NCBI GenBank assembly: GCA_001600175.1
Contig: BCJC01000002.1
Coordinates: 626,318 to 690,317 of the forward strand
Reading direction: 5' to 3'
DNA: 64,000 bases
DNA from: Erythrobasidium yunnanense
Taxonomy: Eukaryota > Basidiomycota > Cystobasidiomycetes > Erythrobasidiales > Erythrobasidiaceae
A program made the position numbers and the translations under genes. Numbering within the stretch: position 1 is the first letter of the stretch; each line of letters starts with the position of its first letter. The notes under the pieces are model-generated. The model was not told the origin of the DNA, ran no database searches, and was given only the letters and a program-made list of their open reading frames with translations. Of this stretch, positions 1 to 64,000 are shown in pieces.

Positions 1-90
1 GTGTGCGTGCGACGAGTGTGCGTGCGACGAGTGTGCGTGCGACGAGTGTGCGTGCGACGAGTGTGCGTGCGACGAGTGTGCGTGCGACGA
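1..90. repeat. 15-bp tandem repeat, six copies
   Basis: Six head-to-tail copies of gtgtgcgtgcgacga run from the first base of the window to about position 90 and are identical to one another. The array is cut by the window start, so its true length is unknown. It ends in gtgtgg, just where the segment that is duplicated at 6.8 kb begins. Confidence 0.95.
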
Positions 91-157
91 GTGTGGTGAA
101 GAGACTGCTTGGGAGGAGCAATGTAGATGTTCTGAGACGTCAATTGTAGCCATCGCT

Positions 158-296
158 GCCCGTGTAGCTCAATCGGCAGAGCGTCAGACTTTGTACGTCG
201 ATTTTCTTCCCCCTCACCGCGCTCCCAGACTTACGCATCCACTATAGTACAATCAAGAGCATCTGAATGTCCTGGGTTCGAGCCCCAGCATGGGCG
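158..296 (+). tRNA. Intron-containing tRNA gene, isotype uncertain (Lys-like body)
   Basis: A complete cloverleaf can be folded. The acceptor stem is GCCCGTG with CATGGGC, the D arm has GCTC/GAGC, the anticodon stem is TCAGA/TCTGA, and the T arm CTGGG-TTCGAGC-CCCAG carries a good B box. Position 73 is G. An intron of about 66 nt (roughly 195-260) interrupts the anticodon loop. TTGTAC at the 5' side of the loop can pair with GTACAA in the intron. A T5 run at about 303-307 fits a Pol III terminator. Read by position the anticodon is TTG (Gln) with an unusual T37, while the body and acceptor resemble fungal tRNA-Lys, so the isotype is left open. Confidence 0.8.
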
Positions 297-926
297 ACGC
301 GCCTTTTTGTTGCTTCTCATTACCTTCCTTCCCTTCCTGGAAGTCCGCCAGGCCGCCCAAGGCGTGGCTGCTCTTTTTCTCGCTGCGATGTACATACACC
401 GTATAACACAGTGAAGCGTAGTGTAGCAACAACCTCATTTACTGCACATCATCGGCATATGAGACCTGGGGGAAGGAAGAAATCTGGAAGCCGGTCTGCA
501 GGCCGCTAAGGCGGAGGTCCTGCCTTCTTAACTTGTAGCATGTAGCTACATCTCCATGGAACACAAATAACGGTCTCGTAGAGCCTTGCGACCGTATTTG
601 CCTGATTGCGAACTGCATACTTTGGCAAAGACATCCCAGGAATGATCGGTGAACGCTGCAGTCCAAAGGAAGTGCTTCTAGTGAAAGTACGATGTATATA
701 AGCCTGTGCTCAAGTCCCGCAAAGGAGATCCAGCTAGTTGGGACGGTAGGGAGATTTACGGAATGCCAAACGGGAAATCGCACATTCTGCTGGGGTCGGC
801 AGAGCTCCCACTGCAATACTCCTGCAGGTATACTTGCACCTATAAGCTGACCGGAAGACGGGAAAGCTTGGCTGATGCACAATGTCTCTAGCTCTTCCAT
901 ATGTCCCACTGCTGCGCTAGGTACTG
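297..926. other. Intergenic stretch between tRNA and peroxiredoxin gene
   Basis: Apart from the T5 terminator just after the tRNA, no recognisable gene is seen. A 170-codon open frame on the minus strand (439-951) has no family resemblance and overlaps the 3' end of the peroxiredoxin gene, so it is treated as chance or 3' untranslated sequence. Confidence 0.6.
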
Positions 927-1499
927 CTAGTACCGTTCGCTTCTTAGCCACCGCAACACCTGCTCCGCACTCTCATGTGTCGGGAAGACTGGATACCACA
1001 CCTTCACGATCCGAGAACCCTCGATCGCAAGGGTCACCCGTTTTGTAAGGTCTTTGCCTTGCCAGGGCATGGTAGGGATGTTCAGAGCCTGCGTAAAGAC
1101 CAGCTCCTCGTCGCTGAGAAGCTCGTAAGGAAGATGAAGACGTTCTTTGGCTTCCTGCTGGTAAGCGGTGTCCTGCGTGCTCAATCCGTAGACATTGGCT
1201 ACGCCGGCCGCCTGAAGATCTTTCATGGCATCTCGGAAAGAGCAAGCTTGGGGTGTGCAGCCTCTGGCGCCTGGTATGGCGTTCCATTCTTCCGGGACGA
1301 CCTCGCCCGGAGCGCCGGTTCTTGGATAGCAGAAGACGATGGAAAGGCCGCTGAGCGTAGATACGTCCACAGAGCTGCCATTCGTGGCTTGAAGCTTCAC
1401 TGAGGGTAAAGTACTGCCTTCCAAGTGCTTGCAAGCGCCATCATCTTCGGGAACAGGAAGACCAGCAGGAACCGTTGTATCTGCATTCTGTATCAGCAT
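927..1499 (-). CDS. Peroxiredoxin (AhpC/TSA-Redoxin type, bacterial-like)
   Basis: This is a 190-aa, intronless gene with an ATG at 1499. It reads as a thioredoxin-fold peroxiredoxin that would reduce peroxides using a cysteine thiol. The active-site region contains CYPRTGAPG, then an insert, then GCTPQACSFRD, which has the Cys-Thr-Pro arrangement of BCP/PrxQ-like enzymes. LSTQDTAYQ and an LHLPYELLSDEEL segment follow, and the C-terminus is near family length. The long insert between the PRTG and GCTPQ motifs is one I associate with proteobacterial redoxin-family proteins rather than with the usual fungal Tsa1, Prx1 or Ahp1. No targeting signal is evident. It lies near the divergent Rax2-like gene. 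Bacterial origin is an inference. Confidence 0.85.
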   Translation of the reverse strand: MLIQNADTTVPAGLPVPEDDGACKHLEGSTLPSVKLQATNGSSVDVSTLSGLSIVFCYPRTGAPGEVVPEEWNAIPGARGCTPQACSFRDAMKDLQAAGVANVYGLSTQDTAYQQEAKERLHLPYELLSDEELVFTQALNIPTMPWQGKDLTKRVTLAIEGSRIVKVWYPVFPTHESAEQVLRWLRSERY

Positions 1500-1727
1500 A
1501 TGAATGCTTTCTGGAATTCATGAACACTACGCTGCTGCATGGCCGAACAATTTGGCCCGTTTGCGCGTGTTTACCAGACTCCAACTATTTTGTCGTTTAC
1601 GTTCGCCGCTGTTCCCCCTCCACATAGCCTCAGCTGAGGCACTGCGCTGTACTCGTACGCGCTTTCCTTACCTCGATACTCTGGACTTGCGCGAAGACAA
1701 CCCCTGTTGGCGCAAGAATCCACCCAA

Positions 1728-4700
1728 ATGCTACCTAGACATGGCAGCGGTCCCAGCACACTCTTTCTATACGTTGCAGTAGTCTTACAACTCCCCCAAT
1801 GGTGCCAACACAGTCCCTTGCCCGTCCTGGCCGCACCTTCCAACTCGCAAAACAGGCCGCAAATCGATTTTGACGCGCTAGGATCTGTTGCAATTGCAGG
1901 CGCATTCGATGCGATCCAGCTATACGACTCTCAAACAAGCTATATACCACCTTACAACACCTCGCAACCGCAAGCATCAGTCATTTCAGTCGATCATTCT
2001 GGCAGTGCAATTCGTTTAGCAGGCGTCAATGGGCAAATATACGCGATTGCGCAATGCAGTGATGAAGAGATATATATCGGAGGAGACTTCGCCAGCCTGG
2101 AGGATGGATCAGCCTCTGCAAATTTGGCTGTCTACGACACCAAAAGCCGTTCGATCACCTCTGTTCAGCAAGGACTCGATGGACCAATCTATGCGCTGGC
2201 GTGCGATACTGAAGACGGCAAGCTCTATGTCGGAGGGAGATTCGCCAGACCAGTTGGTAGCGGCGCCGAGTTTAAGGGAGGGATCGCAATCCGGGATCTT
2301 CGTACAAAGAGCTGGTCTGCCCCTCCTTTCGGTGGCCTTCCTGGCGACGACACAGTCATCCGTTCACTTAGGCTATCGAACAACACGGTCGCCTCTCAGT
2401 CCTTATTTGTGGGCGGCGATTTCTCGACTTACTGGCTCGAGTCTGCCTTTACCAACAACACAGTCGTCATCGCAGCCGGGACGAACGGCACTATCGAAAT
2501 GCAGCCTTACAATGGCACGGCGAAGAGCAACTCGACTGTCACCGTCCCTGCATCTTTGGGCTCCAGCCTCATCCCGATTGCACTTACAAGCGCAGAAGTG
2601 ACTTCATCAGACAGTACCGGCAATCCTGAATATCAAGATGCTACCAACATACTATGCCCGGCTGGCGAAGACGGCTCAGACCGCTCGACTTGGCTGGCTC
2701 GCGCAGGCACAGTCGGCAGAGTAACAGCCAGACTTTATACTCCCTTGGAAGTCGGAGGTTTCCGTATCGGCAACACGAACGTTGGAGGTGCAGGAACACA
2801 AATGTTCAGGTAAGCTCGATCGCTGTCCCAAAAGGCGAAATGCGACTAACTTGGCTTGCGCAACAGTATTGTCGCAATACCCACCAACGAAGTCCTCACG
2901 CTCTCCTACAGAGCTGATGCCGCCTCTCCATCATCTGCAGTATCGACTTGCTCAGATGCTTGTCCTCTGTCTCATGACGAATCGCTTTCCTACGAGGATT
3001 TCCTCATTTCTGGCTCAAGTAACGGAACTACCACGATCACTGGCTTCGAAATCACCCTCAATACGCACTATGGCACGCAGGCAGGCTTGCACCTCTTGCA
3101 GCTTCTGTCAGCGGGCTCTATATCCTATTCTATCGATACGCAAAATACAGGCTACGGTCAGGGCGTGTGCTCATCCGGGCCATTCCCGGTCTATGGCAGA
3201 TCATCGAGCACACATGTTGAGACCAGCAGCATCCCATGGAACCATCACGATGTGCCTTCGAATGTCGTTTCTGGCACGGGTGAGGGCATGATCTGCGCAC
3301 CCACGCCTGTCGACACAGATCCAGAAGATAGTGCCGTAGCAACTTGGTACCCGTATGTTGCGCAAGATGGCAACTATGAGATCTCCTTCTTTACTCCCGC
3401 TTGCTCATTCGATGCTACTTGTGGCCAACGAGGATTCGTCGATGTTACTGTCGAGATCACTGGTACAGGCACAACCATCTCGCTAATGACTACAATAGAC
3501 CAGGAAGTCACTTTCGACACCTGGAACACCATCTACACGGGTGCTATAAGTCCGATCAGCCAGAACCAGGAAGTCAAGGTTACAATGCGTTTATCTAGCT
3601 CAAGGCATGCTGTATTAGCAGCAGATAAAGGAGATAAGTACTATCTCATTGCAGATAAGATCCTGGTGATAGCGAAGGAGACCGACGGAGGAGGCAGCAC
3701 GGTCGTCAAAGTCGGCACTGGGGCCAATCAAGTTGGAACGGTCACGCCCGCAAACCAGACCATCTCGTATGCCAGAGGGTATGGCCTCTGGGAATGGCCC
3801 ATCGGCTCTACCAGCACGGCTTCCCCAACTATCGATGCTGCTTCCCGCTCAGCGCAAGTACTGCCTTTGCAATCTGCCGCAACGGACTTCGACAATATAG
3901 GCTTCGCTCTCTCTTCTGGCTCTATAATATCGAACATACTACAAAGTCCAGATGGTACCTTTACAGTTCTGATGGGCAGCTTCAACTACACCACCTCTGC
4001 CCTGTCCGCACAATCGATTCTGCTGTTGGCATCAGGTGGTCTTCTCAAAGTGCCCAATGGCGGACTTTTAGGATCAGTATCGAGCGCAGCCTTCGCGGAA
4101 GGCTACCTGTACGTTACTGGCGACTTCAACAGCACTGCTGATGGCAGGGTGAGCGGACTTAATGGTCGAGCCCGCACGCAATATGCCTCTCTTTTGGGAG
4201 TATGGGAAGCCGTGCCAGGACTTTCGAGCGATAGCTCAGCCACCCTTGTCAGTCTCGTAGGCAACGACCTGCTCTTCGCGCCTAGTGGCCAGCCAATTAC
4301 GATTTGGACACCAAATTCGTCGGAGCTGTCTACTGGGAACTCTACTACCTCAGGAAGTTTCGGAGTCGCACAGACGTCTCTAAATGGCCAACACGCATAC
4401 CTCGCTGGCAGTCTGAGCAGCCTGAACCAGATGCTGAGCTCGCCAATAGCGATGCTCTCCAAAGCGGGATTAGCCGCAAGACAACTAGCTTTTGGCGAGA
4501 CGACTACTTCAGGACCTACTGCCCCTGCAGCGACCTCGTCCTTAACATCATCAGCTACCCCAAATGTCGCGATGACAAGCGGGCTCAGAAACCGCCTTTC
4601 GCGCCGGCAAGCAACAACGAATATACTCCCTGTGCCATCGTCCCTCCCCTCGTCAGATCTTAGCAATACCACAGGTCCGGTCATCCTAGCCACGGCTTTC

Positions 4701-6432
4701 TGGAAGAACAGCTCGACCAAAGAGGAAAGTACCATTATTGCTGGGCAATTCGCACTTAATGGCAGCAATGCAGCGAACGTAGCTGTTCTTCAGTCAGATG
4801 GCGTTCTTGAGCCGCTGGCGACCTCTCAAGTGTTCGGCCAGATGCGACAGGCGCTTGTCATTGATGACACCCTCTGGCTTGGAGGAGACTCGTCCGAAGC
4901 CGTTGCTGCAGGACCTCTCTATTCTTACAATCTGGCCAGCAGCACACTGTCTTCCATCTCTGTGTCTCCCGAAAGAGGCGCACATGTGACCGCGCTGTCG
5001 CAAAAGGACAGCAACACGGTAGTAGCAGGCTACTTTACCTCTATTGCTGGCATCGGATGCTCCTCGATTTGTGAATACAATAGTGTAAGTCAGAATTGGA
5101 TAGGCTACGGCGATGGACTACAGGGTGTCGTGTCTAGCATGGTGCAAGCAGATGTGAGTCGTTACGGAAGTCTGCCACGAATGACGGCTAACTAACTTCT
5201 ACACAGTCTCAAATGTTTGTCGGCGGCAATTTCGTTGCAAACAACACATCCTACTATCTGAATATCTGGAATTATGGAACGTCGACGTGGTCAGCAATAG
5301 ATTCCGATCAAGTTCCTGGGCCCGTCAGCACTGTCACAGCAGACGACGATCACAGCGTCTACGTAGCTGGTAGCGCTAGTGGTGGAGAAGCTTTTATAAG
5401 GCGCTGGGACGGCTCATCTTGGTCCAGCATTGGCATGGACCAGTCAGGCGATCCAATTGCCGAGACCTCTAAAGTGCAACAGATGGCTGTTGTGCCCCTG
5501 ACATCAGGTACAGATGCCGCGAACGGGATGTTTGCTTCTCGTGACAGGGCATTGCTGGTCTCTGGGCAGCTAAACCTGCAAAACATAGGAAGCGTATCAT
5601 CCGCTCTCTTTGACGGAAAGAGTTGGTACCCCTACCTTCTGACATCAACAACATCCGGCGGAGCAGGCGCGTTGGCTGGCATGTTCTACGCCAATAGTAG
5701 TAAGAACTGGTCGAGAAACAGTACGTAAACATCACAGAATAGATGCATCACCACTAACGTATGTCTCTAGATCATCTCGCTGTGGGGCTGGTCATCCTGA
5801 TATCAATCGCAATTGCCCTCGGTATCATCTTCCTTTGCGTCTTAATCGCTCTAGTCATTACCCTCAGCAGGCGCACCGAGGAGCAGCGCTCTTACCCAAT
5901 ACCTATCGTACCTCCATATGACCCCAAATATGCGACGGGCACGCCTTCTACATCGCCTCTACCATATGCAGCAGCATTTGCCGCTGCAAACCAAGAGAAG
6001 ACAAAAGGCAGACCATCAACAGGAATGCTGCAGACACTGGGAGCTGCCACAGCTGCGCTATCCGCCGGACATCCACATGCTGCTACTGAATCGGATGCGC
6101 CTCCAATGTCTCGCGATCGCGGTCAATCAAACAGCACTAGGCCGATGACAAGCTCAGAAGACGAAAGCATCTATGATCATGACGACATGGAAGAAGGTGA
6201 CGATTCGTTACCGCTGCGAGGTGTACGCTATTCCTTCGATGCCGAAAGGGAGGAAGAGCTCAGCATTTCAGCCGGCGAGATGGTAGAGGTGAGTGCAACA
6301 TTCGCAACAGGTTGTAGTCTTACTGACTACTCTTTCGTATAGATACTCGACGAGACAGACGAGCACTGGCATATAGTCCGTCGAATGAGAGACGGACGAC
6401 AGGGGCTGGTTCCGAGTGCTTTCTTGACCTAA
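1728..6432 (+). CDS. Rax2-like cortical polarity marker with C-terminal SH3 domain
   Basis: Five exons (1728-2809, 2867-5153, 5207-5720, 5771-6288, 6343-6432) join to 1496 codons. The first ATG of the open frame, at 1728, gives a hydrophobic signal peptide of about 35 residues. A long secreted ectodomain of about 1290 residues follows, rich in Ser, Thr and NxS/T sites and with repeated GG-F kelch/propeller-like units (VGGDFS, YVTGDFNS, FVGGNF). This is typical of Rax2, which marks growth sites at the cortex. One membrane span lies at about 1297-1325 (HLAVGLVILISIAIALG). A cytoplasmic tail of about 170 residues ends in an SH3 domain at about 1443-1494 (VRYSFDAEREEELSI, DEHWHIVRR, QGLVPSAFL). 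All introns are short GT-AG. An SH3 tail would link the marker to polarity or actin partners, which is an inference. Confidence 0.85.
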
Positions 6433-6795
6433 TATGTTACGAGACGAAGAAGTTATTATTGACGAAGGGAAGTGCTCACGAAATATTATTTGTTCTTAAT
6501 GCCGGGTTTAATCAAATACGTTAACGAAGTAGTGCCTCGTCGTTGTTTTACTAGAACCAATCTGCTTTTCTGTGAGCTGCTAGCAGCTTACATCATGTCT
6601 TATAGTACCTCTTCTGCTGGCAATGAATGCCCAAAGCACCGATAAATAATTGCACCCGGATGTCTTGCTGAGATTTTGAGCATTACAAAGAGCGAATCGA
6701 CAGCCACCTGTTGGCGACTGCATGGTGCAGTGGTATCTATGATCAGCCTCAAGCATATCTCACCATCAGATCATACGGAAGGCCGTGGCCGCGCC
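6433..6795. other. Intergenic, 3' side of the Rax2-like gene
   Basis: AT-richer sequence with no recognisable gene. It probably contains the 3' untranslated region of the upstream gene. Confidence 0.5.
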
Positions 6796-6954
6796 GATTG
6801 TACTATAGTGGTTGCGTAAGTCTGGGAGCGCGGTGAGGGGGAAGAAAATCGACGTACAAAGTCTGACGCTCTGCCGATTGAGCTACACGGGCAGCGATGG
6901 CTACAATTGATATCCCAGAACAACTACATAGCTCCTCCCAAGCAGTCTCTTCAC
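6796..6954 (-). pseudogene. Duplicated tRNA 5' half with truncated intron
   Basis: On the minus strand this 159-bp block repeats 97-254 of the window with only about six or seven differences. It covers the 5' flank, the whole 5' half of the tRNA (acceptor, D arm, anticodon stem 5' strand) and most of the intron. The match stops after ctatagtacaatc, so the 3' exon with the T arm and B box is missing. All differences seen lie outside the tRNA 5' half, which is identical in the two copies. A mature tRNA cannot be made from this copy alone. Confidence 0.9.
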
Positions 6955-7582
6955 GCTCGGCCGCCGTCGAGCTTTGGTCGGGTTTCAAGCGATGCCGTCG
7001 TCTTCCAGGGCAAGGATGTCGCGCATCGTAGTCTCCTTCTTGTGTATATAACACCTGTATACCCTTCTGAACGATCTCAGGCCATGCGGCGTGCGTTTCG
7101 ACCAGCCCTTGTCTCGGTGCCTAGAGCAGACGTTCGCATATGATGGGGGAATTTTTCAGGCCTTTGCGATCGTATCTGTTGCACGTAGTGGTAACATGAG
7201 GTCTGACGTGTTCGCGAAGTAGTTCGAATACCCGGAACTAGCGGTCGCGGCACATTTACGCGGTAGAACAAGTTGTAGGTGCCAGTCGAAGAGGGCCTAG
7301 CAGGAGAACTTGGAGTATCCACGCTGAGTCGGCATCTCGGTACCTGCATCTCGGTACCTGCAGTTGGTTCTGCCATGGCTTAGCTGGGACAGCGCAGTCG
7401 AGCGCATTCCCATACAGATGAAGTGTTGCACGCCATTCCCGCTGATCTTGAACTTTACACAGCGACAGAATAAGCATATACGCTAGTCAGCTCCAGCGGA
7501 AATCATCGGCTCCAATTTGACCTTGGCCCATGTAGAAGGAGACAGTATGTATGGGTCGTTGCTTTTTAGAGTAAAAACAACA
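6955..7582. other. Intergenic; short direct repeat near 7334-7361
   Basis: No gene is recognised. The 14-mer atctcggtacctgc occurs twice in tandem at 7334-7361. Open frames of 70-100 codons here show no family features. Confidence 0.5.
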
Positions 7583-9917
7583 TCAAGGAGCTTGTAACTG
7601 CGCAGATGCTGCACTGTACTGCTTGAGGCGCTTCTCTATGTCTGCCAGCCCAGCTGATCTCTCCTTCAATTGCTGTCGTAAAAGATGCCTTGCTGTATCA
7701 GCTTTGACGAAGACCTTCTGCTCCAGCATATGGTCTGCGTTAGTCTGGGACACGTACATCAGTTTATGCGCCCGACATTGCTGCGTAATTTGACCGACCT
7801 GCAGATCGTAGCTCAGGCCTTCCTGCGCTCGCTTCCAGTCTTCCCAAAATGCCTTCTTTGACTTCTTCCAGCGCCCTTGTAGCCTCCATAATGCCGTCAC
7901 GCCGCCCAAAAGCCCGACTCCAATCGCAGTCGGCAGATCTACGCTGACTTCCTGCATTGGCGTCTGAGCAAGAAAGACAGACAATGCGCTTGCTCCTCCT
8001 GATATCCCATAGAACTGAAAGACAGCGCTTTGTGCTCGTCTTTGCAGTTTTTCGATAGGTCCGCCAGGCGAGATAAGTTGCTTTCTCCTGTCTGTAATAG
8101 GTTGTGTAAGAGATGTCTGTCGAAGATTGAGAGGAGATGGGTGAGATGGAGGTGGAAAGCCGAATTGAGTGGTAGGTGATAAGGACATTAGGCTATTCTG
8201 CAGAGTTGCGGAATAGAGAGAGACAGCATGTTTTGGACGCTGTGTGAAAGTCGCTGGTGGCTTGAAGAGTCTATCTACTAGCTGTGACAAGGCTAACGAG
8301 CGCTCTGACAGTCGGCCAGTCTCGAATATAAGCTGCCTATACATGTCAGATGTATCCCGGTAGAACGCTGTAGGACACTCACCTTTCGTTCGAGACCTCC
8401 AAAATAGCTGACCAAAGCATTTGCCAGCTCCGGTGCGATATCGTCTGCTCTGCCAAAAGGCAGTTTCCACCAACGCAGCCTACTTTTCTTGCCCTCGAGG
8501 GCGTCTTCTACATCTCTCTTTCCGTCTTCTAGCAGCACTACATCTTTCGCTGGTTCCGTGTCCTGTTTGGCATTACTCTCCTGCTGCTTTTTAGCGTGCT
8601 GCTCGGAGGTCTGAGGATGGTTTGCCACCAGTTCTTGGAGGTCCATATAGCCCATATCAGTGAAGCCGAGCTCTATCTGAGAATGACGTTTGTCGCGGGC
8701 AGCGCGCAATTCTAGCTGGCCTAGTTCTGCGCTGGCGTCATGTAAGAATGATTTCGCATCGGCCAAAGACGAGCCCAGAGATGCCAGAAGAGATGTAGCG
8801 AGTTGCAGAGCGGTGCCTTCTTGCATTGAAGGGTTGTTTACGATTGGTACAGCTGTCGAGATATTGGTCAAAACCTCTCGAAGCTGAGGTATTCCAGACG
8901 ATAGAAGGAGGGAGGAGAAGTCGTTCGTCTTCTGCATTGCTGAGCCCATATACGGTTCTGTAGATCGTAAAAGTGTATTGGCTTCCAGCGCTTGCGAGAC
9001 GTCCAGCGGTATGCTCTGTAAACCGGAGGTAGATGCTTCGGGAGGAGCCAGCACTTTCGTGTATGGAGCACTGGTAGATGACCCGAGACGAGGCTGTAGC
9101 TGGAAGACGTTTGCTTTCCGGCTTAGGCGTGCCAGATCCGACTTTCTTTGCGGTGTTGATGCCAGAAGAACGATGTCGGCCGCATGAATGGCTGTCCAGG
9201 CGGAGAGCGGGAGGGGTGCATTCGTGTCTTAAGATGCTGAACAGTCAACAAATGCTGGCTCTCAGGGACATCCAAGCGAACGCCTACCTTGGTGCACCAG
9301 TTCCTGCATTTCGATATTCGCTTCTTTGAGCCATGGTGAAACGACTGCAAGCTTATTCCCTTCCTGTGACGTTGATGTTGCATAGCTGATGTTCGTACTG
9401 CCACTGCGAGCCTGTCTTGCGTTCAGGATCTTGTAGGCCGTCTGATCCGAACTCAGAGGGTCGTCCAGCAGTGCCAGCGAGATATCTGCAGCTTGTTGAT
9501 ATGAGTCTGATAGGACTGCGAACACACCAGCATCAGTCCTGACGCAACAAGCTGCCTTTAAGGCGGTCCTGACTGACTGATGACTTTCGTCTTCCTCGCT
9601 TTCGCAGCCTGCAGGTCTTCCAGCGCAGACTGCAAGCGTGTCCTCCATTCCTGCTCCTCTTCTACTCCTCCATCATGCGCGCTGAAAGCTATCTGTCTGC
9701 CCTTCCCGGTCGCGCTCTCGAGCAATGCCGACAGGTCTTGCAGGAGACGTATGAGCTGGCTTCTACATGCGCTTTGGGTAGCTGAAGGCGCTTGTGGTGT
9801 TGGTGTAGAAGTCGCTGCGACTTGTGAAAGACTTCTGCTTGTCTGCAATCCCTTGGCGAGGCGCTTTCTCAGGCTTTTGGCTGCAGGCGCGCAAGCTCTG
9901 CATGTTGCAGAACTCAT
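7583..9917 (-). CDS. Mmc1-like mitochondrial protein
   Basis: Four exons read down the minus strand (9917-9574, 9538-9288, 9227-8383, 8332-7583) give 729 aa. The N-terminus (MSSATCRACAPAAKSLRKRL) is basic and hydroxylated, like a mitochondrial presequence. The middle is helical, with LSDSYQQAADISLALLDDP where a dynamin-like or P-loop-like fold would begin, but I see no intact Walker A. Near the C-terminus there is a membrane-like segment (DLPTAIGVGLLGGVTALWRL) followed by RWKKSKKAFWEDWKRAQEGL. That pattern (K-W-KAKK-WW-D--R--EGL) is what I recall from the fungal Mmc1 C-terminal domain, so the family call is moderate. The first intron would be only 35 nt (9539-9573), and the other two are 50-60 nt. 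Role in inner-membrane organisation is an inference from the family. Confidence 0.6.
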
Positions 9918-10080
9918 TGTTCTAGCTCAGCGTTGTATCGTAGAGCTATGTAGAGACACTAGAGACGAGACAGTGTTGGCAAGAGAAGTAGCTTAGTCTA
10001 GTCAAACCTCAAGCTCTCCAAAAAAAAAGGGACGACAGCAAGCGCTCAAGATCTTGTTGGTATCATTAAAAAGAGAGCTT
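9918..10080. other. Promoter side of the Mmc1-like gene
   Basis: Short non-coding stretch with an A8 run (about 10021-10028) and an A5 run (about 10068-10072). On the minus strand these are T runs downstream of the tRNA-Val fragment and could act as Pol III terminators. Confidence 0.4.
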
Positions 10081-10082
10081 CT

Positions 10083-10230
10083 GATCAATGTGGGGTTCGC
10101 TGCAGTACGTGTGTTCCGGATCAGTACCGGTCAGGGCGGAGATCAGATTGTCTCAGGTTCTCACATCCCACGGCCTCTCCGGTCTACAAAGCTTGTGAAC
10201 GGAATGTGATAACCACTACACCAATCGACC
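10083..10230 (-). pseudogene. tRNA-Val(CAC)-like 5' half, 3' half degenerate or missing
   Basis: On the minus strand from 10230 to about 10194 the sequence is a clean tRNA 5' half: GGTCGATT, then GGTGTAGTGGTTATCACA with a perfect A box, then TTCCG and loop TTCACA, giving anticodon CAC (Val). An intron would follow. Downstream a CGGAA could close the anticodon stem, and ATTGATC at 10083-10089 could pair with the acceptor with wobble pairs. However, no T arm with a GGTTCGA B box can be found between them. I read it as a broken tRNA gene or a solitary 5' half. Confidence 0.55.
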
Positions 10231-10827
10231 GCCAGCTAATTTGCCACAACCGTTTCAGACAGCCATAGATCGCTGATCAGTAATTGTCTGAAGTACCGGC
10301 TCGTGAACCTCCTCACTGTCTACTCGCAAGGCGGAGGAGTATTCCGATGTCACAGCTTGCCGTACATTGAGGCGCATCAGGTACTGGCTGAGCTACAGTA
10401 CAGGTAAGGGCGATCTATTTAGATCCTCCTCAGCTCCGATCCTTCGAAGCGCCTCCATCGATCAATGGCCACATTATACTCATGACTTGGCGAATGGGAT
10501 GCTGCGCGCGGCGGCTGTTAGCCCTTGTTCCTTTACTGAAGCTTTGGCGCAGTCAGTCTAGATAGTCATGTCCAGCCGATCGAGTTGTGCTGTCTTATCG
10601 ATCAAACGTTAGTAGAGCTACTGAATGAGCGTTCTTGCACGTCTGCAGCTCTGTAAGCTATGCGTAGCGCAGACAGCGTCGGTCTTGTTTTGCTTCTTTG
10701 CTCGTTCAAGACTTGATCGCCGAGTCTTGCCAGGCTTGCGAACAGCTTCTGCAGACCGCTTTGAGGGACTAAAGAAGAGGTAACAGTCTGAGTAGTGCGC
10801 AAGTACAGTAGAAAAGCCGGAAAAGGC
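10231..10827. other. Gene-poor stretch
   Basis: No coding sequence or RNA gene recognised on either strand. Confidence 0.4.
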
Positions 10828-11426
10828 CTACCAGGTCGATGCAGCCTGTTAAGGAAAGCCAAGTGAGTCAAGCTACGAACCCGAACTTGTCAGGTCAAGA
10901 CGAGCAAGTGGGACCCACTTACATACCTCCAGCTTGTACATCCAGAGGTAGAGCGTCCAGAATTGAGGCAGCCCAGGGCGGCCTCTGCCCCGATGACGTC
11001 GAGAGGGAAGGTCACAGCTATTCGTGCAAACTGTGTCAGCGTTGTAGAAGCTACCGCGGCTTTGGCCGACGTACTGTACTTACAGAAGTCGGAAACGGAG
11101 GGTACACCCCCTTTGCCAGCCAAGGCAGTAGAAGCTATTGACTATTAAGCACAAGTAATCAGTCAATGAGGTCTGAAGAAGCTCAGTGAATTCACTCACC
11201 GGCTTCCGACAAGCCTGCAACCCGAGCAGTCGCTGCCCGAGTTTGTCCAGCCAGGCTGTACAAAGACCTTACCTGGTCAGGGCGAGCAGTACTACACCTC
11301 CAAGAAATGTCAGTCGGCTCTGTACAAAGGGAGAACGTCAGCTGCCGACGGGAAAGCATTCAAGAGGGCGTCAGTAGTCAGCGCCAAGGTCGACCAGCGA
11401 GTTTCGAGGAAAGAAGAAGTTGCCAT
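10828..11426 (-). CDS. Possible small multi-exon gene (hypothetical)
   Basis: This is a weak call. Reading down from an ATG at 11426 gives MATSSFLETRWSTL and so on. Several good-looking intron boundaries follow in order: gtaaggt...ttgcag, gtgagtg...aatag, gtaagtac...gacacag, and gtatgtaagt...ttaacag. They join short open pieces such as GKGGVPSVSDF, GRGRPGLPQFW and TLYLWMYKLE, ending at a TAG at 10828-10830. The product would be about 110 aa and matches no family I know. The first intron would be only about 28 nt, which is a mark against the model. Alternatives are a decayed gene or chance. Confidence 0.25.
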
Positions 11427-12347
11427 TGTAGCTGACGTCGGCAGCTTCCAGGAAAGCCGTACCCTTAGTCGGCGCGCCCTTTGCAGCGGCCGTACGAAGA
11501 CCCTAGAAAGTCGCTAGAAAACGGTCGTCGCCAAAAAAGGGCTTGATAGAAAGCGAAGACCAGGGAGGCGATCTTGAAGCCTTGCACATCATAACGACAC
11601 GAATGCCATTGCTGTATCACGGGCACCGAAGGAGTCAGCCCTTTCACGTGTGCAGGCTACCCAGCCCAGAAAAATCGTCGCAATGAGTAGGGATATCGAT
11701 AGATGACATCTTGATGCATCAGAATGCGTTATATCAAAAAAGATCACCACCTTCTTGCAATTTTCTTTTGGCGCGACAGAGGCAAAGCGCGAAAGTCAAC
11801 GGCTTTCCTTGTCTTTACGCCATCGTCGTCTGCAATACTGTCAAGACAGGATTGTCGAGATGCATCTTCTGCATCTATTGATAGTACTGACGGAGTTGTA
11901 GATGCTGATCCTGATGTGCGACTGACGTTCCTTCTTCCTCATTCTCGTACATCTTCCCAATCCCGAGCTGACGATTTCCCTCTAATCTTACAATGCATTG
12001 ACAGCAGTTTCGTATCAATCGCAAGACCACACAATTCAAGCGCAAGCAGCTATGACATTCGGCAGACCCGACATTCTTGGGCATAGACAACTGTCCGAAA
12101 TGGTTTCTTTGGCCAGCAGACACGCTTCATATTTGTTGCTAACATAGCTTGATTATTAGAGATACCCAAGATGCCCAAGATGCCCAAATCGTAGCGTCCG
12201 AGGTTGCGCATCTGCGCTGAAAGCCTGCCAGCATTCAAGGTTTCTACTCCATACCGGCCAATCGACGCATCCGAAAGGAACCCACACAGGTTCTTCACCA
12301 TGCTACGCAGTCACAAGGCGAGTGGACGACCTCGCCATTTATTCGAC
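11427..12347. other. Gene-poor stretch
   Basis: No gene recognised. A minus-strand open frame at 11465-11647 could hold an upstream exon of the preceding candidate but has no supporting motif. Confidence 0.4.
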
Positions 12348-12797
12348 ATGGCCGTCTCTTCGAAAGACGCTAAATTGCAAGAAGCGCTCGGTGTGAGTAC
12401 AGGATCCACTTTCGTAGCCTCACAGGTGATACTACACCGACCTACAGCCCAAGCTAACGAGATGCCTACATGCAGCATCCAACTTTCCCATCTCTTTCGA
12501 TGCTCAGCCCGGAACGACTATTCTGGCTTCTCATGACGGTCCATTCTGTACTTGGCATCAAGAATAGTGGTCGCATATATGCTGTTTGCGGCTATCTGAC
12601 TGTTTCCTATCTCTCCGCCCTTCACGCTGCAAAGATAGCACATTTCCGGAAAAGTGATGGAATTGAGCGGAAAGGCGCCTCAAATGACGCATATACAGTA
12701 TGTCTACTGCTTTTGCTAATCTATCTCCCAAATCTAGGCCCTACATCGGGCATCGGCTGGCGGTGTAACCGAGATTGAGGGTGATCAGATTGATTGA
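12348..12797 (+). CDS. Possible small membrane protein gene (hypothetical)
   Basis: A clear 3' intron is visible: gtatgt, ttttgctaatc branch, aaatctag, at about 12700-12738. It joins KGASNDAYT to ALHRASAGGVTEIEGDQID and a TGA at 12795-12797. Upstream, the same frame carries two hydrophobic stretches (RLFWLLMTVHSVLGI and YAVCGYLTVSYLSALHAA). A 5' exon beginning at the ATG at 12348 (MAVSSKDAKLQEALG) may be joined by a gtgagt...atgcag intron, but the phase is not settled because another frame across the middle exon also looks protein-like. Function unknown. Confidence 0.35.
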
Positions 12798-12804
12798 TTG
12801 ATTA

Positions 12805-12875
12805 AAGGCCCAGTAGACAAGCTTTATACCCAGTAGACAAGCTTTATTACATATAAAGCTTGTCTACTGGGCCTT
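12805..12875. repeat. Perfect 24-bp inverted repeat with an extra internal copy
   Basis: The left arm at 12805-12828 (aaggcccagtagacaagc...) is the exact reverse complement of 12852-12875. Between them, 12829-12846 repeats 18 bp of the left arm in direct orientation, so the right arm can pair with either copy. The loop is only a few bases when the inner copy is used. It lies between the TGA of the candidate plus-strand gene (12797) and the coding end of a candidate minus-strand gene, whose TAG (12864-12866) falls inside the right arm. Possible roles are a shared 3' end structure or the remnant of a small fold-back element. Confidence 0.9.
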
Positions 12876-13419
12876 ATTTGCGTTAGGAGTCAGCCTGATC
12901 TGTGTCTCGCCATATTCCAGATCGCTGTGCGGATGCGCACTGATCTGATCTTGCTGCCCTTCATCGTCAAAGTGCGCCTCAGTATCGCGCAGAGAATTAG
13001 TAGAGAGAGTCATCATGCACTGGAAAGATGTGCGTCGTGGAATCTGAAGAAGTAGTCGGTGTTGCATGTGCAAGGGTGCCCATCCCTGCCAGATGGATAG
13101 CTTGTTCCGATGGTATACCGTACTCAGCGCAGTCGGAGATTGACGGAGAAGGTATGCCACCGCACACTTGCGAAACATCGCGACCGAATCATCGCGACTG
13201 GCTTGCTTGGGCGGTGTTAGCTGTCGACACGCTCAGCTCTTGGGGAAATTTGCAATGAGTCAGTCTGCTCGCTTCATGTGTGAAGGCGTTAGAGTAAGCG
13301 CATCTTCAGGGCTGTCATTGTTGTCATATCGGATGGAACTATGGTCGCGAACGAAGCTGCCTTTAGATGAGACTGCTATGGGGCCTGGATCATAGAACAG
13401 TACTTATTAGTAGAATCGC
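12864..13419 (-). CDS. Possible spliced gene (hypothetical, Ser/Asp-rich)
   Basis: Several open pieces on the minus strand read like one hydrophilic protein. They are YDPGPIAVSSKGSFVRD and YDNNDSPEDALTLTPSHMKR at about 13400-13270, then CGGIPSPSISDCAEYGIP and HLAGMGTLAHATPTTSSD at about 13170-13030, then HFDDEGQQDQISAHPHSD and IRLTPNANKAQ ending in TAG at 12864-12866. An intron gtgcatgatg...ctaattc...actgag would join the last two pieces. The junction between the first two and the start codon are not resolved. I do not recognise the family. Confidence 0.3.
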
Positions 13420-13814
13420 TCTTCGTGCTTGGCTAGAAGCCATGTCAGAAAATGTAGATGGAATGGGGAAGGCCAAGATATGAAGAGGAAAGAGCGGGAT
13501 GAGAAAGAAAGCGAGATGGCTGTTAATTGTGAGATTGGACCTGAATTCCGCTCAATCTGACAAAGTAGGCTGTAGAGAAACAAATGATGTGTGGCTAGAG
13601 CGACTGAACCGATATCAAATCTGTATGCTGCATTTTGAGAGAACGTTTGCGTGCATCTACAGGCAGTTTACAGCTTCGTCACCCTGTGTATAGGCGGAAA
13701 CATGGTAAAACATGTGCCGGAAGGTTTTCGAGTGTTCCTTTTCGCTGTATGACCTTTTTCCGCCTTGTCAGACGCTGCTTGACCACCTGAGAATTTCGCG
13801 AAAAAAAGTCGACA

Positions 13815-14456
13815 ATGTCCAGCGAACATCCTACCACCGCACAAACCGATGCACTCCTCACGTACATGTCGTCCGGCGCCCCAATCTTCTCGAAACAGGT
13901 CAGCGCATTTTCGACCAGATTTGGCCTTTTCGAAGGGCGCCATGCTGAAAGCGTGTGATGGCAGGCGCGTTTGCAGACTCTCACCAATCGTACAGTACTT
14001 TACAAGTACAAAGACGCCGCCCCGCTCTGGTTTACTGGATCTGTCAAAGTCGCAAACTTGAAGTCGGATGGCAGTGTGATGGTCAAAGTTCGAACGCACA
14101 GAGGCTCGCTGACGCCTCCCAAGAGGCTTGGTACTGTGAGTAGAGTCGTGTTGCGCATAAGTTAGCATTCGCTGATGGATTTGTTCTTGGTAGCTCGTAT
14201 TCCTGGTCAGCGGTGCTGCTGGTCAAGCAGCCGCTAATCATGCAGCCGCTAGAGAGGACATTGTGAGTAATGATTAGTAGAAGTAACAAGGAGTATGTAC
14301 TGACTGAGTATCTGCTACTCACAGTGGTGGACTATTCGTGACGGTGCTGTTGGCGACGACAACGCCAAGATTGAGGCTGCGAACCAGCACATCCTGGCTC
14401 TCGAGGCTGCCGAAGAGGTTGCAACCTCTGGTTCGGAGACTGAGGAGGAGGAATAG
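13815..14456 (+). CDS. Hypothetical 151-aa protein
   Basis: Four exons (13815-13898, 13965-14135, 14194-14262, 14325-14456) sum to 152 codons with standard GT-AG introns. A downstream acceptor at 13976 would remove four residues in frame and is equally possible. The protein starts MSSEHPTTAQTDALL. It has a basic beta-rich centre (TVLYKYKDAAPLWFTGSVKV, MVKVRTHRGSLTPPKRL), a Gly/Ala-rich piece (VSGAAGQAAANHAAARED), then WWTIRDGAVGDDNAKIEAAN and an acidic tail ending GSETEEEE. No membrane segment or signal peptide is seen. I do not recognise the family. The consistent frame across three introns supports a real gene. Confidence 0.7.
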
Positions 14457-15048
14457 CTTTTTCTTGTAAAGCTACTATTTTGTTTGGTTTTTTTCTGGAA
14501 TGCAAGACAACGCCATACCTCGGCTTAAAGAGGATTGCTGAGCTTCTTATGTAATTGACGCTGCTACCTTTGCCGAGAATAGCGAGAAAGAAGCTTGCGA
14601 TCAAGAATGTACTCGACAGATGGCGTGCATCAAGCGCAAAAGGAATTATCTAGGCGGCTTGAATCATGCACAAGAGACTGTATTGCGCAGCTGACTGCAG
14701 ATTTGTAGAGGTATCGTGCTTGAGAATGGTTATCGGCTGACTTCCCGAAACTTCGCGAGATGGGTATGACCTTGTGTGACTGGCAAACGTCGGGGTTGAG
14801 CGCGTAGGCGGCTGGTACATGCAGACGGCCTTGCGAACGTTTACTGATGATGTTCGTAGTATGGGTGTTACTAGCTATTGCCAAGAAAGAAAAGCACGGA
14901 TTTGAGATATTCGCGGCTTCCTCCGCGAAGGTTTCCGAAAGAAGTGGACCTCTTTATAGTAGACATATGGATGCATAATATATACGGTACATCTACCACA
15001 GGCATACAATCTTCCCACAGATCTGCTTGGTACAGAGCTTTCAACGTA
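14457..15048. other. Intergenic between convergent genes
   Basis: About 590 bp between the hypothetical gene on plus and the 872-aa protein gene on minus. Nothing beyond probable 3' untranslated sequence is seen. Confidence 0.5.
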
Positions 15049-18033
15049 TCAGAACGAGAAATGGTTCTTGGCATTTTTACCCATAAAGGCCTTGAGCATC
15101 TCTGGTATCCTCTTCTCCTTCTCTCCTCGGATATAGCAGTCGGCGCATACTTTCTTTTCAAAGAAAACAAGATCTGCCACGGGCGTCAGTCAAGCTCGAA
15201 AACGAATTCTTCACCACACTCACGTCGAAGAGGATCTATTCGCCTTGAACAGACATAGCACGTATTATGCGGCCTGACCACAGCTTCTTCCTTCGCAGAC
15301 TCTTGCGCCGTGAAGTCACGACCCTCTCGATCTTTTGCAACTTCTCGCCTTCGAAGGTTGGTAGCTCGCGATCTCTGCTTGGAGTTGATGACATCCACGA
15401 CGTCTTTCAATAACTTGAGTGGCTTGTCCGCGGAGCCCGCAGCCACGAGGGGACATTGGCTGGCGTACGCATTGAGGGCCTGGACTCCATACAGTCAGCT
15501 CCAGCTATCAGCATCTCGAGATCAGCTAGACATACTGCGAGACTATCTGGATCCACAATAGGTTCTTGCATCTGCAAGATTGCGCACCACTCCTTGTAAT
15601 GCTTTTCCTCCAAAGCCCCTGCACACAGAAGTTCAGCAAAAGTTGGCAGTAGCTGGGGAATTCCGCGTACTTAGAGCGGCGACGGTGGTTGGCAGTGCTC
15701 GCACTACCATTGCTAAAACGAATTCCAGATCGGACTTGTCCGGATGGAGAGATCGAGCTGCCTTATAGCGTTGGGAGCCCGAAAGATGGTCGACAGCTTC
15801 TTGTATATGCGAGGGTATAGAATCGCTATCGATGTCTTGGCCAGACTGTATGTACTGCTGTAATAGATGTACTGCGAATCGTTGCATGAGCCATCCAGGT
15901 ATTTCATCAGACAAGCCCGCATAGACATACGGTAAGATTCTGAAAGATCTCGTTAGATGCGTATGATAAACAGGTGCTTCATACGTACTTGTTGTAGCCG
16001 TACGATCACCCAACAATTTGCACACTATGTGCCCGATACTCCAGCCTGCTTTCCGTTCCTGAGCGTAAGTGTCTTGAATGATAGCCTGCCGTAAATCGAC
16101 ATATGCACAGAGCTGTGCAAAGAAGATAGGGTCTTGTTCATAGAGGAAGTCTTCAGTCAGACTATCATGCCTGAGGTGCTCCATCGCCAACGTCTTTATC
16201 CAGGGGACCCATCTGACGACGCCGAGAGTGAAATTCCTTCGTTTGAAAGAAGGAACCGTCTCAGATACAGCGTTGGCTTGGGACAATTCGACAGAGCCAG
16301 TAAATTCTTCTGGAAGAACCGTACGAAAGAACAAGATAGCCCGATCCTGAACGATTGTCAGCAAGGCAGATATCGATCATCGACAACCCACTCACCAGTG
16401 ATGCTTTCTGCGTAGGCGGCGTCTCCTTGTAGATGCCAATAGTGGGAGCGAAAGAATGGATAACAGAGGCGAGGGCCCCTACTGACCCCGGTAGAATTGC
16501 TGGCGCGAATATTAGCTTCGTCTCTGACGCAGTGACAAATCAACGCACTTGTATGGACGACATCTCGACCAAAGAAGTTGTACTTCCATTTGTGAAGCTC
16601 GAATATGCCAGCTCCGGCAAGCAGATCCAGCGCCTTGTCGGTGTCTTGAGAAGCCTCATCGGACAGTACCAAGTCCCATTTACCTCCTAGAGACACCCAG
16701 ACGAAGTACTCCATGGCCAAGACAAATTCGAAGCGTCTCATAAACTTGTCGCCGTACTTCTGCTGCGGTTTAGAGCCAGACAATCTTGTCGGGAAGAGAT
16801 AGAATGATTGGTCCTTGAACCCAACATTGTCGTTCAATGAACCGTCCAGACCGCTGAGCTTGAGAGCTGTGGTAGTCGAGGAAGGCACTTGACCGAGGAA
16901 ATCACCTGTGACGTGACCTGACAGTATGGCTTGCTTTGATGCTTCTGAAGCCGTGCGATAATTATGGTTGGCCATAAGATGCATCTGCAGAACGTCTTCG
17001 TGGGTAGCCCAGTTGCTGGACACACGATTTGTCGTGAAGACATTTCCGATACTCTGTCTGGCTTTCTTTCTCAGCGTATTCTTACACCTGAAACATCCCA
17101 CTTACTCAAAGAACGTAGCCTTTGTATCGGCAACAAGAGCTTCGCCATGTAAGATAGACTTGGCTATATCGGCGAAGGTATTCGCAAGGGTAAAGTTGCG
17201 TAATCTAGTTAGAGCGCTCGTCAGTCCATACTAAGAATGATATTTTGAGATGTGTGTACGAACATCAGACTTTCCGGGCGTATACCAAGGCGTTCAGCAA
17301 TCTGTCTGGCTCCGCTCGATTCCAGGAAAGCTGAGGCAGCAGCAAGGACCTCTGCATTCGTAGGGCATCTTGAGCTGACATTCAGTAGAGAGGTGGTATT
17401 GACGTCCGAGATGCCATGATCCGACATCGCTTGTAGAATAGCGGCGCGTGCGACTGTCCTATCATACTCCTGGACCGGCTGCTCGGGACCTGCCAAGATT
17501 GCAGAATTGACAAGATCTGAATGTAGATCGTCACCACCAATATCGTCTGCATCCACAGATGCGATGTCTCCGAAGGTCTCTTCGAAAGCGGTTCCGAGTT
17601 GATCCAGATCGCATAGTATCTATGTAAACCTCTTAATCAGCCCAAAGTTCATAAAGGATGATACTGCAAGAGTTGAACTTGCCTCTTCATCTAAATTGCC
17701 TGCTTTGGGCTTCTTTCCGTGCTTGCCGGAAACCTCCTCTTCTAACTCCGCCGAGCCAGACTTCCTCTTCTTGCCTTGGTGGGCATCTTCATCGATGCTA
17801 CTTGAATTCTCAGCCAACGAAGACATGGTTGAGGGCTTGGGCAAGGAATTGAGAGAGAAAGCATGAGGAGGACTGAGGGAGCGATCTGCTAATTCGCGTA
17901 AGTAGGAAGAAGATGAAGAAGCGCATAAGTGGGAAGAAGATGAAGAAGATGGTGGTAGAGCCGATAGTGAAGGAAAGGGAGGTGAAAGAGGCATGTCGCG
18001 CCTGGAAGCGGATCCAGAATCTGCTGCGGTCAT
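15049..18033 (-). CDS. 872-aa helical protein with C-terminal CxxC...CxxC zinc finger (uncharacterised)
   Basis: Nine exons read down the minus strand (18033-17665, 17619-17260, 17230-17106, 17069-16549, 16499-16396, 16346-15671, 15618-15536, 15479-15224, 15173-15049) sum to 873 codons. The first 120 residues are Ser-rich and disordered, with basic clusters (KKRK, KHGKKPK) that could act as a nuclear signal. The rest looks like an alpha-helical solenoid (YGLTSALTRLRNFTLANTF, QRFAVHLLQQYIQSGQ, LRALEEKHYKEWCAIL). The C-terminus carries CYVC-14x-CADC, a likely zinc-binding site, ending NHFSF. The intron at 17231-17259 would be 29 nt and that at 17070-17105 would be 36 nt. Nucleoporin-like or vesicle-tethering solenoids are possible, but no family call is made. 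Confidence 0.7.
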
Positions 18034-18369
18034 GATGGAGAGGAGCAGATGCTAGACAGAATCTGCAAGCATACCATCATAGAATTCACATCAGTACGCC
18101 TTCCCTTGATCTCGCCGCATTACTATGCACCTCCGCTACGCACCTTCTATGAGCTTTGCGAACGAAAGTTGGCGAGAGGAAAAGAAATTTCAGCAGGCAG
18201 GAGTCATCTCTTAAAAATGGGAATACGATACTCCTCAAGAAGAAAGACGAGGCCCTCTCACCGAAGAGCCAGAAGACGGAAGAAGTCGCGATCACGTGAG
18301 TATGCGCACGAGCCAGCGAAAGTTATATGAATTTTGAGAAGGAAATGGTTACTTTTGCCAGATTCTCCG
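18034..18369. other. Upstream region of the 872-aa protein gene
   Basis: Probably the promoter and 5' leader of the minus-strand gene. An open frame on plus is rich in Arg and Lys but shows no family features. Confidence 0.4.
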
Positions 18370-19290
18370 TCATTCAAGGAGTTCAAAAATGTCTTTATCT
18401 TCCTGTGCGCTTTCGTCGTTATTGAGATATAGGCATCTTTCAGTCTCGATGAGCGACCAAAAGTCGATCGTTCCTCTCGCGTTCTGAACGAGCAAGGCGC
18501 CCTGCCTATATGTACTGCTCAGTAAACGCATACAGAATCAGATTCATTGATGCTAGATCAAATGCCCACATACTGATTCGCAACCCCTTTCCAGCTAGAA
18601 TAGAGATAGTCGCCTCAAATCTGCTTTTTCAGCAGCGCGAACCCATTCATCAGTATTAAGGATTTTTTTGGAACAGGAATAAGTTGAGCAGTTACGAGAA
18701 AGACGCAACTCTTGGGGCTGCGCACGAGCAAGAGCAGCGCTGTTAATCGGCTGGTGCCAGCAAGAGCGCCTGTAAATCCGCATGAAGCTTCTTGATGTCT
18801 ACCAAGAGAGCAAGGGAGAAGAAGCCAGCTTCAGGGTAGGTGCCCGAAGCAAGCTCCGATCGCCAATTCTGACAAGTCGTTAGGCTCGATCTACGAGCTG
18901 TTTCAGTTCTCACATCCCTCCATGTTAAAGAGATCGTATACGCACTCTCAGAGCAAAATCCTTGTACACAAGGTTTTCATAAATAGGAGGGTACCCTCCA
19001 TTCTGCTGTTTACCAAACAGAATTAGCTCTTCTCCAATATATCCAGATCTACATCTTGAGCTCTATGATATGTCTTGACCAGAATCTGAGCCGATTTGAC
19101 GTGCATCCGGTAGACTGGTGGGAAGCGAATTTGGCTTGCCCGCTTGTGTAGACCAGTCTACGACACATATGCATCAGTATCTTGTATAAGAAGCACTTAG
19201 AAAACAATATGCTCACTCAGATTCTATACGTCTTGCAGCGAAATCGTCCAGACCAGACTGGGTTTCCAGAATCTCTCAATCCAGATTGCG
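18370..19290 (-). CDS. Unrecognised multi-exon gene, partly resolved
   Basis: Several short exons on the minus strand read as protein although no long open frame exists. In order down the strand these are SGLDDFAARRIESE (about 19,250-19,215), QIRFPPVYRMHVKSAQILV (about 19,120), GYIGEELILFGKQQ and YPPIYENLVYKDFALR (about 19,050-18,945), NWRSELASGTYPEAGFFS (about 18,870-18,815), AQPQELRLSRN and NTDEWVRAAEKADL (about 18,730-18,620), and DYLYSSWKGVAN followed across a gtatgt...tatag intron by QGALLVQNARGTIDFWSL and a TGA at 18370-18372. The last piece resembles a WD-repeat strand. Not all junctions are settled, the start codon is not found, and I cannot name the family. Confidence 0.45.
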
Positions 19291-19982
19291 ACTACTAGCT
19301 AGAATTAGTTTCATTAAGATTGTCAGTCTATCTTCCTATACCAGAACATCCATTAGCTGTCACTGCTCGTATCAACAGATCACTCCTGTCAACTTCAGTC
19401 TGGAGGCCCCAAGTATTCAAAGGACGCGTGTTACTCGCGCTGCTTGTAAGTTACACATTATCTACTGACTGGACAGTCGTCAGCATAGTCTATGTAAGGG
19501 TAAATCGAATAGGACATACGGCGCTCATTGAAAGTCATTGCAAGGACCTAACGCAAAAAAAGCCCAATCAACGGAGAGCAACTATGTAGTTGCTGTCCAT
19601 TGACTGGGCACGAATGACAGGTCAGCACGTATTAAGCTTCCTTCGCATAGGCAGGCCTACCGTCCTTGTATGGGCGTCCATTCCCGCTTCGATGCGAGAT
19701 GTAGGCCTCTCTGACGTTATCTGCAAAGGAGCAGTATCATCAGCGACTTTCAAGTCGCTATGCAACAGCTTACCTGGCGGTCGGTACAGCTAGAACTACT
19801 CAGTCAGCCATAGCATGGGGTGGAGGAGAGGGGAGAGGAAGAAGGAAGAAGGAAGGGAAGGATTGTGGGCGGGCAGAGCGCTGTGAGCAGCAGCGATCAG
19901 CTTGCAGTATGTCTGCCTCAGTAGCCTCGCCTCGATGCCTCACCTGCTTCGCGATGCAGTCGGCAGCGCCAGCTTCTATCCT
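19291..19982. other. Intergenic with a purine-rich tract
   Basis: No gene is recognised. A strongly purine-rich run (ggaggagaggggagaggaag and on) lies at about 19,810-19,860. Confidence 0.4.
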
Positions 19983-20400
19983 CTATCCCTGTTGCTGCAA
20001 ATGCTGCTGCTTCCGTTGTGCTGCAGAGACTCCTGCTCTTGCTCCTGAAACTGCTCTTGCTTCTTCTCTTGCTCCTGCTATGGCGGCGCCAGCATTCTCC
20101 GCGAGCGGAGTCCGTTGGCTCTGCAGCAGGCATCAGCCTCAGCTTGACAATCGCATCAGCAAGGTACTCTGCAGATCACTACTCACCTCAGCGATCCAGC
20201 TAGAAAGCTTCGAGTTGGCGAGTCGGAAATCACGAAGGTGCGACAGCTGCTCGGTAAATGGGATTACCCCAAACAATCGTATGCTACTCTGGATGTACTC
20301 GCGCGCACTCGCACACTCAAAGTGATGCTTGTCATTCGTGCTGCTGCTAAGCTCCCAAGTGGTTTGGCGAAGCCTCCGGCTCCCTTTGGTCCGCTGCACT
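19983..20400 (-). CDS. Possible gene end: helical Gln/Ala-rich C-terminus (unresolved 5' part)
   Basis: On the minus strand an open piece from about 20,400 (EYIQSSIRLFGVIPFTEQL, HLRDFRLANSKLSSWIAE) ends at a good donor (gtgagtagtg). An intron (20121-20186) joins it in frame to SQRTPLAENAGAAIAGARE and QRKQQHLQQQG, with TAG at 19983-19985. The product end is helical and Gln/Ala/Arg-rich, with coiled-coil character. The 5' exons, possibly in 20,400-20,550, are not resolved. Because it lies just downstream of the ataxin-3 gene on the same strand, an alternative 3' extension of that transcript cannot be excluded, though ataxin-3 has its own stop at 20560. Confidence 0.35.
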
Positions 20401-20559
20401 CAAAGCTTTGCTTGCTTTTGTTCTAGCAACAACACTGCCCCCGCAGGGCCGCCTTCGCTGCTCTTTGTACATATACACGATATCCGCCGCGCCAAAGCTG
20501 CTCCAAAGCCAGCATCTCGCCTGATCACGCGTACTCCTGCTTCCAGCTTCTAGCTACGG

Positions 20560-21786
20560 TCAGCCAAATCTAGCCAGTCTAGCATTTCGTATGTCTTCAG
20601 CAGTCATTGGCTTCTCTTCCTCAGGCTCTTCTTCTTCTTGCTCTTGCTCCATTGTAGTGTCTTTCGAATGACTGCCTTCCAGACTCGCCGCTATAGCAGC
20701 CGCCAATTCGGGATCTTCGTCCATGTAGGCCTCGCTTGCCTTCGGAGCTGATGTCTTGGGAGGTACGTAGCCAGACAGAGATGCCTCGATAGCTTTGTTA
20801 AGCTCTTCGTCCTCGTTCCCGAAGCCTGATGATAAGACGGGACCATGTCCAGAGCTAGTGAAGAGCGTCTCATCATCCAGCATTGCTTGACTGGCTCTAT
20901 CCTGTGCTTCTGAAGCGCCAGTCATACCAGCTGTGATACGAGCGTTGTCGGCTATCGAGAACACCTCGTCGTCTGCTCGACACGCTGGAAGGGTTGCATT
21001 GACTAGGCTTCCATCATCGGAATCGGAGGACAGAACGACGAAAACGCTGTAGCCTTCGTGCTCCGCTTGATCGATCTGCAGGCCGAGATAGAGGGGCGAT
21101 ACGTGCTTCGGAGCCGGGTGGAATGAGTTCACTAGGCCGCACTCAGTTCTCTATTGCTCCCTGCACAAGAATGTCAAGCTCACAATCGAAGAAAAAGTGC
21201 TTGCTGTGGCCGAATCGACGGATACAAAACCAGTGCTCCTTGAAGTTGAATACGAATGCTTGCTGTTGCCTTATGCAATACTCAGCTACTTGCGAACTCC
21301 CGAGCAGACGCGACTCACTCTGGCGCAGCGTGCAGCGGTCTCATTCGTTCACTCCTCCACCGTACCAGCTGTAAGCTGAACGGCTTGAGTGCTTCATCCA
21401 TCACTTGTGAGCTGAAGAAGCCAGAGTCGTCCATCTGTAACAGCATATCAGTCAGGCTATGAGGCGCTTGTTTGGATTGTCAGACATACATTCCTACTTC
21501 TATCAGCATTCAGATTAGAACGTCCAGCACCGGGAGGTGATGGCTGTCTCTTTGATCTTCCAGCACTACTTGACGCTTCCATCTCTTGCGGCGCTTGCAT
21601 GATATCGCTAACGCCATGAGCCTGTGCCTCGAGTTCATCCAGCTGCCTCGCCAGATCTGCGAGGTCCGTAGCTTCAAATATATGGTCTTGTAGGAGAGAG
21701 TTGAGACAGTGCTGTGCGCACAGACTCGAGTCTGGTTCCTGCTTCTCGTGATAGATGACGGACGAGATTCGGTCTTTGAGGGACAT
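20560..21786 (-). CDS. Ataxin-3 family deubiquitinase (Josephin domain plus UIMs)
   Basis: Four exons (21786-21490, 21434-21319, 21269-21184, 21131-20560) give 356 aa. The Josephin domain fills the first half. IYHEKQEPDSSLCAQHC carries the catalytic Cys, FKEHWFCIRRFG the catalytic His, and DLNSFHPAPKHVS the Asn that completes the triad in human ataxin-3. NMDDSGFFSSQV and EGYSVFVV match the rest of the fold. The C-terminal half is acidic and holds two ubiquitin-interacting motifs (ELNKAIEASLSGY and ELAAAIAASLEGS), ending DIRNARLARFG. There is no polyQ tract inside this protein. It would cleave polyubiquitin in protein quality control. Exons 1-2 contain an extra Ser/Pro-rich insert (about residues 64-95) compared with the human protein. 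Confidence 0.9.
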
Positions 21787-22223
21787 GGTGAGGGTGTATA
21801 AGGTATGGATGGAGATAGAGATAGAAGAATTCAGGAGGGAGTAATGCTGCTCGAGCGTGTAGATGGTAGATGTTTGGCCTGCTGACGACGTTCTACGAGT
21901 CGCGACTTTGCCCTCGCCAGATCCACCAGCCTGAAGATGGTCCGCTGCTGATCCAGCTATTGATATGCTTGAATACAGTACTAAGGCTGGGTTAGCAGGA
22001 AAAAGGTGCAGTTTTGCCCAGAGTCAGTCGGTCGTGATGAGGGCAAGATGTGAAGTTGAATTGACCGGATAACAACAAACACGCAAAGCAATATGCAGCA
22101 ATGTAGACGCAAATACTACGTGTAAGACCTAACTTACAGGATTATTAGATTGCCATGCCAATGCCTTTCCGTCGGTTCCTTCTGCACGTGTCCCTTGTCT
22201 TGTCTCTGCTCTTGCTTCAAGCG
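21787..22223. promoter_or_regulatory. Divergent promoter between ataxin-3-like and Rsc7 genes
   Basis: About 440 bp separate the two start codons. No clear motif stands out. An in-frame upstream ATG at 22155 would add a hydrophobic 23-residue leader to Rsc7, which is unlikely for a nuclear protein. Confidence 0.5.
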
Positions 22224-24833
22224 ATGAAGATCAAGCTTAAAGGGTACAATCCCAATCCCAATCCCTCACTACCATCGCCGACAGCTTCTACCTCTACTCT
22301 ACCTCTACCTCTACCTGCTCCTCGCCCTTATCAGCAGCAGCCGCCAGTCTATCCCCATCTTCAAGCTGGCCCTCCTCCTGTTTCAGCGCATCCTGTTCAG
22401 CCAGCACCACGCAATGACGGTCCGTTTGCATCGCAACAGCGCTTTAATGCTGCCGGGTATCATCAGCAGCTGCCCAGTCAAGCCCGGCCAGGATCACCTT
22501 CTGGTTCTTCGCGAGCAAGCGATGACTTCTTGAATGCTCCTCTTCCCTTACCAGACAGTTCCGGAGATGAGTATGAAGAAGATGACTTTGCGGAAGATGG
22601 AAGTGTGCGAACAGGCATGCGCAGAAAACACGTAGAGTCAGATAGACAGATCCGCTCGAGGACAGGCGATAGTACAGAACCACCTCAGTTCTTTGAGCTA
22701 CCGCAAGTGAAACATCGAGAGCAGCATCAACACCATCATCAGCAACCGAATCAGCAGCAGCCGGCAGACGGGACAAAGAGAGGACGAGGCAGACCTCCGA
22801 AAGTCAACAGAGAGAAGGACAGAGATGGGACGTTCCATGTCAAGCTATGGAATCCAAACAAGGGTAAAGCGCGAGCTAGTGCAGATGCAGAAGGAGGGGG
22901 AGGATCGATGGACGTAGACGAAGAAGGCAGCCAGGCAGACTTCGATCAAGAAGGTCAGGCGAATACTAGTATGAATGACTCGAGAGACCATTCGCAAGCT
23001 CCTGGGAGTGGAGCATCGACGCCGAATATGTTCTATTCGGATGGTAAGAAGAAGGTAGGGACTCCGACTGGAAGGAACGATAGACAGAGAACGACGAAGA
23101 CGAAAGGCAATGGCTTAGCACCTGATGAAGCTAATCTACCTATAGATGCGGAGGGCGAAAATAAAATTGACGCGGCTGGTAATTTGCTAGGAGGTAGGCC
23201 GTGTATCTCTCCACTTTCAGAACCAGGTAGCTAAGGGTGCTTGTATCTTGTGGCAGGCCGCCAATACAAAGCTTCGACCTTTGTCTCCACATCCAAAAAG
23301 AACGCCGGCAAGGTCTACATGCTAGCTATCGATGCCGCGCGATGTGCAGGCTTCCGCGACTCGCTATACTTCTTCCGCCGAAACCCATGGATAAACAAGA
23401 TCAACTGCTCGCAAGAAGAAAAAGAGACGCTGATCAATGTGGGAAGGTTGCATACGAATTTGAAGTCGAGACAGGTTACGATCGTCTCGGCTGGGAATTG
23501 CTTCAGGGTTTTTGGAGCGAGGTTTGTCAAGAGTACGTCGCGCGCCTGTTTAGTACTTACTTCAAGTGCTTAACAATCTTTGCTGTTCTATTACAGACGG
23601 CAAGAACGTGATTGACGACTACTATGAAGCAGCTGCGCTCGCGAAAGGTCTCGTTCCAGGCTCTCCAGCATACTCCGAATCCTACGACCCCGAGATCGAC
23701 AACACTACGCTCGCCATGCCCAAAGTCGGTGGTTTTGCAGCCAAGCGTGGTCCAGGTCGACCAGCGTACATGAAGATAGCCGAAGCGTTCGAGATGGCCG
23801 GCGCTACACCTGCCATGACTCCCGATGGTCAATCTAAGCTACCTGTCCCTAAGCCTGCAAAGATAGACGGCGGCGCCGAGTCTTCTGATGAAGATGATGG
23901 GAAAGGCGGGCGTCGTAGGAAGAAAGGCTGGCGCTTTCGAAAAGATAAACAATCGCCTTATAACATCTTGCGAGTGCCTAAAGCATATAATGCGACTGTG
24001 TTTGGAACGGTGGGCGGACAAGCGACGCCGCAGTTCGGAGGAAATGGACAAGCTCCCTTTGGAGAGCAGTGGGAGAAGTCCAAAGCTCGTAAACCAGCAC
24101 CTCACTTGAACGGGTATAACTGGATGTCCGAATATGCGAAGATCACAAGGGAGAGGAATAGAGCTTATTTACACTTGGCGAAATCGTACTCTGCACATCA
24201 TTCGATAACATTAGGCAAGACGTTGGAGAGGGAGGTGGAAGAGGAAAGAGCGGGAATGTGGGAATCAAGTGGAAGTGAAGCAGAGTATGAAAGCTTGCAG
24301 GAATATAAGAAGAGAGAAAAGATCGTCAGCGGAGATGAGGATGATGAGACTGATGATAGGAAACGGGGAAGATCACCAGCTGCCACCGACACTACGAAGC
24401 CAGCAATCAAAGCGGAAGCTCGCGATGATATCGTTATGGGCGTCGATGCTGCGAAGGGAGGAGAAGCGGGAGGAGAGCCGGTCAAGAAGAGAAGAAGGAG
24501 AAGATCACCTATCCGAGGATTCTACGATGAACATACCCGACTGCCACAAGTCCGGCTGGAGACTCAGCCTACTGCTCTCCTGTCTTATGACTGGCAAGGC
24601 ACCAAGCCCCAGATCCACGTCCCGAGAGACCAGGCGGACCAAGCCACATCGATGTCTTTGCAACAAGCTTTAAGTCGAGCGGGAGTAAGTCCGACTGTTT
24701 CCAAGGCTTGATGAAAGCTGAATGTTTTTTGGCATGTGAACAGCTCGCGACCATTGAATACTTGCTCGAGTACCCGCCTAAAGTACGCGATATCCTGATC
24801 AAGGATGAAGAGAATACTTTTCAGGAAGTATAG
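22224..24833 (+). CDS. Rsc7/Npl6-Swp82 family chromatin-remodelling subunit
   Basis: Four exons (22224-23193, 23257-23532, 23597-24684, 24744-24833) give 807 aa. The start at 22224 (MKIKLKGYNPNPNPS) is preferred over 22155. Residues 1-190 are Pro/Gln-rich and disordered, followed by an AT-hook-like KRGRGRPPK. The diagnostic Rsc7/Swp82 block is GRQYKASTFVS, YMLAIDAARCAGFRDSLYFF, VTIVSAGNCFRVFGARFVK and NGKNVIDDYYE. A second GPGRP hook, an acidic/basic linker with SDEDDGKGGRRRKKG, KRRRRRSP and the closing LATIEYLLEYPPKVRDIL follow. The family belongs to RSC and SWI/SNF remodellers and acts in the nucleus on nucleosomes. It is followed by the small 25.1-kb gene on the same strand. Confidence 0.88.
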
Positions 24834-25109
24834 GACTCATGCGGAAAGAGTCTTGTTGTCCGTAGTGCTTGCTAGACGTGTCAGCAAATCGGGAATCAGC
24901 ACCTCGGACGAAAGACACCTTGACTGCGGGGACGAGTTGCACATTGCAATTTGATGTACTTGCCATCTCCTTCCAGGCAGCTCTTCGACCCTTATGTGCC
25001 TTAAAGCTTCTGATGACGTAGCCCTCGATTATTTGTGGAAGGTTGCAATTTTGGCTAGCGAGACGAGCTTGCTTCTCTCCCACCGCAACTTCTGCAAACC
25101 TATACAAAC

Positions 25110-25773
25110 ATGTCCACCACACTCGCGTAAGCTTATCATAAGATAGCTCTGTGATCATTTCCTGACGCTCCTTCCTGCAGACACGCTGATGGTGGGCTCG
25201 AGAAGAACTATGGCCAGCTGATTCTTGACTAACCCTGGCTTTCTTTCCCAGCTCACATGGGTCCGTCTACAAGATATAGATGTAAAATGCAATGACTAAC
25301 ATACGTACAGCCGATGGAGACCAGCACCATCACCCAACAAAGGCCGACGAGCACACCGGACCCAAGCTAGACGAGGGAAAGGAAAACTCGCACGTCGGAA
25401 ACGACTACCATGACCAGCGATCTCTATCAAACAGAGCCAACGCAGAGAAAGCGCAGGAAAAGCAGGAAAAGAAGGAAGATGAGGCGAAAGCTGAGGCTTT
25501 GAAGCACCCAACCTCTATTGCCCGAAGCCACGGTAAGCCGCTCAGCTTTATCTTTATACGCTACTGCATTACATATGTAGTGTGCGTATGCTATATACGA
25601 CAAGCTGACGTACTGCTTTGCAGGCAACGAGCCATCCAAGGGCGCAAAGATCGACGAGCAGATTGCCATGGAGGAGGAGGGTGAGTCCGAGCATATTATT
25701 CACAACATTATACACTGTGCTGATGAGGTATGTGATCCGCGCAGCTGAGCTCAAGCGAAAGGGCAAGGCATAA
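25110..25773 (+). CDS. Small hydrophilic conserved fungal protein (hypothetical)
   Basis: The last three exons are clear: 25311-25532, 25624-25680 and 25745-25773, with GT-AG introns between. They encode ADGDQHHHPTKADEHTG, KAQEKQEKKEDEAKAEAL, SIARSHGNEPSKGAKIDEQI and a C-terminal ELKRKGKA. I recall the HGNEPSKGAKID stretch from small uncharacterised fungal proteins. The 5' end is less sure. The best start is ATG 25110 (MSTTLA) followed by an intron and a possible 11-nt exon, giving roughly 110 aa. The protein is charged, probably disordered and soluble. Function unknown. Confidence 0.6.
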
Positions 25774-25981
25774 ATGCCGTTAGACGTCATGTAGGACTCT
25801 AGAAAGTCCAGAAGCAAAGGGCATACCATTTAGCAATGCAACCAATCATTTACACACAACCGTTTCATTGAATCCCTCACTATATTGCCGTGCCTTCATG
25901 TTGATTCATACGTTGCTTCTTCTCCTACTACCAAACACACGGCAATCAACCGCACCCGATGATACTACTACTCGTTCCACA

Positions 25982-26511
25982 ATGAAGGTCAAGATCAAGT
26001 CGTACAATGCAGTAGCAAGCTGGCGCTGGGAGATTCGGCAGAAGGACAAACAACGAGGAGGAGATGCAACGATGGGCGACGCGTCTGTCGAGGACAACAA
26101 CGCAAACGAGGACGACGACGATGAAGAGGACGTCTGTGGAATCTGCAGAGTGGCATTCGAAGGATGCTGTCCAAACTGCAAAGTACCGGGCGACGACTGT
26201 CCTCTAAGTAGGCGCATTCGGTACTGCTTTCTCCCTGAATACTTGAGCTGATATGGCTCATTCTGTAGTCTTTGGCGAATGCACACATATCGTAAGAGGA
26301 CGCAGCCGTTACTGCTGCGCGAGCGACTGAAGCTTCACAACCCTCTGGCTTGCAGTTCCACCTTCATTGTCTTCTACAATGGCTTAACTCGGTAGACCTA
26401 GACCGGTGGAATACTTGATGCTGCAGATACTGACATGTCCTACGTCTGCAGGAATCCAGCAAGAATCAGTGTCCGATGGACCGGCAGACTTGGGTGACAG
26501 CCGGGCAGTAG
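25982..26511 (+). CDS. APC11: Anaphase-promoting complex RING subunit Apc11
   Basis: Four exons (25982-26207, 26269-26291, 26356-26391, 26452-26511) give 114 aa. It begins [18 protein letters not shown], then a family-unusual acidic insert of about 28 residues ([19 protein letters not shown]), then the RING-H2 ligands: [37 protein letters not shown] and [10 protein letters not shown]. All zinc ligands are present. Apc11 is the catalytic RING of the APC/C ubiquitin ligase, which binds Apc2 and drives mitotic exit. The 23-nt and 36-nt exons are fixed by the conserved RING sequence. It ends 200 bp before the Vps8 start on the same strand. Confidence 0.95.
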
Positions 26512-26710
26512 GCAAAGCGCGATGGAATGGGAGACTCAGATCAGCAGTTAGGTATACTCGTTGTTGTAGCATCACGTCGTCCAAGCAAAGCCAAAGTCGT
26601 GAATCTATGCAATCGCCTGACCTGTTCCTTTCGAACGGACCTACCATTGCGGCCAGAATCTCAGAAGACAAGCATCCGCGTTGTTGCGACTTCCTCAGGA
26701 GTAGCCTGCC

Positions 26711-29700
26711 ATGGCCAGCAGGTCCAGCGGCTTAAGCAACATCAATGGCCAAAAGACCACGTCCAAAGCTGCGGGCGACGATGCAGCCGGCTTGACGAGT
26801 TCCTCAGCATCAATGAATCTGGATCATGAGAACAATACGTCTTCAGACGATGACTTTGAAGAGAGCGAGCAAGATCAAGACTACACAAGCGCGATGGAGT
26901 CGGCCCTAAATGCAGACGATGTTGATAACGAAGTCGCGAATGGCGACGAGGAGGAAGAAGGCTTTATCTATGATGGTATAGACGATGAGGATACACAGAC
27001 ATTCAAGAAGGATGCGGATGAAGGCAGACAAGACTATTCCCAGCGGCTTAGGGGTATTCTCGACGATGACGAGCTTGTGCGTCCACAGTCGCACCAGTGT
27101 TTCAAGCAGTATATACTAACCTACTGTTCGTACTGTAGACAAGCGAGCAAGACTCGCAAACTCCGACTGGATCGCAAGGCAGGCCAGAAGCATCTACCTC
27201 ACAAGCATCATCTCAGGATGGTCGCAAGAGCCTAGAAAAGCCTGTTCCTTCTTCTCCATCTCTATCTACCTCGTCTGCAGCATCCGCGCACCCGCCGCGC
27301 TTACCGTCATCCTCTTCTACCGGGTCCTTCTACCATGGTCTGCCAAGTCATCCACGCAGACCACCCATGAATCCGCTCGTCTCGCGCCTGAGGTCTACTT
27401 CTGGAGCGCCATCTCTTTCTCACTCATCATCCTTTCGCTCCTTATCGCAATCATCAACACTTCCGGATCTAAATGGCTTCGCAAATGGTAGCCCGAACGC
27501 ATCTTTTATCGGCGAGCTACCCCCCGACATGCAACGAGCAAAATATGCAAGTCGGCACTCGTCAATGTCCAACATCAGCGAATTCTTGTCGCCTGGAGGT
27601 CAGCGAATAGGCAGCTTCATTGGCCAGCAGGGTGCACGACATGTTTCTCCTTCCCCATCAGAGCTCTTTGCAGACACTCCACAATCCACAAAGTCGCCCG
27701 CGCGGTCTTTGCGGTATGCACAGAGTACAGCCTATGTCTCGCCATTCCGGTGGACAACGCTTCGCAAAGTTACATATCGCATCATGCCGCCTAGCGGCGC
27801 TAATGGAGCGCCCAATAAGACGTCTACTGCGTCTCTCGGCGAACCTACAGCTATGGCAGCGAGCGGCATTATCTGCATAGGCACAACAAAAGGATGGACT
27901 ATGGTCTTCGACTTCACACAAACTCTCCGTTGCGTGTGCGGCAATGACACCATTGTCAAATCCTGTGGAAAGGTCACTGCTCTTGCGATCTCATCGGATC
28001 AGACATTCATAGCTGTGGGCCATCAAAGCGGTCATATCTGCCTGTATGCGCTGGACAAGCCTTCTGTACCGGCACGTTCAGTACAGCCCACAACCATAGA
28101 ACAAGTCAATAACGGAAGAGCCGAAGGTCATCTGAGCCAGAAGAGCATCATCCAGCATATAGGCTTCGTCGGAGAAAGACACACGGCTATTGTCTCTGGC
28201 GATAACCTAGGTCTTGCATTCTATCATTCGCTAGGCAAAGTCTTCGGACTTGCAAACACGGATGTCTTGCGGATATTGGGTAAATACCCTCAAGGCGAGG
28301 CGAATGGCGCTTCCGCAGCTGCACTCTCGTCAAACGCGCTGTTGGCCATGCAACCGCTACCTTTGGGCACCTCAAAGCACTTCAGCGAGGACTATTCTCT
28401 AGTAGCCCTACTTACGCCAGTCAAGCTGGTGATAGCAGGCCTGAAGCCATCTGCGCGGACGTGGTGGAGGTGCATGAATCGTGGAGGAGTAGCAAAGAAG
28501 GATGATGAAGGGGGTGGCTCTTCACAGGGTTGCGTAGCGTGGCTCCCTGCCATAGATGGGAAAGAACCCATGCTTGCATTTACTTGGGATAAAAGCCTAA
28601 GACTGGTCAGACTGAAACAGGAAACGAAGCTTGGGTTAACAAATGGCAGGAGCAACGGGTTGGAAGCGAAAGATAAGGTCAAGGGGAAGGAACAAACGCT
28701 AAAGACGTTACGATTCATGCCGATACAACCGAAGGCTGCTCCTACGTTAAAGACGGCAGAAACGGTGGAAGAAGAGGCTCAGGCTATCTATCAAGCTGAT
28801 TCTACGATCCTCGCTCTGCAATGGCTAAATGCTCAGGTAATACCGCCTCATGCCGCATATGCAACCTCGTCTAATTTTGCCATTCAGACCCTTATCATCC
28901 TTACTGTCAAATGCGTCGAGGTCTTCGACATCGAAAACCGGCAACTTGTTGAGCGGGCAACACTCATCGATCAAAGCATCACACTATCACGTCAATTGTC
29001 GCCGCTTCAAGCGTTGGAAACATACAAGAGCAAAGTCTTCCTCTTCGTGAGCGAATTCACCATATATATCGTCAATGTTGTATGCTAACATCTCCCGCCA
29101 GACTGCGACAGATGTCCGAGCTGGTATCCTACTTTCTTGGGCGGATCGGGTTCTGCAGCTTGTCGATGCTGGAGACCTAGTCGCTGCCATCGAATTGACA
29201 GTCAGCTATTATGATGGCACGGGTGTCCTAGTCGGGGATTCGCAGAGTTTTCATAGCAATTTAGGGCTTCCGTTAGCCTCCGACGCCAGGAAAGCGATGG
29301 TCGAACCTAAGTTACGAGAAATTTTGGCCGCCTCTCTGGACTACGTTTTCTCAGAGAAACGAATGAGGGACAGTACTCACAAGGACTCATCCGGTCGAGG
29401 TGTTGATCGGACACGTCTCTTCGAAACTTTAGTCGATGCTGCCATTCGAGCATGTCTTGTGACAGAGGACTACGATTTCCTCTTTGAAGACATGTACGAA
29501 AGGTATGCTGCGGAAGGGATCGAAGGTATCTTCCTCAGTCGGCTCGAGCCATTCGTACTACAAAGTCTACTGCCAGCCATACCCACCAACATTTCGCAAC
29601 AGCTGCTGCAGCGGCACGAAGACAAAGATGAGCTACAAGAGCTGGAGAACCTCATCTGGCACCTCAAGCCGGAGTACCTCGACGTTAACCAGGCTGTCCG

Positions 29701-31873
29701 ACTCTGTGCTAAGCATAGATTATATAACGCCCTGATATACGTGTACACACAAGCTCTCAATGACTTCGTCGGACCTCTTGTGGAGCTACTTGGTCTTGTC
29801 AAGCGGATCACAGATCATCGCCAGCAACGGCCCAGATGGCTAGACGAAGCCGAAGATCCGCATCCCGGCGCCCTCGAGGAAGACAGCCAGATCGAGTCTT
29901 CTGTCCAAGACGCATACCAGATATATGCATACTTGGCGGACTCGCTCATTGGTCTCGCTCATCCCAGCAAAGAACCGCTACCATCTGCCAAAGCTCTTTC
30001 AGCCAAGAGATCCCTCTACTCCTTCCTATTCTCTCGTAATCCGGCAGTTTACCCTGAAGGCAGCCGTAAACAAGTCCCTGGCTCGGCAGATCAACTTTTC
30101 CCATACCTCCGTCTTCTCCTGCATTTCGACTCAGAGGCAATGCTGGATTGCCTCGATATCGCTTTGGAAGACTCCTACCTCGACGAAGATGCTTCCGGCA
30201 TCACACTTAATAGGCAAGGTATCATAGACTGTTTACTTAGTCTTAGCGACTCCGCCGACATCCCGTCCACGGATCGTACTTTCATCAACATCTTCGCGGC
30301 TCGCAACCTCCCCAAATACATCCAGTTTGTACATTTAGACGATAAAGCAGCACATCGCCTCTTCCTCAATCTCGCTGACGATCAGGACATGTCGACCAGG
30401 GAAGATCGCCAACTGGCCCTTGAGTTTCTCCTCTCCGCCTACACGCCCGAATATACCGATGAGCTTCTGTCTCTCCTAGAAGCAGCATCGTTCTATAGAG
30501 TCCTAGCCTCTATCTACAGGTCTCGGCGCAGATACAAAAAACTAGTATCTGTCTATGTGCGGGATCCAGATCAGGGTTCGCACGTCTTCCAGAACCTGGT
30601 GGAAGTTCTAGCACTCTCAGAAAAGGCTGGTCAACGTACAGAAGTGGAGGACGAGATCGTCCAAGCGATACCTCAGCTTGTAGATTTTGGCGTCGGCGAA
30701 GTTGCAAACCTTGTGGAGAAGACCATGCCGTCGCGCCATTCAGACGCTCTCGCAACACTCAACACCCTGCCACTTCGACAGATGGCATATTTACGTTCTC
30801 TGCTGGATCCGGAATCCGATTCGCTCGAAGAGGCTCACACAGGCGCGAAAACCAGTCCGACTGAGGAGCATAGGCTACAGTACATTGGCCTGGTCTGCGA
30901 TCACGATCCCCAAGGCGTAGTAGCATATCTACAGCGGGATAAAGATCTAAATTACAGTAAGGCCGCCGCTGTCTGTCTGTCCAAGCAGAGTTTCGACGCG
31001 GTCATCTGGCTCGAGTCTCGCAGAGGAGACGTCACTGCAAGCTTACGGACTGCGGACAGAATCATACAGCCTGATACAGTCCTCCTTATAGCTTCCATGT
31101 TTCGACAAGACCCCGACGTATCTGGCTCGATCTCAAGGGTGGTGCGAGCTATGCGCATGGCCATCACGCTCTGCGCTAGTCAGACAAGTCTATCCTCTCC
31201 ACATGAAGCGGAAGAAGCCTGGTATCTTCTCGTGTCCAGCCTTGTCAAGCTCACTCGTAACCTGTCCTCGACGGAGGCAGCGGTAGAACACGATGTTTCC
31301 GGTATTACTGGCCCTCTCCGCGGGCTACTATCCGAAGCATTATCAGCTCTAGCATCAGGCTCATCCAACAACACGACCTCCTTCCCTCGCTTGGTGAACA
31401 GACTCATGGAAGAAACGCCTGCCGCGCAATATGCGGAGTACCGCGAGATTGTCAACACCATGCTACAAACATATGAATTCGAGAGTGATCTACTCCAGAC
31501 CTCGAATAAGCTTACTCAGACCGACCTGTTCCAGCACGTCGCAGAGCTTTCAAAGGAGAAAGCGACAGGCTGGCGCCCCAATATTTCGGGTAATTGTGAA
31601 GCTTGTGGGCGGTCGATCTGGATGACACATCCAGACCAGGAACGCATGTTTGACCCGGAACTTGTGCCTAAAAGCTCTTCGGGTCTGGAAGTTACGGCGA
31701 AACTACAAGGGCGGCCCAGCGTTCGACGGCGGCCGAGCCTGAAAGGCAAAGAAACAGACTGGTACGAAGAACCACCGGCCCAACCTGCAAAGGCAGCCGG
31801 ACAATCAATAGTAGTATTCAGAGGTGGAGCCGCCTGCCATGCTGCGTGCATGGGACAAGGCGCGGTACCATAG
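26711..31873 (+). CDS. VPS8: CORVET complex subunit Vps8
   Basis: Three exons (26711-27076, 27139-29046, 29102-31873) give 1681 aa. The first 310 residues or so are acidic then Ser/Pro-rich and disordered. A beta-propeller follows (GIICIGTTKGWTMVFDF, ALAISSDQTFIAVGHQSGHI), then the Vps8 signature GILLSWADRVLQLVDAGDL at the start of a long alpha-solenoid. The C-terminus has a RING-like zinc site (GNCEACGRSIW and, after a basic insert, ACHAAC). Vps8 is the Rab5-binding subunit of CORVET, tethering early endosomes. The intron at 29047-29101 was chosen because it restores the conserved solenoid start (KVFLF joined to TATDVRAG). The 2.8-kb last exon is intron-free. Confidence 0.93.
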
Positions 31874-32289
31874 GCTCCAGAAGCAATTTAAACCAACGTT
31901 CTAGAAGTGCATGATCCCCGCTTGTTACATACCCATCACAATTCGGTGAAGTAGTCACACAGTACAAATCGTTGTATGCATTCAAGGCAAAGCAGGACAG
32001 ATACTGCAATAGAGTCGGTGGCAACAGGTGGACGTTGTCAACAAAGGCAGCCTTGTAATCTGAATCAGGGTTGAAGGCCATTGACCGGCGCTATTTTACG
32101 GAAATCACTAACCGATTTTCTACCAGATACAACTACCCTTACAGAGGTTTTATACATAGCATAAATGATTGAAGTTTGATGATCGAGGAGTATAAGGAGA
32201 GTATGGAAGACTAGACGCAGAGGGGAATACCGGATATATGGGGGAATCGCACAAACCCAAAGCCATTATGCACTACGTGTTGCGATGCT
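31874..32289. other. Intergenic between convergent Vps8 and glycerol kinase
   Basis: About 415 bp. A minus-strand frame (32081 downward, MAFNPDSDYKAAF) overlaps the Vps8 3' end but has no recognised family. Otherwise 3' untranslated sequence is likely. Confidence 0.4.
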
Positions 32290-34194
32290 TTAACCCTTGG
32301 TGATCTTTGGCTCATCAGCCTCGAAAGCGCCCTCGACTCTGCTGTCATCCTCCTCCTTCCACTTCATGGCGCGCTGGATAGCCCTGTTCCAGCCCTTGTA
32401 TCGCTGCGCACGGTCCTTGTCGTCGTTCTTGGGCTCGAAGACGGTCTTGCCAGCTACGTTGACCTTCGTCAAGGTCTCAGGCTTGCTGAGATCCCAGCCG
32501 AAGAGACCGAGTGCGACACCAGCGCAGATCGCGGAACCAAGAGCGGTAGACTCTCTCATCTCGGGTCGCTCAACTGAGATACCGAGGATATCAGATTGCA
32601 GCTGCATGCATACATCAGAGTTGGTCACTGCGAGTGAAGAATGTCAGTAAGCTTATCCGGGAAGAACAGCAGAAGAGGTGCGTGCTCACTTCCACCATCG
32701 ACTCTAAGGACAGCAAGCTCGGACTTGGAGTCTTTAGCCATAGCTTCGAGGATAGCACGAGTCTGGAAGCATGTAGCTTCAAGGGTAGCTCTGGCCAAAT
32801 GCGCTTTGGTGGTATAACCGGTCAGACCGATGATGGTACCGATGGCAGAGTCGTCCCAGTAAGGAGCGAAGAGTCCAGAGAAAGCAGGAACAAAGTAGAC
32901 ACCGCCGGTATCCTTTACGGAACCGGCAAGGGAGCCGATTTCAGGCGAGTCGCTGATGAGAGAGAGCTGATCACGCAGCCATTTGACGGAAGAACCAGCA
33001 ACGGCGATGGAGCCCTCGAGGGCGTAGATGGGCTTAGCGTTGGGACCGGCGCGGTAAGCTGGGGTGGTGAGGAGTCCGTGAGTGGAAGGAACGATCTTCT
33101 CTCCAGTGTTGAACAACATGAAGGCGCCGGTACCGTATCTGTGAGAGTGATTTGTCAGTATCGCAGGCTGGAAAACCGCATCAAGCTGAACTCACGTGTT
33201 CTTGGCTGATCCAACTTCGACACACTGGAAAGCAGGCACCAAGAGTCAATCATATGATACGAGCGCGCTGAGAGTCAAGCGTGTGCTGACCTTGTTACCG
33301 ACGACGGCAGCTTGCTGATCACCGATCATACCGGCAATGGGGAAGCCCTCGAAAGCGCCAGAGGCAACCTTGCCGTACACCTCTGCGTTTGAGACAATCT
33401 TTGGCAAGCAAGTGTGCTTTACGCCAAAGAACTTGAGGCACTCGGCATCCCAGTCGAGGTTCTTCAAGCTCATGAACATTGTTCGGGAAGCATTTGTGCA
33501 GTCTGTGAGGAAGAGACCTCCGTTGAGACCACCAGTCAAGTTCCATAGCACCCATGTCTCGACTGTAGCGCGAAGACAGACAAATATCAGTATGCGAATC
33601 TTTTCCCCGCAAAAATTGAGTGATCGGCTTACCGGTTCCGAAATGCAGGTCGTCCTTGTCGTGGGCTTCCTTGACAGCAGGTACGTTCTCGAGCATCCAC
33701 TTGAGCTTGGTACCGGAGAAGTAGGTAGAGATGGGAAGACCGGTCGTGGCTTTCAAGGCGTCTAGCCCTTTATCGGACTGAGCAGCCAGAGAGCGCACGG
33801 TACCAGTGTTTCGGGTATCTGGCCATGCAATAGCATTGTACAGACCTTTTCCAGTGGATTTGCTCCACACACAGGTGGTTTCACGCTGGTTTGTGATACC
33901 GAGACCTTTTACGTCGGACTTCTTGATGCCTTGCTTCTCGAGCTTGCCTGCAATTCCATCGAGACAGGTGTGGACTGTTCCGATGAGATCCTCGAGTCTC
34001 TGCTCGTGCCAACCGGGGTGAGGATAGATCTGGTCGTACTCAATCTGGTGGGTCGCAAGAGCTTCGGCAGCCTGGTTGAAGAGGATGGCTCTGGTGGAGG
34101 TCTGTCGCAGGATACATTAGTCTTCTGAAATCTTCAATGGCTGCAAGCTACTCACTGTGCCGATATCGACGGAGATGATATACTCGGAAGACAT
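32290..34194 (-). CDS. GUT1: Glycerol kinase (Gut1)
   Basis: Six exons read down the minus strand (34194-34156, 34101-33633, 33562-33291, 33224-33196, 33138-32690, 32627-32290) give 531 aa, close to bacterial and fungal glycerol kinases. FGGY-kinase motifs are intact: [15 protein letters not shown] (phosphate loop), [47 protein letters not shown] and [20 protein letters not shown]. The enzyme phosphorylates glycerol to sn-glycerol 3-phosphate in the cytosol. The 29-nt fourth exon is fixed by the conserved sequence on both sides. It diverges from the aquaglyceroporin gene and lies in a three-gene glycerol block with Gut2. The C-terminus has an acidic extension after [12 protein letters not shown]. 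Confidence 0.96.
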
Positions 34195-34344
34195 GGTGAT
34201 TCAAGGGAAGTGGTTATGAATTGGAGACTGAGTGTAATAAGATGAAGAGAGAGCAAACGTGGAGAATACGGAGGCAAGAGGAGAAGCTGCGAACTGAAAT
34301 GAAACACACAACAAGCTCTGGAAGCCTTATGGAGACACGTCAAG

Positions 34345-34354
34345 TTCACCCGGC
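34345..34354 (+). promoter_or_regulatory. TTCACCCGGC motif copy 1 (glycerol kinase promoter)
   Basis: The sequence ttcacccggcc lies about 150 bp upstream of the glycerol kinase start codon. It matches the copies at 34719-34728 and 36892-36901 at nine or ten of ten positions. Confidence 0.45.
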
Positions 34355-34648
34355 CTGTACACGCGATGGAGACTCCGGATAAAGCAATGCACCAACCAAG
34401 TAGCCGGGGGATTAACCGTCAAGAGAGTCACTGATTTCCAACAGAGACAGCGTAGATTACCCAGCAGTGGCAGTTCAATCATCACTCGCAGCCCTATCGG
34501 ACCTCCACGTCCGTTGTGAGGATCTCCCACCCAGAACCCAGAACATGAAGAACAACCAGAAGAAGCGGAGTTTGGGCAGATTATCCGCCGAGTGCACATC
34601 AGTCGGGTCAACTTGCAGATTGAGCCTTCCTTCGGCCATTGAGGTAAC

Positions 34649-34660
34649 CGGTGATCACCG
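34649..34660. promoter_or_regulatory. Perfect 12-bp palindrome in shared promoter
   Basis: The sequence cggtgatcaccg is self-complementary and lies roughly midway between the glycerol kinase and aquaglyceroporin starts. It could bind a dimeric regulator, but no match to a named fungal site is claimed. Confidence 0.4.
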
Positions 34661-34718
34661 TCAGTGCAGCACGAGGCCCGGAAGCCGTTGCAACTGACAA
34701 GGAACAAGGCACCGCACT

Positions 34719-34728
34719 GCCGGGTAAA
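34719..34728 (-). promoter_or_regulatory. TTTACCCGGC motif copy 2 (shared promoter)
   Basis: On plus it reads gccgggtaaa, so the motif TTTACCCGGC lies on minus. It sits between glycerol kinase and aquaglyceroporin, about 400 bp upstream of the latter. Confidence 0.45.
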
Positions 34729-35122
34729 TCTTGGTCAATTTGAATTTTAATGTGGAAAGCATGTGATGAAGGACCTGTCGGGCTTGGAGTTCCGTGCTCA
34801 CTTGACCACTTCTTTCAAGTTTACCCTGCTTGCAGTTCCCACACTTCGCGCGTGTGCGTGCATTGTGCAAGTTCTGGCTCATCTTCCAGCCTCCGCTTCA
34901 TCATCCATCATCTTCTTCAAGTTGATTCATCTCCATCTCCTCTCTCTCTTCTCTCTCTCCTCGCTTTCTTTAGCTCCACTTCTCCACGCTCATCCCCGTT
35001 CTCTCTTCCAAGAACAAGCAAGAAGAAAGAAGAACTTGAAGAAGCAAAGTCGGCCTTTCCAGCTTTTCCATCTCTTACATCCCTCTTCACCTCTGCTTCA
35101 CTGCATTAGTTCAGCAACAGCC

Positions 35123-36640
35123 ATGCCTGCTTCCCGCCCTAACTCGCGGCCCGTCTCGCGCTCAAACTCCATCAGCGAGGCGCCTATCAACTTGCCGGTA
35201 GACCATCGCATCGCTCATCTCGGTGCAGAGGAGCACACCCACAACAGACATGGTCATCATCACAATACTCAGGATCCAAAGCTCTTTGGACCGGGTTTCT
35301 CATCTGCTGCTCCCCACTCCGCGGTAGAAGGCCAAGTTCGATATGTCCTCGTGACTCCCGAGATGCTTCAGGCAATCGAGTCTGGTGAGTTCGAACAAAG
35401 AGACTGGATATTCAAATGCACTGCTGACGGTGTTTGCGCTTTGTAGGAACCGCTCCTCACACAAACCTCGTGCATCCTGCAGGAACGGATCTGCGAGCTC
35501 CGACTCCCTCGCACGGCTTCCGAGCAGCAGAGTCGAGGACACATCTCCCTACTCTCGGCAAAGAGGGAGGAGCTCTCTCAGCTAGCAGCACCGGCGAGAA
35601 GGGCGAAGCTCTCCACAACGAGGTCGATACTCTCGATGTCGCTCCCTACGACCCTACAGAGCCCCAAAACCCATGGGCCAGAATCAGAAAACAATTCAAG
35701 GAGCCCTTTGGTGAATTCATCGGCACCATGATCCTCATCATCTTCGGAAACGGTGTCAACTGCCAGGTCGTCCTCTCAAGGCTCACTCAAGGTTCTTATC
35801 TCTCTATTTCGTTCGGCTGGGGTATCGGTGTTATGTAGGTGTTTTCCAATTTCTCTGCGACTCTCTGTGAATTGTAGGCTGACGCAGCTTCTCTCGCGCA
35901 GGTTCGGTGTCTACGCTGCCGGTGGTATCTCTGGTGCTCACATCAACCCTGCTGTCACAATCACCTTGGCCATCTTCCGTGGTTTCCCATGGCGAAAAGT
36001 GCCCGGCTACGCAATCGGTCAGCTCGCTGGTGCCTTCCTCGGATCTGTTCTCATTCAGTCCAACTACTGGAACTTAATCAACGAGTACGAAGGTGGTTCT
36101 GGCATCCGAACATTCGGAGGCGAGAACTCTACTGGTGCTCTCTTCTTCACCGCTGCTCAGCCATACATGACCAACGTGTCTGCCTTCTTCTCCGAGTTCT
36201 TCGCAACTGCCGTTCTTCTGGGACTCATTCTCGCTCTCGGTGACGCAAACAACAATCCTGCGCCTGCCGGTATGAACGGAATGATCCTCCTCTGGTTGAT
36301 TGTTGGTCTCGGTGCCGCCCTCGGAACACAGACCGCATACTGCTTGAACCCTGCAAGAGATCTCGGTCCCCGTATCGCAGCTGCATGCTTCGGCTACGGC
36401 AGAGAGATCTGGACCTACAGAAATGGATACTTCGCATATGTCGCCATCATTGCGCCTATCTGCGGTGCTATCTTCGGTGGCTTCTTCTACGACCTCTTCA
36501 TCTTCGTGAGTTACCTTCTACATTCTCTGCAGGAAGAGCGCGAATACTGATGCATGTTACAATTACAGAGTGGACCCGAGTCGCCTCTCAACAGACCTTG
36601 GGGCAAGAAGAAGCAGCAGCAACAACAGATCGAGGCTTAA
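35123..36640 (+). CDS. Aquaglyceroporin (MIP family glycerol facilitator)
   Basis: Four exons (35123-35384, 35447-35834, 35902-36505, 36569-36640) give 441 aa. A hydrophilic N-terminal extension of about 185 residues (Ser/Pro, then a His-rich EEHTHNRHGHHHNTQ) precedes the six-helix channel. Both NPA boxes are present: GGISGAHINPAVTI and AYCLNPARDLGPRIAA. The Asp after NPAR is typical of glycerol-conducting rather than water-only channels. The C-terminal tail is Lys/Gln-rich (KKKQQQQQIEA). It would move glycerol across the plasma membrane and could also serve osmotic release, as Fps1 does in yeast. It shares a promoter with glycerol kinase and precedes Gut2 by about 400 bp, a context that favours a role in glycerol uptake. 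Confidence 0.94.
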
Positions 36641-37046
36641 ACGCTTCAGACTGTAGTTGGCTAATCGTCTGCCTATCAAAAGCAAACACTTTCATCGCGC
36701 GTAACGCGATTCCTAATCTTACCACAGTACTGGATTTTCGAGTTGGGCCGGTCAAAGGCAGTGTATAGGATATATAGCTATCTTGGTTGAACACAGAAGA
36801 CCGTGTATATATCGCATTTTTCCGAAGTTGTTCTCTCTACCATAGGTGCAGTTTGGGCAAATAAGCGTGATTTCAGATTGTTTGGCTGAAGTTTACCCGG
36901 CCCTGACCTCTCTCTAGTGGCCAAAGTTGCCTTCGCCTCTGCTATCTCTGCTTCTTCAGGATCTTCTTCTCTCTTTTCTTGCCTCTTTCAATTCATTCGA
37001 ATACAAACTAGGGTTTCCTTCCTACCATCCGGATTCCTTGAAGAAA
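36641..37046 (+). promoter_or_regulatory. Gut2 promoter with TTTACCCGGC motif
   Basis: This is a 400-bp region upstream of the Gut2 ATG. It carries gtttacccggcc at 36891-36902, matching the two motif copies in the glycerol kinase/aquaglyceroporin promoter, and a TC-rich stretch just before the start codon. Confidence 0.5.
36892..36901 (+). promoter_or_regulatory. TTTACCCGGC motif copy 3 (Gut2 promoter)
   Basis: The sequence tttacccggcc lies about 150 bp upstream of the Gut2 start codon, a distance similar to copy 1 from its gene. Confidence 0.45.
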
Positions 37047-39698
37047 ATGGCAGCTCGCTTCGCCAGGCTGCGAGCAAGCGCTGGAAAGCCTGTCGTTATC
37101 AGAACAGTCGCAGTAGGAGCTGCAGCGACAGTCGCAACTCTCTACGTTCAGAGACAGCAGAAGCTCCGACTCGATGCCGCGAGAGACAACGATCCAGTCT
37201 TGAAAGCTCCTCCTCTGTCATGGGTCCCTCCGTCACGAGATGAGATGCTGCAAGCTCTCAAGAAGGGCTCTATGCTCGACAAGAAGTATGAACCTTCCGA
37301 AGAACTCGCTCGAGCAAGAGACGTGAAAATCCCTGATATCGGAACTGGCGACGAAGGGTATGATTTGCTCGTAAGTGACGTCGTGCCTAGCCTTTCCGAA
37401 CAGCATACAAGCAGCTGGCTGTGACGAAAATAACATATACTGATATTGCATGATCCACGGTAGATTGTGGGAGGTGGTGCGACCGGAGCTGGTACAGCTG
37501 TCGATGCAGCTGCTCGGGGTCTTAAAGTCGCAATGGTCGAGCGTGACGATTGGTCTTCCGGTGAGTTGCTATCATAGTACTACCAAGAATCTGCTAAACA
37601 TTGTCATTGCTGCAGGCACTTCCTCCAAGTCAACCAAGCTCATCCACGGTGGAGTCCGCTATCTCCAGAAAGCCATCATGGAGTTAGACTACGAGCAGTA
37701 AGTTCTTCGACTTGGTCACATATGCGCTCAATGCTGACGTTACGCTTGCTTCTGCAGATGGAAGCTCGTCCGAGAAGCTCTCCACGAGCGCAAGACATTC
37801 CTTGAAATCGCACCCTATCTTTCTCACCCACTCCCTATTATGCTTCCTATCTATACGTAAGCACTTTCCACTCTATGGACGAGAAAGCCGGCTAACGAAA
37901 GCTTATCACAGATACTGGCAAATTCCTTACTTCTGGTCTGGCTGCAAGGTCTACGATGTTCTTGCTGGTCAGTCGCAATGACAATCATGATACATACGTC
38001 TTATGTGCTGACTATTTATGCTTTGTGCTAACAGGAAAGCAAAACATGGAAGGCTCTTACTTCATGAGCCGGGGCAAGACCTTGGCACAATTTCCCCTGC
38101 TTAAAGACCAAAATCTACGTGGTTCCCTCGTCTACTACGATGGTAAGTATAAGCCGAAGTCCGCCAGTTCCATTGAGCTCTCGCTGACCTGGCGTGTGTC
38201 TCCAGGTCAGCATAACGATTCTCGCATGAATGTCGCTCTAGTCATGACAGCCGTACAACAAGGATGTGTCGCTGCAAACCATACCGAAGTCGTTGCTGTA
38301 CACAAGGACGCCAATGGTCGATGCAACGGTGCTCGGCTGCGTGATAACATCTCCGGCGACGAGTGGAACGTCAAGGCCAAGGTGGGACTACACGATTGAA
38401 TAAGACTGTTATGACATGCACCTGACGTATTGAATCCTCAGGGTATCATCAACGCGACTGGACCTTTCAGCGATGGTGTACGCAAGCTAGACGATCCCTC
38501 AGTACAGACTATCGTAGCTCCTTCTTCTGGAGTGCACGTCACCCTCCCCAACTACTACTCGCCTCAAACAATGGGTATGCTTGACCCCGCTACTTCAGAC
38601 GGAAGAGTCATCTTCTTCCTACCATGGCAAGGCAACGCAATCGCCGGAACTACAGACTCAGCTTCGCCCGTTACTGCCAACCCTATTCCTAAAGAAGAGG
38701 AGATTCAATGGATTCTGGGAGAAGTGCGAAACTACCTTAGCAAGGACATCGAAGTTCGACGCGAAGATGTTCTTTCCGCTTGGTCCGGTATCCGACCTCT
38801 GGTACGAGACCCAGATGCGAAGAACACCGAGTCTTTGGTCCGTAACCACATGATCAACATCTCGCCAAGTGGACTCCTCACTATCGCTGGTGGAAAATGG
38901 ACAACATACCGGGTAGGCGAGCTTTGTTGGATAGCTACATACTCTTGGCTGACTTATCAATCTTCGCAGGCTATGGCTGCTGAGACTGTCGACGCCGCAA
39001 TCAAAGAGTACGGACTGGAAGTCAGCGCTGTATACCCATGCAAGACCGAAGCGCTCAAGCTTCTTGGTTCTCACGGATGGCACAAGAACCTTTACGTTGA
39101 GCTCATCCAGAAGTACGGTCTCGAGACGGCTGTTGCCAAGCACTTGACCGACACCTACGGAGATCGGTCGCTCAACGTCTGCGACATGGCCGAGAAGACC
39201 GGACATAGATGGCCAATCCACGGAAAGAGAATCGACCCAGTCTATCCTTACATTGAGGCTGAGATCCGCTATGCATGCCGGAGAGAGTATGCTCAAACGG
39301 CAGTCGACGTTATCGCCAGACGGGTAAGTCGCATAGCGGTATTGTACGGGCCTAAGAAGTATACTGAGGCTGCATATCTTTAGACACGACTTTCTTTCCT
39401 GAACTCGCAGGCAGCTCTTGAAGCTCTGCCAAAGGTCATTGATATCATGGGTGCTGAGCTGAGCTGGTCTAGCAAGAGGCAAAGCCAAGAGTTCGAACAG
39501 GCAAAGGAGTTCCTCCTCTCCATGGGACTACATCCATCCCTTCAAGATGCTACCTTCGAGGACGTAAAGAAGGGCAACATCGCCGCTCGCCGCAGCTTGG
39601 GCGACCCTCCTCACACAGCTCAGCTAGAGGACCCTTCTGCAGGCAGCAAGTCGGAGCGTAGACAAATACCCGTTGAGCGCAGCGGTGGCGGTACTTAG
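37047..39698 (+). CDS. GUT2: Mitochondrial FAD-dependent glycerol-3-phosphate dehydrogenase (Gut2)
   Basis: Ten exons (37047-37370, 37464-37560, 37616-37697, 37758-37856, 37912-37967, 38035-38142, 38206-38381, 38442-38912, 38970-39323, 39384-39698) give 693 aa. The N-terminus is basic with a hydrophobic stretch (VVIRTVAVGAAATVATLYV), fitting import and inner-membrane anchoring. The FAD-binding motif is IVGGGATGAGTAVDAAARG. Other family blocks are STKLIHGGVRYLQKAIMELD, VYYDGQHNDSRMN, GIINATGPF and GKWTTYRAMAAETVD. It oxidises glycerol 3-phosphate to dihydroxyacetone phosphate and passes electrons to ubiquinone. In context it completes the glycerol uptake-kinase-oxidation set encoded by the two genes upstream. 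All introns are GT-AG. Confidence 0.96.
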
Positions 39699-39934
39699 GA
39701 GCGGATGAGTGTAGTAGGTCTTTGCCTGATCACAGGGTTGTACAATAACACATCTCGGCTTTCCTTCTTCATCGATCTCTGTATGTCATAGTGCTTTACT
39801 CTTCAGTGGGGTTGTAGTACGAGCAGAAACAAAAAGCATGAGATAGTACTACTTTCTCGTTCCAAGAATGCAATTTGGGTTGACAACAAAGGGAAGCTAA
39901 CGACATGGTATCCTCACCCTCCTTGGTTGCTCCT

Positions 39935-42900
39935 CTATGCAAGTCTAGATTGGACATCTTCGTCGTCTGACCATGGCTGGGTCTTTTTCAGAAGCTCGCG
40001 CGCTTCTCGTGCAGGTCTGGCCACACCAGGATGTTCGTTCACGACGTTCTTCAGGATCCGCGATGTAATGCGGCTCGGGTTGTGCTCGTACAGTTGCGAG
40101 GGAGCAGTCTCGAGGCCCTCCAAGATCGAGACACTCGACAGTGGCGTCGCTTTCCCTTCAAGGAGCATCTGTACAAGCGACTCTGCCTCAGCCATCCGAT
40201 GAAGTAGCATTCCAGCCAATGTCCGCGCAATGCCGTTGTTGAAGGATTCTTTACTAGGTTCCTCGAGTGTAGCACGCACAAGACCCGCTACTGCACTTCT
40301 TGCAGGTGGAGTCATGTTGGCTCCGCCTGAGCGAATTACTTGGCCCAATGCGTTCGACATGGCATCCCGCACCTCTTGCTCATCGTGGCTGCAGCCGTTG
40401 ACTAGCTCCGTTATGAGCGGATCTATACGTGGCTGCAGCGACATAAGTATGCCAAGGCCGAGAGCTGCCTTTTGCCGGATGGTACTGCTGGACAGCTCCG
40501 AGAGATTCTTCACGAATGTCCTTTGCAATTGGGGGAAGAAAGGTCGAACAAATTGTGGAGCCTTCGTCAACAGGACAGCGAGAGTTGACAGGATTGCTGC
40601 TTTGACGGGTGGTGGATAGCGTTCAGCAATAATACGAATGAGGGGTCTGGGTAAAATCGAATGTCAGCGGTTTGCATTCCGATTTCAGGTCAAAAGAGCG
40701 TACCCAGTGATTTGGGTGACATGTGGCTTAAGCGCATCTGTGGTAGTGCGCTCAACGATATCGCCCAGGCCGTAGGCCGACTGTTCGCGCTGCTCGTTCG
40801 TGCCAGCAAGCAAGCCTTGAATAAGGATAGGTAGAACAGGTTTGAGACCTCCAGGTCTGCAGAATCCGGCTATATCATTGCCTGCTGAAGACGTAGTTTC
40901 GACTGTTCTCCGTAAGGCGGGCGCTAAGCCTTCCATGTGCTCTTTCGTGAGTGTCTTGCTCAAGGCTTCCATAGCGTCGATAGCGGCAGCAACGACTTTG
41001 TCTTCGCTGTCCTCGTATAACGCAAGTATGCGCCGAAGCCTGCGTCAGAATCCGTTAGCTATCAAATCGTACCTAATTCAATATATTGCAATCTGCGCAC
41101 CAATCGATATGATAAGCCGAGAAATCTTCCTCCGTAGTCTGGCAGAAGGTTGCGAATAGCTCGCACCCTCCGACGCGCTTCGCAACTCTTGGATCTTTGG
41201 CCAGGCCAAGCAAGTGTAGCATGAGCATATGCAGTCCTTCGACGTCTTCAACTGAGCCCAGAACAGCCTTGATGGTCGCTTCAAGGTCGCTCTTGATGTC
41301 CGGGTCGGTCTGTGAGTCTTTGTTAGATTGCAGTGCATCCAAAATCTGGGCGAGGCGTCGATTCAGCGCAGATCCTGCTACTCCGACCAGGGAGCCCAAA
41401 GCCTGGGCGTTGAAAGCGGAGATAGGTGTGGCTATGAGGGTAGGGATGAGGATAGGGAAGATCGCTTGGGCGCGAACAGCCATTCTGCATCAAAAGGGAT
41501 GAGTGTACATTTTCTGAAGAAACCACGGTCACATACAATTCCTTGAGAGCAGACAACGCAGCCTCGCTAGCGCTTCCTGCCTGCGTAAGTGCAGCCAGCA
41601 AGGTCGGTATGGTCTGATCAATGGAGCGAGGACCGATCTGCGTTTGCAGAGCATCGAAGGCCTGAGCAGCAGCCTGCCGCACAGCTGGACTGTCGTCAAC
41701 CAACGCGCCGCGAACGCTGTTGATGATGTCGTCCTCGCTAGTGTGAGTGCAATGTCAGTACAGACAAAAAAGATTTTGTGAGGCGCGCGACTTACTGGCC
41801 TTCCAACTGCGCTTTCGTAGTTGTCTCGAGGATCTCCGCAAATGCAAGGCAGCAGCCTTGACGCGCTGCTTCATTACCTTGTGAAGCTCGCTGTAAAATA
41901 GGAATGACCTCGCCAAGCACACGGTCACCTTGTTTGCGACACAATCTGAAGTGCATGATTAGTCTGATACGAGGTATCTGATCAGACACGGCGAGCTTAC
42001 TCTCCGAGTGTTCGGGCAGTCATCTCTCTTTGCTCGCCTTCGGACGATGCGAGCAGACGAATAATAGTATGCACTGCGACAAGGGCGTCAGAGGCATTGA
42101 GAGGAAATGGGATCAACACCTACTGAGTGACGAGAGGATCTCGCGAACGGTACGTGGTGTGTTCGTGACCAGTGCCTTCCAAACGTTGAGCGAGAACATA
42201 CGAACTTGACCAGCCGAATCTTGACGCAGAATATACAGACTAGCGAGAACGCGGTCACGGCGATCTTTGCCGAGGACTTCCAGCATCTTTTTGGCAGCTT
42301 CTGCATTGCTAGTATACGCATCGTCCTCCTCTTCGTTCCCTTCCTGCTCCATCTCCGCCTTACCACTGATGCCAGAAATCCTGAAAAGCAACTCTCCGAT
42401 GAGCTGAACCGAGGATAGTCGAATGCGCCAACTGTGATCAAAGAGCCCACGCTCGAGTTCGGGCAGGAGCAAGTCGATTGCTTTTGTCGCATGGTTGTTG
42501 ACTATCATTCGTCCAGCTCGCATGGAAGCTGTCATAGACTAGTCAGGTATGGTTACATGCTATAATGCGCAAGGACTCACCTTCTCGCACAAAGTCGCTG
42601 TCATCTGCCAAACCGCTTAGTACCGGCTGTATGATGCGACCGAGATAGGGAGAGAAGCGATCGCCGAATACAGAAGGAAGGTATATGAGGAGTGAAATGT
42701 AGCCCTCTCTAACGTATGCACGGCTAGAAGAGGTGCTGGCGATGATGGAAGGCAGCATGCTCTCCATACGCTCGACACCGAGACCTGACAAAACTTCTGC
42801 CAGGCCTTGGGCAGCTCCTTGCTGATCGACACCGCTAGCATCTGAATGCAGTATATCCGACAGGTCATCGACCAAAGTAGGGAATGCGTTTTCACCCAAG

Positions 42901-45900
42901 CGTTCGATGAGTACTCCAAGTGATTTTGCGGCGGTTGCTCGAGCTTCCGGTACAGGGTCAATAAGAACCTCCCGGACTCTCGGTATGATTTGCGGAAGAT
43001 AGGGTATGAGATCTTTTGAGTCCGTCAAAGAAGCCATATTGCCAACAATCTGTGCTCCTTTCCGTTTCAGTTCGGTGCTTCGCTCGCGCAGACCGCGATC
43101 GATAATAGGCACAATCTGTGATAGACCATCAGTTTGAGCTTTTCTCGGCTGATCCACGCCCAGATTGTAGCACTTACGAGCGCTAAAGAGGACGTGTCAA
43201 TATAATGTACGAAGGAGGTTGTGAGAAGAGTATCTAGTGCCTTGCCGGTCTTCTTGGTGGGATCGACCAGTGCGGCAAGCAGGATACTCTGCATGGCTTG
43301 AATTTCTGGGTTGTCCACCACCTGTATCACTTACGAAATTAGCTGCTTGCGGACAATCCTCCACACCCAAAGCACATACCTCTCCAAACTTCTTCAGACT
43401 GGCGTTGGCAGATGTGCGGACTTGGGTATGCGTGTCTGTCAGGACTTCGGTCAAAGGTGGAATGATTGTAGGGAGTGATCGAGACAGCTGGCGGGGCGCA
43501 AGATAGGCCATCGCGCCCATAAGTTCAATGGCTCCCTTTTTAGTACGCCATTCTGTTTATAAAATATCAGCAAACTGTCGACTCGCGAAGCATTGCATGA
43601 ACATACGTCGCTCTTGTAAGGCATCCAGAAGCACCGGAAGGATCTGCTTGACGGCGTGTCCTGAAACGCGAGTCATAATAACCTTGGCAGCGTCGGCGGT
43701 CGCATCGCGCACATCTGTTGAGGTGTCGCCAAGGCAGGTGAGAAGGAGCGGGAGGATCTTGATTATGTAAGGCTCGAACAGCCGGCCGAGAGTAGAGGAC
43801 AAGGTTTCGAAAGCGAACATTGCACCTTGACGTGCATTCTGGTTTTTCTTGTCCTCTGCAGCATCCTGAAGGCGGATCATTATGTTGAACTCTTTCATAG
43901 AGGTGATACCCCTCCCTTTAACCGCTCCAGCCAGACCGTAAGCAGCACCCCTTCGCTCTGCATATCTACTAGCCTGAAGTGTTTCTCGCAGTAACTGCTC
44001 GATGACTTTGGCACCTCGGGTGGAGTTCGCACGTACCAGAGGTGGTAGACAATCGGACACAGCGAATTGAACAATCTCTGACGGGGTCTTGAGGGCAGCC
44101 ATCAATCTCTCAATAACATCGCCAACGCGAGAATCGGAGCTGTCCAGATGACGTGCTAGACGTCCCAGGAGCACTATGACTGATTCGGTTACTCGATCTC
44201 CGACTTCATTGCTGGCCGACTGTGATCCAAGGTAGTCCTGGAATTGTGTCATCAAGGGTTGTAGATTGGCCTTGCCCTGGGCGTCTATGGTCGCAATACC
44301 GGCCTGTAGCGCAACGTGAGCTCGATCACTTGGTCAAATTCGACAACACTTACATCCAGCATCTTCGACCGGACTTGTTCGGAGCGATCACCCAGCGCTT
44401 GATCGGCCACGATCAGTCGGAATAGCTGTTCCACTTGTTCAGGTGCATAGTATGGTGCGAGATGCTGCAAAGCTTCGGCATGTGCACTTCGAGCTTTCCA
44501 AGGGTCCTCTTGGTGAAGAGATGCTTCGATGAGCATGCCGAAGCGATCGTACTCCGGAAGGCGCTCTTTGGCGGCTTCTTGGTAGTCGCGAGCAATGCGG
44601 CCGAGTGCCTCGCTGACAAGTGTCGGGACTTGTTCAACGGCCTTTGCAATCGCCAGTGCTGCAGAGGCGCGAACGAAAGCGGTCCTGTGGTCTGAGAATA
44701 GCATTAGATGAAGTGGAACTAGACGATGTGACCATGTCTTACCGAGGAACGGTGCTAGAGTATCTATTGCGCTGTCCTTGATGTCAAGACCATTGTCCTC
44801 CCAGATGGTGTTTGCCAGATCAGCGTTTCTTTCATCGCTGTCCTGACATACGATCCACAACTCTGGAGTATAATCCAGGTCCGTCAGGTCCAGTGGCTAA
44901 TTAGGAATGACCAATTAGCTGGCAGGCTATACTGTTTCGGGCAGAACCTACTGTCAGCGCTTGCAAGCAAGCATGCCTGACTTGCACCTCTTCTGCCATC
45001 ATACTCTGCAAGAAGGCAGATATTTCGGCTTGGGTAGCATTGGTCTCGATCGCCCCGCCAAGATCCTGTAAGGCTGTCGAAGCAGGTTGTGACAGAGATG
45101 GATACTTTGCGATGGCGAGGACCAGAGCTTGTAGAGTCTCCAATCTAGGATAGGATGTGTCCTTGACTGTAATATTTACGCGATCAGATAAGGCATTATC
45201 GAGGGCTGAGAGCTTACATTTGTTAGCATGAAAGAGAATCACGTCGATGGCAAGGGCCAACTGTTCCATAGATGCATCGTTGTCGCCTTTGCTCACGCCA
45301 GTACCTTCATCTTGAATACATAGGTGTAGTAGCGGTGCGGCCAATGCATATGTACTGGGGTCGAAAGCCTCACGCTCGCTCTGAAATCGCAATCGGTACA
45401 AAACTCGGGTGGCAAGTACTGATAGTTCTTCGACGTCGAATTCGGCAGGTACTACGATAGACCGAGCTCCTCGCAGAACAGCCAGAGAGAGGGATAAACG
45501 GATGTCGCTGATTCTGTCCGAGCAGCTTTCGTACAGTCGCTGTTCGTAATGGTCAGCTAGAACCCGCACATCCGAACACGCAAATGACCTTACCAGGATC
45601 GTCTGGAACGCTTCCTCTCTATAAAGCTGCGCCTGGGGCATCATGGAAGCTGCCAGGATTGGTGTGAGGATAACCGGGATGAAGTCCCTAAGGAGCTCGG
45701 TAGATCCGGATTTGAGGAGACTCTGCGTAGTCTGAAAGGCTTTCCGTATCTCAGCCAAAGCCAAGACTATCCGTGAACGAATCTCCCGTTCTTTGCGGAG
45801 CTGTTCATCGACGAGGGCCTGGTCTGCTTTAGACAATTTCATAGCTGCGCCCCCAGTGCTACGTTTCTTCGCTTCGAGGGCTTTACGAGTCTCCTCGTCC

Positions 45901-48900
45901 CATTTGTCTATGGCTGCATTCTTTCCTTTGGATGTAGTAGCGGCGGCGCCCTTTGCGTTTGCCAGAACTAGAATGGAAGTTCAGCTCAGATGGCATATAC
46001 ATACGCTTTTATGAGTATAACTTACCGTCTACGAAGGGTGTATCTTCGGCGGTTTCCAATATACCCATCTCGACGTCACCGACGTATTTCAGATTCGCGA
46101 CGTCTACGCCGCGGCGTATTTTATCGATGAAGATGGGTAGATATTTTTCTGGCGCCACGAAAACCACAGTAGAGATCGCCTTATATGCAGCTTGCACGAA
46201 AGTGGCGGTTTCATGGGTTTGTGCAGTCGCGACTTGGGCCAATATTTCGGAACTTTCGGACGCGGCTACTTCAGCTGGATCGCATGAGGCGGCTATCGCC
46301 AGGTCTACCCAGAGTGAAGGACGTGTAGCGGCTTAAATGGAGGCATGAACTCAATGATTCCGTAAAGATAGGGAAGCCAGTCACTCACAGATGGCACCAT
46401 GATGAGCCAGAACTATGAATCTAGCGATAGCAGCTTTTTGGCCAACTGCCGCACGCGCTAGAGACAGCAAAAGAGCTTGCAGACGCGATGAGCGATCTGG
46501 CGCACGGTACTCCTCCGAAGCGGCTGCGGCCAGTTGGTCTTGCTTTTCGATCTGGGCAAGCCAATGACCGAGACCCGGTATGAAGATGGTACCTGTGTTT
46601 GCCTCGTATTCTTTCCTGGCGATATTTTCGATGGCCCGCAGAGCGTCCTTCCGATGTGCATTCTTAGAGCTTTCTAAGGCTACGTGAAGGAGTGGCAGAC
46701 TTGCAGCGATTCTAAGGGCATGTAGGTAAGCGAAGCTCCAGGTGGACATTTGGATGCACGCTGCTTACCTGTTGGATTTATCGCTGCCTGATAGGTGAGA
46801 GGTGGCAGCTAACAAGGTGCTTTCGAGCGCGCGGACCAGCCAAATCTCATCTTCGGCGTTGGAAAGCTTCTTGTATGCTCGCTCAGCGAGAAGGAATGAG
46901 GGTTTCGGAGAATGAGAAAGTATGTTCTGTAAATTGGGGTCTTTCTGCAGTAAACTATCGACCTGAGCTATCTTCCACCGCGACAATACGCCTTTTAATA
47001 CTGCTGTGGCTATCCAGCCTTCTACAGCTGACCCTGCGGTCACCGTACTGGCAGTCTTTACAGCAGCTTCTAGCGCCGGTAGTATCGCCTTGACCAGCTC
47101 TTGCTCGGCAGCGTCGGGTTCAGTCACCTGCCCAGAAAGCCGCCAGAACAATTCTCCAACTGCAGTAAGGTAGCACCGCCGTGTGTTCACCTTCGTATCT
47201 TTTGCACCCTTCGCGAGTATTGTGATGGAAGGCTGCACCTTTTGTGTCGAATCGACCTTCAGAAGCACAAGCATTGCAGTGACCAAGGCATCCAAGGATG
47301 CCTGTAAGGCTGCCTCGTTCGCCTCTTTGGCTAGCGCAGCGGCTATAGACTCGGCAATCTCGTGAGCGATATCGGTCGACGGCTCGTTAGAAGACAGCGT
47401 AGAGAGCAGCATCTGACTAAGAGCTATCCGGTGTTCCGGTGAAGCCGATTTGTTGGTACGTAGGGGTAGAGCGATGTCTTTGGCCATAGCTAGGAGTGTT
47501 GAGGCTGATACGGGATCTAGCAGAAGTGATGAGACGAGGGTGTTGTATAGAAGAGCGGACGCTGATCGGACCAGAACATTGCTGGACTTGGCAGCTGACA
47601 TTATTTGAGGTAGAAGCTTCCTTGTGATGAGCTCCGTAGGCGGTGGTTGCACTCGACTCCGGCCGTGCGCAAGTGTTGTTGGGGCAGTGTATGCGGTAAA
47701 GAAAACGTCCAGAGTCGTCAGAGCGACTTCAGGACTGCGAAGCAGCGCTCTGTCCATTGCCTTCACTAGCTCGCTGTCCAATGCTAGATCTTCCGGTAGT
47801 ACGAAAGACCCGACAAAGTCATTGAACGCGGTCGTAATATGAGGGAGAAGAGGCGTCCTTGATGCGAGAATATGCTCCCTATAGTAGGCAAGGATAGCCG
47901 ATTTCTCGGCTTGTACCCATGCCATACTTTGAGTCACGTTGACCGTCCTCGTCTTCTTGATGCGCACGGATACATCGATGACAAGTCCGAGCAAAGCTGC
48001 AGTTGCAGTAGGCGGTTTGATCGAGCCTGGGGTGTGGAGTGTCTCGAGTAGATCGGGTATGAGGACAGCGTTCTGTTGGATCATGAAATTAGTAGAGGCA
48101 TTCGGCGTAGGTGCACGACTTCGTGACACACCTGCCGCACTGTGCGACGCATATTCATAGTCCCGCTCTTCCTGACAGGCTCCCGCAGGGTCGCTATCTG
48201 CGATGCATCGTAGCATATTGCCATACTTCTCAACAGGGGCTGCCAGCTCTTGTGATCTTTTCCAAAGCCTTCTGTTCCCAATGCTTTCGTGTGTGCATCG
48301 AATACGGTAGCTATCCAGGCAAGAAGATTGACAATTGTGGTACCGGCCGCAAAGGACGTAGGAGAGCATACTTTGGTGGTTACTTCGGTCTCGAGCCATT
48401 TGACAGCGGCTTCGGAAAGCTTGCCAGATTGCTTCTGTAGGTCGGTAGTGATTATGAGCTTTACGCATTCCTGCACTGCGTCTCTAGACGGCCTATCGAT
48501 ATATCGCGAATACGTAGGGACCAGGATCTTGAAGACAGCAGCAGTCTGCTGGGGTGTCAAGGCTAGACAATTCGAATCATGCATTGAAGGCCGAAAGTCA
48601 GTCAATGCCCTGAGTCTGCTGGCGCTGGCTCAGCACGCACATTCCTTCTTAAGATTCTTGATGAGGGCCTTGTTCAGAAAAGCAAGTCTTATGCTCGTCT
48701 TTGTACTCGAGATGCATTTGCGAGCGGTCTCTTCGAAATTCTCCCAATCTTGACTTGGATCTAGATAGCCGCCTTCTTCCTTTGCGTGGCCTCTTCCATT
48801 GACTTCTCTGCCGTTCACGCCTGCCTGACTCTGGCCGTCATCTGAGCCGTCTTCGCTGGATCCATCATCGCCTTCGAGGTTTTGCTGGCCGGCGACCCAA

Positions 48901-48935
48901 TTCTTGACGCGCGACCGCTTTCCCGGTACCGACAT
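39935..48935 (-). CDS. GCN1: Translational activator Gcn1
   Basis: Open segments fill almost the whole 9 kb on the minus strand, broken by at least 15 short introns, for a protein of about 2,600 aa, as expected for Gcn1. It starts at ATG 48935 ([19 protein letters not shown]), with an acidic leader then a long HEAT-repeat array. Typical repeats are [38 protein letters not shown] and [15 protein letters not shown], the last in the eEF3-like centre. It ends [17 protein letters not shown] at 39935. Gcn1 binds ribosomes and, with Gcn20, presents uncharged tRNA signals to the kinase Gcn2. It also contacts collided ribosomes. Exon edges were not each resolved. It is head-to-head with the carrier gene, about 80 bp apart at the start codons. 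Confidence 0.92.
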
Positions 48936-49015
48936 TGCAGACCCTACTGCTGCCTGAAGACGCCTGTCTCGTTATTGAAGAAAGATTGGGCAAGAGCAAG
49001 GTGCCTTTCGTGCAA
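48936..49015. promoter_or_regulatory. Very short divergent promoter (Gcn1 / mitochondrial carrier)
   Basis: Only 80 bp separate the ATG of Gcn1 on minus from the preferred ATG of the carrier on plus. The two 5' leaders must be very short or overlap. Confidence 0.6.
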
Positions 49016-50309
49016 ATGACGAAGGTCGACAATCTTCGGTCGGAAGCGGCTGCAATGGCAAATGCAACCTCGCGGACTGCTGAAGCTACTACCTCAAGAC
49101 CGCCATCAGCTTTCGCAAACTTCCTGGCTGGCTCCATCGGAGGAGCAGCTCAGGTCGTGGTGTGAGTGACTCCTCAGCTCGTCCTGTACAAGGCTGATCC
49201 AAATGACAGTGGACAACCTCTCGATACAATCCGTGTGAGAGCGCAGATTGCCTCGCCGGGCCAGTATAAGAATACATGGGACATTGCTTCTCAGACGGTC
49301 AAGCGGGAAGGATTTCTCGCGCTGTACAAGGGCATGGCTAGTCCTTTAATCGGTATAGCTTCCGTCAATGCTTTACTCTTTACAGGTGTGCACATCGAAG
49401 TTCTAGTCAAAGGCTGTCATTCTGATAGCGAGTTTCTTTCCAGGGTATTCGCAGAGCAAACGTATTCTTTCACCATATCCGGTTCTATCGATACCGCAGA
49501 CTGCAGTAGCCGGCGCAATGGCTGGCGCCTTTCAGTCACTTTTAGCGTCGCCTGTCGAACTATTCAAAATTAGGATGCAAGGTAGGCCGCGACCCCACAT
49601 TCCCTATACGGTTCTCTTACTAAGCAGCACTCCTTCTCTGTTTCCAGGCCAGTATGGCGCTGCCACAGATAAGAAGCTTCGGCATGTCTTCCAGGAAATG
49701 TGGTCGCAGCACGGTATCAAGAACGGTGTCATGCGTGGATTCTGGATCACTGTCCTCCGAGATATGCCAGCATACGCAGGCTTCTATTCCGCATACGAGT
49801 TCAGCAAGAGACGCCTGCATAAGTCGGTATATGGCTTATCGGGCAACAAAGAGACGCCTTTGCCGGTGTGGGCAACTTTGACTGCAGGGGCTACAGGAGG
49901 CTTGGCGTACTGGACCGCTTGCTACCCATTCGGTATGCCGCTGCACCTGTTTAGCTGGGATCCTGCTGATTCCGCCTTCGCGCACAGATGTGGTGAAGAG
50001 TAGAGTGCAGAACACGACCACATCCTTGAATGGACTGAGCTACATTACCAATACATTCAAAACGATCTATAGAGAAGAAGGGCTAAAGGCTTTCTGGCGA
50101 GGCATCACGCCAACTTATCTGAGAACGTAAGTCTTGCCTTGCTACACAGCCCTGAAACGGGAACTAACGACCCTGTGCAGCATACCCGCCGGAGCCAGCA
50201 CGGTCCGTATGACCAAACTGACTGATGCCCAGTAGCTAACCTTTAGAACCAGTTCCTGGCTTTCGAGCTGACTCTAGAGTTCCTCAAGAACAACACGTCA
50301 CTGTACTGA
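49016..50309 (+). CDS. Mitochondrial carrier family protein (Ymc1/carnitine-carrier-like)
   Basis: Seven exons (49016-49161, 49210-49385, 49444-49581, 49648-49932, 49988-50126, 50181-50202, 50253-50309) give 320 aa, the usual size. Three repeats are present with carrier signatures QPLDTIRVRAQ, SPVELFKIRMQG and YPFDVVKSRVQ, each Px[DE]xx[KR], with glycine-rich GSIGGAAQVVV and FWRGITPTYLRTIPAGA motifs. The protein sits in the mitochondrial inner membrane. The substrate cannot be fixed here, but the sequence is nearest in feel to the Ymc1 and Crc1/carnitine group. The 22-nt sixth exon is fixed by the conserved RTIPAGAST. ATG 49016 is the first in-frame ATG. Confidence 0.9.
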
Positions 50310-50937
50310 AAGGCCTCTGTCATGCCTTCAAAGTCACCTGGACTTTACGTAAGATTGCTCCGTTATTGGGTAGCCACTGCATTGCAGGAATAACACCATG
50401 TACCTAGAATAAAGATGTTTGACTCTACGTAAGATTGCATAGTCGTAAGATGTGTGGGACAAGCGATCTGAAAAAGAGCCAGCGAAGTCTGCAGCTTGGG
50501 ACTCGTCGAGCCATCAACCGCCAGACTGCGCGAAGATCCTTCTAGCCAGCGTACAATCGACGATGTTCGTAAAGATGCCAGATGGCTGCGACCACCGTGA
50601 AATATAACTGGCGGTTCAGTACTTCCTCGCGTGGTTCAGAAAACTCAGCAAGACAAGGTCAGGTCAAGAACAGCGGACGAAGCTGGCTCCCATGAAGAAG
50701 TGTGTATCGCTATGTTTGATAACGTTGAGGAGAACTCCCAGACCTCCCATGTCTTATCGAAAGATGTCGTATTGCGATCTGAGCGAAGGCAAGGGATGAC
50801 CGCCGCTAATCCACATATCGAAGATTCGCGCTTTGTACTCCAAGAGATGGTCTAGTAAGGCATTGACAGATCGCAGACAAATCCACAACAAAAACTCCGG
50901 GTGCCCGTAACCTATGAACTTCCCGATCAAAGATGCT
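50310..50937. other. Intergenic between convergent genes
   Basis: About 630 bp with no recognised gene. Short open frames only. Confidence 0.5.
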
Positions 50938-52238
50938 TCAGTCTCTATCAATCTGCGTGTGCTTCTCCGTGACGACAAAGACACCTGGAAGAACCGCCTT
51001 CTCCTCTTCGTCGTTGTTCGAGCTTCCTCCGTTATAGAGCTCAGGATGAGGCGGAAGAGCCACGCGCGTTGACATATGATCGCTGCCCCTCTTCCAGACA
51101 GTAGCCTTCTTACTGACATCCATCTCTGCTCCAAACCCTCTGTCTGAAGTGTTACCTTCTGCATGCTGGCGCAGAGAAAGCACCATACGGCAGCTAGCCG
51201 CACAGGCTACGATATAGCTCATACTAGAATTGATGCTCTTGAATCTAGGAGGGGCAACCGAATAGAATACTACATTCAGTAAACTGGATGAATAGGTCAT
51301 CTTAGCGAGTTTTAGGACCATCTGATGGTTGGCTTAACCCACTTGGCGGTCGAGATGACTCCGAAGAAGATAAGTCCATCCCTGATAAGGATCTGTAGCA
51401 AATTCGAGGATGAGTTACCACTTCTTGCTTTCAGTACCAAGACCTGTACAATGGATAGGTAAATTTAAGATCGCAGTGCTGGCATAATTCTTGTATACTT
51501 ACTCGGGCTATCAGGAGGGATGTTATGATCACATCGAACAGGAAAGGCGCAACCCAAAGTGAGACGTTCAGATTCGACGCGTTCGCCTTTGGCTGAGCGT
51601 TGCAGGCACCGTGTCCAGCCAAGAAGCCCGGAGGCTCGAATTCTCCCATGGCGTGCGCGATAACAGCTGAAAATGCAAGAATCATCGATGCGAGTACCGC
51701 CAAGAGCTAAGAAATAGCATTAGGAACCGAAACCTGGGCTCGAATGCGACGGAACGACTCACTGGCCTGGAGCGCTCATAAAGGGCATACACTCTCAAAG
51801 ACATAAGGGCTGATACTGCTATCGTGATCGGTAGGTTGGCATATAGCTGGAATTGCGCCCATGCTGCGGAAAGCTAGATCAGCCAAACCCTCTGCTGACA
51901 TTGATGTTTGATGACGATACTTACGCTTGCATTCATCGTAGGTAAAGTCGGTAGACACGAGATATATTGATATAGAGAATTTGATGAGACACCAGTATCT
52001 CAGAAGAACGTATAGCCCCGAAACGAAAGTGGGTTTAGCCCGCCAGATGTATCTGGCACCGTCGGACACGGAAGGTGAGCGGCTATTATACTTGAGATGT
52101 CTAAGATGACACGGGGGCTTACTTCCACTCTTGGGGTAGTTGGATCAACCAATCATACACCATCACCGAAAACAACGACACCAAGTACATGGCGACGATG
52201 CGCAGTTGCTTGACCTTCGGGTCTTCGACAGCTTCCAT
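50938..52238 (-). CDS. DUF6533-like multi-pass membrane protein
   Basis: Spliced from about four exons on minus. The start at 52238 encodes MEAVEDPKVKQLRIVAMYLV, then SLFSVMVYDWLIQLPQEWK. An intron leads to YIWRAKPTFVSGLYVLLRYW. This VYD-to-YIWR pattern followed by a helix is what I know from DUF6533 proteins, a large basidiomycete-specific group of seven-helix membrane proteins. Further hydrophobic segments follow (MAVLASMILAFSAVIAHAM, VAPFLFDVIITSLLIARV). The tail is hydrophilic and Ser/Glu-rich, ending KHTQIDRD at 50938. The function of the family is unknown. Exon edges in the centre were not fully fixed. Confidence 0.65.
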
Positions 52239-52987
52239 CTTGTATTCAGACCTATGTTATGTTGTGTGCGAAACGAGTGTCGGGTCTTTGGGAGATGAAG
52301 GGCTGCTTTTAAGACGATTGAAGGGCGCAACGAAGGATGGGAGAGAAAGGAGAGACGAAAAAGTAGAGGGAATGAAATGCATCTCCATGAGATCCTGAGA
52401 ATTCATATCGAGGGTTGTCGAGCAGAGGGCGCCGTGGATCGTGCTCGACACGGCCTAAGCACGAAGTCCGCCCTTATGCCCCGAGGCTCCAGGTCTGGCT
52501 GTCAGGCTTACTCTCGCGCTGTGCTGAATACCCTGTGTGTCCGTGCGCCTGTCGAAGGGCCCTGATTGTCGAGCCTGATGAGCCTCTGCTCAAGAGCTGA
52601 GAAGTGTGAAAAGCAGGTAAGGCTCAGAGATCAGCTATCAGACCCGTGCACGAATTAGCTCAAGCTTATATCAAAGGTATGCACAGCTTCTTGGCTAGGC
52701 CTGAACCAGCGATAGAAGGCCTTGCCGGAAAAGCTCAGCTCAATCCCCTTAGAAAGCTCAGCCGGGCACGACAGCCTTATCAGCAGCTGCAAGAGATCTT
52801 CTTATCTTCAGCAATGGCAGCAATCCATTGCAGTTCGCATCTAGATTCATTTAACGACAGGGAGGCTCGGCCCTCGAAGCTTAATTTATTCGTCAGGGGT
52901 CGTTTCTGTTCCGTTTCTTGCCCGTGCCCCATTCTATCTTCTTCGGCGAATTGGAATTTGCACTGCAGGGATGTCTGGGCTGGGTGT
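52239..52987. other. Intergenic
   Basis: About 750 bp between the two minus-strand genes. No gene recognised. It holds the 5' region of the DUF6533-like gene and the 3' side of the dioxygenase gene. Confidence 0.5.
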
Positions 52988-55900
52988 TTAGGCGTCGTAC
53001 TGAACGCACATTGACTCTGGGAATGGGAAGAGGGTGCAGTTAGCGGTAACGTAGAGATGGATAGGTGTGCCGTGGAACTCTTCATCGATTCGAAGTCTGT
53101 CGTAACACCGAGTCAGTTTCGTCCGTTCCCACCGGGACGCGATACTTACAGCTGGCCGGCTTTGCCAGGTGCTCTTCGAAGGTTCTTCAGGGCCATCATC
53201 TCCCGGAGTATGATAGGCTGAGCGATGTTGACTATCTTTGAACCCTGGCAGTTGTGCTGTCCCCATCCGAAAAGTCTGTAGGCCGACATTGGCCTGTTGA
53301 GCTTGATCTCTGCAGAAACTAGGAGGTCAGCCCTGAACTCTCCCTGCAGTTGATATACTTACTGTTCGGCTCCTCAAACACCTTGGGATCCATGTTGCCG
53401 TGGGCGAGGGATACCATCAGGCGTTCGCCAGCCTTGAACGAAACGTCCTGGTCGCCGTCCTTGATAGTGGTATCTACTCTGACGAACCGAGGAATGCCGG
53501 GAGTCTGAGGGTCAAGTCGCTGGCCTTCTAAAGTGTAACGAAGTAGAGCCTCTTCTTCTAAGGCTGGACCGCTGCGATGGGCAATAGCTGAGAGGGCGTC
53601 CTTGTGTTCTGCATACTCTGGCTTGAGATAGACGTTGAGGGTCTGTGCAGCAGCTTGACCTTGATCTGCAAAGCCAAAGGTGAGTTGACGCTAGTCTGCA
53701 TGAGCGAAGCGGCTTACTCTGGCTGGAAGCGACTAGGATGCCAAGAACGGAAGAGACCATAGCATCAACAGATCGTCCAGTGTTGACGAGTCTCTTGTCT
53801 GTCCTCCAGAATTAGCGAAGTTGCAAGAACGTTGAACGCTCACTCACATAGAGCTGCGGCTTCTGGGCCTGGAGAGAGTATGGAAGCCGGTGCCTTGAAG
53901 AGGTTCTCCAAGTATCCGCTGATACCTCTGGCCTGATGAATACGAGCCTCTACGATCTTTTTGAGGAGATCAGCACTGTCCATGGCAGAATGTCAGAAGG
54001 ACGCTAACCAAGTCAGGACAGTACTTACGCCTTGAGAGCACCTTCCTTCAGCTTGAAGCTTTCGACCGGCTCAAAGTCTTGGAAGACATAGATGAATAAC
54101 GCGGCTGTGGCGAGGTAGAACTCCTGCAAAGTGATGAGGCCATGCGGAGTCTCTTTTGTCTTGATAGGTATGCCAAAGTAACATGTAGCCCAGCGCGAGG
54201 AAGCTACACGAGCGACGTCTCTTGCGAAGTCCATGTTGAAGGTGCTTGTGTTGGGCGTCTTCCAGCTCGCGGACTTGATTAGGTCGCGGACCGTTCGAGT
54301 GTAGAAGCTGCATACATGATACATCAGTGACTGAGAATGCTGAGTAGAAGTCAAGCTCACGCCTTGTACTCCTGCTCATAACCAACAGGAAAGACGGTAG
54401 CTTCGAGCATAGCTCTATCAACATCATGTTTCTTCTTGGCATCAAAGCCAAGCATAAATCCATATCTATCCTTTGCAATACTCTCCATAGCTTCGGTGTA
54501 GATGACGCCGAAAGTCTGATGATCTCGCAAGACGGCTTCGGCAGCTGCGTAAGTCTGGATGGATTTCCAGACGGGCGCTTTCTTGGGGCTCTTAAAGTCG
54601 TATTTAGAGTCGAGACCTTGTTCTTTGAGGATCTCTTGAGATGAGGCAGGGGTTTGGAAGGGGAACATGGCGTAGGTCGAGTTGAATGCGAAGTTGTTGG
54701 GCAATGTTTTCAGGATGAGCTGCATCGACATTGTCAGCATGTACACTTTTCAAGGTCGATGGCGATTGACTTTTTTGAGCATACCACCCTTGGAGCCATC
54801 AGCCTGGTTGCTAGCGAGGTATTCAAAGCCCCAATTCGTAAGGGTAGTAGGATTATAGTCCGTCGTATAGAATCGGTCTCCCCTCACGAGAGCGACTGCA
54901 TCTGATAGGATAGCTCTGGAGATGGTATGTCCAGTCGCGAGGCCAGACCCGACCATCTTGCCTGGCTTAGGAGCTTCTGCGATGAGACCGGGATACAGCT
55001 CAAGATCACTATGAAAGATCATGCGTCAGATTACGTAGTGTTCGAATGGTGAAGAAGAACGCACTCGATGTGGGTGTACAGTCTCTCGGCGACAGCAGCC
55101 ACTTCCTCATTTCCCTCTCCCGCCCATTCTTCGAACGAGTCGAAGGGTTTCAGACCAAAGTAGGTTCTGCAACCACTCTCACATCAGCATACTACCCACC
55201 TTGCAGAAGTCAGGTTGAAAAGGAGGACTCGCCTAAACTCATTCATGGTACAGACGCCATATTTCCTCGCCGACTCCATACCTCTGACATCGATAGGTTT
55301 CATTACAGCAGGTACATGATTAGCTTGGAACGCGCCTGCAGGTTCATCGATCGCATTGACCAAGATCTGAGCGAGATCATCGTCGTTGTACTGATGTGTA
55401 GTAGGATCTCGAACCAAGCCGGGGACGGTAAATGTGAGTGGATCGGGATAGTGATGTTGACTTTTCTTGCTGTCAAGCTTGTGTTTGACCTTATCGGCAT
55501 ACGAGTCGGAACCATTCGTAAGGGATGGGTCGATGCCGGACGCTCCTTCAGTAGCTTCTCCTCTGACAAGAGCAGCAGCGCGCTGTTGAAAAGTTTTATC
55601 AGGTGGGCACTCTCTTCGTGATGAATAAAGCTAAAAGTGACTGACCAATCTGAACTCCTCGGCCGTGACTTGATCACCTGGTTTCCCGAAGATCTTCTCC
55701 ATCTCTTCCTCCATCCAAGTAGCATCAAGCTGCGAGAGTGTAGAGTGCCTATCACATCCCTTCCAATCAGTCACATAGTTCATGACGCAGACAAAGCGGA
55801 ACTGACCATCTGTAGACCATGCTAAATTCGACACTGCATACATTTCCACATGCTCTTCCCACATTTCCCGTAAGGACTCCTTTGATTTCTTTCCCTGCAT

Positions 55901-57190
55901 CAAGAAAGAAGTCCGTTCCTTTCTGTCTATTGAGCCCTAAGATAGAATTGACATAATCATGGAGGATGATCTGGATGAAGAAGGCTGAGTTTATGTTTCG
56001 TGCATAGTTGAAGATGCGATAATCTTGTATTTCTTTCTGCTCGGCTGATAGAGTGGAAGGATCGGAGTATTCCCCTCGCTCGTTCAGCTTGTACACCATG
56101 TGTGCGAGATAGTTGTGATGGCGCGAGAAGAGAGTAAGAAGAGCAGTTACAGCGGGCGGCATGAGATACAGCTTGGCTTCCACGGCTGCATCGGGTTTCA
56201 AGAGGCCGAGGCCATACGTGGGCGAATCGGGGCCTAGTCGGACCGTCTTTTGCTGGCCTTCACTGCTGCCGTACAAGACGCTCAGGTCGAGGTAGGAAGA
56301 AGTGTTGTTTTTGCATGGATCGTAGTAGTCTGTGCTGAAGATGGTGTCTGCGGAGGAATAGTTTAATATTGGCACAGAAAGGACGATAACTATAGACGCA
56401 CGAATGATAAGAGTCGCAAAAGCAAACATCATGCTTGAGATACCCGATGGCTGAGGTGTGAATTTATGTCTTTTGAGGAGACAGTCAAAGATCAAACCTG
56501 GGTCCGGCAAGTTTGCAGGTTTGGGATGAAGAGGAGCTACTGTTCTTGCATAAGGCTGGCCTGCGGCTCCGAGTTCTGGACAGAAGAGGTTGTTCATCGA
56601 GCCATCGGGTTGGCGGAAACGATGGTTCTCGGTCAGGAGGGAAGTGACCGGGTGTGGCATGTCCTGTGCATAACATGAGCTGAAGGATGTGTGAGATAGG
56701 GGAAGGAATAGGCGTACATTCCATAAAAGCTTGAGCAACTGATCTTCGCCTGCACTTCGTACAGGTGAACTTGCGTCCATCTTGGCAAGTCTACTCAGGA
56801 GATGCTCCATGAGTAGCTCTGCGAGACTATCATCAGCTTTCAACTATATAAACTGCAACAAGCGCCTACTTCTGTCATCGAGGGGTCCCCCAGCACTTCC
56901 GAAGAGCCTGGTAAAATCATGCCATGCAAAGTCAACGAACGAGGATGTAAGAGGGAGGTAGTGTGAACGCACTGCATGCCAGTAGCAGCATCGCCGAGGA
57001 TTCTTCCATTGATAGCCTGATTTACGATGTCTCTTGCGAGCGAGACTTGTTTTACGGCGGACTCGCTTGGAGCGAGAGCTTGGGTCGCAGTGAGGCCATC
57101 AGGGGAGGTGGAAGGATGTTTGAGAATGGCTGTGGTGGCATTGTCGTCAGGACCCGAGTGTCAGCGTTAGTAAATGGTCAGTTCACTTGA
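52988..57190 (-). CDS. Ppo-type fatty-acid dioxygenase/P450 (psi-factor-producing oxygenase)
   Basis: A long, many-intron gene on minus. The N-terminal half is an animal-type haem peroxidase as in Ppo and linoleate diol synthases: DGSMNNLFCPELGAAG with PYARTVAP, LPDPGLIFDCLLKR, PHPSGISSMMF-like TPQPSGISSMMFAFATLII, SYLDLSVLYGSSEGQQ, GLLKPDAAVEAKLYL, and the Tyr-bearing CSVEFSMVYRW. The C-terminal half is a P450-like domain with a Cys-ligand loop SAYRLFGWGQHNCQGSKI near 53,250, so the thiolate Cys is present. The enzyme would convert oleic or linoleic acid to 8- or 10-hydroperoxides and then rearranged oxylipins, which control fungal development. The 5' exons (about 56,850-57,190) are only partly resolved, and no start codon is fixed. 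Confidence 0.85.
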
Positions 57191-57702
57191 AGCCAGCCCT
57201 ATGAGCTGAGAAGCCATCTTTCTTCTCTGTCTTGTCCCTTGCGCAAGTGGATGGAGTAGAGCCAAGAAGCAATGTTGTTGGATGGTTGTGATTTATTTCA
57301 CGCTTGTTTGACGCGTTCTGCAGTGCAGTCCCTGGCAGCTTGCAAGCTCGAATCAGGTAACTCCGGAAGCACGGCCAGGAACATCCGGCAGACAAGCGAC
57401 GAACAAATGTCAGCATACACAGCATGGAGAACAGCATGACCATCACCGCACAAGCTGCTTCGAAGCTGTTGCTTGCTTGATACTTTCTCTCCGCTCGAAA
57501 GGTCACGTGCTGCGACTTGCATGGTCAGAATGAGCGCAGGATGTAGCTAGCGCTGCAGTAGAGGTCCCATTGCATGATCTTTAGATAATACTCATGTCGT
57601 GTAACTAGCTTTCCTTGCTTTTACAGCCAGGTTTACCCCGATCACCTGCCCTTCTGATCCGAGATGCCTCTCTCCCTTTCATCTTATCACTCTTCAACCA
57701 TC
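57191..57702. promoter_or_regulatory. Divergent upstream region (dioxygenase / Asterix-like gene)
   Basis: About 500 bp between the likely 5' end of the dioxygenase gene and the plus-strand ATG at 57703. No clear motif. Confidence 0.4.
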
Positions 57703-58288
57703 ATGCCATCCTCTGCCATCCCTCGTTTTGGTGAAGAACGATTCACTGACAGAATTGAAGGACTAGCGCTGAGAGTATGATCAATAGACACCTCCGACCC
57801 AAAGAAGCCAGAGGCAGAGAGAACATTCAAGATTACTGCTCCAAAGGACAGCTTTGCAGGTGAGCTAGACATACTCATACAGACCTCAATCATTATTCTG
57901 AGCTGTGTATTGACAGCCCTCACGTCCGGCGGTGGAATGGTCAGTCCTGGAAACCTAAAGCCTGGGTATCATCGGCTGATGCGACGCCCGCAGATGCTCG
58001 GCGCAGCGGCCATGTTCACACGGATACCAGTCTTTGCATTCGCAGCATTCGCGATATCCCTCTCCGCCCTGCTGAATGGACCAGATGTGTCGGATCCCAG
58101 CAGCACCAATTCTCCTTGGACGAGCATGATGTGGGCACGGACCTTTGAAAGATACCGTGGGAAGCTTGCTGATGTACTGCGTGGTCCTCAGGCTCAGCAC
58201 AACATCCCTGGCGAATCTGTATATGGGCAAGTTCGTGGACCTCCCTAACCCAGCAGCGCGGGCAGCAAAAGGAACGACGACGGCATAG
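57703..58288 (+). CDS. Small membrane protein, Asterix/UPF0139-like (tentative)
   Basis: Four exons (57703-57774, 57832-57859, 57917-58130, 58192-58288) sum to 137 codons. The protein starts MPSSAIPRFGEERFTDRI, then KDSFAALTSGGGMVSPGNLK and YHRLMRRPQMLGAAAMFTR. A membrane span follows (IPVFAFAAFAISLSALLNG), then SPWTSMMLSTTSLANLYMG and a basic end (FVDLPNPAARAAKGTTTA). Size, the single-residue layout around MLG-AAMFTR and the N-P-W-like SPW step remind me of the Asterix (WDR83OS/UPF0139) family, the small subunit of the ER PAT membrane-protein chaperone. That resemblance is from memory and weak. A longer minus-strand frame across the region has no family features. Confidence 0.55.
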
Positions 58289-58497
58289 ACTAGCTCATCG
58301 GAAGATGGATGAGCAAATGAGACAGCCCCGGAAGAGGCATGATTAGAGGAAGACCATGGCTCCCGTGCAAGTAGCCGAGACTGTGAATGCTGTATCGCGG
58401 AGCCAGCTGTTGTAGCTATAGTCATCATTGATCCAGCTTAAGGAACATCCCATCGCTTGGACTGCTTGCGATCAATGCCTCTTGGCTCCGGCTCGCA

Positions 58498-60975
58498 ATG
58501 TCGGGTAACATAGAAGTGCTTTGCGCAGACTGGCTTGCTCAAGACAAGGTGGCTCCTCTCTTACAACAATGATCATACGAAGACTACCCTCCTAATTACC
58601 TTCCCCTGCTTGTTGTTCGAAGAACCCAGACACGCGCAAAGAGATCCAGGACTTACAAGCTTCAGGCGACCATCATGAGCTCGAACTACGCCTGTCGAAG
58701 AGAATTGGATTCGGGACTGCTGGTACATCTCCTTCCTTTCCTTCGTCAGTCTGTACATGCGGTTGACAAGCGTCATGCGTTTCTCGGCAGGTCTCCGGGC
58801 AAAGATGGAAGCTGGTTTCTCGAGGATGAACGACTTGACTGTCTTGCAAGCTTCCCAGGTAGGTATTTCATGCTTGCTGGAAGGCGCTTGGGCTAATCTG
58901 TAAATATCTAGGGCCTCTGCGCGTATATTCTAGCACAAGAACCGAAAGCCAAAGAGATGGGTATCGTGATAGGGCATGTACGCACTCTCTGCTTATCTTG
59001 AAGTACCCTAAAGCTAAGCTAACTTGCGATAACAGGACCACCGGCATCATTCGTCGCGTTTCGCCAAAGTGGCAGCAGCAATCTTTGTACGAGCAGGCGT
59101 GCGTGTATACCTACTGAACGGGTTATCATGCACGCCTCTTGTACCGTTCGGAGTCGGGAGACTGAAAGCTGCCGGTGGAATAATGGTTACTGCTAGCCAT
59201 AACCCGGCTCAGGACAATGGCTGTAAGCTCTTTCCCTCGAAGTACTAGGATACGCTAGCTGATCTATCTTGTTCCTACAGACAAGGTATACTGTGAGCTG
59301 AGCCTGCTCGACCCACGGCAGTCCCGCTCATAGCTTGTATACAGGGTCAAATGGCGTGCAGATCATCCCTCCGCACGACACTGGCATTGCAGAAAGTATT
59401 CTTCAGAACTTGGACATCCCAGAGGAGGTCTGGTCTCCCGATGAACTGCTTGCGAATTCGAAATTCTGCTTTGACAGGACTGAAGTCTTGAAGGAGGAGT
59501 ATATACAGACGCTCTCGAAGCTGTGCAAAGATCCGTACGTCCCTATCTTTTCGGTCCAGCTTCAGCACTGACAGGGGTGCCATGCTACAGCTGGATCATC
59601 GCTTCTTCCGCTCCGCAAATCGTATATACACCAATGCACGGCGTCGGCCTTCCATACGCGCGATCGATTTTAAGCGCATTCAACTTCCCTCTCTCAACTC
59701 ATTTTCACATCGTGGATGCACAAGCGGAGGCAGACCCTGATTTCCCAACTGTCAGATTCCCGAACCCTGAAGAGAAAGGTGCATTGGATCGAGCGATTAA
59801 GACGGCGGATGAGAAAGGGGTGCAGATCGTGGTTGCGAATGACCCGGATGCGGATCGATTCTGTGCGGCTGAGAAGAGCGGGTAAGCTACCTTGCACATG
59901 TGAAGACCGAGGGGAGGACGCTGATACAGTGCTTGACCAGAGATACATGGAACATCTTCACTGGAGACCAGATGGGCGTGATGCTTGGCGCTTATATCCT
60001 CCAGCAATACAAAGCTTCCGGGAAATCCATAGGTACGTCTATCCCCCTCACTCATGCCAAGTCTTCCACTAACACAGATCACTCCGACATACAGAGAAAC
60101 TAGCAATGCTAGCATCTACAGTATCAAGCAAGATGCTTGCTATCATCGCTGAACAAGAGGGTTTCAAGTTCAGAGAGACTTTGACGGGCTTCAAGTGGTT
60201 AGGCAATGCTGCTTTGGAGCTTGAGAAGGAGGGGTATGAAGCTGCTTTGTGAGTGTCTCTGGTGAACCTGGTCGCTGGGTGACTCGCTGAGGCTCGATGG
60301 GTAGTGCCTACGAAGAAGCTATTGGCTTCATGGTCTCTCCTGATATACGCGACAAGGATGGTGTGAGTAATGTGGTGCACCAGGTTCTTACTCTTTTTGC
60401 TTGCTGATCGAGCGTATTGCACTCAGATCTCCGCCTTGGCCGTCTTCGTATCACTAGCTGCAAGCCTGAAGGCGCAAGGCAAGACGTTGACAGACTACCT
60501 CAACTCGCTCTACGCCACCTATGGTCAATTTGTCAATCACAACTCATATTGGATCTGTCGGGACCCAGCAAAGATGGCACGCATCTTTGATTCTCTGCGG
60601 GCATCCTCTTCGCCCTCCTCGAATGGCGGTTCATACCCTCAGAAACTGGGAGAATGGAAAGTCTCCTCCATCCGGGACATTACAGCGGGCTATGATTCCT
60701 CCGAGTTCGATGGTGTTCTCCGAGTTTTACCACAAGACAAGTCCGGGCAAATGCTGCAGTTCGTATTAGACATCCCAGCTGAGCAGGCACAGGCAAATGG
60801 AATAGAGGGACTGATAGGAACGATCAGAGCAAGTGGGACAGAGCCGAAATGTAAAGGATACCTAGAGGGTTGGGGAAAAGATAAGAAGGCCCTGAAGGAC
60901 GCGCTGCAGAGGATGTGGGATGCGATTGCGGAGGAATGGTTGCATGCGAGTGAGGAAGGGCTGGAGGCGCCGTAG
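58498..60975 (+). CDS. Phosphoribomutase / phosphoglucomutase (PGM2-Prm15 type)
   Basis: Twelve exons (58498-58548, 58623-58722, 58791-58858, 58912-58977, 59036-59222, 59281-59292, 59345-59534, 59591-59881, 59941-60032, 60095-60248, 60305-60362, 60427-60975) give 605 aa. The four phosphohexomutase signatures are clear: GFGTAGLRAKMEAGFSRMN, the phosphoserine loop MVTASHNPAQDNGYKVYW, the metal site VVANDPDADRFCAAEKSG, and the sugar loop YEEAIGFMVSPDIRDKDG. These match the PGM2/Prm15 branch, which interconverts ribose 1- and 5-phosphate (and glucose phosphates) in the cytosol. The sixth exon is only 12 nt and codes part of the YKVY segment. The total length agrees with the family. Confidence 0.94.
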
Positions 60976-61223
60976 ATAGCTAGTGGTACGGGAGAAGCAT
61001 GAATAAGGCGGACTTAGAATAACCTTGGGTACCTCAGTATTTGCCAGCCTGGAACGGCATCTAAAGAACATAGAACAGCAAGCAGATCTAGGGTATACCA
61101 ACGACTAAACAGCATAACGGCGAAAGAAGCGAAGTCTATGAAGGGAGCTCGCTCAGGGAGCGGCCTGGAGTGCGAGACGCCCTTACCCAGTAGGAAGGGC
61201 GTTGCATGTCCAGCCTATGTAGT
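60976..61223. other. Intergenic between convergent genes
   Basis: About 250 bp, probably 3' untranslated sequence of both neighbours. Confidence 0.5.
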
Positions 61224-62039
61224 TTAGACAGTCTCTACGGATCCGTACTCGCTCTCCTGCAGACGCTGTATATGTCAGTCAACTCTTGCGAAACTGGCTT
61301 TTCTTGAAAGATTGCGACTCACCACACCAGGCTCGAGCATGCTCGCATGTCCCAGGACAAGAATAGACGACGCGCCTACGATCCAGAAGATAGTCGAAAG
61401 GGGAGCTGCGATCCAGAGCATTGGCAGGCCAATCACGAATAGACCGGTGTAGAGTGATTTTTGAGTGACGACGGGCGCTGGTTCACCTAGAGCTGCTGGC
61501 TCGGGGGCTGGAACAAGTGATATAGTCAGTAATGAAGATATCGAGAGGGAGAAGGTCAAGACTCACCAAACTTGTTGATTGCTACGAAACCTCCTGCTAG
61601 GAAGCCGATAGCGATGAGAAGGAGAGGGTTCGTAAGGAGTGCATAGACAGCCAGCGCAGCGACTGTTCACATAGCAAGCAGACAAGGCATCAGGAACCAG
61701 GGCCTACTTCCATTTCGAGAGAAAGAGTGTAGAGCGCACCGACTAGCGAGTAGTTTCCACCAAAGTATCTTGTATTGTGCGATATCCTCCTCGTAGCGTC
61801 ATTCAGGTCGGTAGGCCTCGAGACGCGCTGGACATCAAAGAACTCCTGGACAGGCCGCAGTGCCGACAGTCTTGTTTGCTGGAAGTCCTTGAGCGGGTAT
61901 TATGGAAGTGATACAAAGTCAGTGAGGTTGTTACTTCATGCGGATTTACCGTATTGCTGCTGTTGCTGCTACACACCCTGAAATCGCGAAGCATGCCAGG
62001 CATCTGCTGGATCATTGCTTGAGCTTGAGAGGCGGCCAT
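61224..62039 (-). CDS. PRA1/Yip3 family prenylated Rab acceptor
   Basis: This is a spliced minus-strand gene. Exon 1 (62039-61977) codes MAASQAQAMIQQMPGMLRDFR. The next starts QTRLSALRPVQEFFDVQRVS and includes RYFGGNYSLV. Then VAALAVYALLTNPLLLIAIG and GLFVIGLPMLWIAAPLSTIF form the two paired hydrophobic regions, followed by LVLGHASMLEPGV. A short last exon (61256-61224) gives ESEYGSVETV. The RPVQEFFD and NY-V layout is the PRA1 signature. These proteins sit in the ER/Golgi and bind prenylated Rab GTPases. The start is the first ATG after an in-frame gap, and the length of about 180 aa is typical. Confidence 0.88.
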
Positions 62040-62582
62040 AATGGAAGGTCTAGAGAGTGTGTAGGCAGGAGTGAACGATGGCCTTGAGAGAATAGATTGA
62101 TTGATTCGTTTGTTGAGCGTTGGCTTCCTTCAAGCTGTGCAGCTCGACGTGTCAAAGCAAAGTAGCTTTTTCATCGCCAACAACTTGAAGTAGAATGGAT
62201 ATCACTATTAGACTATTTACGAGTGCATGTCAACGTCAACAAAATCCAGCTCGTATTGCAGAATTCCTGTTGCTGCCGTGTCTTCTCTGTCTGTTGAGAC
62301 CTTTGAGGTGTTTAAACGCGCGAGCATATAGTACTGAGACTGTATCTAGATGCTGTGCAATGGTATCTCGGTCCTTCTTCATGCTTGCAAGTCGCGATAT
62401 AGCTGCTGCCCTGTGCCTCGTCCACGCTTTGTCAGATTGCGACTTGTCCGGCTTCGTTTGCATTTCGCGCTTCTTCATCTTGATTTAGGATCCTCGTCGT
62501 TGCTCTGGTCTATTCTGCGTACTGGATACCCTGTAGCCCTTCCTTACCCTGTTCTAAGCTGGCACTTTCCTAGCCAGCCAAA
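62040..62582. promoter_or_regulatory. Divergent promoter (PRA1 / gamma-glutamyltransferase)
   Basis: About 540 bp. A short open frame of 80-97 codons on each strand has no family features. No clear motif. Confidence 0.5.
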
Positions 62583-64000
62583 ATGCCGTCAAATGATGTC
62601 GAAGATCAAGCAAACGAGCGTACCTCGCTGCTGGCCCATTCAAACGACGATGATGCAAGTATTACCTCGTCAAAAAGCTATGTCCGGCGCTTCAAAGCCT
62701 TGGTGCTGTCAACAGCCGGGATCGTCATGCTCGTATTATTAGGGATCGCAATCCTCGTCGCTATCATCCTTGGTGTCACCCTAGGAAGACACCATAATAG
62801 AGGCAACTCGGACAGAGGGACTGCTCCAGCTCCGAACCCGTTCAAGCTTCCTCCACCAGCACCTGGTCTGAGGAACCCAAGCTACCTCGTCAGAGGAAGA
62901 CATGGAGCTGTTGCTACAGAGGCGGAGATATGCTCTACTATTGGCATAGACGTCTTGAAGGAGAATGGAACAGCTACGGATGCTGCCATCGCGAGTGCAC
63001 TATGCGGTAAGTGGATACCACGAGTCTGTAGAAGTAGTACTGAAGCTTCCGTGCTATGCAGTCGGCACCATCAACATGTTCTCATCAGGCATAGGCGGAG
63101 GCGGTTTCCTGGTCATCCGACCACCCAACGACCCTCTCGCCTCCCTTACGAAGAAGCATTCACCACATCCTAAGATTCCCATTCCTCATCCCGATACTCA
63201 TCCCATCTCTATCGACTTTCGCGAGACGTCTCCCTCAGACTCTCATCCCAACATGTATGTCAAACTCGATGCTTCAGCTAGCAAGATCGGTGGACTATCC
63301 GTGGGCGTACCTGGTGAGTTGAGAGGGTTCGAAGAAGCTTATAAGAGATATGGAGGTGGCGTGTCGTGGGAGAGAATCTTTGAACCCAGTATCAAGCTGG
63401 CTGAGAAGGGGTGGCATGTTACCGCTGAGCTGGACAGGCGTCTAAGGGTGCGCATATCCACCACTTACTCTTTCACATAGGGAACGACTAACTTGGATGA
63501 CAGCTCTTCGGTGGCTTCATGACAGAGTTTCCCGAATGGAAAGCGATCTTCGCACCTAAAGGTCAGCTGCTGAAGCAAGGCGACAAGATCTCTCGACCCG
63601 CATATGGCCGTACTCTCCGTTACTTATCCAAACACGGCGCCGATGCTTTCTATACTGGCCGACTGGCGGAATCCAGCATCAAGACGATCCGAAAAGCAGG
63701 CGGTATCATGACATTAGAAGATTTCGCGAATTATAAGGCGAATGTACAACCTGCTGTGAAAGGGACTTATCATGGGAAAAGCATCTATACAACCCATCTA
63801 CCGTCTGGTGGACCTGTGCTTCTCTATCTTCTGAACATCCTGGAGAACTACAATCTGAAAGAACATGGAAGAACGCCTAAGAATATCCATAGATTCGTAG
63901 AAGCTCTGAAATGTGGGTTCACATGCTGAGGGAAACGGAGGCGCAGCTGAGCCGTCTGATGGCAGTCGCTTTTGCTCGCCGAACAAGTTTGGGCGATCCA
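62583..64000 (+). CDS. Gamma-glutamyltransferase, 5' part (cut by window end)
   Basis: Exons 62583-63006, 63062-63447, 63504-63912 and the start of a fourth from 63966 are visible, and the gene runs off the window. A cytoplasmic tail of about 44 residues (MPSNDVEDQANERTSLL) leads to a type II membrane anchor (LVLSTAGIVMLVLLGIAILV). The GGT fold follows: GRHGAVATEAEICSTIGIDV, GTATDAAIASAL, NMFSSGIGGGGFLVI, IDFRETSP and VGVPGELRGFEEAYKRYGGG, then LPSGGPVLLYLLNILE and FAFARRTSLGDP. The catalytic Thr of the small subunit lies beyond the window. It would cleave glutathione at the vacuolar or cell surface membrane. A Ser/Pro/His-rich insert (PHPKIPIPHPDTHP) interrupts the early domain. Confidence 0.92.

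What the first reader, a model, noticed from the sequence alone, without database searches (positions are those of the whole stretch)
32290..39698. Eukaryotic glpFKD-like cluster: glycerol kinase, aquaglyceroporin and Gut2 side by side
Three consecutive genes encode glycerol entry, phosphorylation and oxidation to dihydroxyacetone phosphate. Kinase and channel share a divergent promoter, and the FAD dehydrogenase follows the channel on the same strand. In the yeasts I know these genes are scattered. The layout equals bacterial glpF-glpK-glpD in content. The domain motifs are seen directly, while co-regulation is inferred.
Basis: partly seen in the sequence, partly recalled or inferred. Interest (0 to 1): 0.85.

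Follow-up and report, generated by a model that had tools for sequence, protein, structure and literature searches.

The report
Fungal glycerol-use gene cluster
In this fungal DNA, the three genes for taking up glycerol, phosphorylating it and oxidising it sit side by side, and their control regions share a short DNA word found nowhere else in the window, which suggests they are switched on together.

Summary
32290-39698 carries intact spliced genes for a glycerol kinase (minus), a glycerol-type MIP channel (plus) and mitochondrial Gut2 (plus), flanked tail-to-tail by VPS8 and GCN1. New here: AAGTTNACCC occurs four times in 64 kb, all in the two intergenic stretches holding the three promoters; 0 of 2000 shuffles matched that. 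All three genes have introns and the kinase lies on the opposite strand, so this is no bacterial-style operon. Conservation could not be tested; no eukaryotic genome is held. From paper passages: Cryptococcus neoformans GUT1 and Gut2 have distant locus tags. Yarrowia lipolytica FPS1 and GUT1 have nearby tags and are both glycerol-induced, GUT2 being on another chromosome, so the kinase-channel half has a probable precedent. None of my ten paper searches, several with capped lists, listed the three-gene set by title or abstract start. Verdict: a probable catabolic gene cluster, a new member of a known kind.

The parts
32290..34194 (-). Glycerol kinase (GUT1-like), 531 aa, exons 34194-34156, 34101-33633, 33562-33291, 33224-33196, 33138-32690, 32627-32290
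   Evidence: Spliced frame without internal stops; FGGY_N and FGGY_C; best solved match a glycerol kinase, 4.1e-160
35123..36640 (+). Aquaglyceroporin-type MIP channel, 441 aa with a ~170 aa N-terminal tail, exons 35123-35384, 35447-35834, 35902-36505, 36569-36640
   Evidence: MIP 2e-40, residues 170-413; alignment to Aquaporin-3 gives filter W-G-Y-R, two NPA motifs and Asp after NPAR (which positions form the filter is recalled)
37047..39698 (+). Mitochondrial-type FAD glycerol-3-phosphate dehydrogenase (Gut2-like), 693 aa, 10 exons: 37047-37370, 37464-37560, 37616-37697, 37758-37856, 37912-37967, 38035-38142, 38206-38381, 38442-38912, 38970-39323, 39384-39698
   Evidence: DAO and DAO_C; 1.2e-76 to a solved glycerol-3-phosphate dehydrogenase
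34195..35122 (.). Divergent intergenic region of kinase and channel (928 bp), holding four copies of the shared element (one of them a variant)
36641..37046 (.). Intergenic region upstream of Gut2 (406 bp), holding one copy of the shared element
34342..34355 (+). Shared element, copy 1 (AAGTTCACCCGGCC), 148 bp upstream of the kinase ATG
34601..34614 (-). Shared element, copy 2 (AAGTTGACCCGACT)
34718..34731 (-). Shared element, variant copy 3 (AGATTTACCCGGCA)
34817..34830 (+). Shared element, copy 4 (AAGTTTACCCTGCT), ~300 bp upstream of the channel ATG
36889..36902 (+). Shared element, copy 5 (AAGTTTACCCGGCC), 145 bp upstream of the Gut2 ATG
27139..31873 (+). Flanking gene VPS8, convergent with the kinase: left boundary, not part of the cluster (extent approximate)
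   Evidence: Vps8 beta-propeller 6.4e-45, Vps8 central TPR 8.3e-60
39935..48483 (-). Flanking gene GCN1, convergent with Gut2: right boundary, not part of the cluster (extent approximate)
   Evidence: Gcn1_N 3e-47, HEAT_GCN1_fung 1.2e-20; HEAT_EF3_N 1e-31 and, for the ORF next to Gut2, HEAT_GCN1_C_2 at 25.4 bits, below its cut-off of 27

Best explanation
This is a native fungal (probably basidiomycete) catabolic gene cluster for glycerol. The channel lets glycerol in, the kinase traps it as glycerol-3-phosphate, and Gut2 on the mitochondrion oxidises that to dihydroxyacetone phosphate. All three promoters lie inside the cluster and share an AAGTTNACCCGGCC-like element, most simply read as the binding site of one transcription factor that turns the three genes on together. 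Shown: gene families, order, intact frames and the motif's confinement within this window. Inferred: glycerol transport by this channel, binding of the motif, and joint induction.
For: Gene models and families. The channel filter W-G-Y-R with intact NPA motifs matches the beta cluster of fungal aquaglyceroporins, found mainly in filamentous Basidiomycota, in PMC4236510 (section 8 and passages). AAGTTNACCC: 4 of 4 window copies lie in the two promoter regions. 0 of 2000 dinucleotide shuffles of those regions gave any exclusive shared pattern with 4 copies, and 6 of 2000 gave as many as the 4 exclusive shared patterns seen. 0 of 1086 same-shaped placements elsewhere in the window gave more than 2 such patterns. 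The sites lie 148 bp from the kinase ATG and 145 bp from the Gut2 ATG. Both outer boundaries are tail-to-tail. In Yarrowia, FPS1 and GUT1, with nearby tags, are both strongly induced by glycerol and GUT2 much more weakly (passages of PMC6893183).
Against: No expression data and no related genome to show that linkage or motif is conserved. In Cryptococcus neoformans GUT1 and Gut2 carry distant tags, so linkage is not general in basidiomycetes. The motif was found by inspection first and the unbiased scan came after. The 1086 placements overlap and amount to about 20 independent ones. With two mismatches allowed the word is not enriched (9 found, 7.97 expected). The 928 bp gap may hold two separate promoters. 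Only one of the three genes (the channel) gives a hint of lineage.
Confidence: 0.67

Rival explanations
1. Chance neighbours: three ordinary genes brought together by rearrangement in this lineage, regulated as scattered GUT1 and GUT2 are elsewhere, with no function in the linkage.
For: GUT1 and GUT2 have distant tags in Cryptococcus neoformans, where both are nevertheless reported repressed together under cationic stress and induced together in three mutants (passages of PMC11355346), so linkage is not needed for co-expression.
Against: Chance adjacency of three genes of one short pathway is about 4e-7 on assumed gene numbers. The shared motif is confined to their promoters within the window.
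Confidence: 0.2
2. The shared motif belongs to a general promoter factor of the Reb1 type, with core TTACCCG, not to a glycerol-specific regulator. (Compatible with the cluster being real.)
For: 2 of 5 copies contain TTACCCG. The Reb1 core is recalled, not looked up.
Against: 3 of 5 copies break that core. TTACCCG occurs 6 times in the window (2.9 expected; 9 of 100 shuffles reach 6) and 4 of the 6 lie outside the cluster promoters. The longer AAGTTNACCC word is seen only at the cluster.
Confidence: 0.25
3. The cluster is a bacterial glp operon acquired by horizontal transfer and later given introns.
For: Content equals glpF-glpK-glpD. One fetched bacterial locus (L001, Endobacter) has all three genes within about 4 kb. 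The kinase is 49.5% identical (247 of 499 aligned) to solved kinase 2d4w (bacterial, recalled), hardly less than the 51.2% (260 of 508) to 6zq4 (fungal, recalled).
Against: Gut2 has an N-terminal extension with a hydrophobic stretch before the FAD domain and every gene has introns. The kinase is on the opposite strand. The best of 17 loci from a peptide-pattern scan of bacterial and archaeal genomes encodes a kinase 45% identical, though one search shows that scan missed closer ones. GC is even, 0.50-0.52 over the cluster.
Confidence: 0.05
4. The channel serves glycerol release or osmotic balance (Fps1-like), and its place beside the catabolic genes is incidental.
For: Fungal MIP channels include exporters such as S. 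cerevisiae Fps1 (passages). The ~170 aa N-terminal tail could be regulatory.
Against: The filter is W-G-Y-R with intact NPA motifs, unlike Fps1-type filters (W, L/I/M/N, T/C/A/S, R). The divergent region carries the same element as the Gut2 promoter. [quoted passage not shown]
Confidence: 0.12

Closest known systems
Yarrowia lipolytica FPS1-GUT1 neighbourhood (YALI1_F00616g, YALI1_F00654g)
   Same: Aquaglyceroporin and glycerol kinase carry nearby tags on one chromosome and both are strongly induced by glycerol (passages of PMC6893183). That the tag spacing means about 4 kb is my recollection of the numbering scheme.
   Different: GUT2 is on another chromosome (YALI1_B18499g). 'Adjacent' and 'neighbor' do not occur in that paper's main text. 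The Yarrowia channel is called an Fps1 orthologue, while the window's has a beta-cluster type filter.
Bacterial glpF-glpK-glpD genes
   Same: Same three activities; L001 (Endobacter) carries all three side by side.
   Different: No polycistronic layout here: divergent kinase, introns, a separate 5' region for each gene, mitochondrial-type Gut2.
Fungal catabolic gene clusters: GlcNAc cluster in Candida and Trichoderma (PMC4950302, title and start of abstract in listing), D-galacturonate two-gene cluster in Rhodosporidium toruloides (PMC6918025, passages)
   Same: Non-homologous genes of one catabolic pathway lie adjacent in a fungal genome.
   Different: Those serve other substrates. No glycerol-3-phosphate pathway cluster showed in the listings of searches, judged by titles and abstract starts.
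Beta-cluster fungal aquaglyceroporins (PMC4236510)
   Same: Filter W-G-Y-R (20 of 24 members), NPA substituted in 12.5% only, mainly filamentous Basidiomycota.
   Different: No tree was built here. Gamma2 (ascomycetes) can share the filter with intact NPA; alpha and some Yfl054-like members share the filter type, but alpha NPA motifs are substituted in 95.8%.

Membership tests
Fungal catabolic gene cluster | Several non-homologous genes of one pathway directly adjacent | tested here: met
   kinase, channel and dehydrogenase with only 928 and 406 bp between coding ends
Fungal catabolic gene cluster | Common regulation of the members | tested here: inconclusive
   Shared promoter element; no expression data
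Fungal catabolic gene cluster | Linkage kept across related species | not testable with these tools
   No eukaryotic genome held; locus tags from papers give a partial precedent (Yarrowia) and a counter-example (Cryptococcus)
Bacterial glpFKD operon | Content: facilitator, kinase and FAD dehydrogenase | tested here: met
Bacterial glpFKD operon | Genes co-transcribed on one strand | tested here: not met
   Kinase on the minus strand, 928 bp divergent gap, introns in all three
Beta-cluster fungal aquaglyceroporin | Filter W-G-Y-R with intact NPA motifs | tested here: met
   Alignment (filter positions recalled) read against Table 1
Beta-cluster fungal aquaglyceroporin | Placement in that clade of a tree | not tested
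   No fungal MIP sequences held
Mitochondrial glycerol-3-phosphate dehydrogenase (Gut2) | DAO plus DAO_C domains | tested here: met
Mitochondrial glycerol-3-phosphate dehydrogenase (Gut2) | N-terminal mitochondrial targeting/membrane stretch | tested here: inconclusive
   Hydrophobic stretch about residues 16-34 read by eye from the translation; no targeting predictor run
Reb1-type site | Core TTACCCG (recalled) | tested here: not met
   2 of 5 copies carry it

The most novel reading that the evidence does not exclude
A complete eukaryotic glycerol regulon: uptake, phosphorylation and oxidation genes held together and driven by a dedicated, undescribed regulator through the AAGTTNACCCGGCC element, kept by selection in one fungal lineage and partly paralleled by the Yarrowia channel-kinase pair.
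Probability: 0.35. Interest if true: 0.65.

Novelty: new member of a known kind. Interest (0 to 1): 0.48.

Why it matters
Catabolic gene clusters in fungi let one ask why eukaryotes sometimes bundle a pathway. A full glycerol cluster with a specific promoter word would give a testable candidate site and a way to find the glycerol regulator of the organism, which matters for oleaginous and glycerol-fed yeasts. The partial parallel in a distant yeast, if it holds, would point to repeated selection for keeping channel and kinase together.

Tried and rejected
Bacterial capture of a glp operon: held unlikely on introns, strand and Gut2's N-terminal extension. Kinase identity does not decide it: 49.5% to a solved kinase I recall as bacterial against 51.2% to one I recall as fungal; the 45% comes from a scan that missed closer kinases. 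I raised this rival from 0.03 to 0.05, and lowered the main reading from 0.68 to 0.67, on that check. Reb1 as sole reading of the motif: the core is absent in 3 of 5 copies. Known sites by recalled consensus: none clearly enriched in the cluster promoters. Mig1/CreA 1 against 0.69 expected, Adr1-like 2 against 1.21, CCAAT 1 against 1.86, UAS-INO and CSRE 0. The motif with two mismatches is not enriched (9 found, 7.97 expected, 36 of 100 shuffles reach 9), so the signal rests on the stricter word. The leave-Gut2-out matrix put the Gut2 site first in the window, but the four training sites were partly chosen for likeness to it, so I give this little weight. Ten paper searches listed no report of the three-gene cluster. 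Several lists were capped (20 of 34, 20 of 45, 12 of 38, 40 of 143, 15 of 42), I judged by titles and abstract starts, and the library lacks most subscription journals. Fifteen papers were opened: section 8 and passages of PMC4236510, passages only of the other fourteen. PMC5021340 (X. dendrorhous) and PMC9781776 said nothing on linkage in the passages seen; R. toruloides tags for GUT1 and GUT2 were not in the passages seen. The species of the window was not identified.
Full report
Observation. The region holds three genes as stated. I built gene models by hand from splice signals and frame. The kinase runs on the minus strand from ATG 34194 to 32290 in six exons (531 aa), the channel from 35123 to 36640 in four exons (441 aa), and Gut2 from 37047 to 39698 in ten exons (693 aa). 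None has an internal stop. Pfam gives FGGY_N and FGGY_C, MIP, and DAO plus DAO_C, each far above its curated cut-off. Comparison with solved structures puts the kinase with glycerol kinases (best 4.1e-160, 'Glycerol kinase-like protein' 6zq4, which I recall as the Chaetomium enzyme). It puts the channel with glycerol-conducting aquaporins and GlpF, and Gut2 with a glycerol-3-phosphate dehydrogenase and glycerophosphate oxidases.

The channel. In the alignment to Aquaporin-3 the selectivity-filter positions, which I place from memory, read W, G, Y, R; both NPA motifs are intact and an Asp follows NPAR. PMC4236510 (section 8 read, other passages seen) gives W-G-Y-R for 20 of 24 beta-cluster fungal aquaglyceroporins, a cluster mainly of filamentous Basidiomycota with NPA substitutions in 12.5%. 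The ascomycete gamma2 cluster can share filter and NPA; the alpha cluster shares the filter but has substituted NPA motifs in 95.8%.

Surroundings. To the left lies VPS8 on the plus strand and to the right GCN1 on the minus strand. Both are tail-to-tail with the cluster, so the promoters of all three glycerol genes lie inside it. Of the 59 stop-to-stop ORFs of at least 150 aa in the window I scanned 30 more against Pfam: 17 had no match and 13 had one. The matches include Rax2, Josephin, an APC11-type RING, a mitochondrial carrier, a haem peroxidase, redoxin and a phosphoglucomutase domain just under its cut-off. None was a further glycerol gene, but genes made of short exons would be missed. 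Base composition is even.

A shared promoter word. Reading the two intergenic stretches side by side, I saw AAGTTCACCCGGCC before the kinase and AAGTTTACCCGGCC before Gut2. TTYACCCGGC occurs three times in 64 kb, 0.12 expected, all in these stretches. Because this was seen first and tested second, I ran an unbiased scan of all 10-mers with one free position, leaving out patterns of fewer than three different bases. The top pattern was AAGTTNACCC with four copies in the window, three in the divergent stretch and one before Gut2, none elsewhere. Dinucleotide shuffles of the two stretches gave such a four-copy pattern in 0 of 2000, and as many as the four exclusive shared patterns seen in 6 of 2000. 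Same-shaped placements elsewhere in the window gave at most two patterns in 1086, but these overlap heavily. With a fifth, variant copy there are five sites, 148 bp from the kinase ATG and 145 bp from the Gut2 ATG. Against it: with two mismatches allowed the word is not enriched, two of five copies contain the recalled Reb1 core, and I know of no protein that binds it.

Origin. One scan of the bacterial and archaeal genome collection with the kinase found 17 loci, the best 45% identical. That scan uses six short peptides and misses relatives. A solved kinase I recall as bacterial (2d4w) is 49.5% identical over 499 aligned positions, almost as close as 6zq4 with 51.2% over 508. So kinase identity alone does not settle descent. 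In L001 (Endobacter) the channel and Gut2 queries also match beside the kinase, and in L004 Gut2 does; in the other 15 of 17 loci neither query matched at 1e-5. Introns in all three genes, the divergent kinase and the N-terminal extension of Gut2 make fungal genes that came together the better reading, not a captured operon.

Other fungi, from papers only. No eukaryotic genome is held. Cryptococcus neoformans GUT1 is CNAG_01155 (passages of PMC8092302 and PMC5959073). Gut2 is CNAG_02814 (passages of PMC6811503 and PMC12139526), while PMC3119188 lists 02815 as GUT2. Tags so far apart should mean the two are unlinked there, if tags run along the chromosomes. PMC11355346 reports both repressed under cationic stress and both induced in three mutants. 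Where the Cryptococcus channel gene lies I did not establish. In Yarrowia lipolytica YlFPS1 is YALI1_F00616g, YlGUT1 YALI1_F00654g and YlGUT2 YALI1_B18499g. FPS1 and GUT1 are strongly induced by glycerol and GUT2 much less (passages of PMC6893183). Nearby tags suggest that channel and kinase are neighbours; that step rests on my recollection of the numbering.

Judgement. The gene content is certain for practical purposes. That the three genes form a co-regulated catabolic cluster is likely (0.67) but not shown. No paper in the listings of my ten searches describes this three-gene arrangement in title or abstract start. Several of these lists were capped and the library lacks most subscription journals. 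Fungal catabolic clusters are a known kind, so I file this as a new member, with a candidate regulatory word as its most useful part.

Noticed in passing
Papers, not the window: Cryptococcus neoformans CNAG_01744 (GPP2) and CNAG_01745 (sn-glycerol-3-phosphate dehydrogenase): Two glycerol-synthesis genes seem to have consecutive tags, so a glycerol synthesis pair may be clustered in a basidiomycete that has the catabolic genes apart. I recall an aquaporin at CNAG_01742 as well.
   Followed up: no
window 158-296 (+): Rfam finds a tRNA with a long insert (139 nt in all, 53.9 bits) that ARAGORN missed, probably an intron-bearing tRNA.
   Followed up: no
window 35123-35630: The channel has a ~170 aa N-terminal tail with Ser-, Arg- and His-rich stretches (it begins MPASRPNSRPVSRSNS) that could be a regulatory, phosphorylated region.
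   Followed up: no
window 34880-35120: A long CT-rich tract lies between the promoter elements and the channel ATG, as in a pyrimidine-rich fungal 5' leader.
   Followed up: no
window 55767-56843 (-): A fragment of an animal-type haem peroxidase (1.7e-19), possibly a fungal fatty-acid dioxygenase gene.
   Followed up: no
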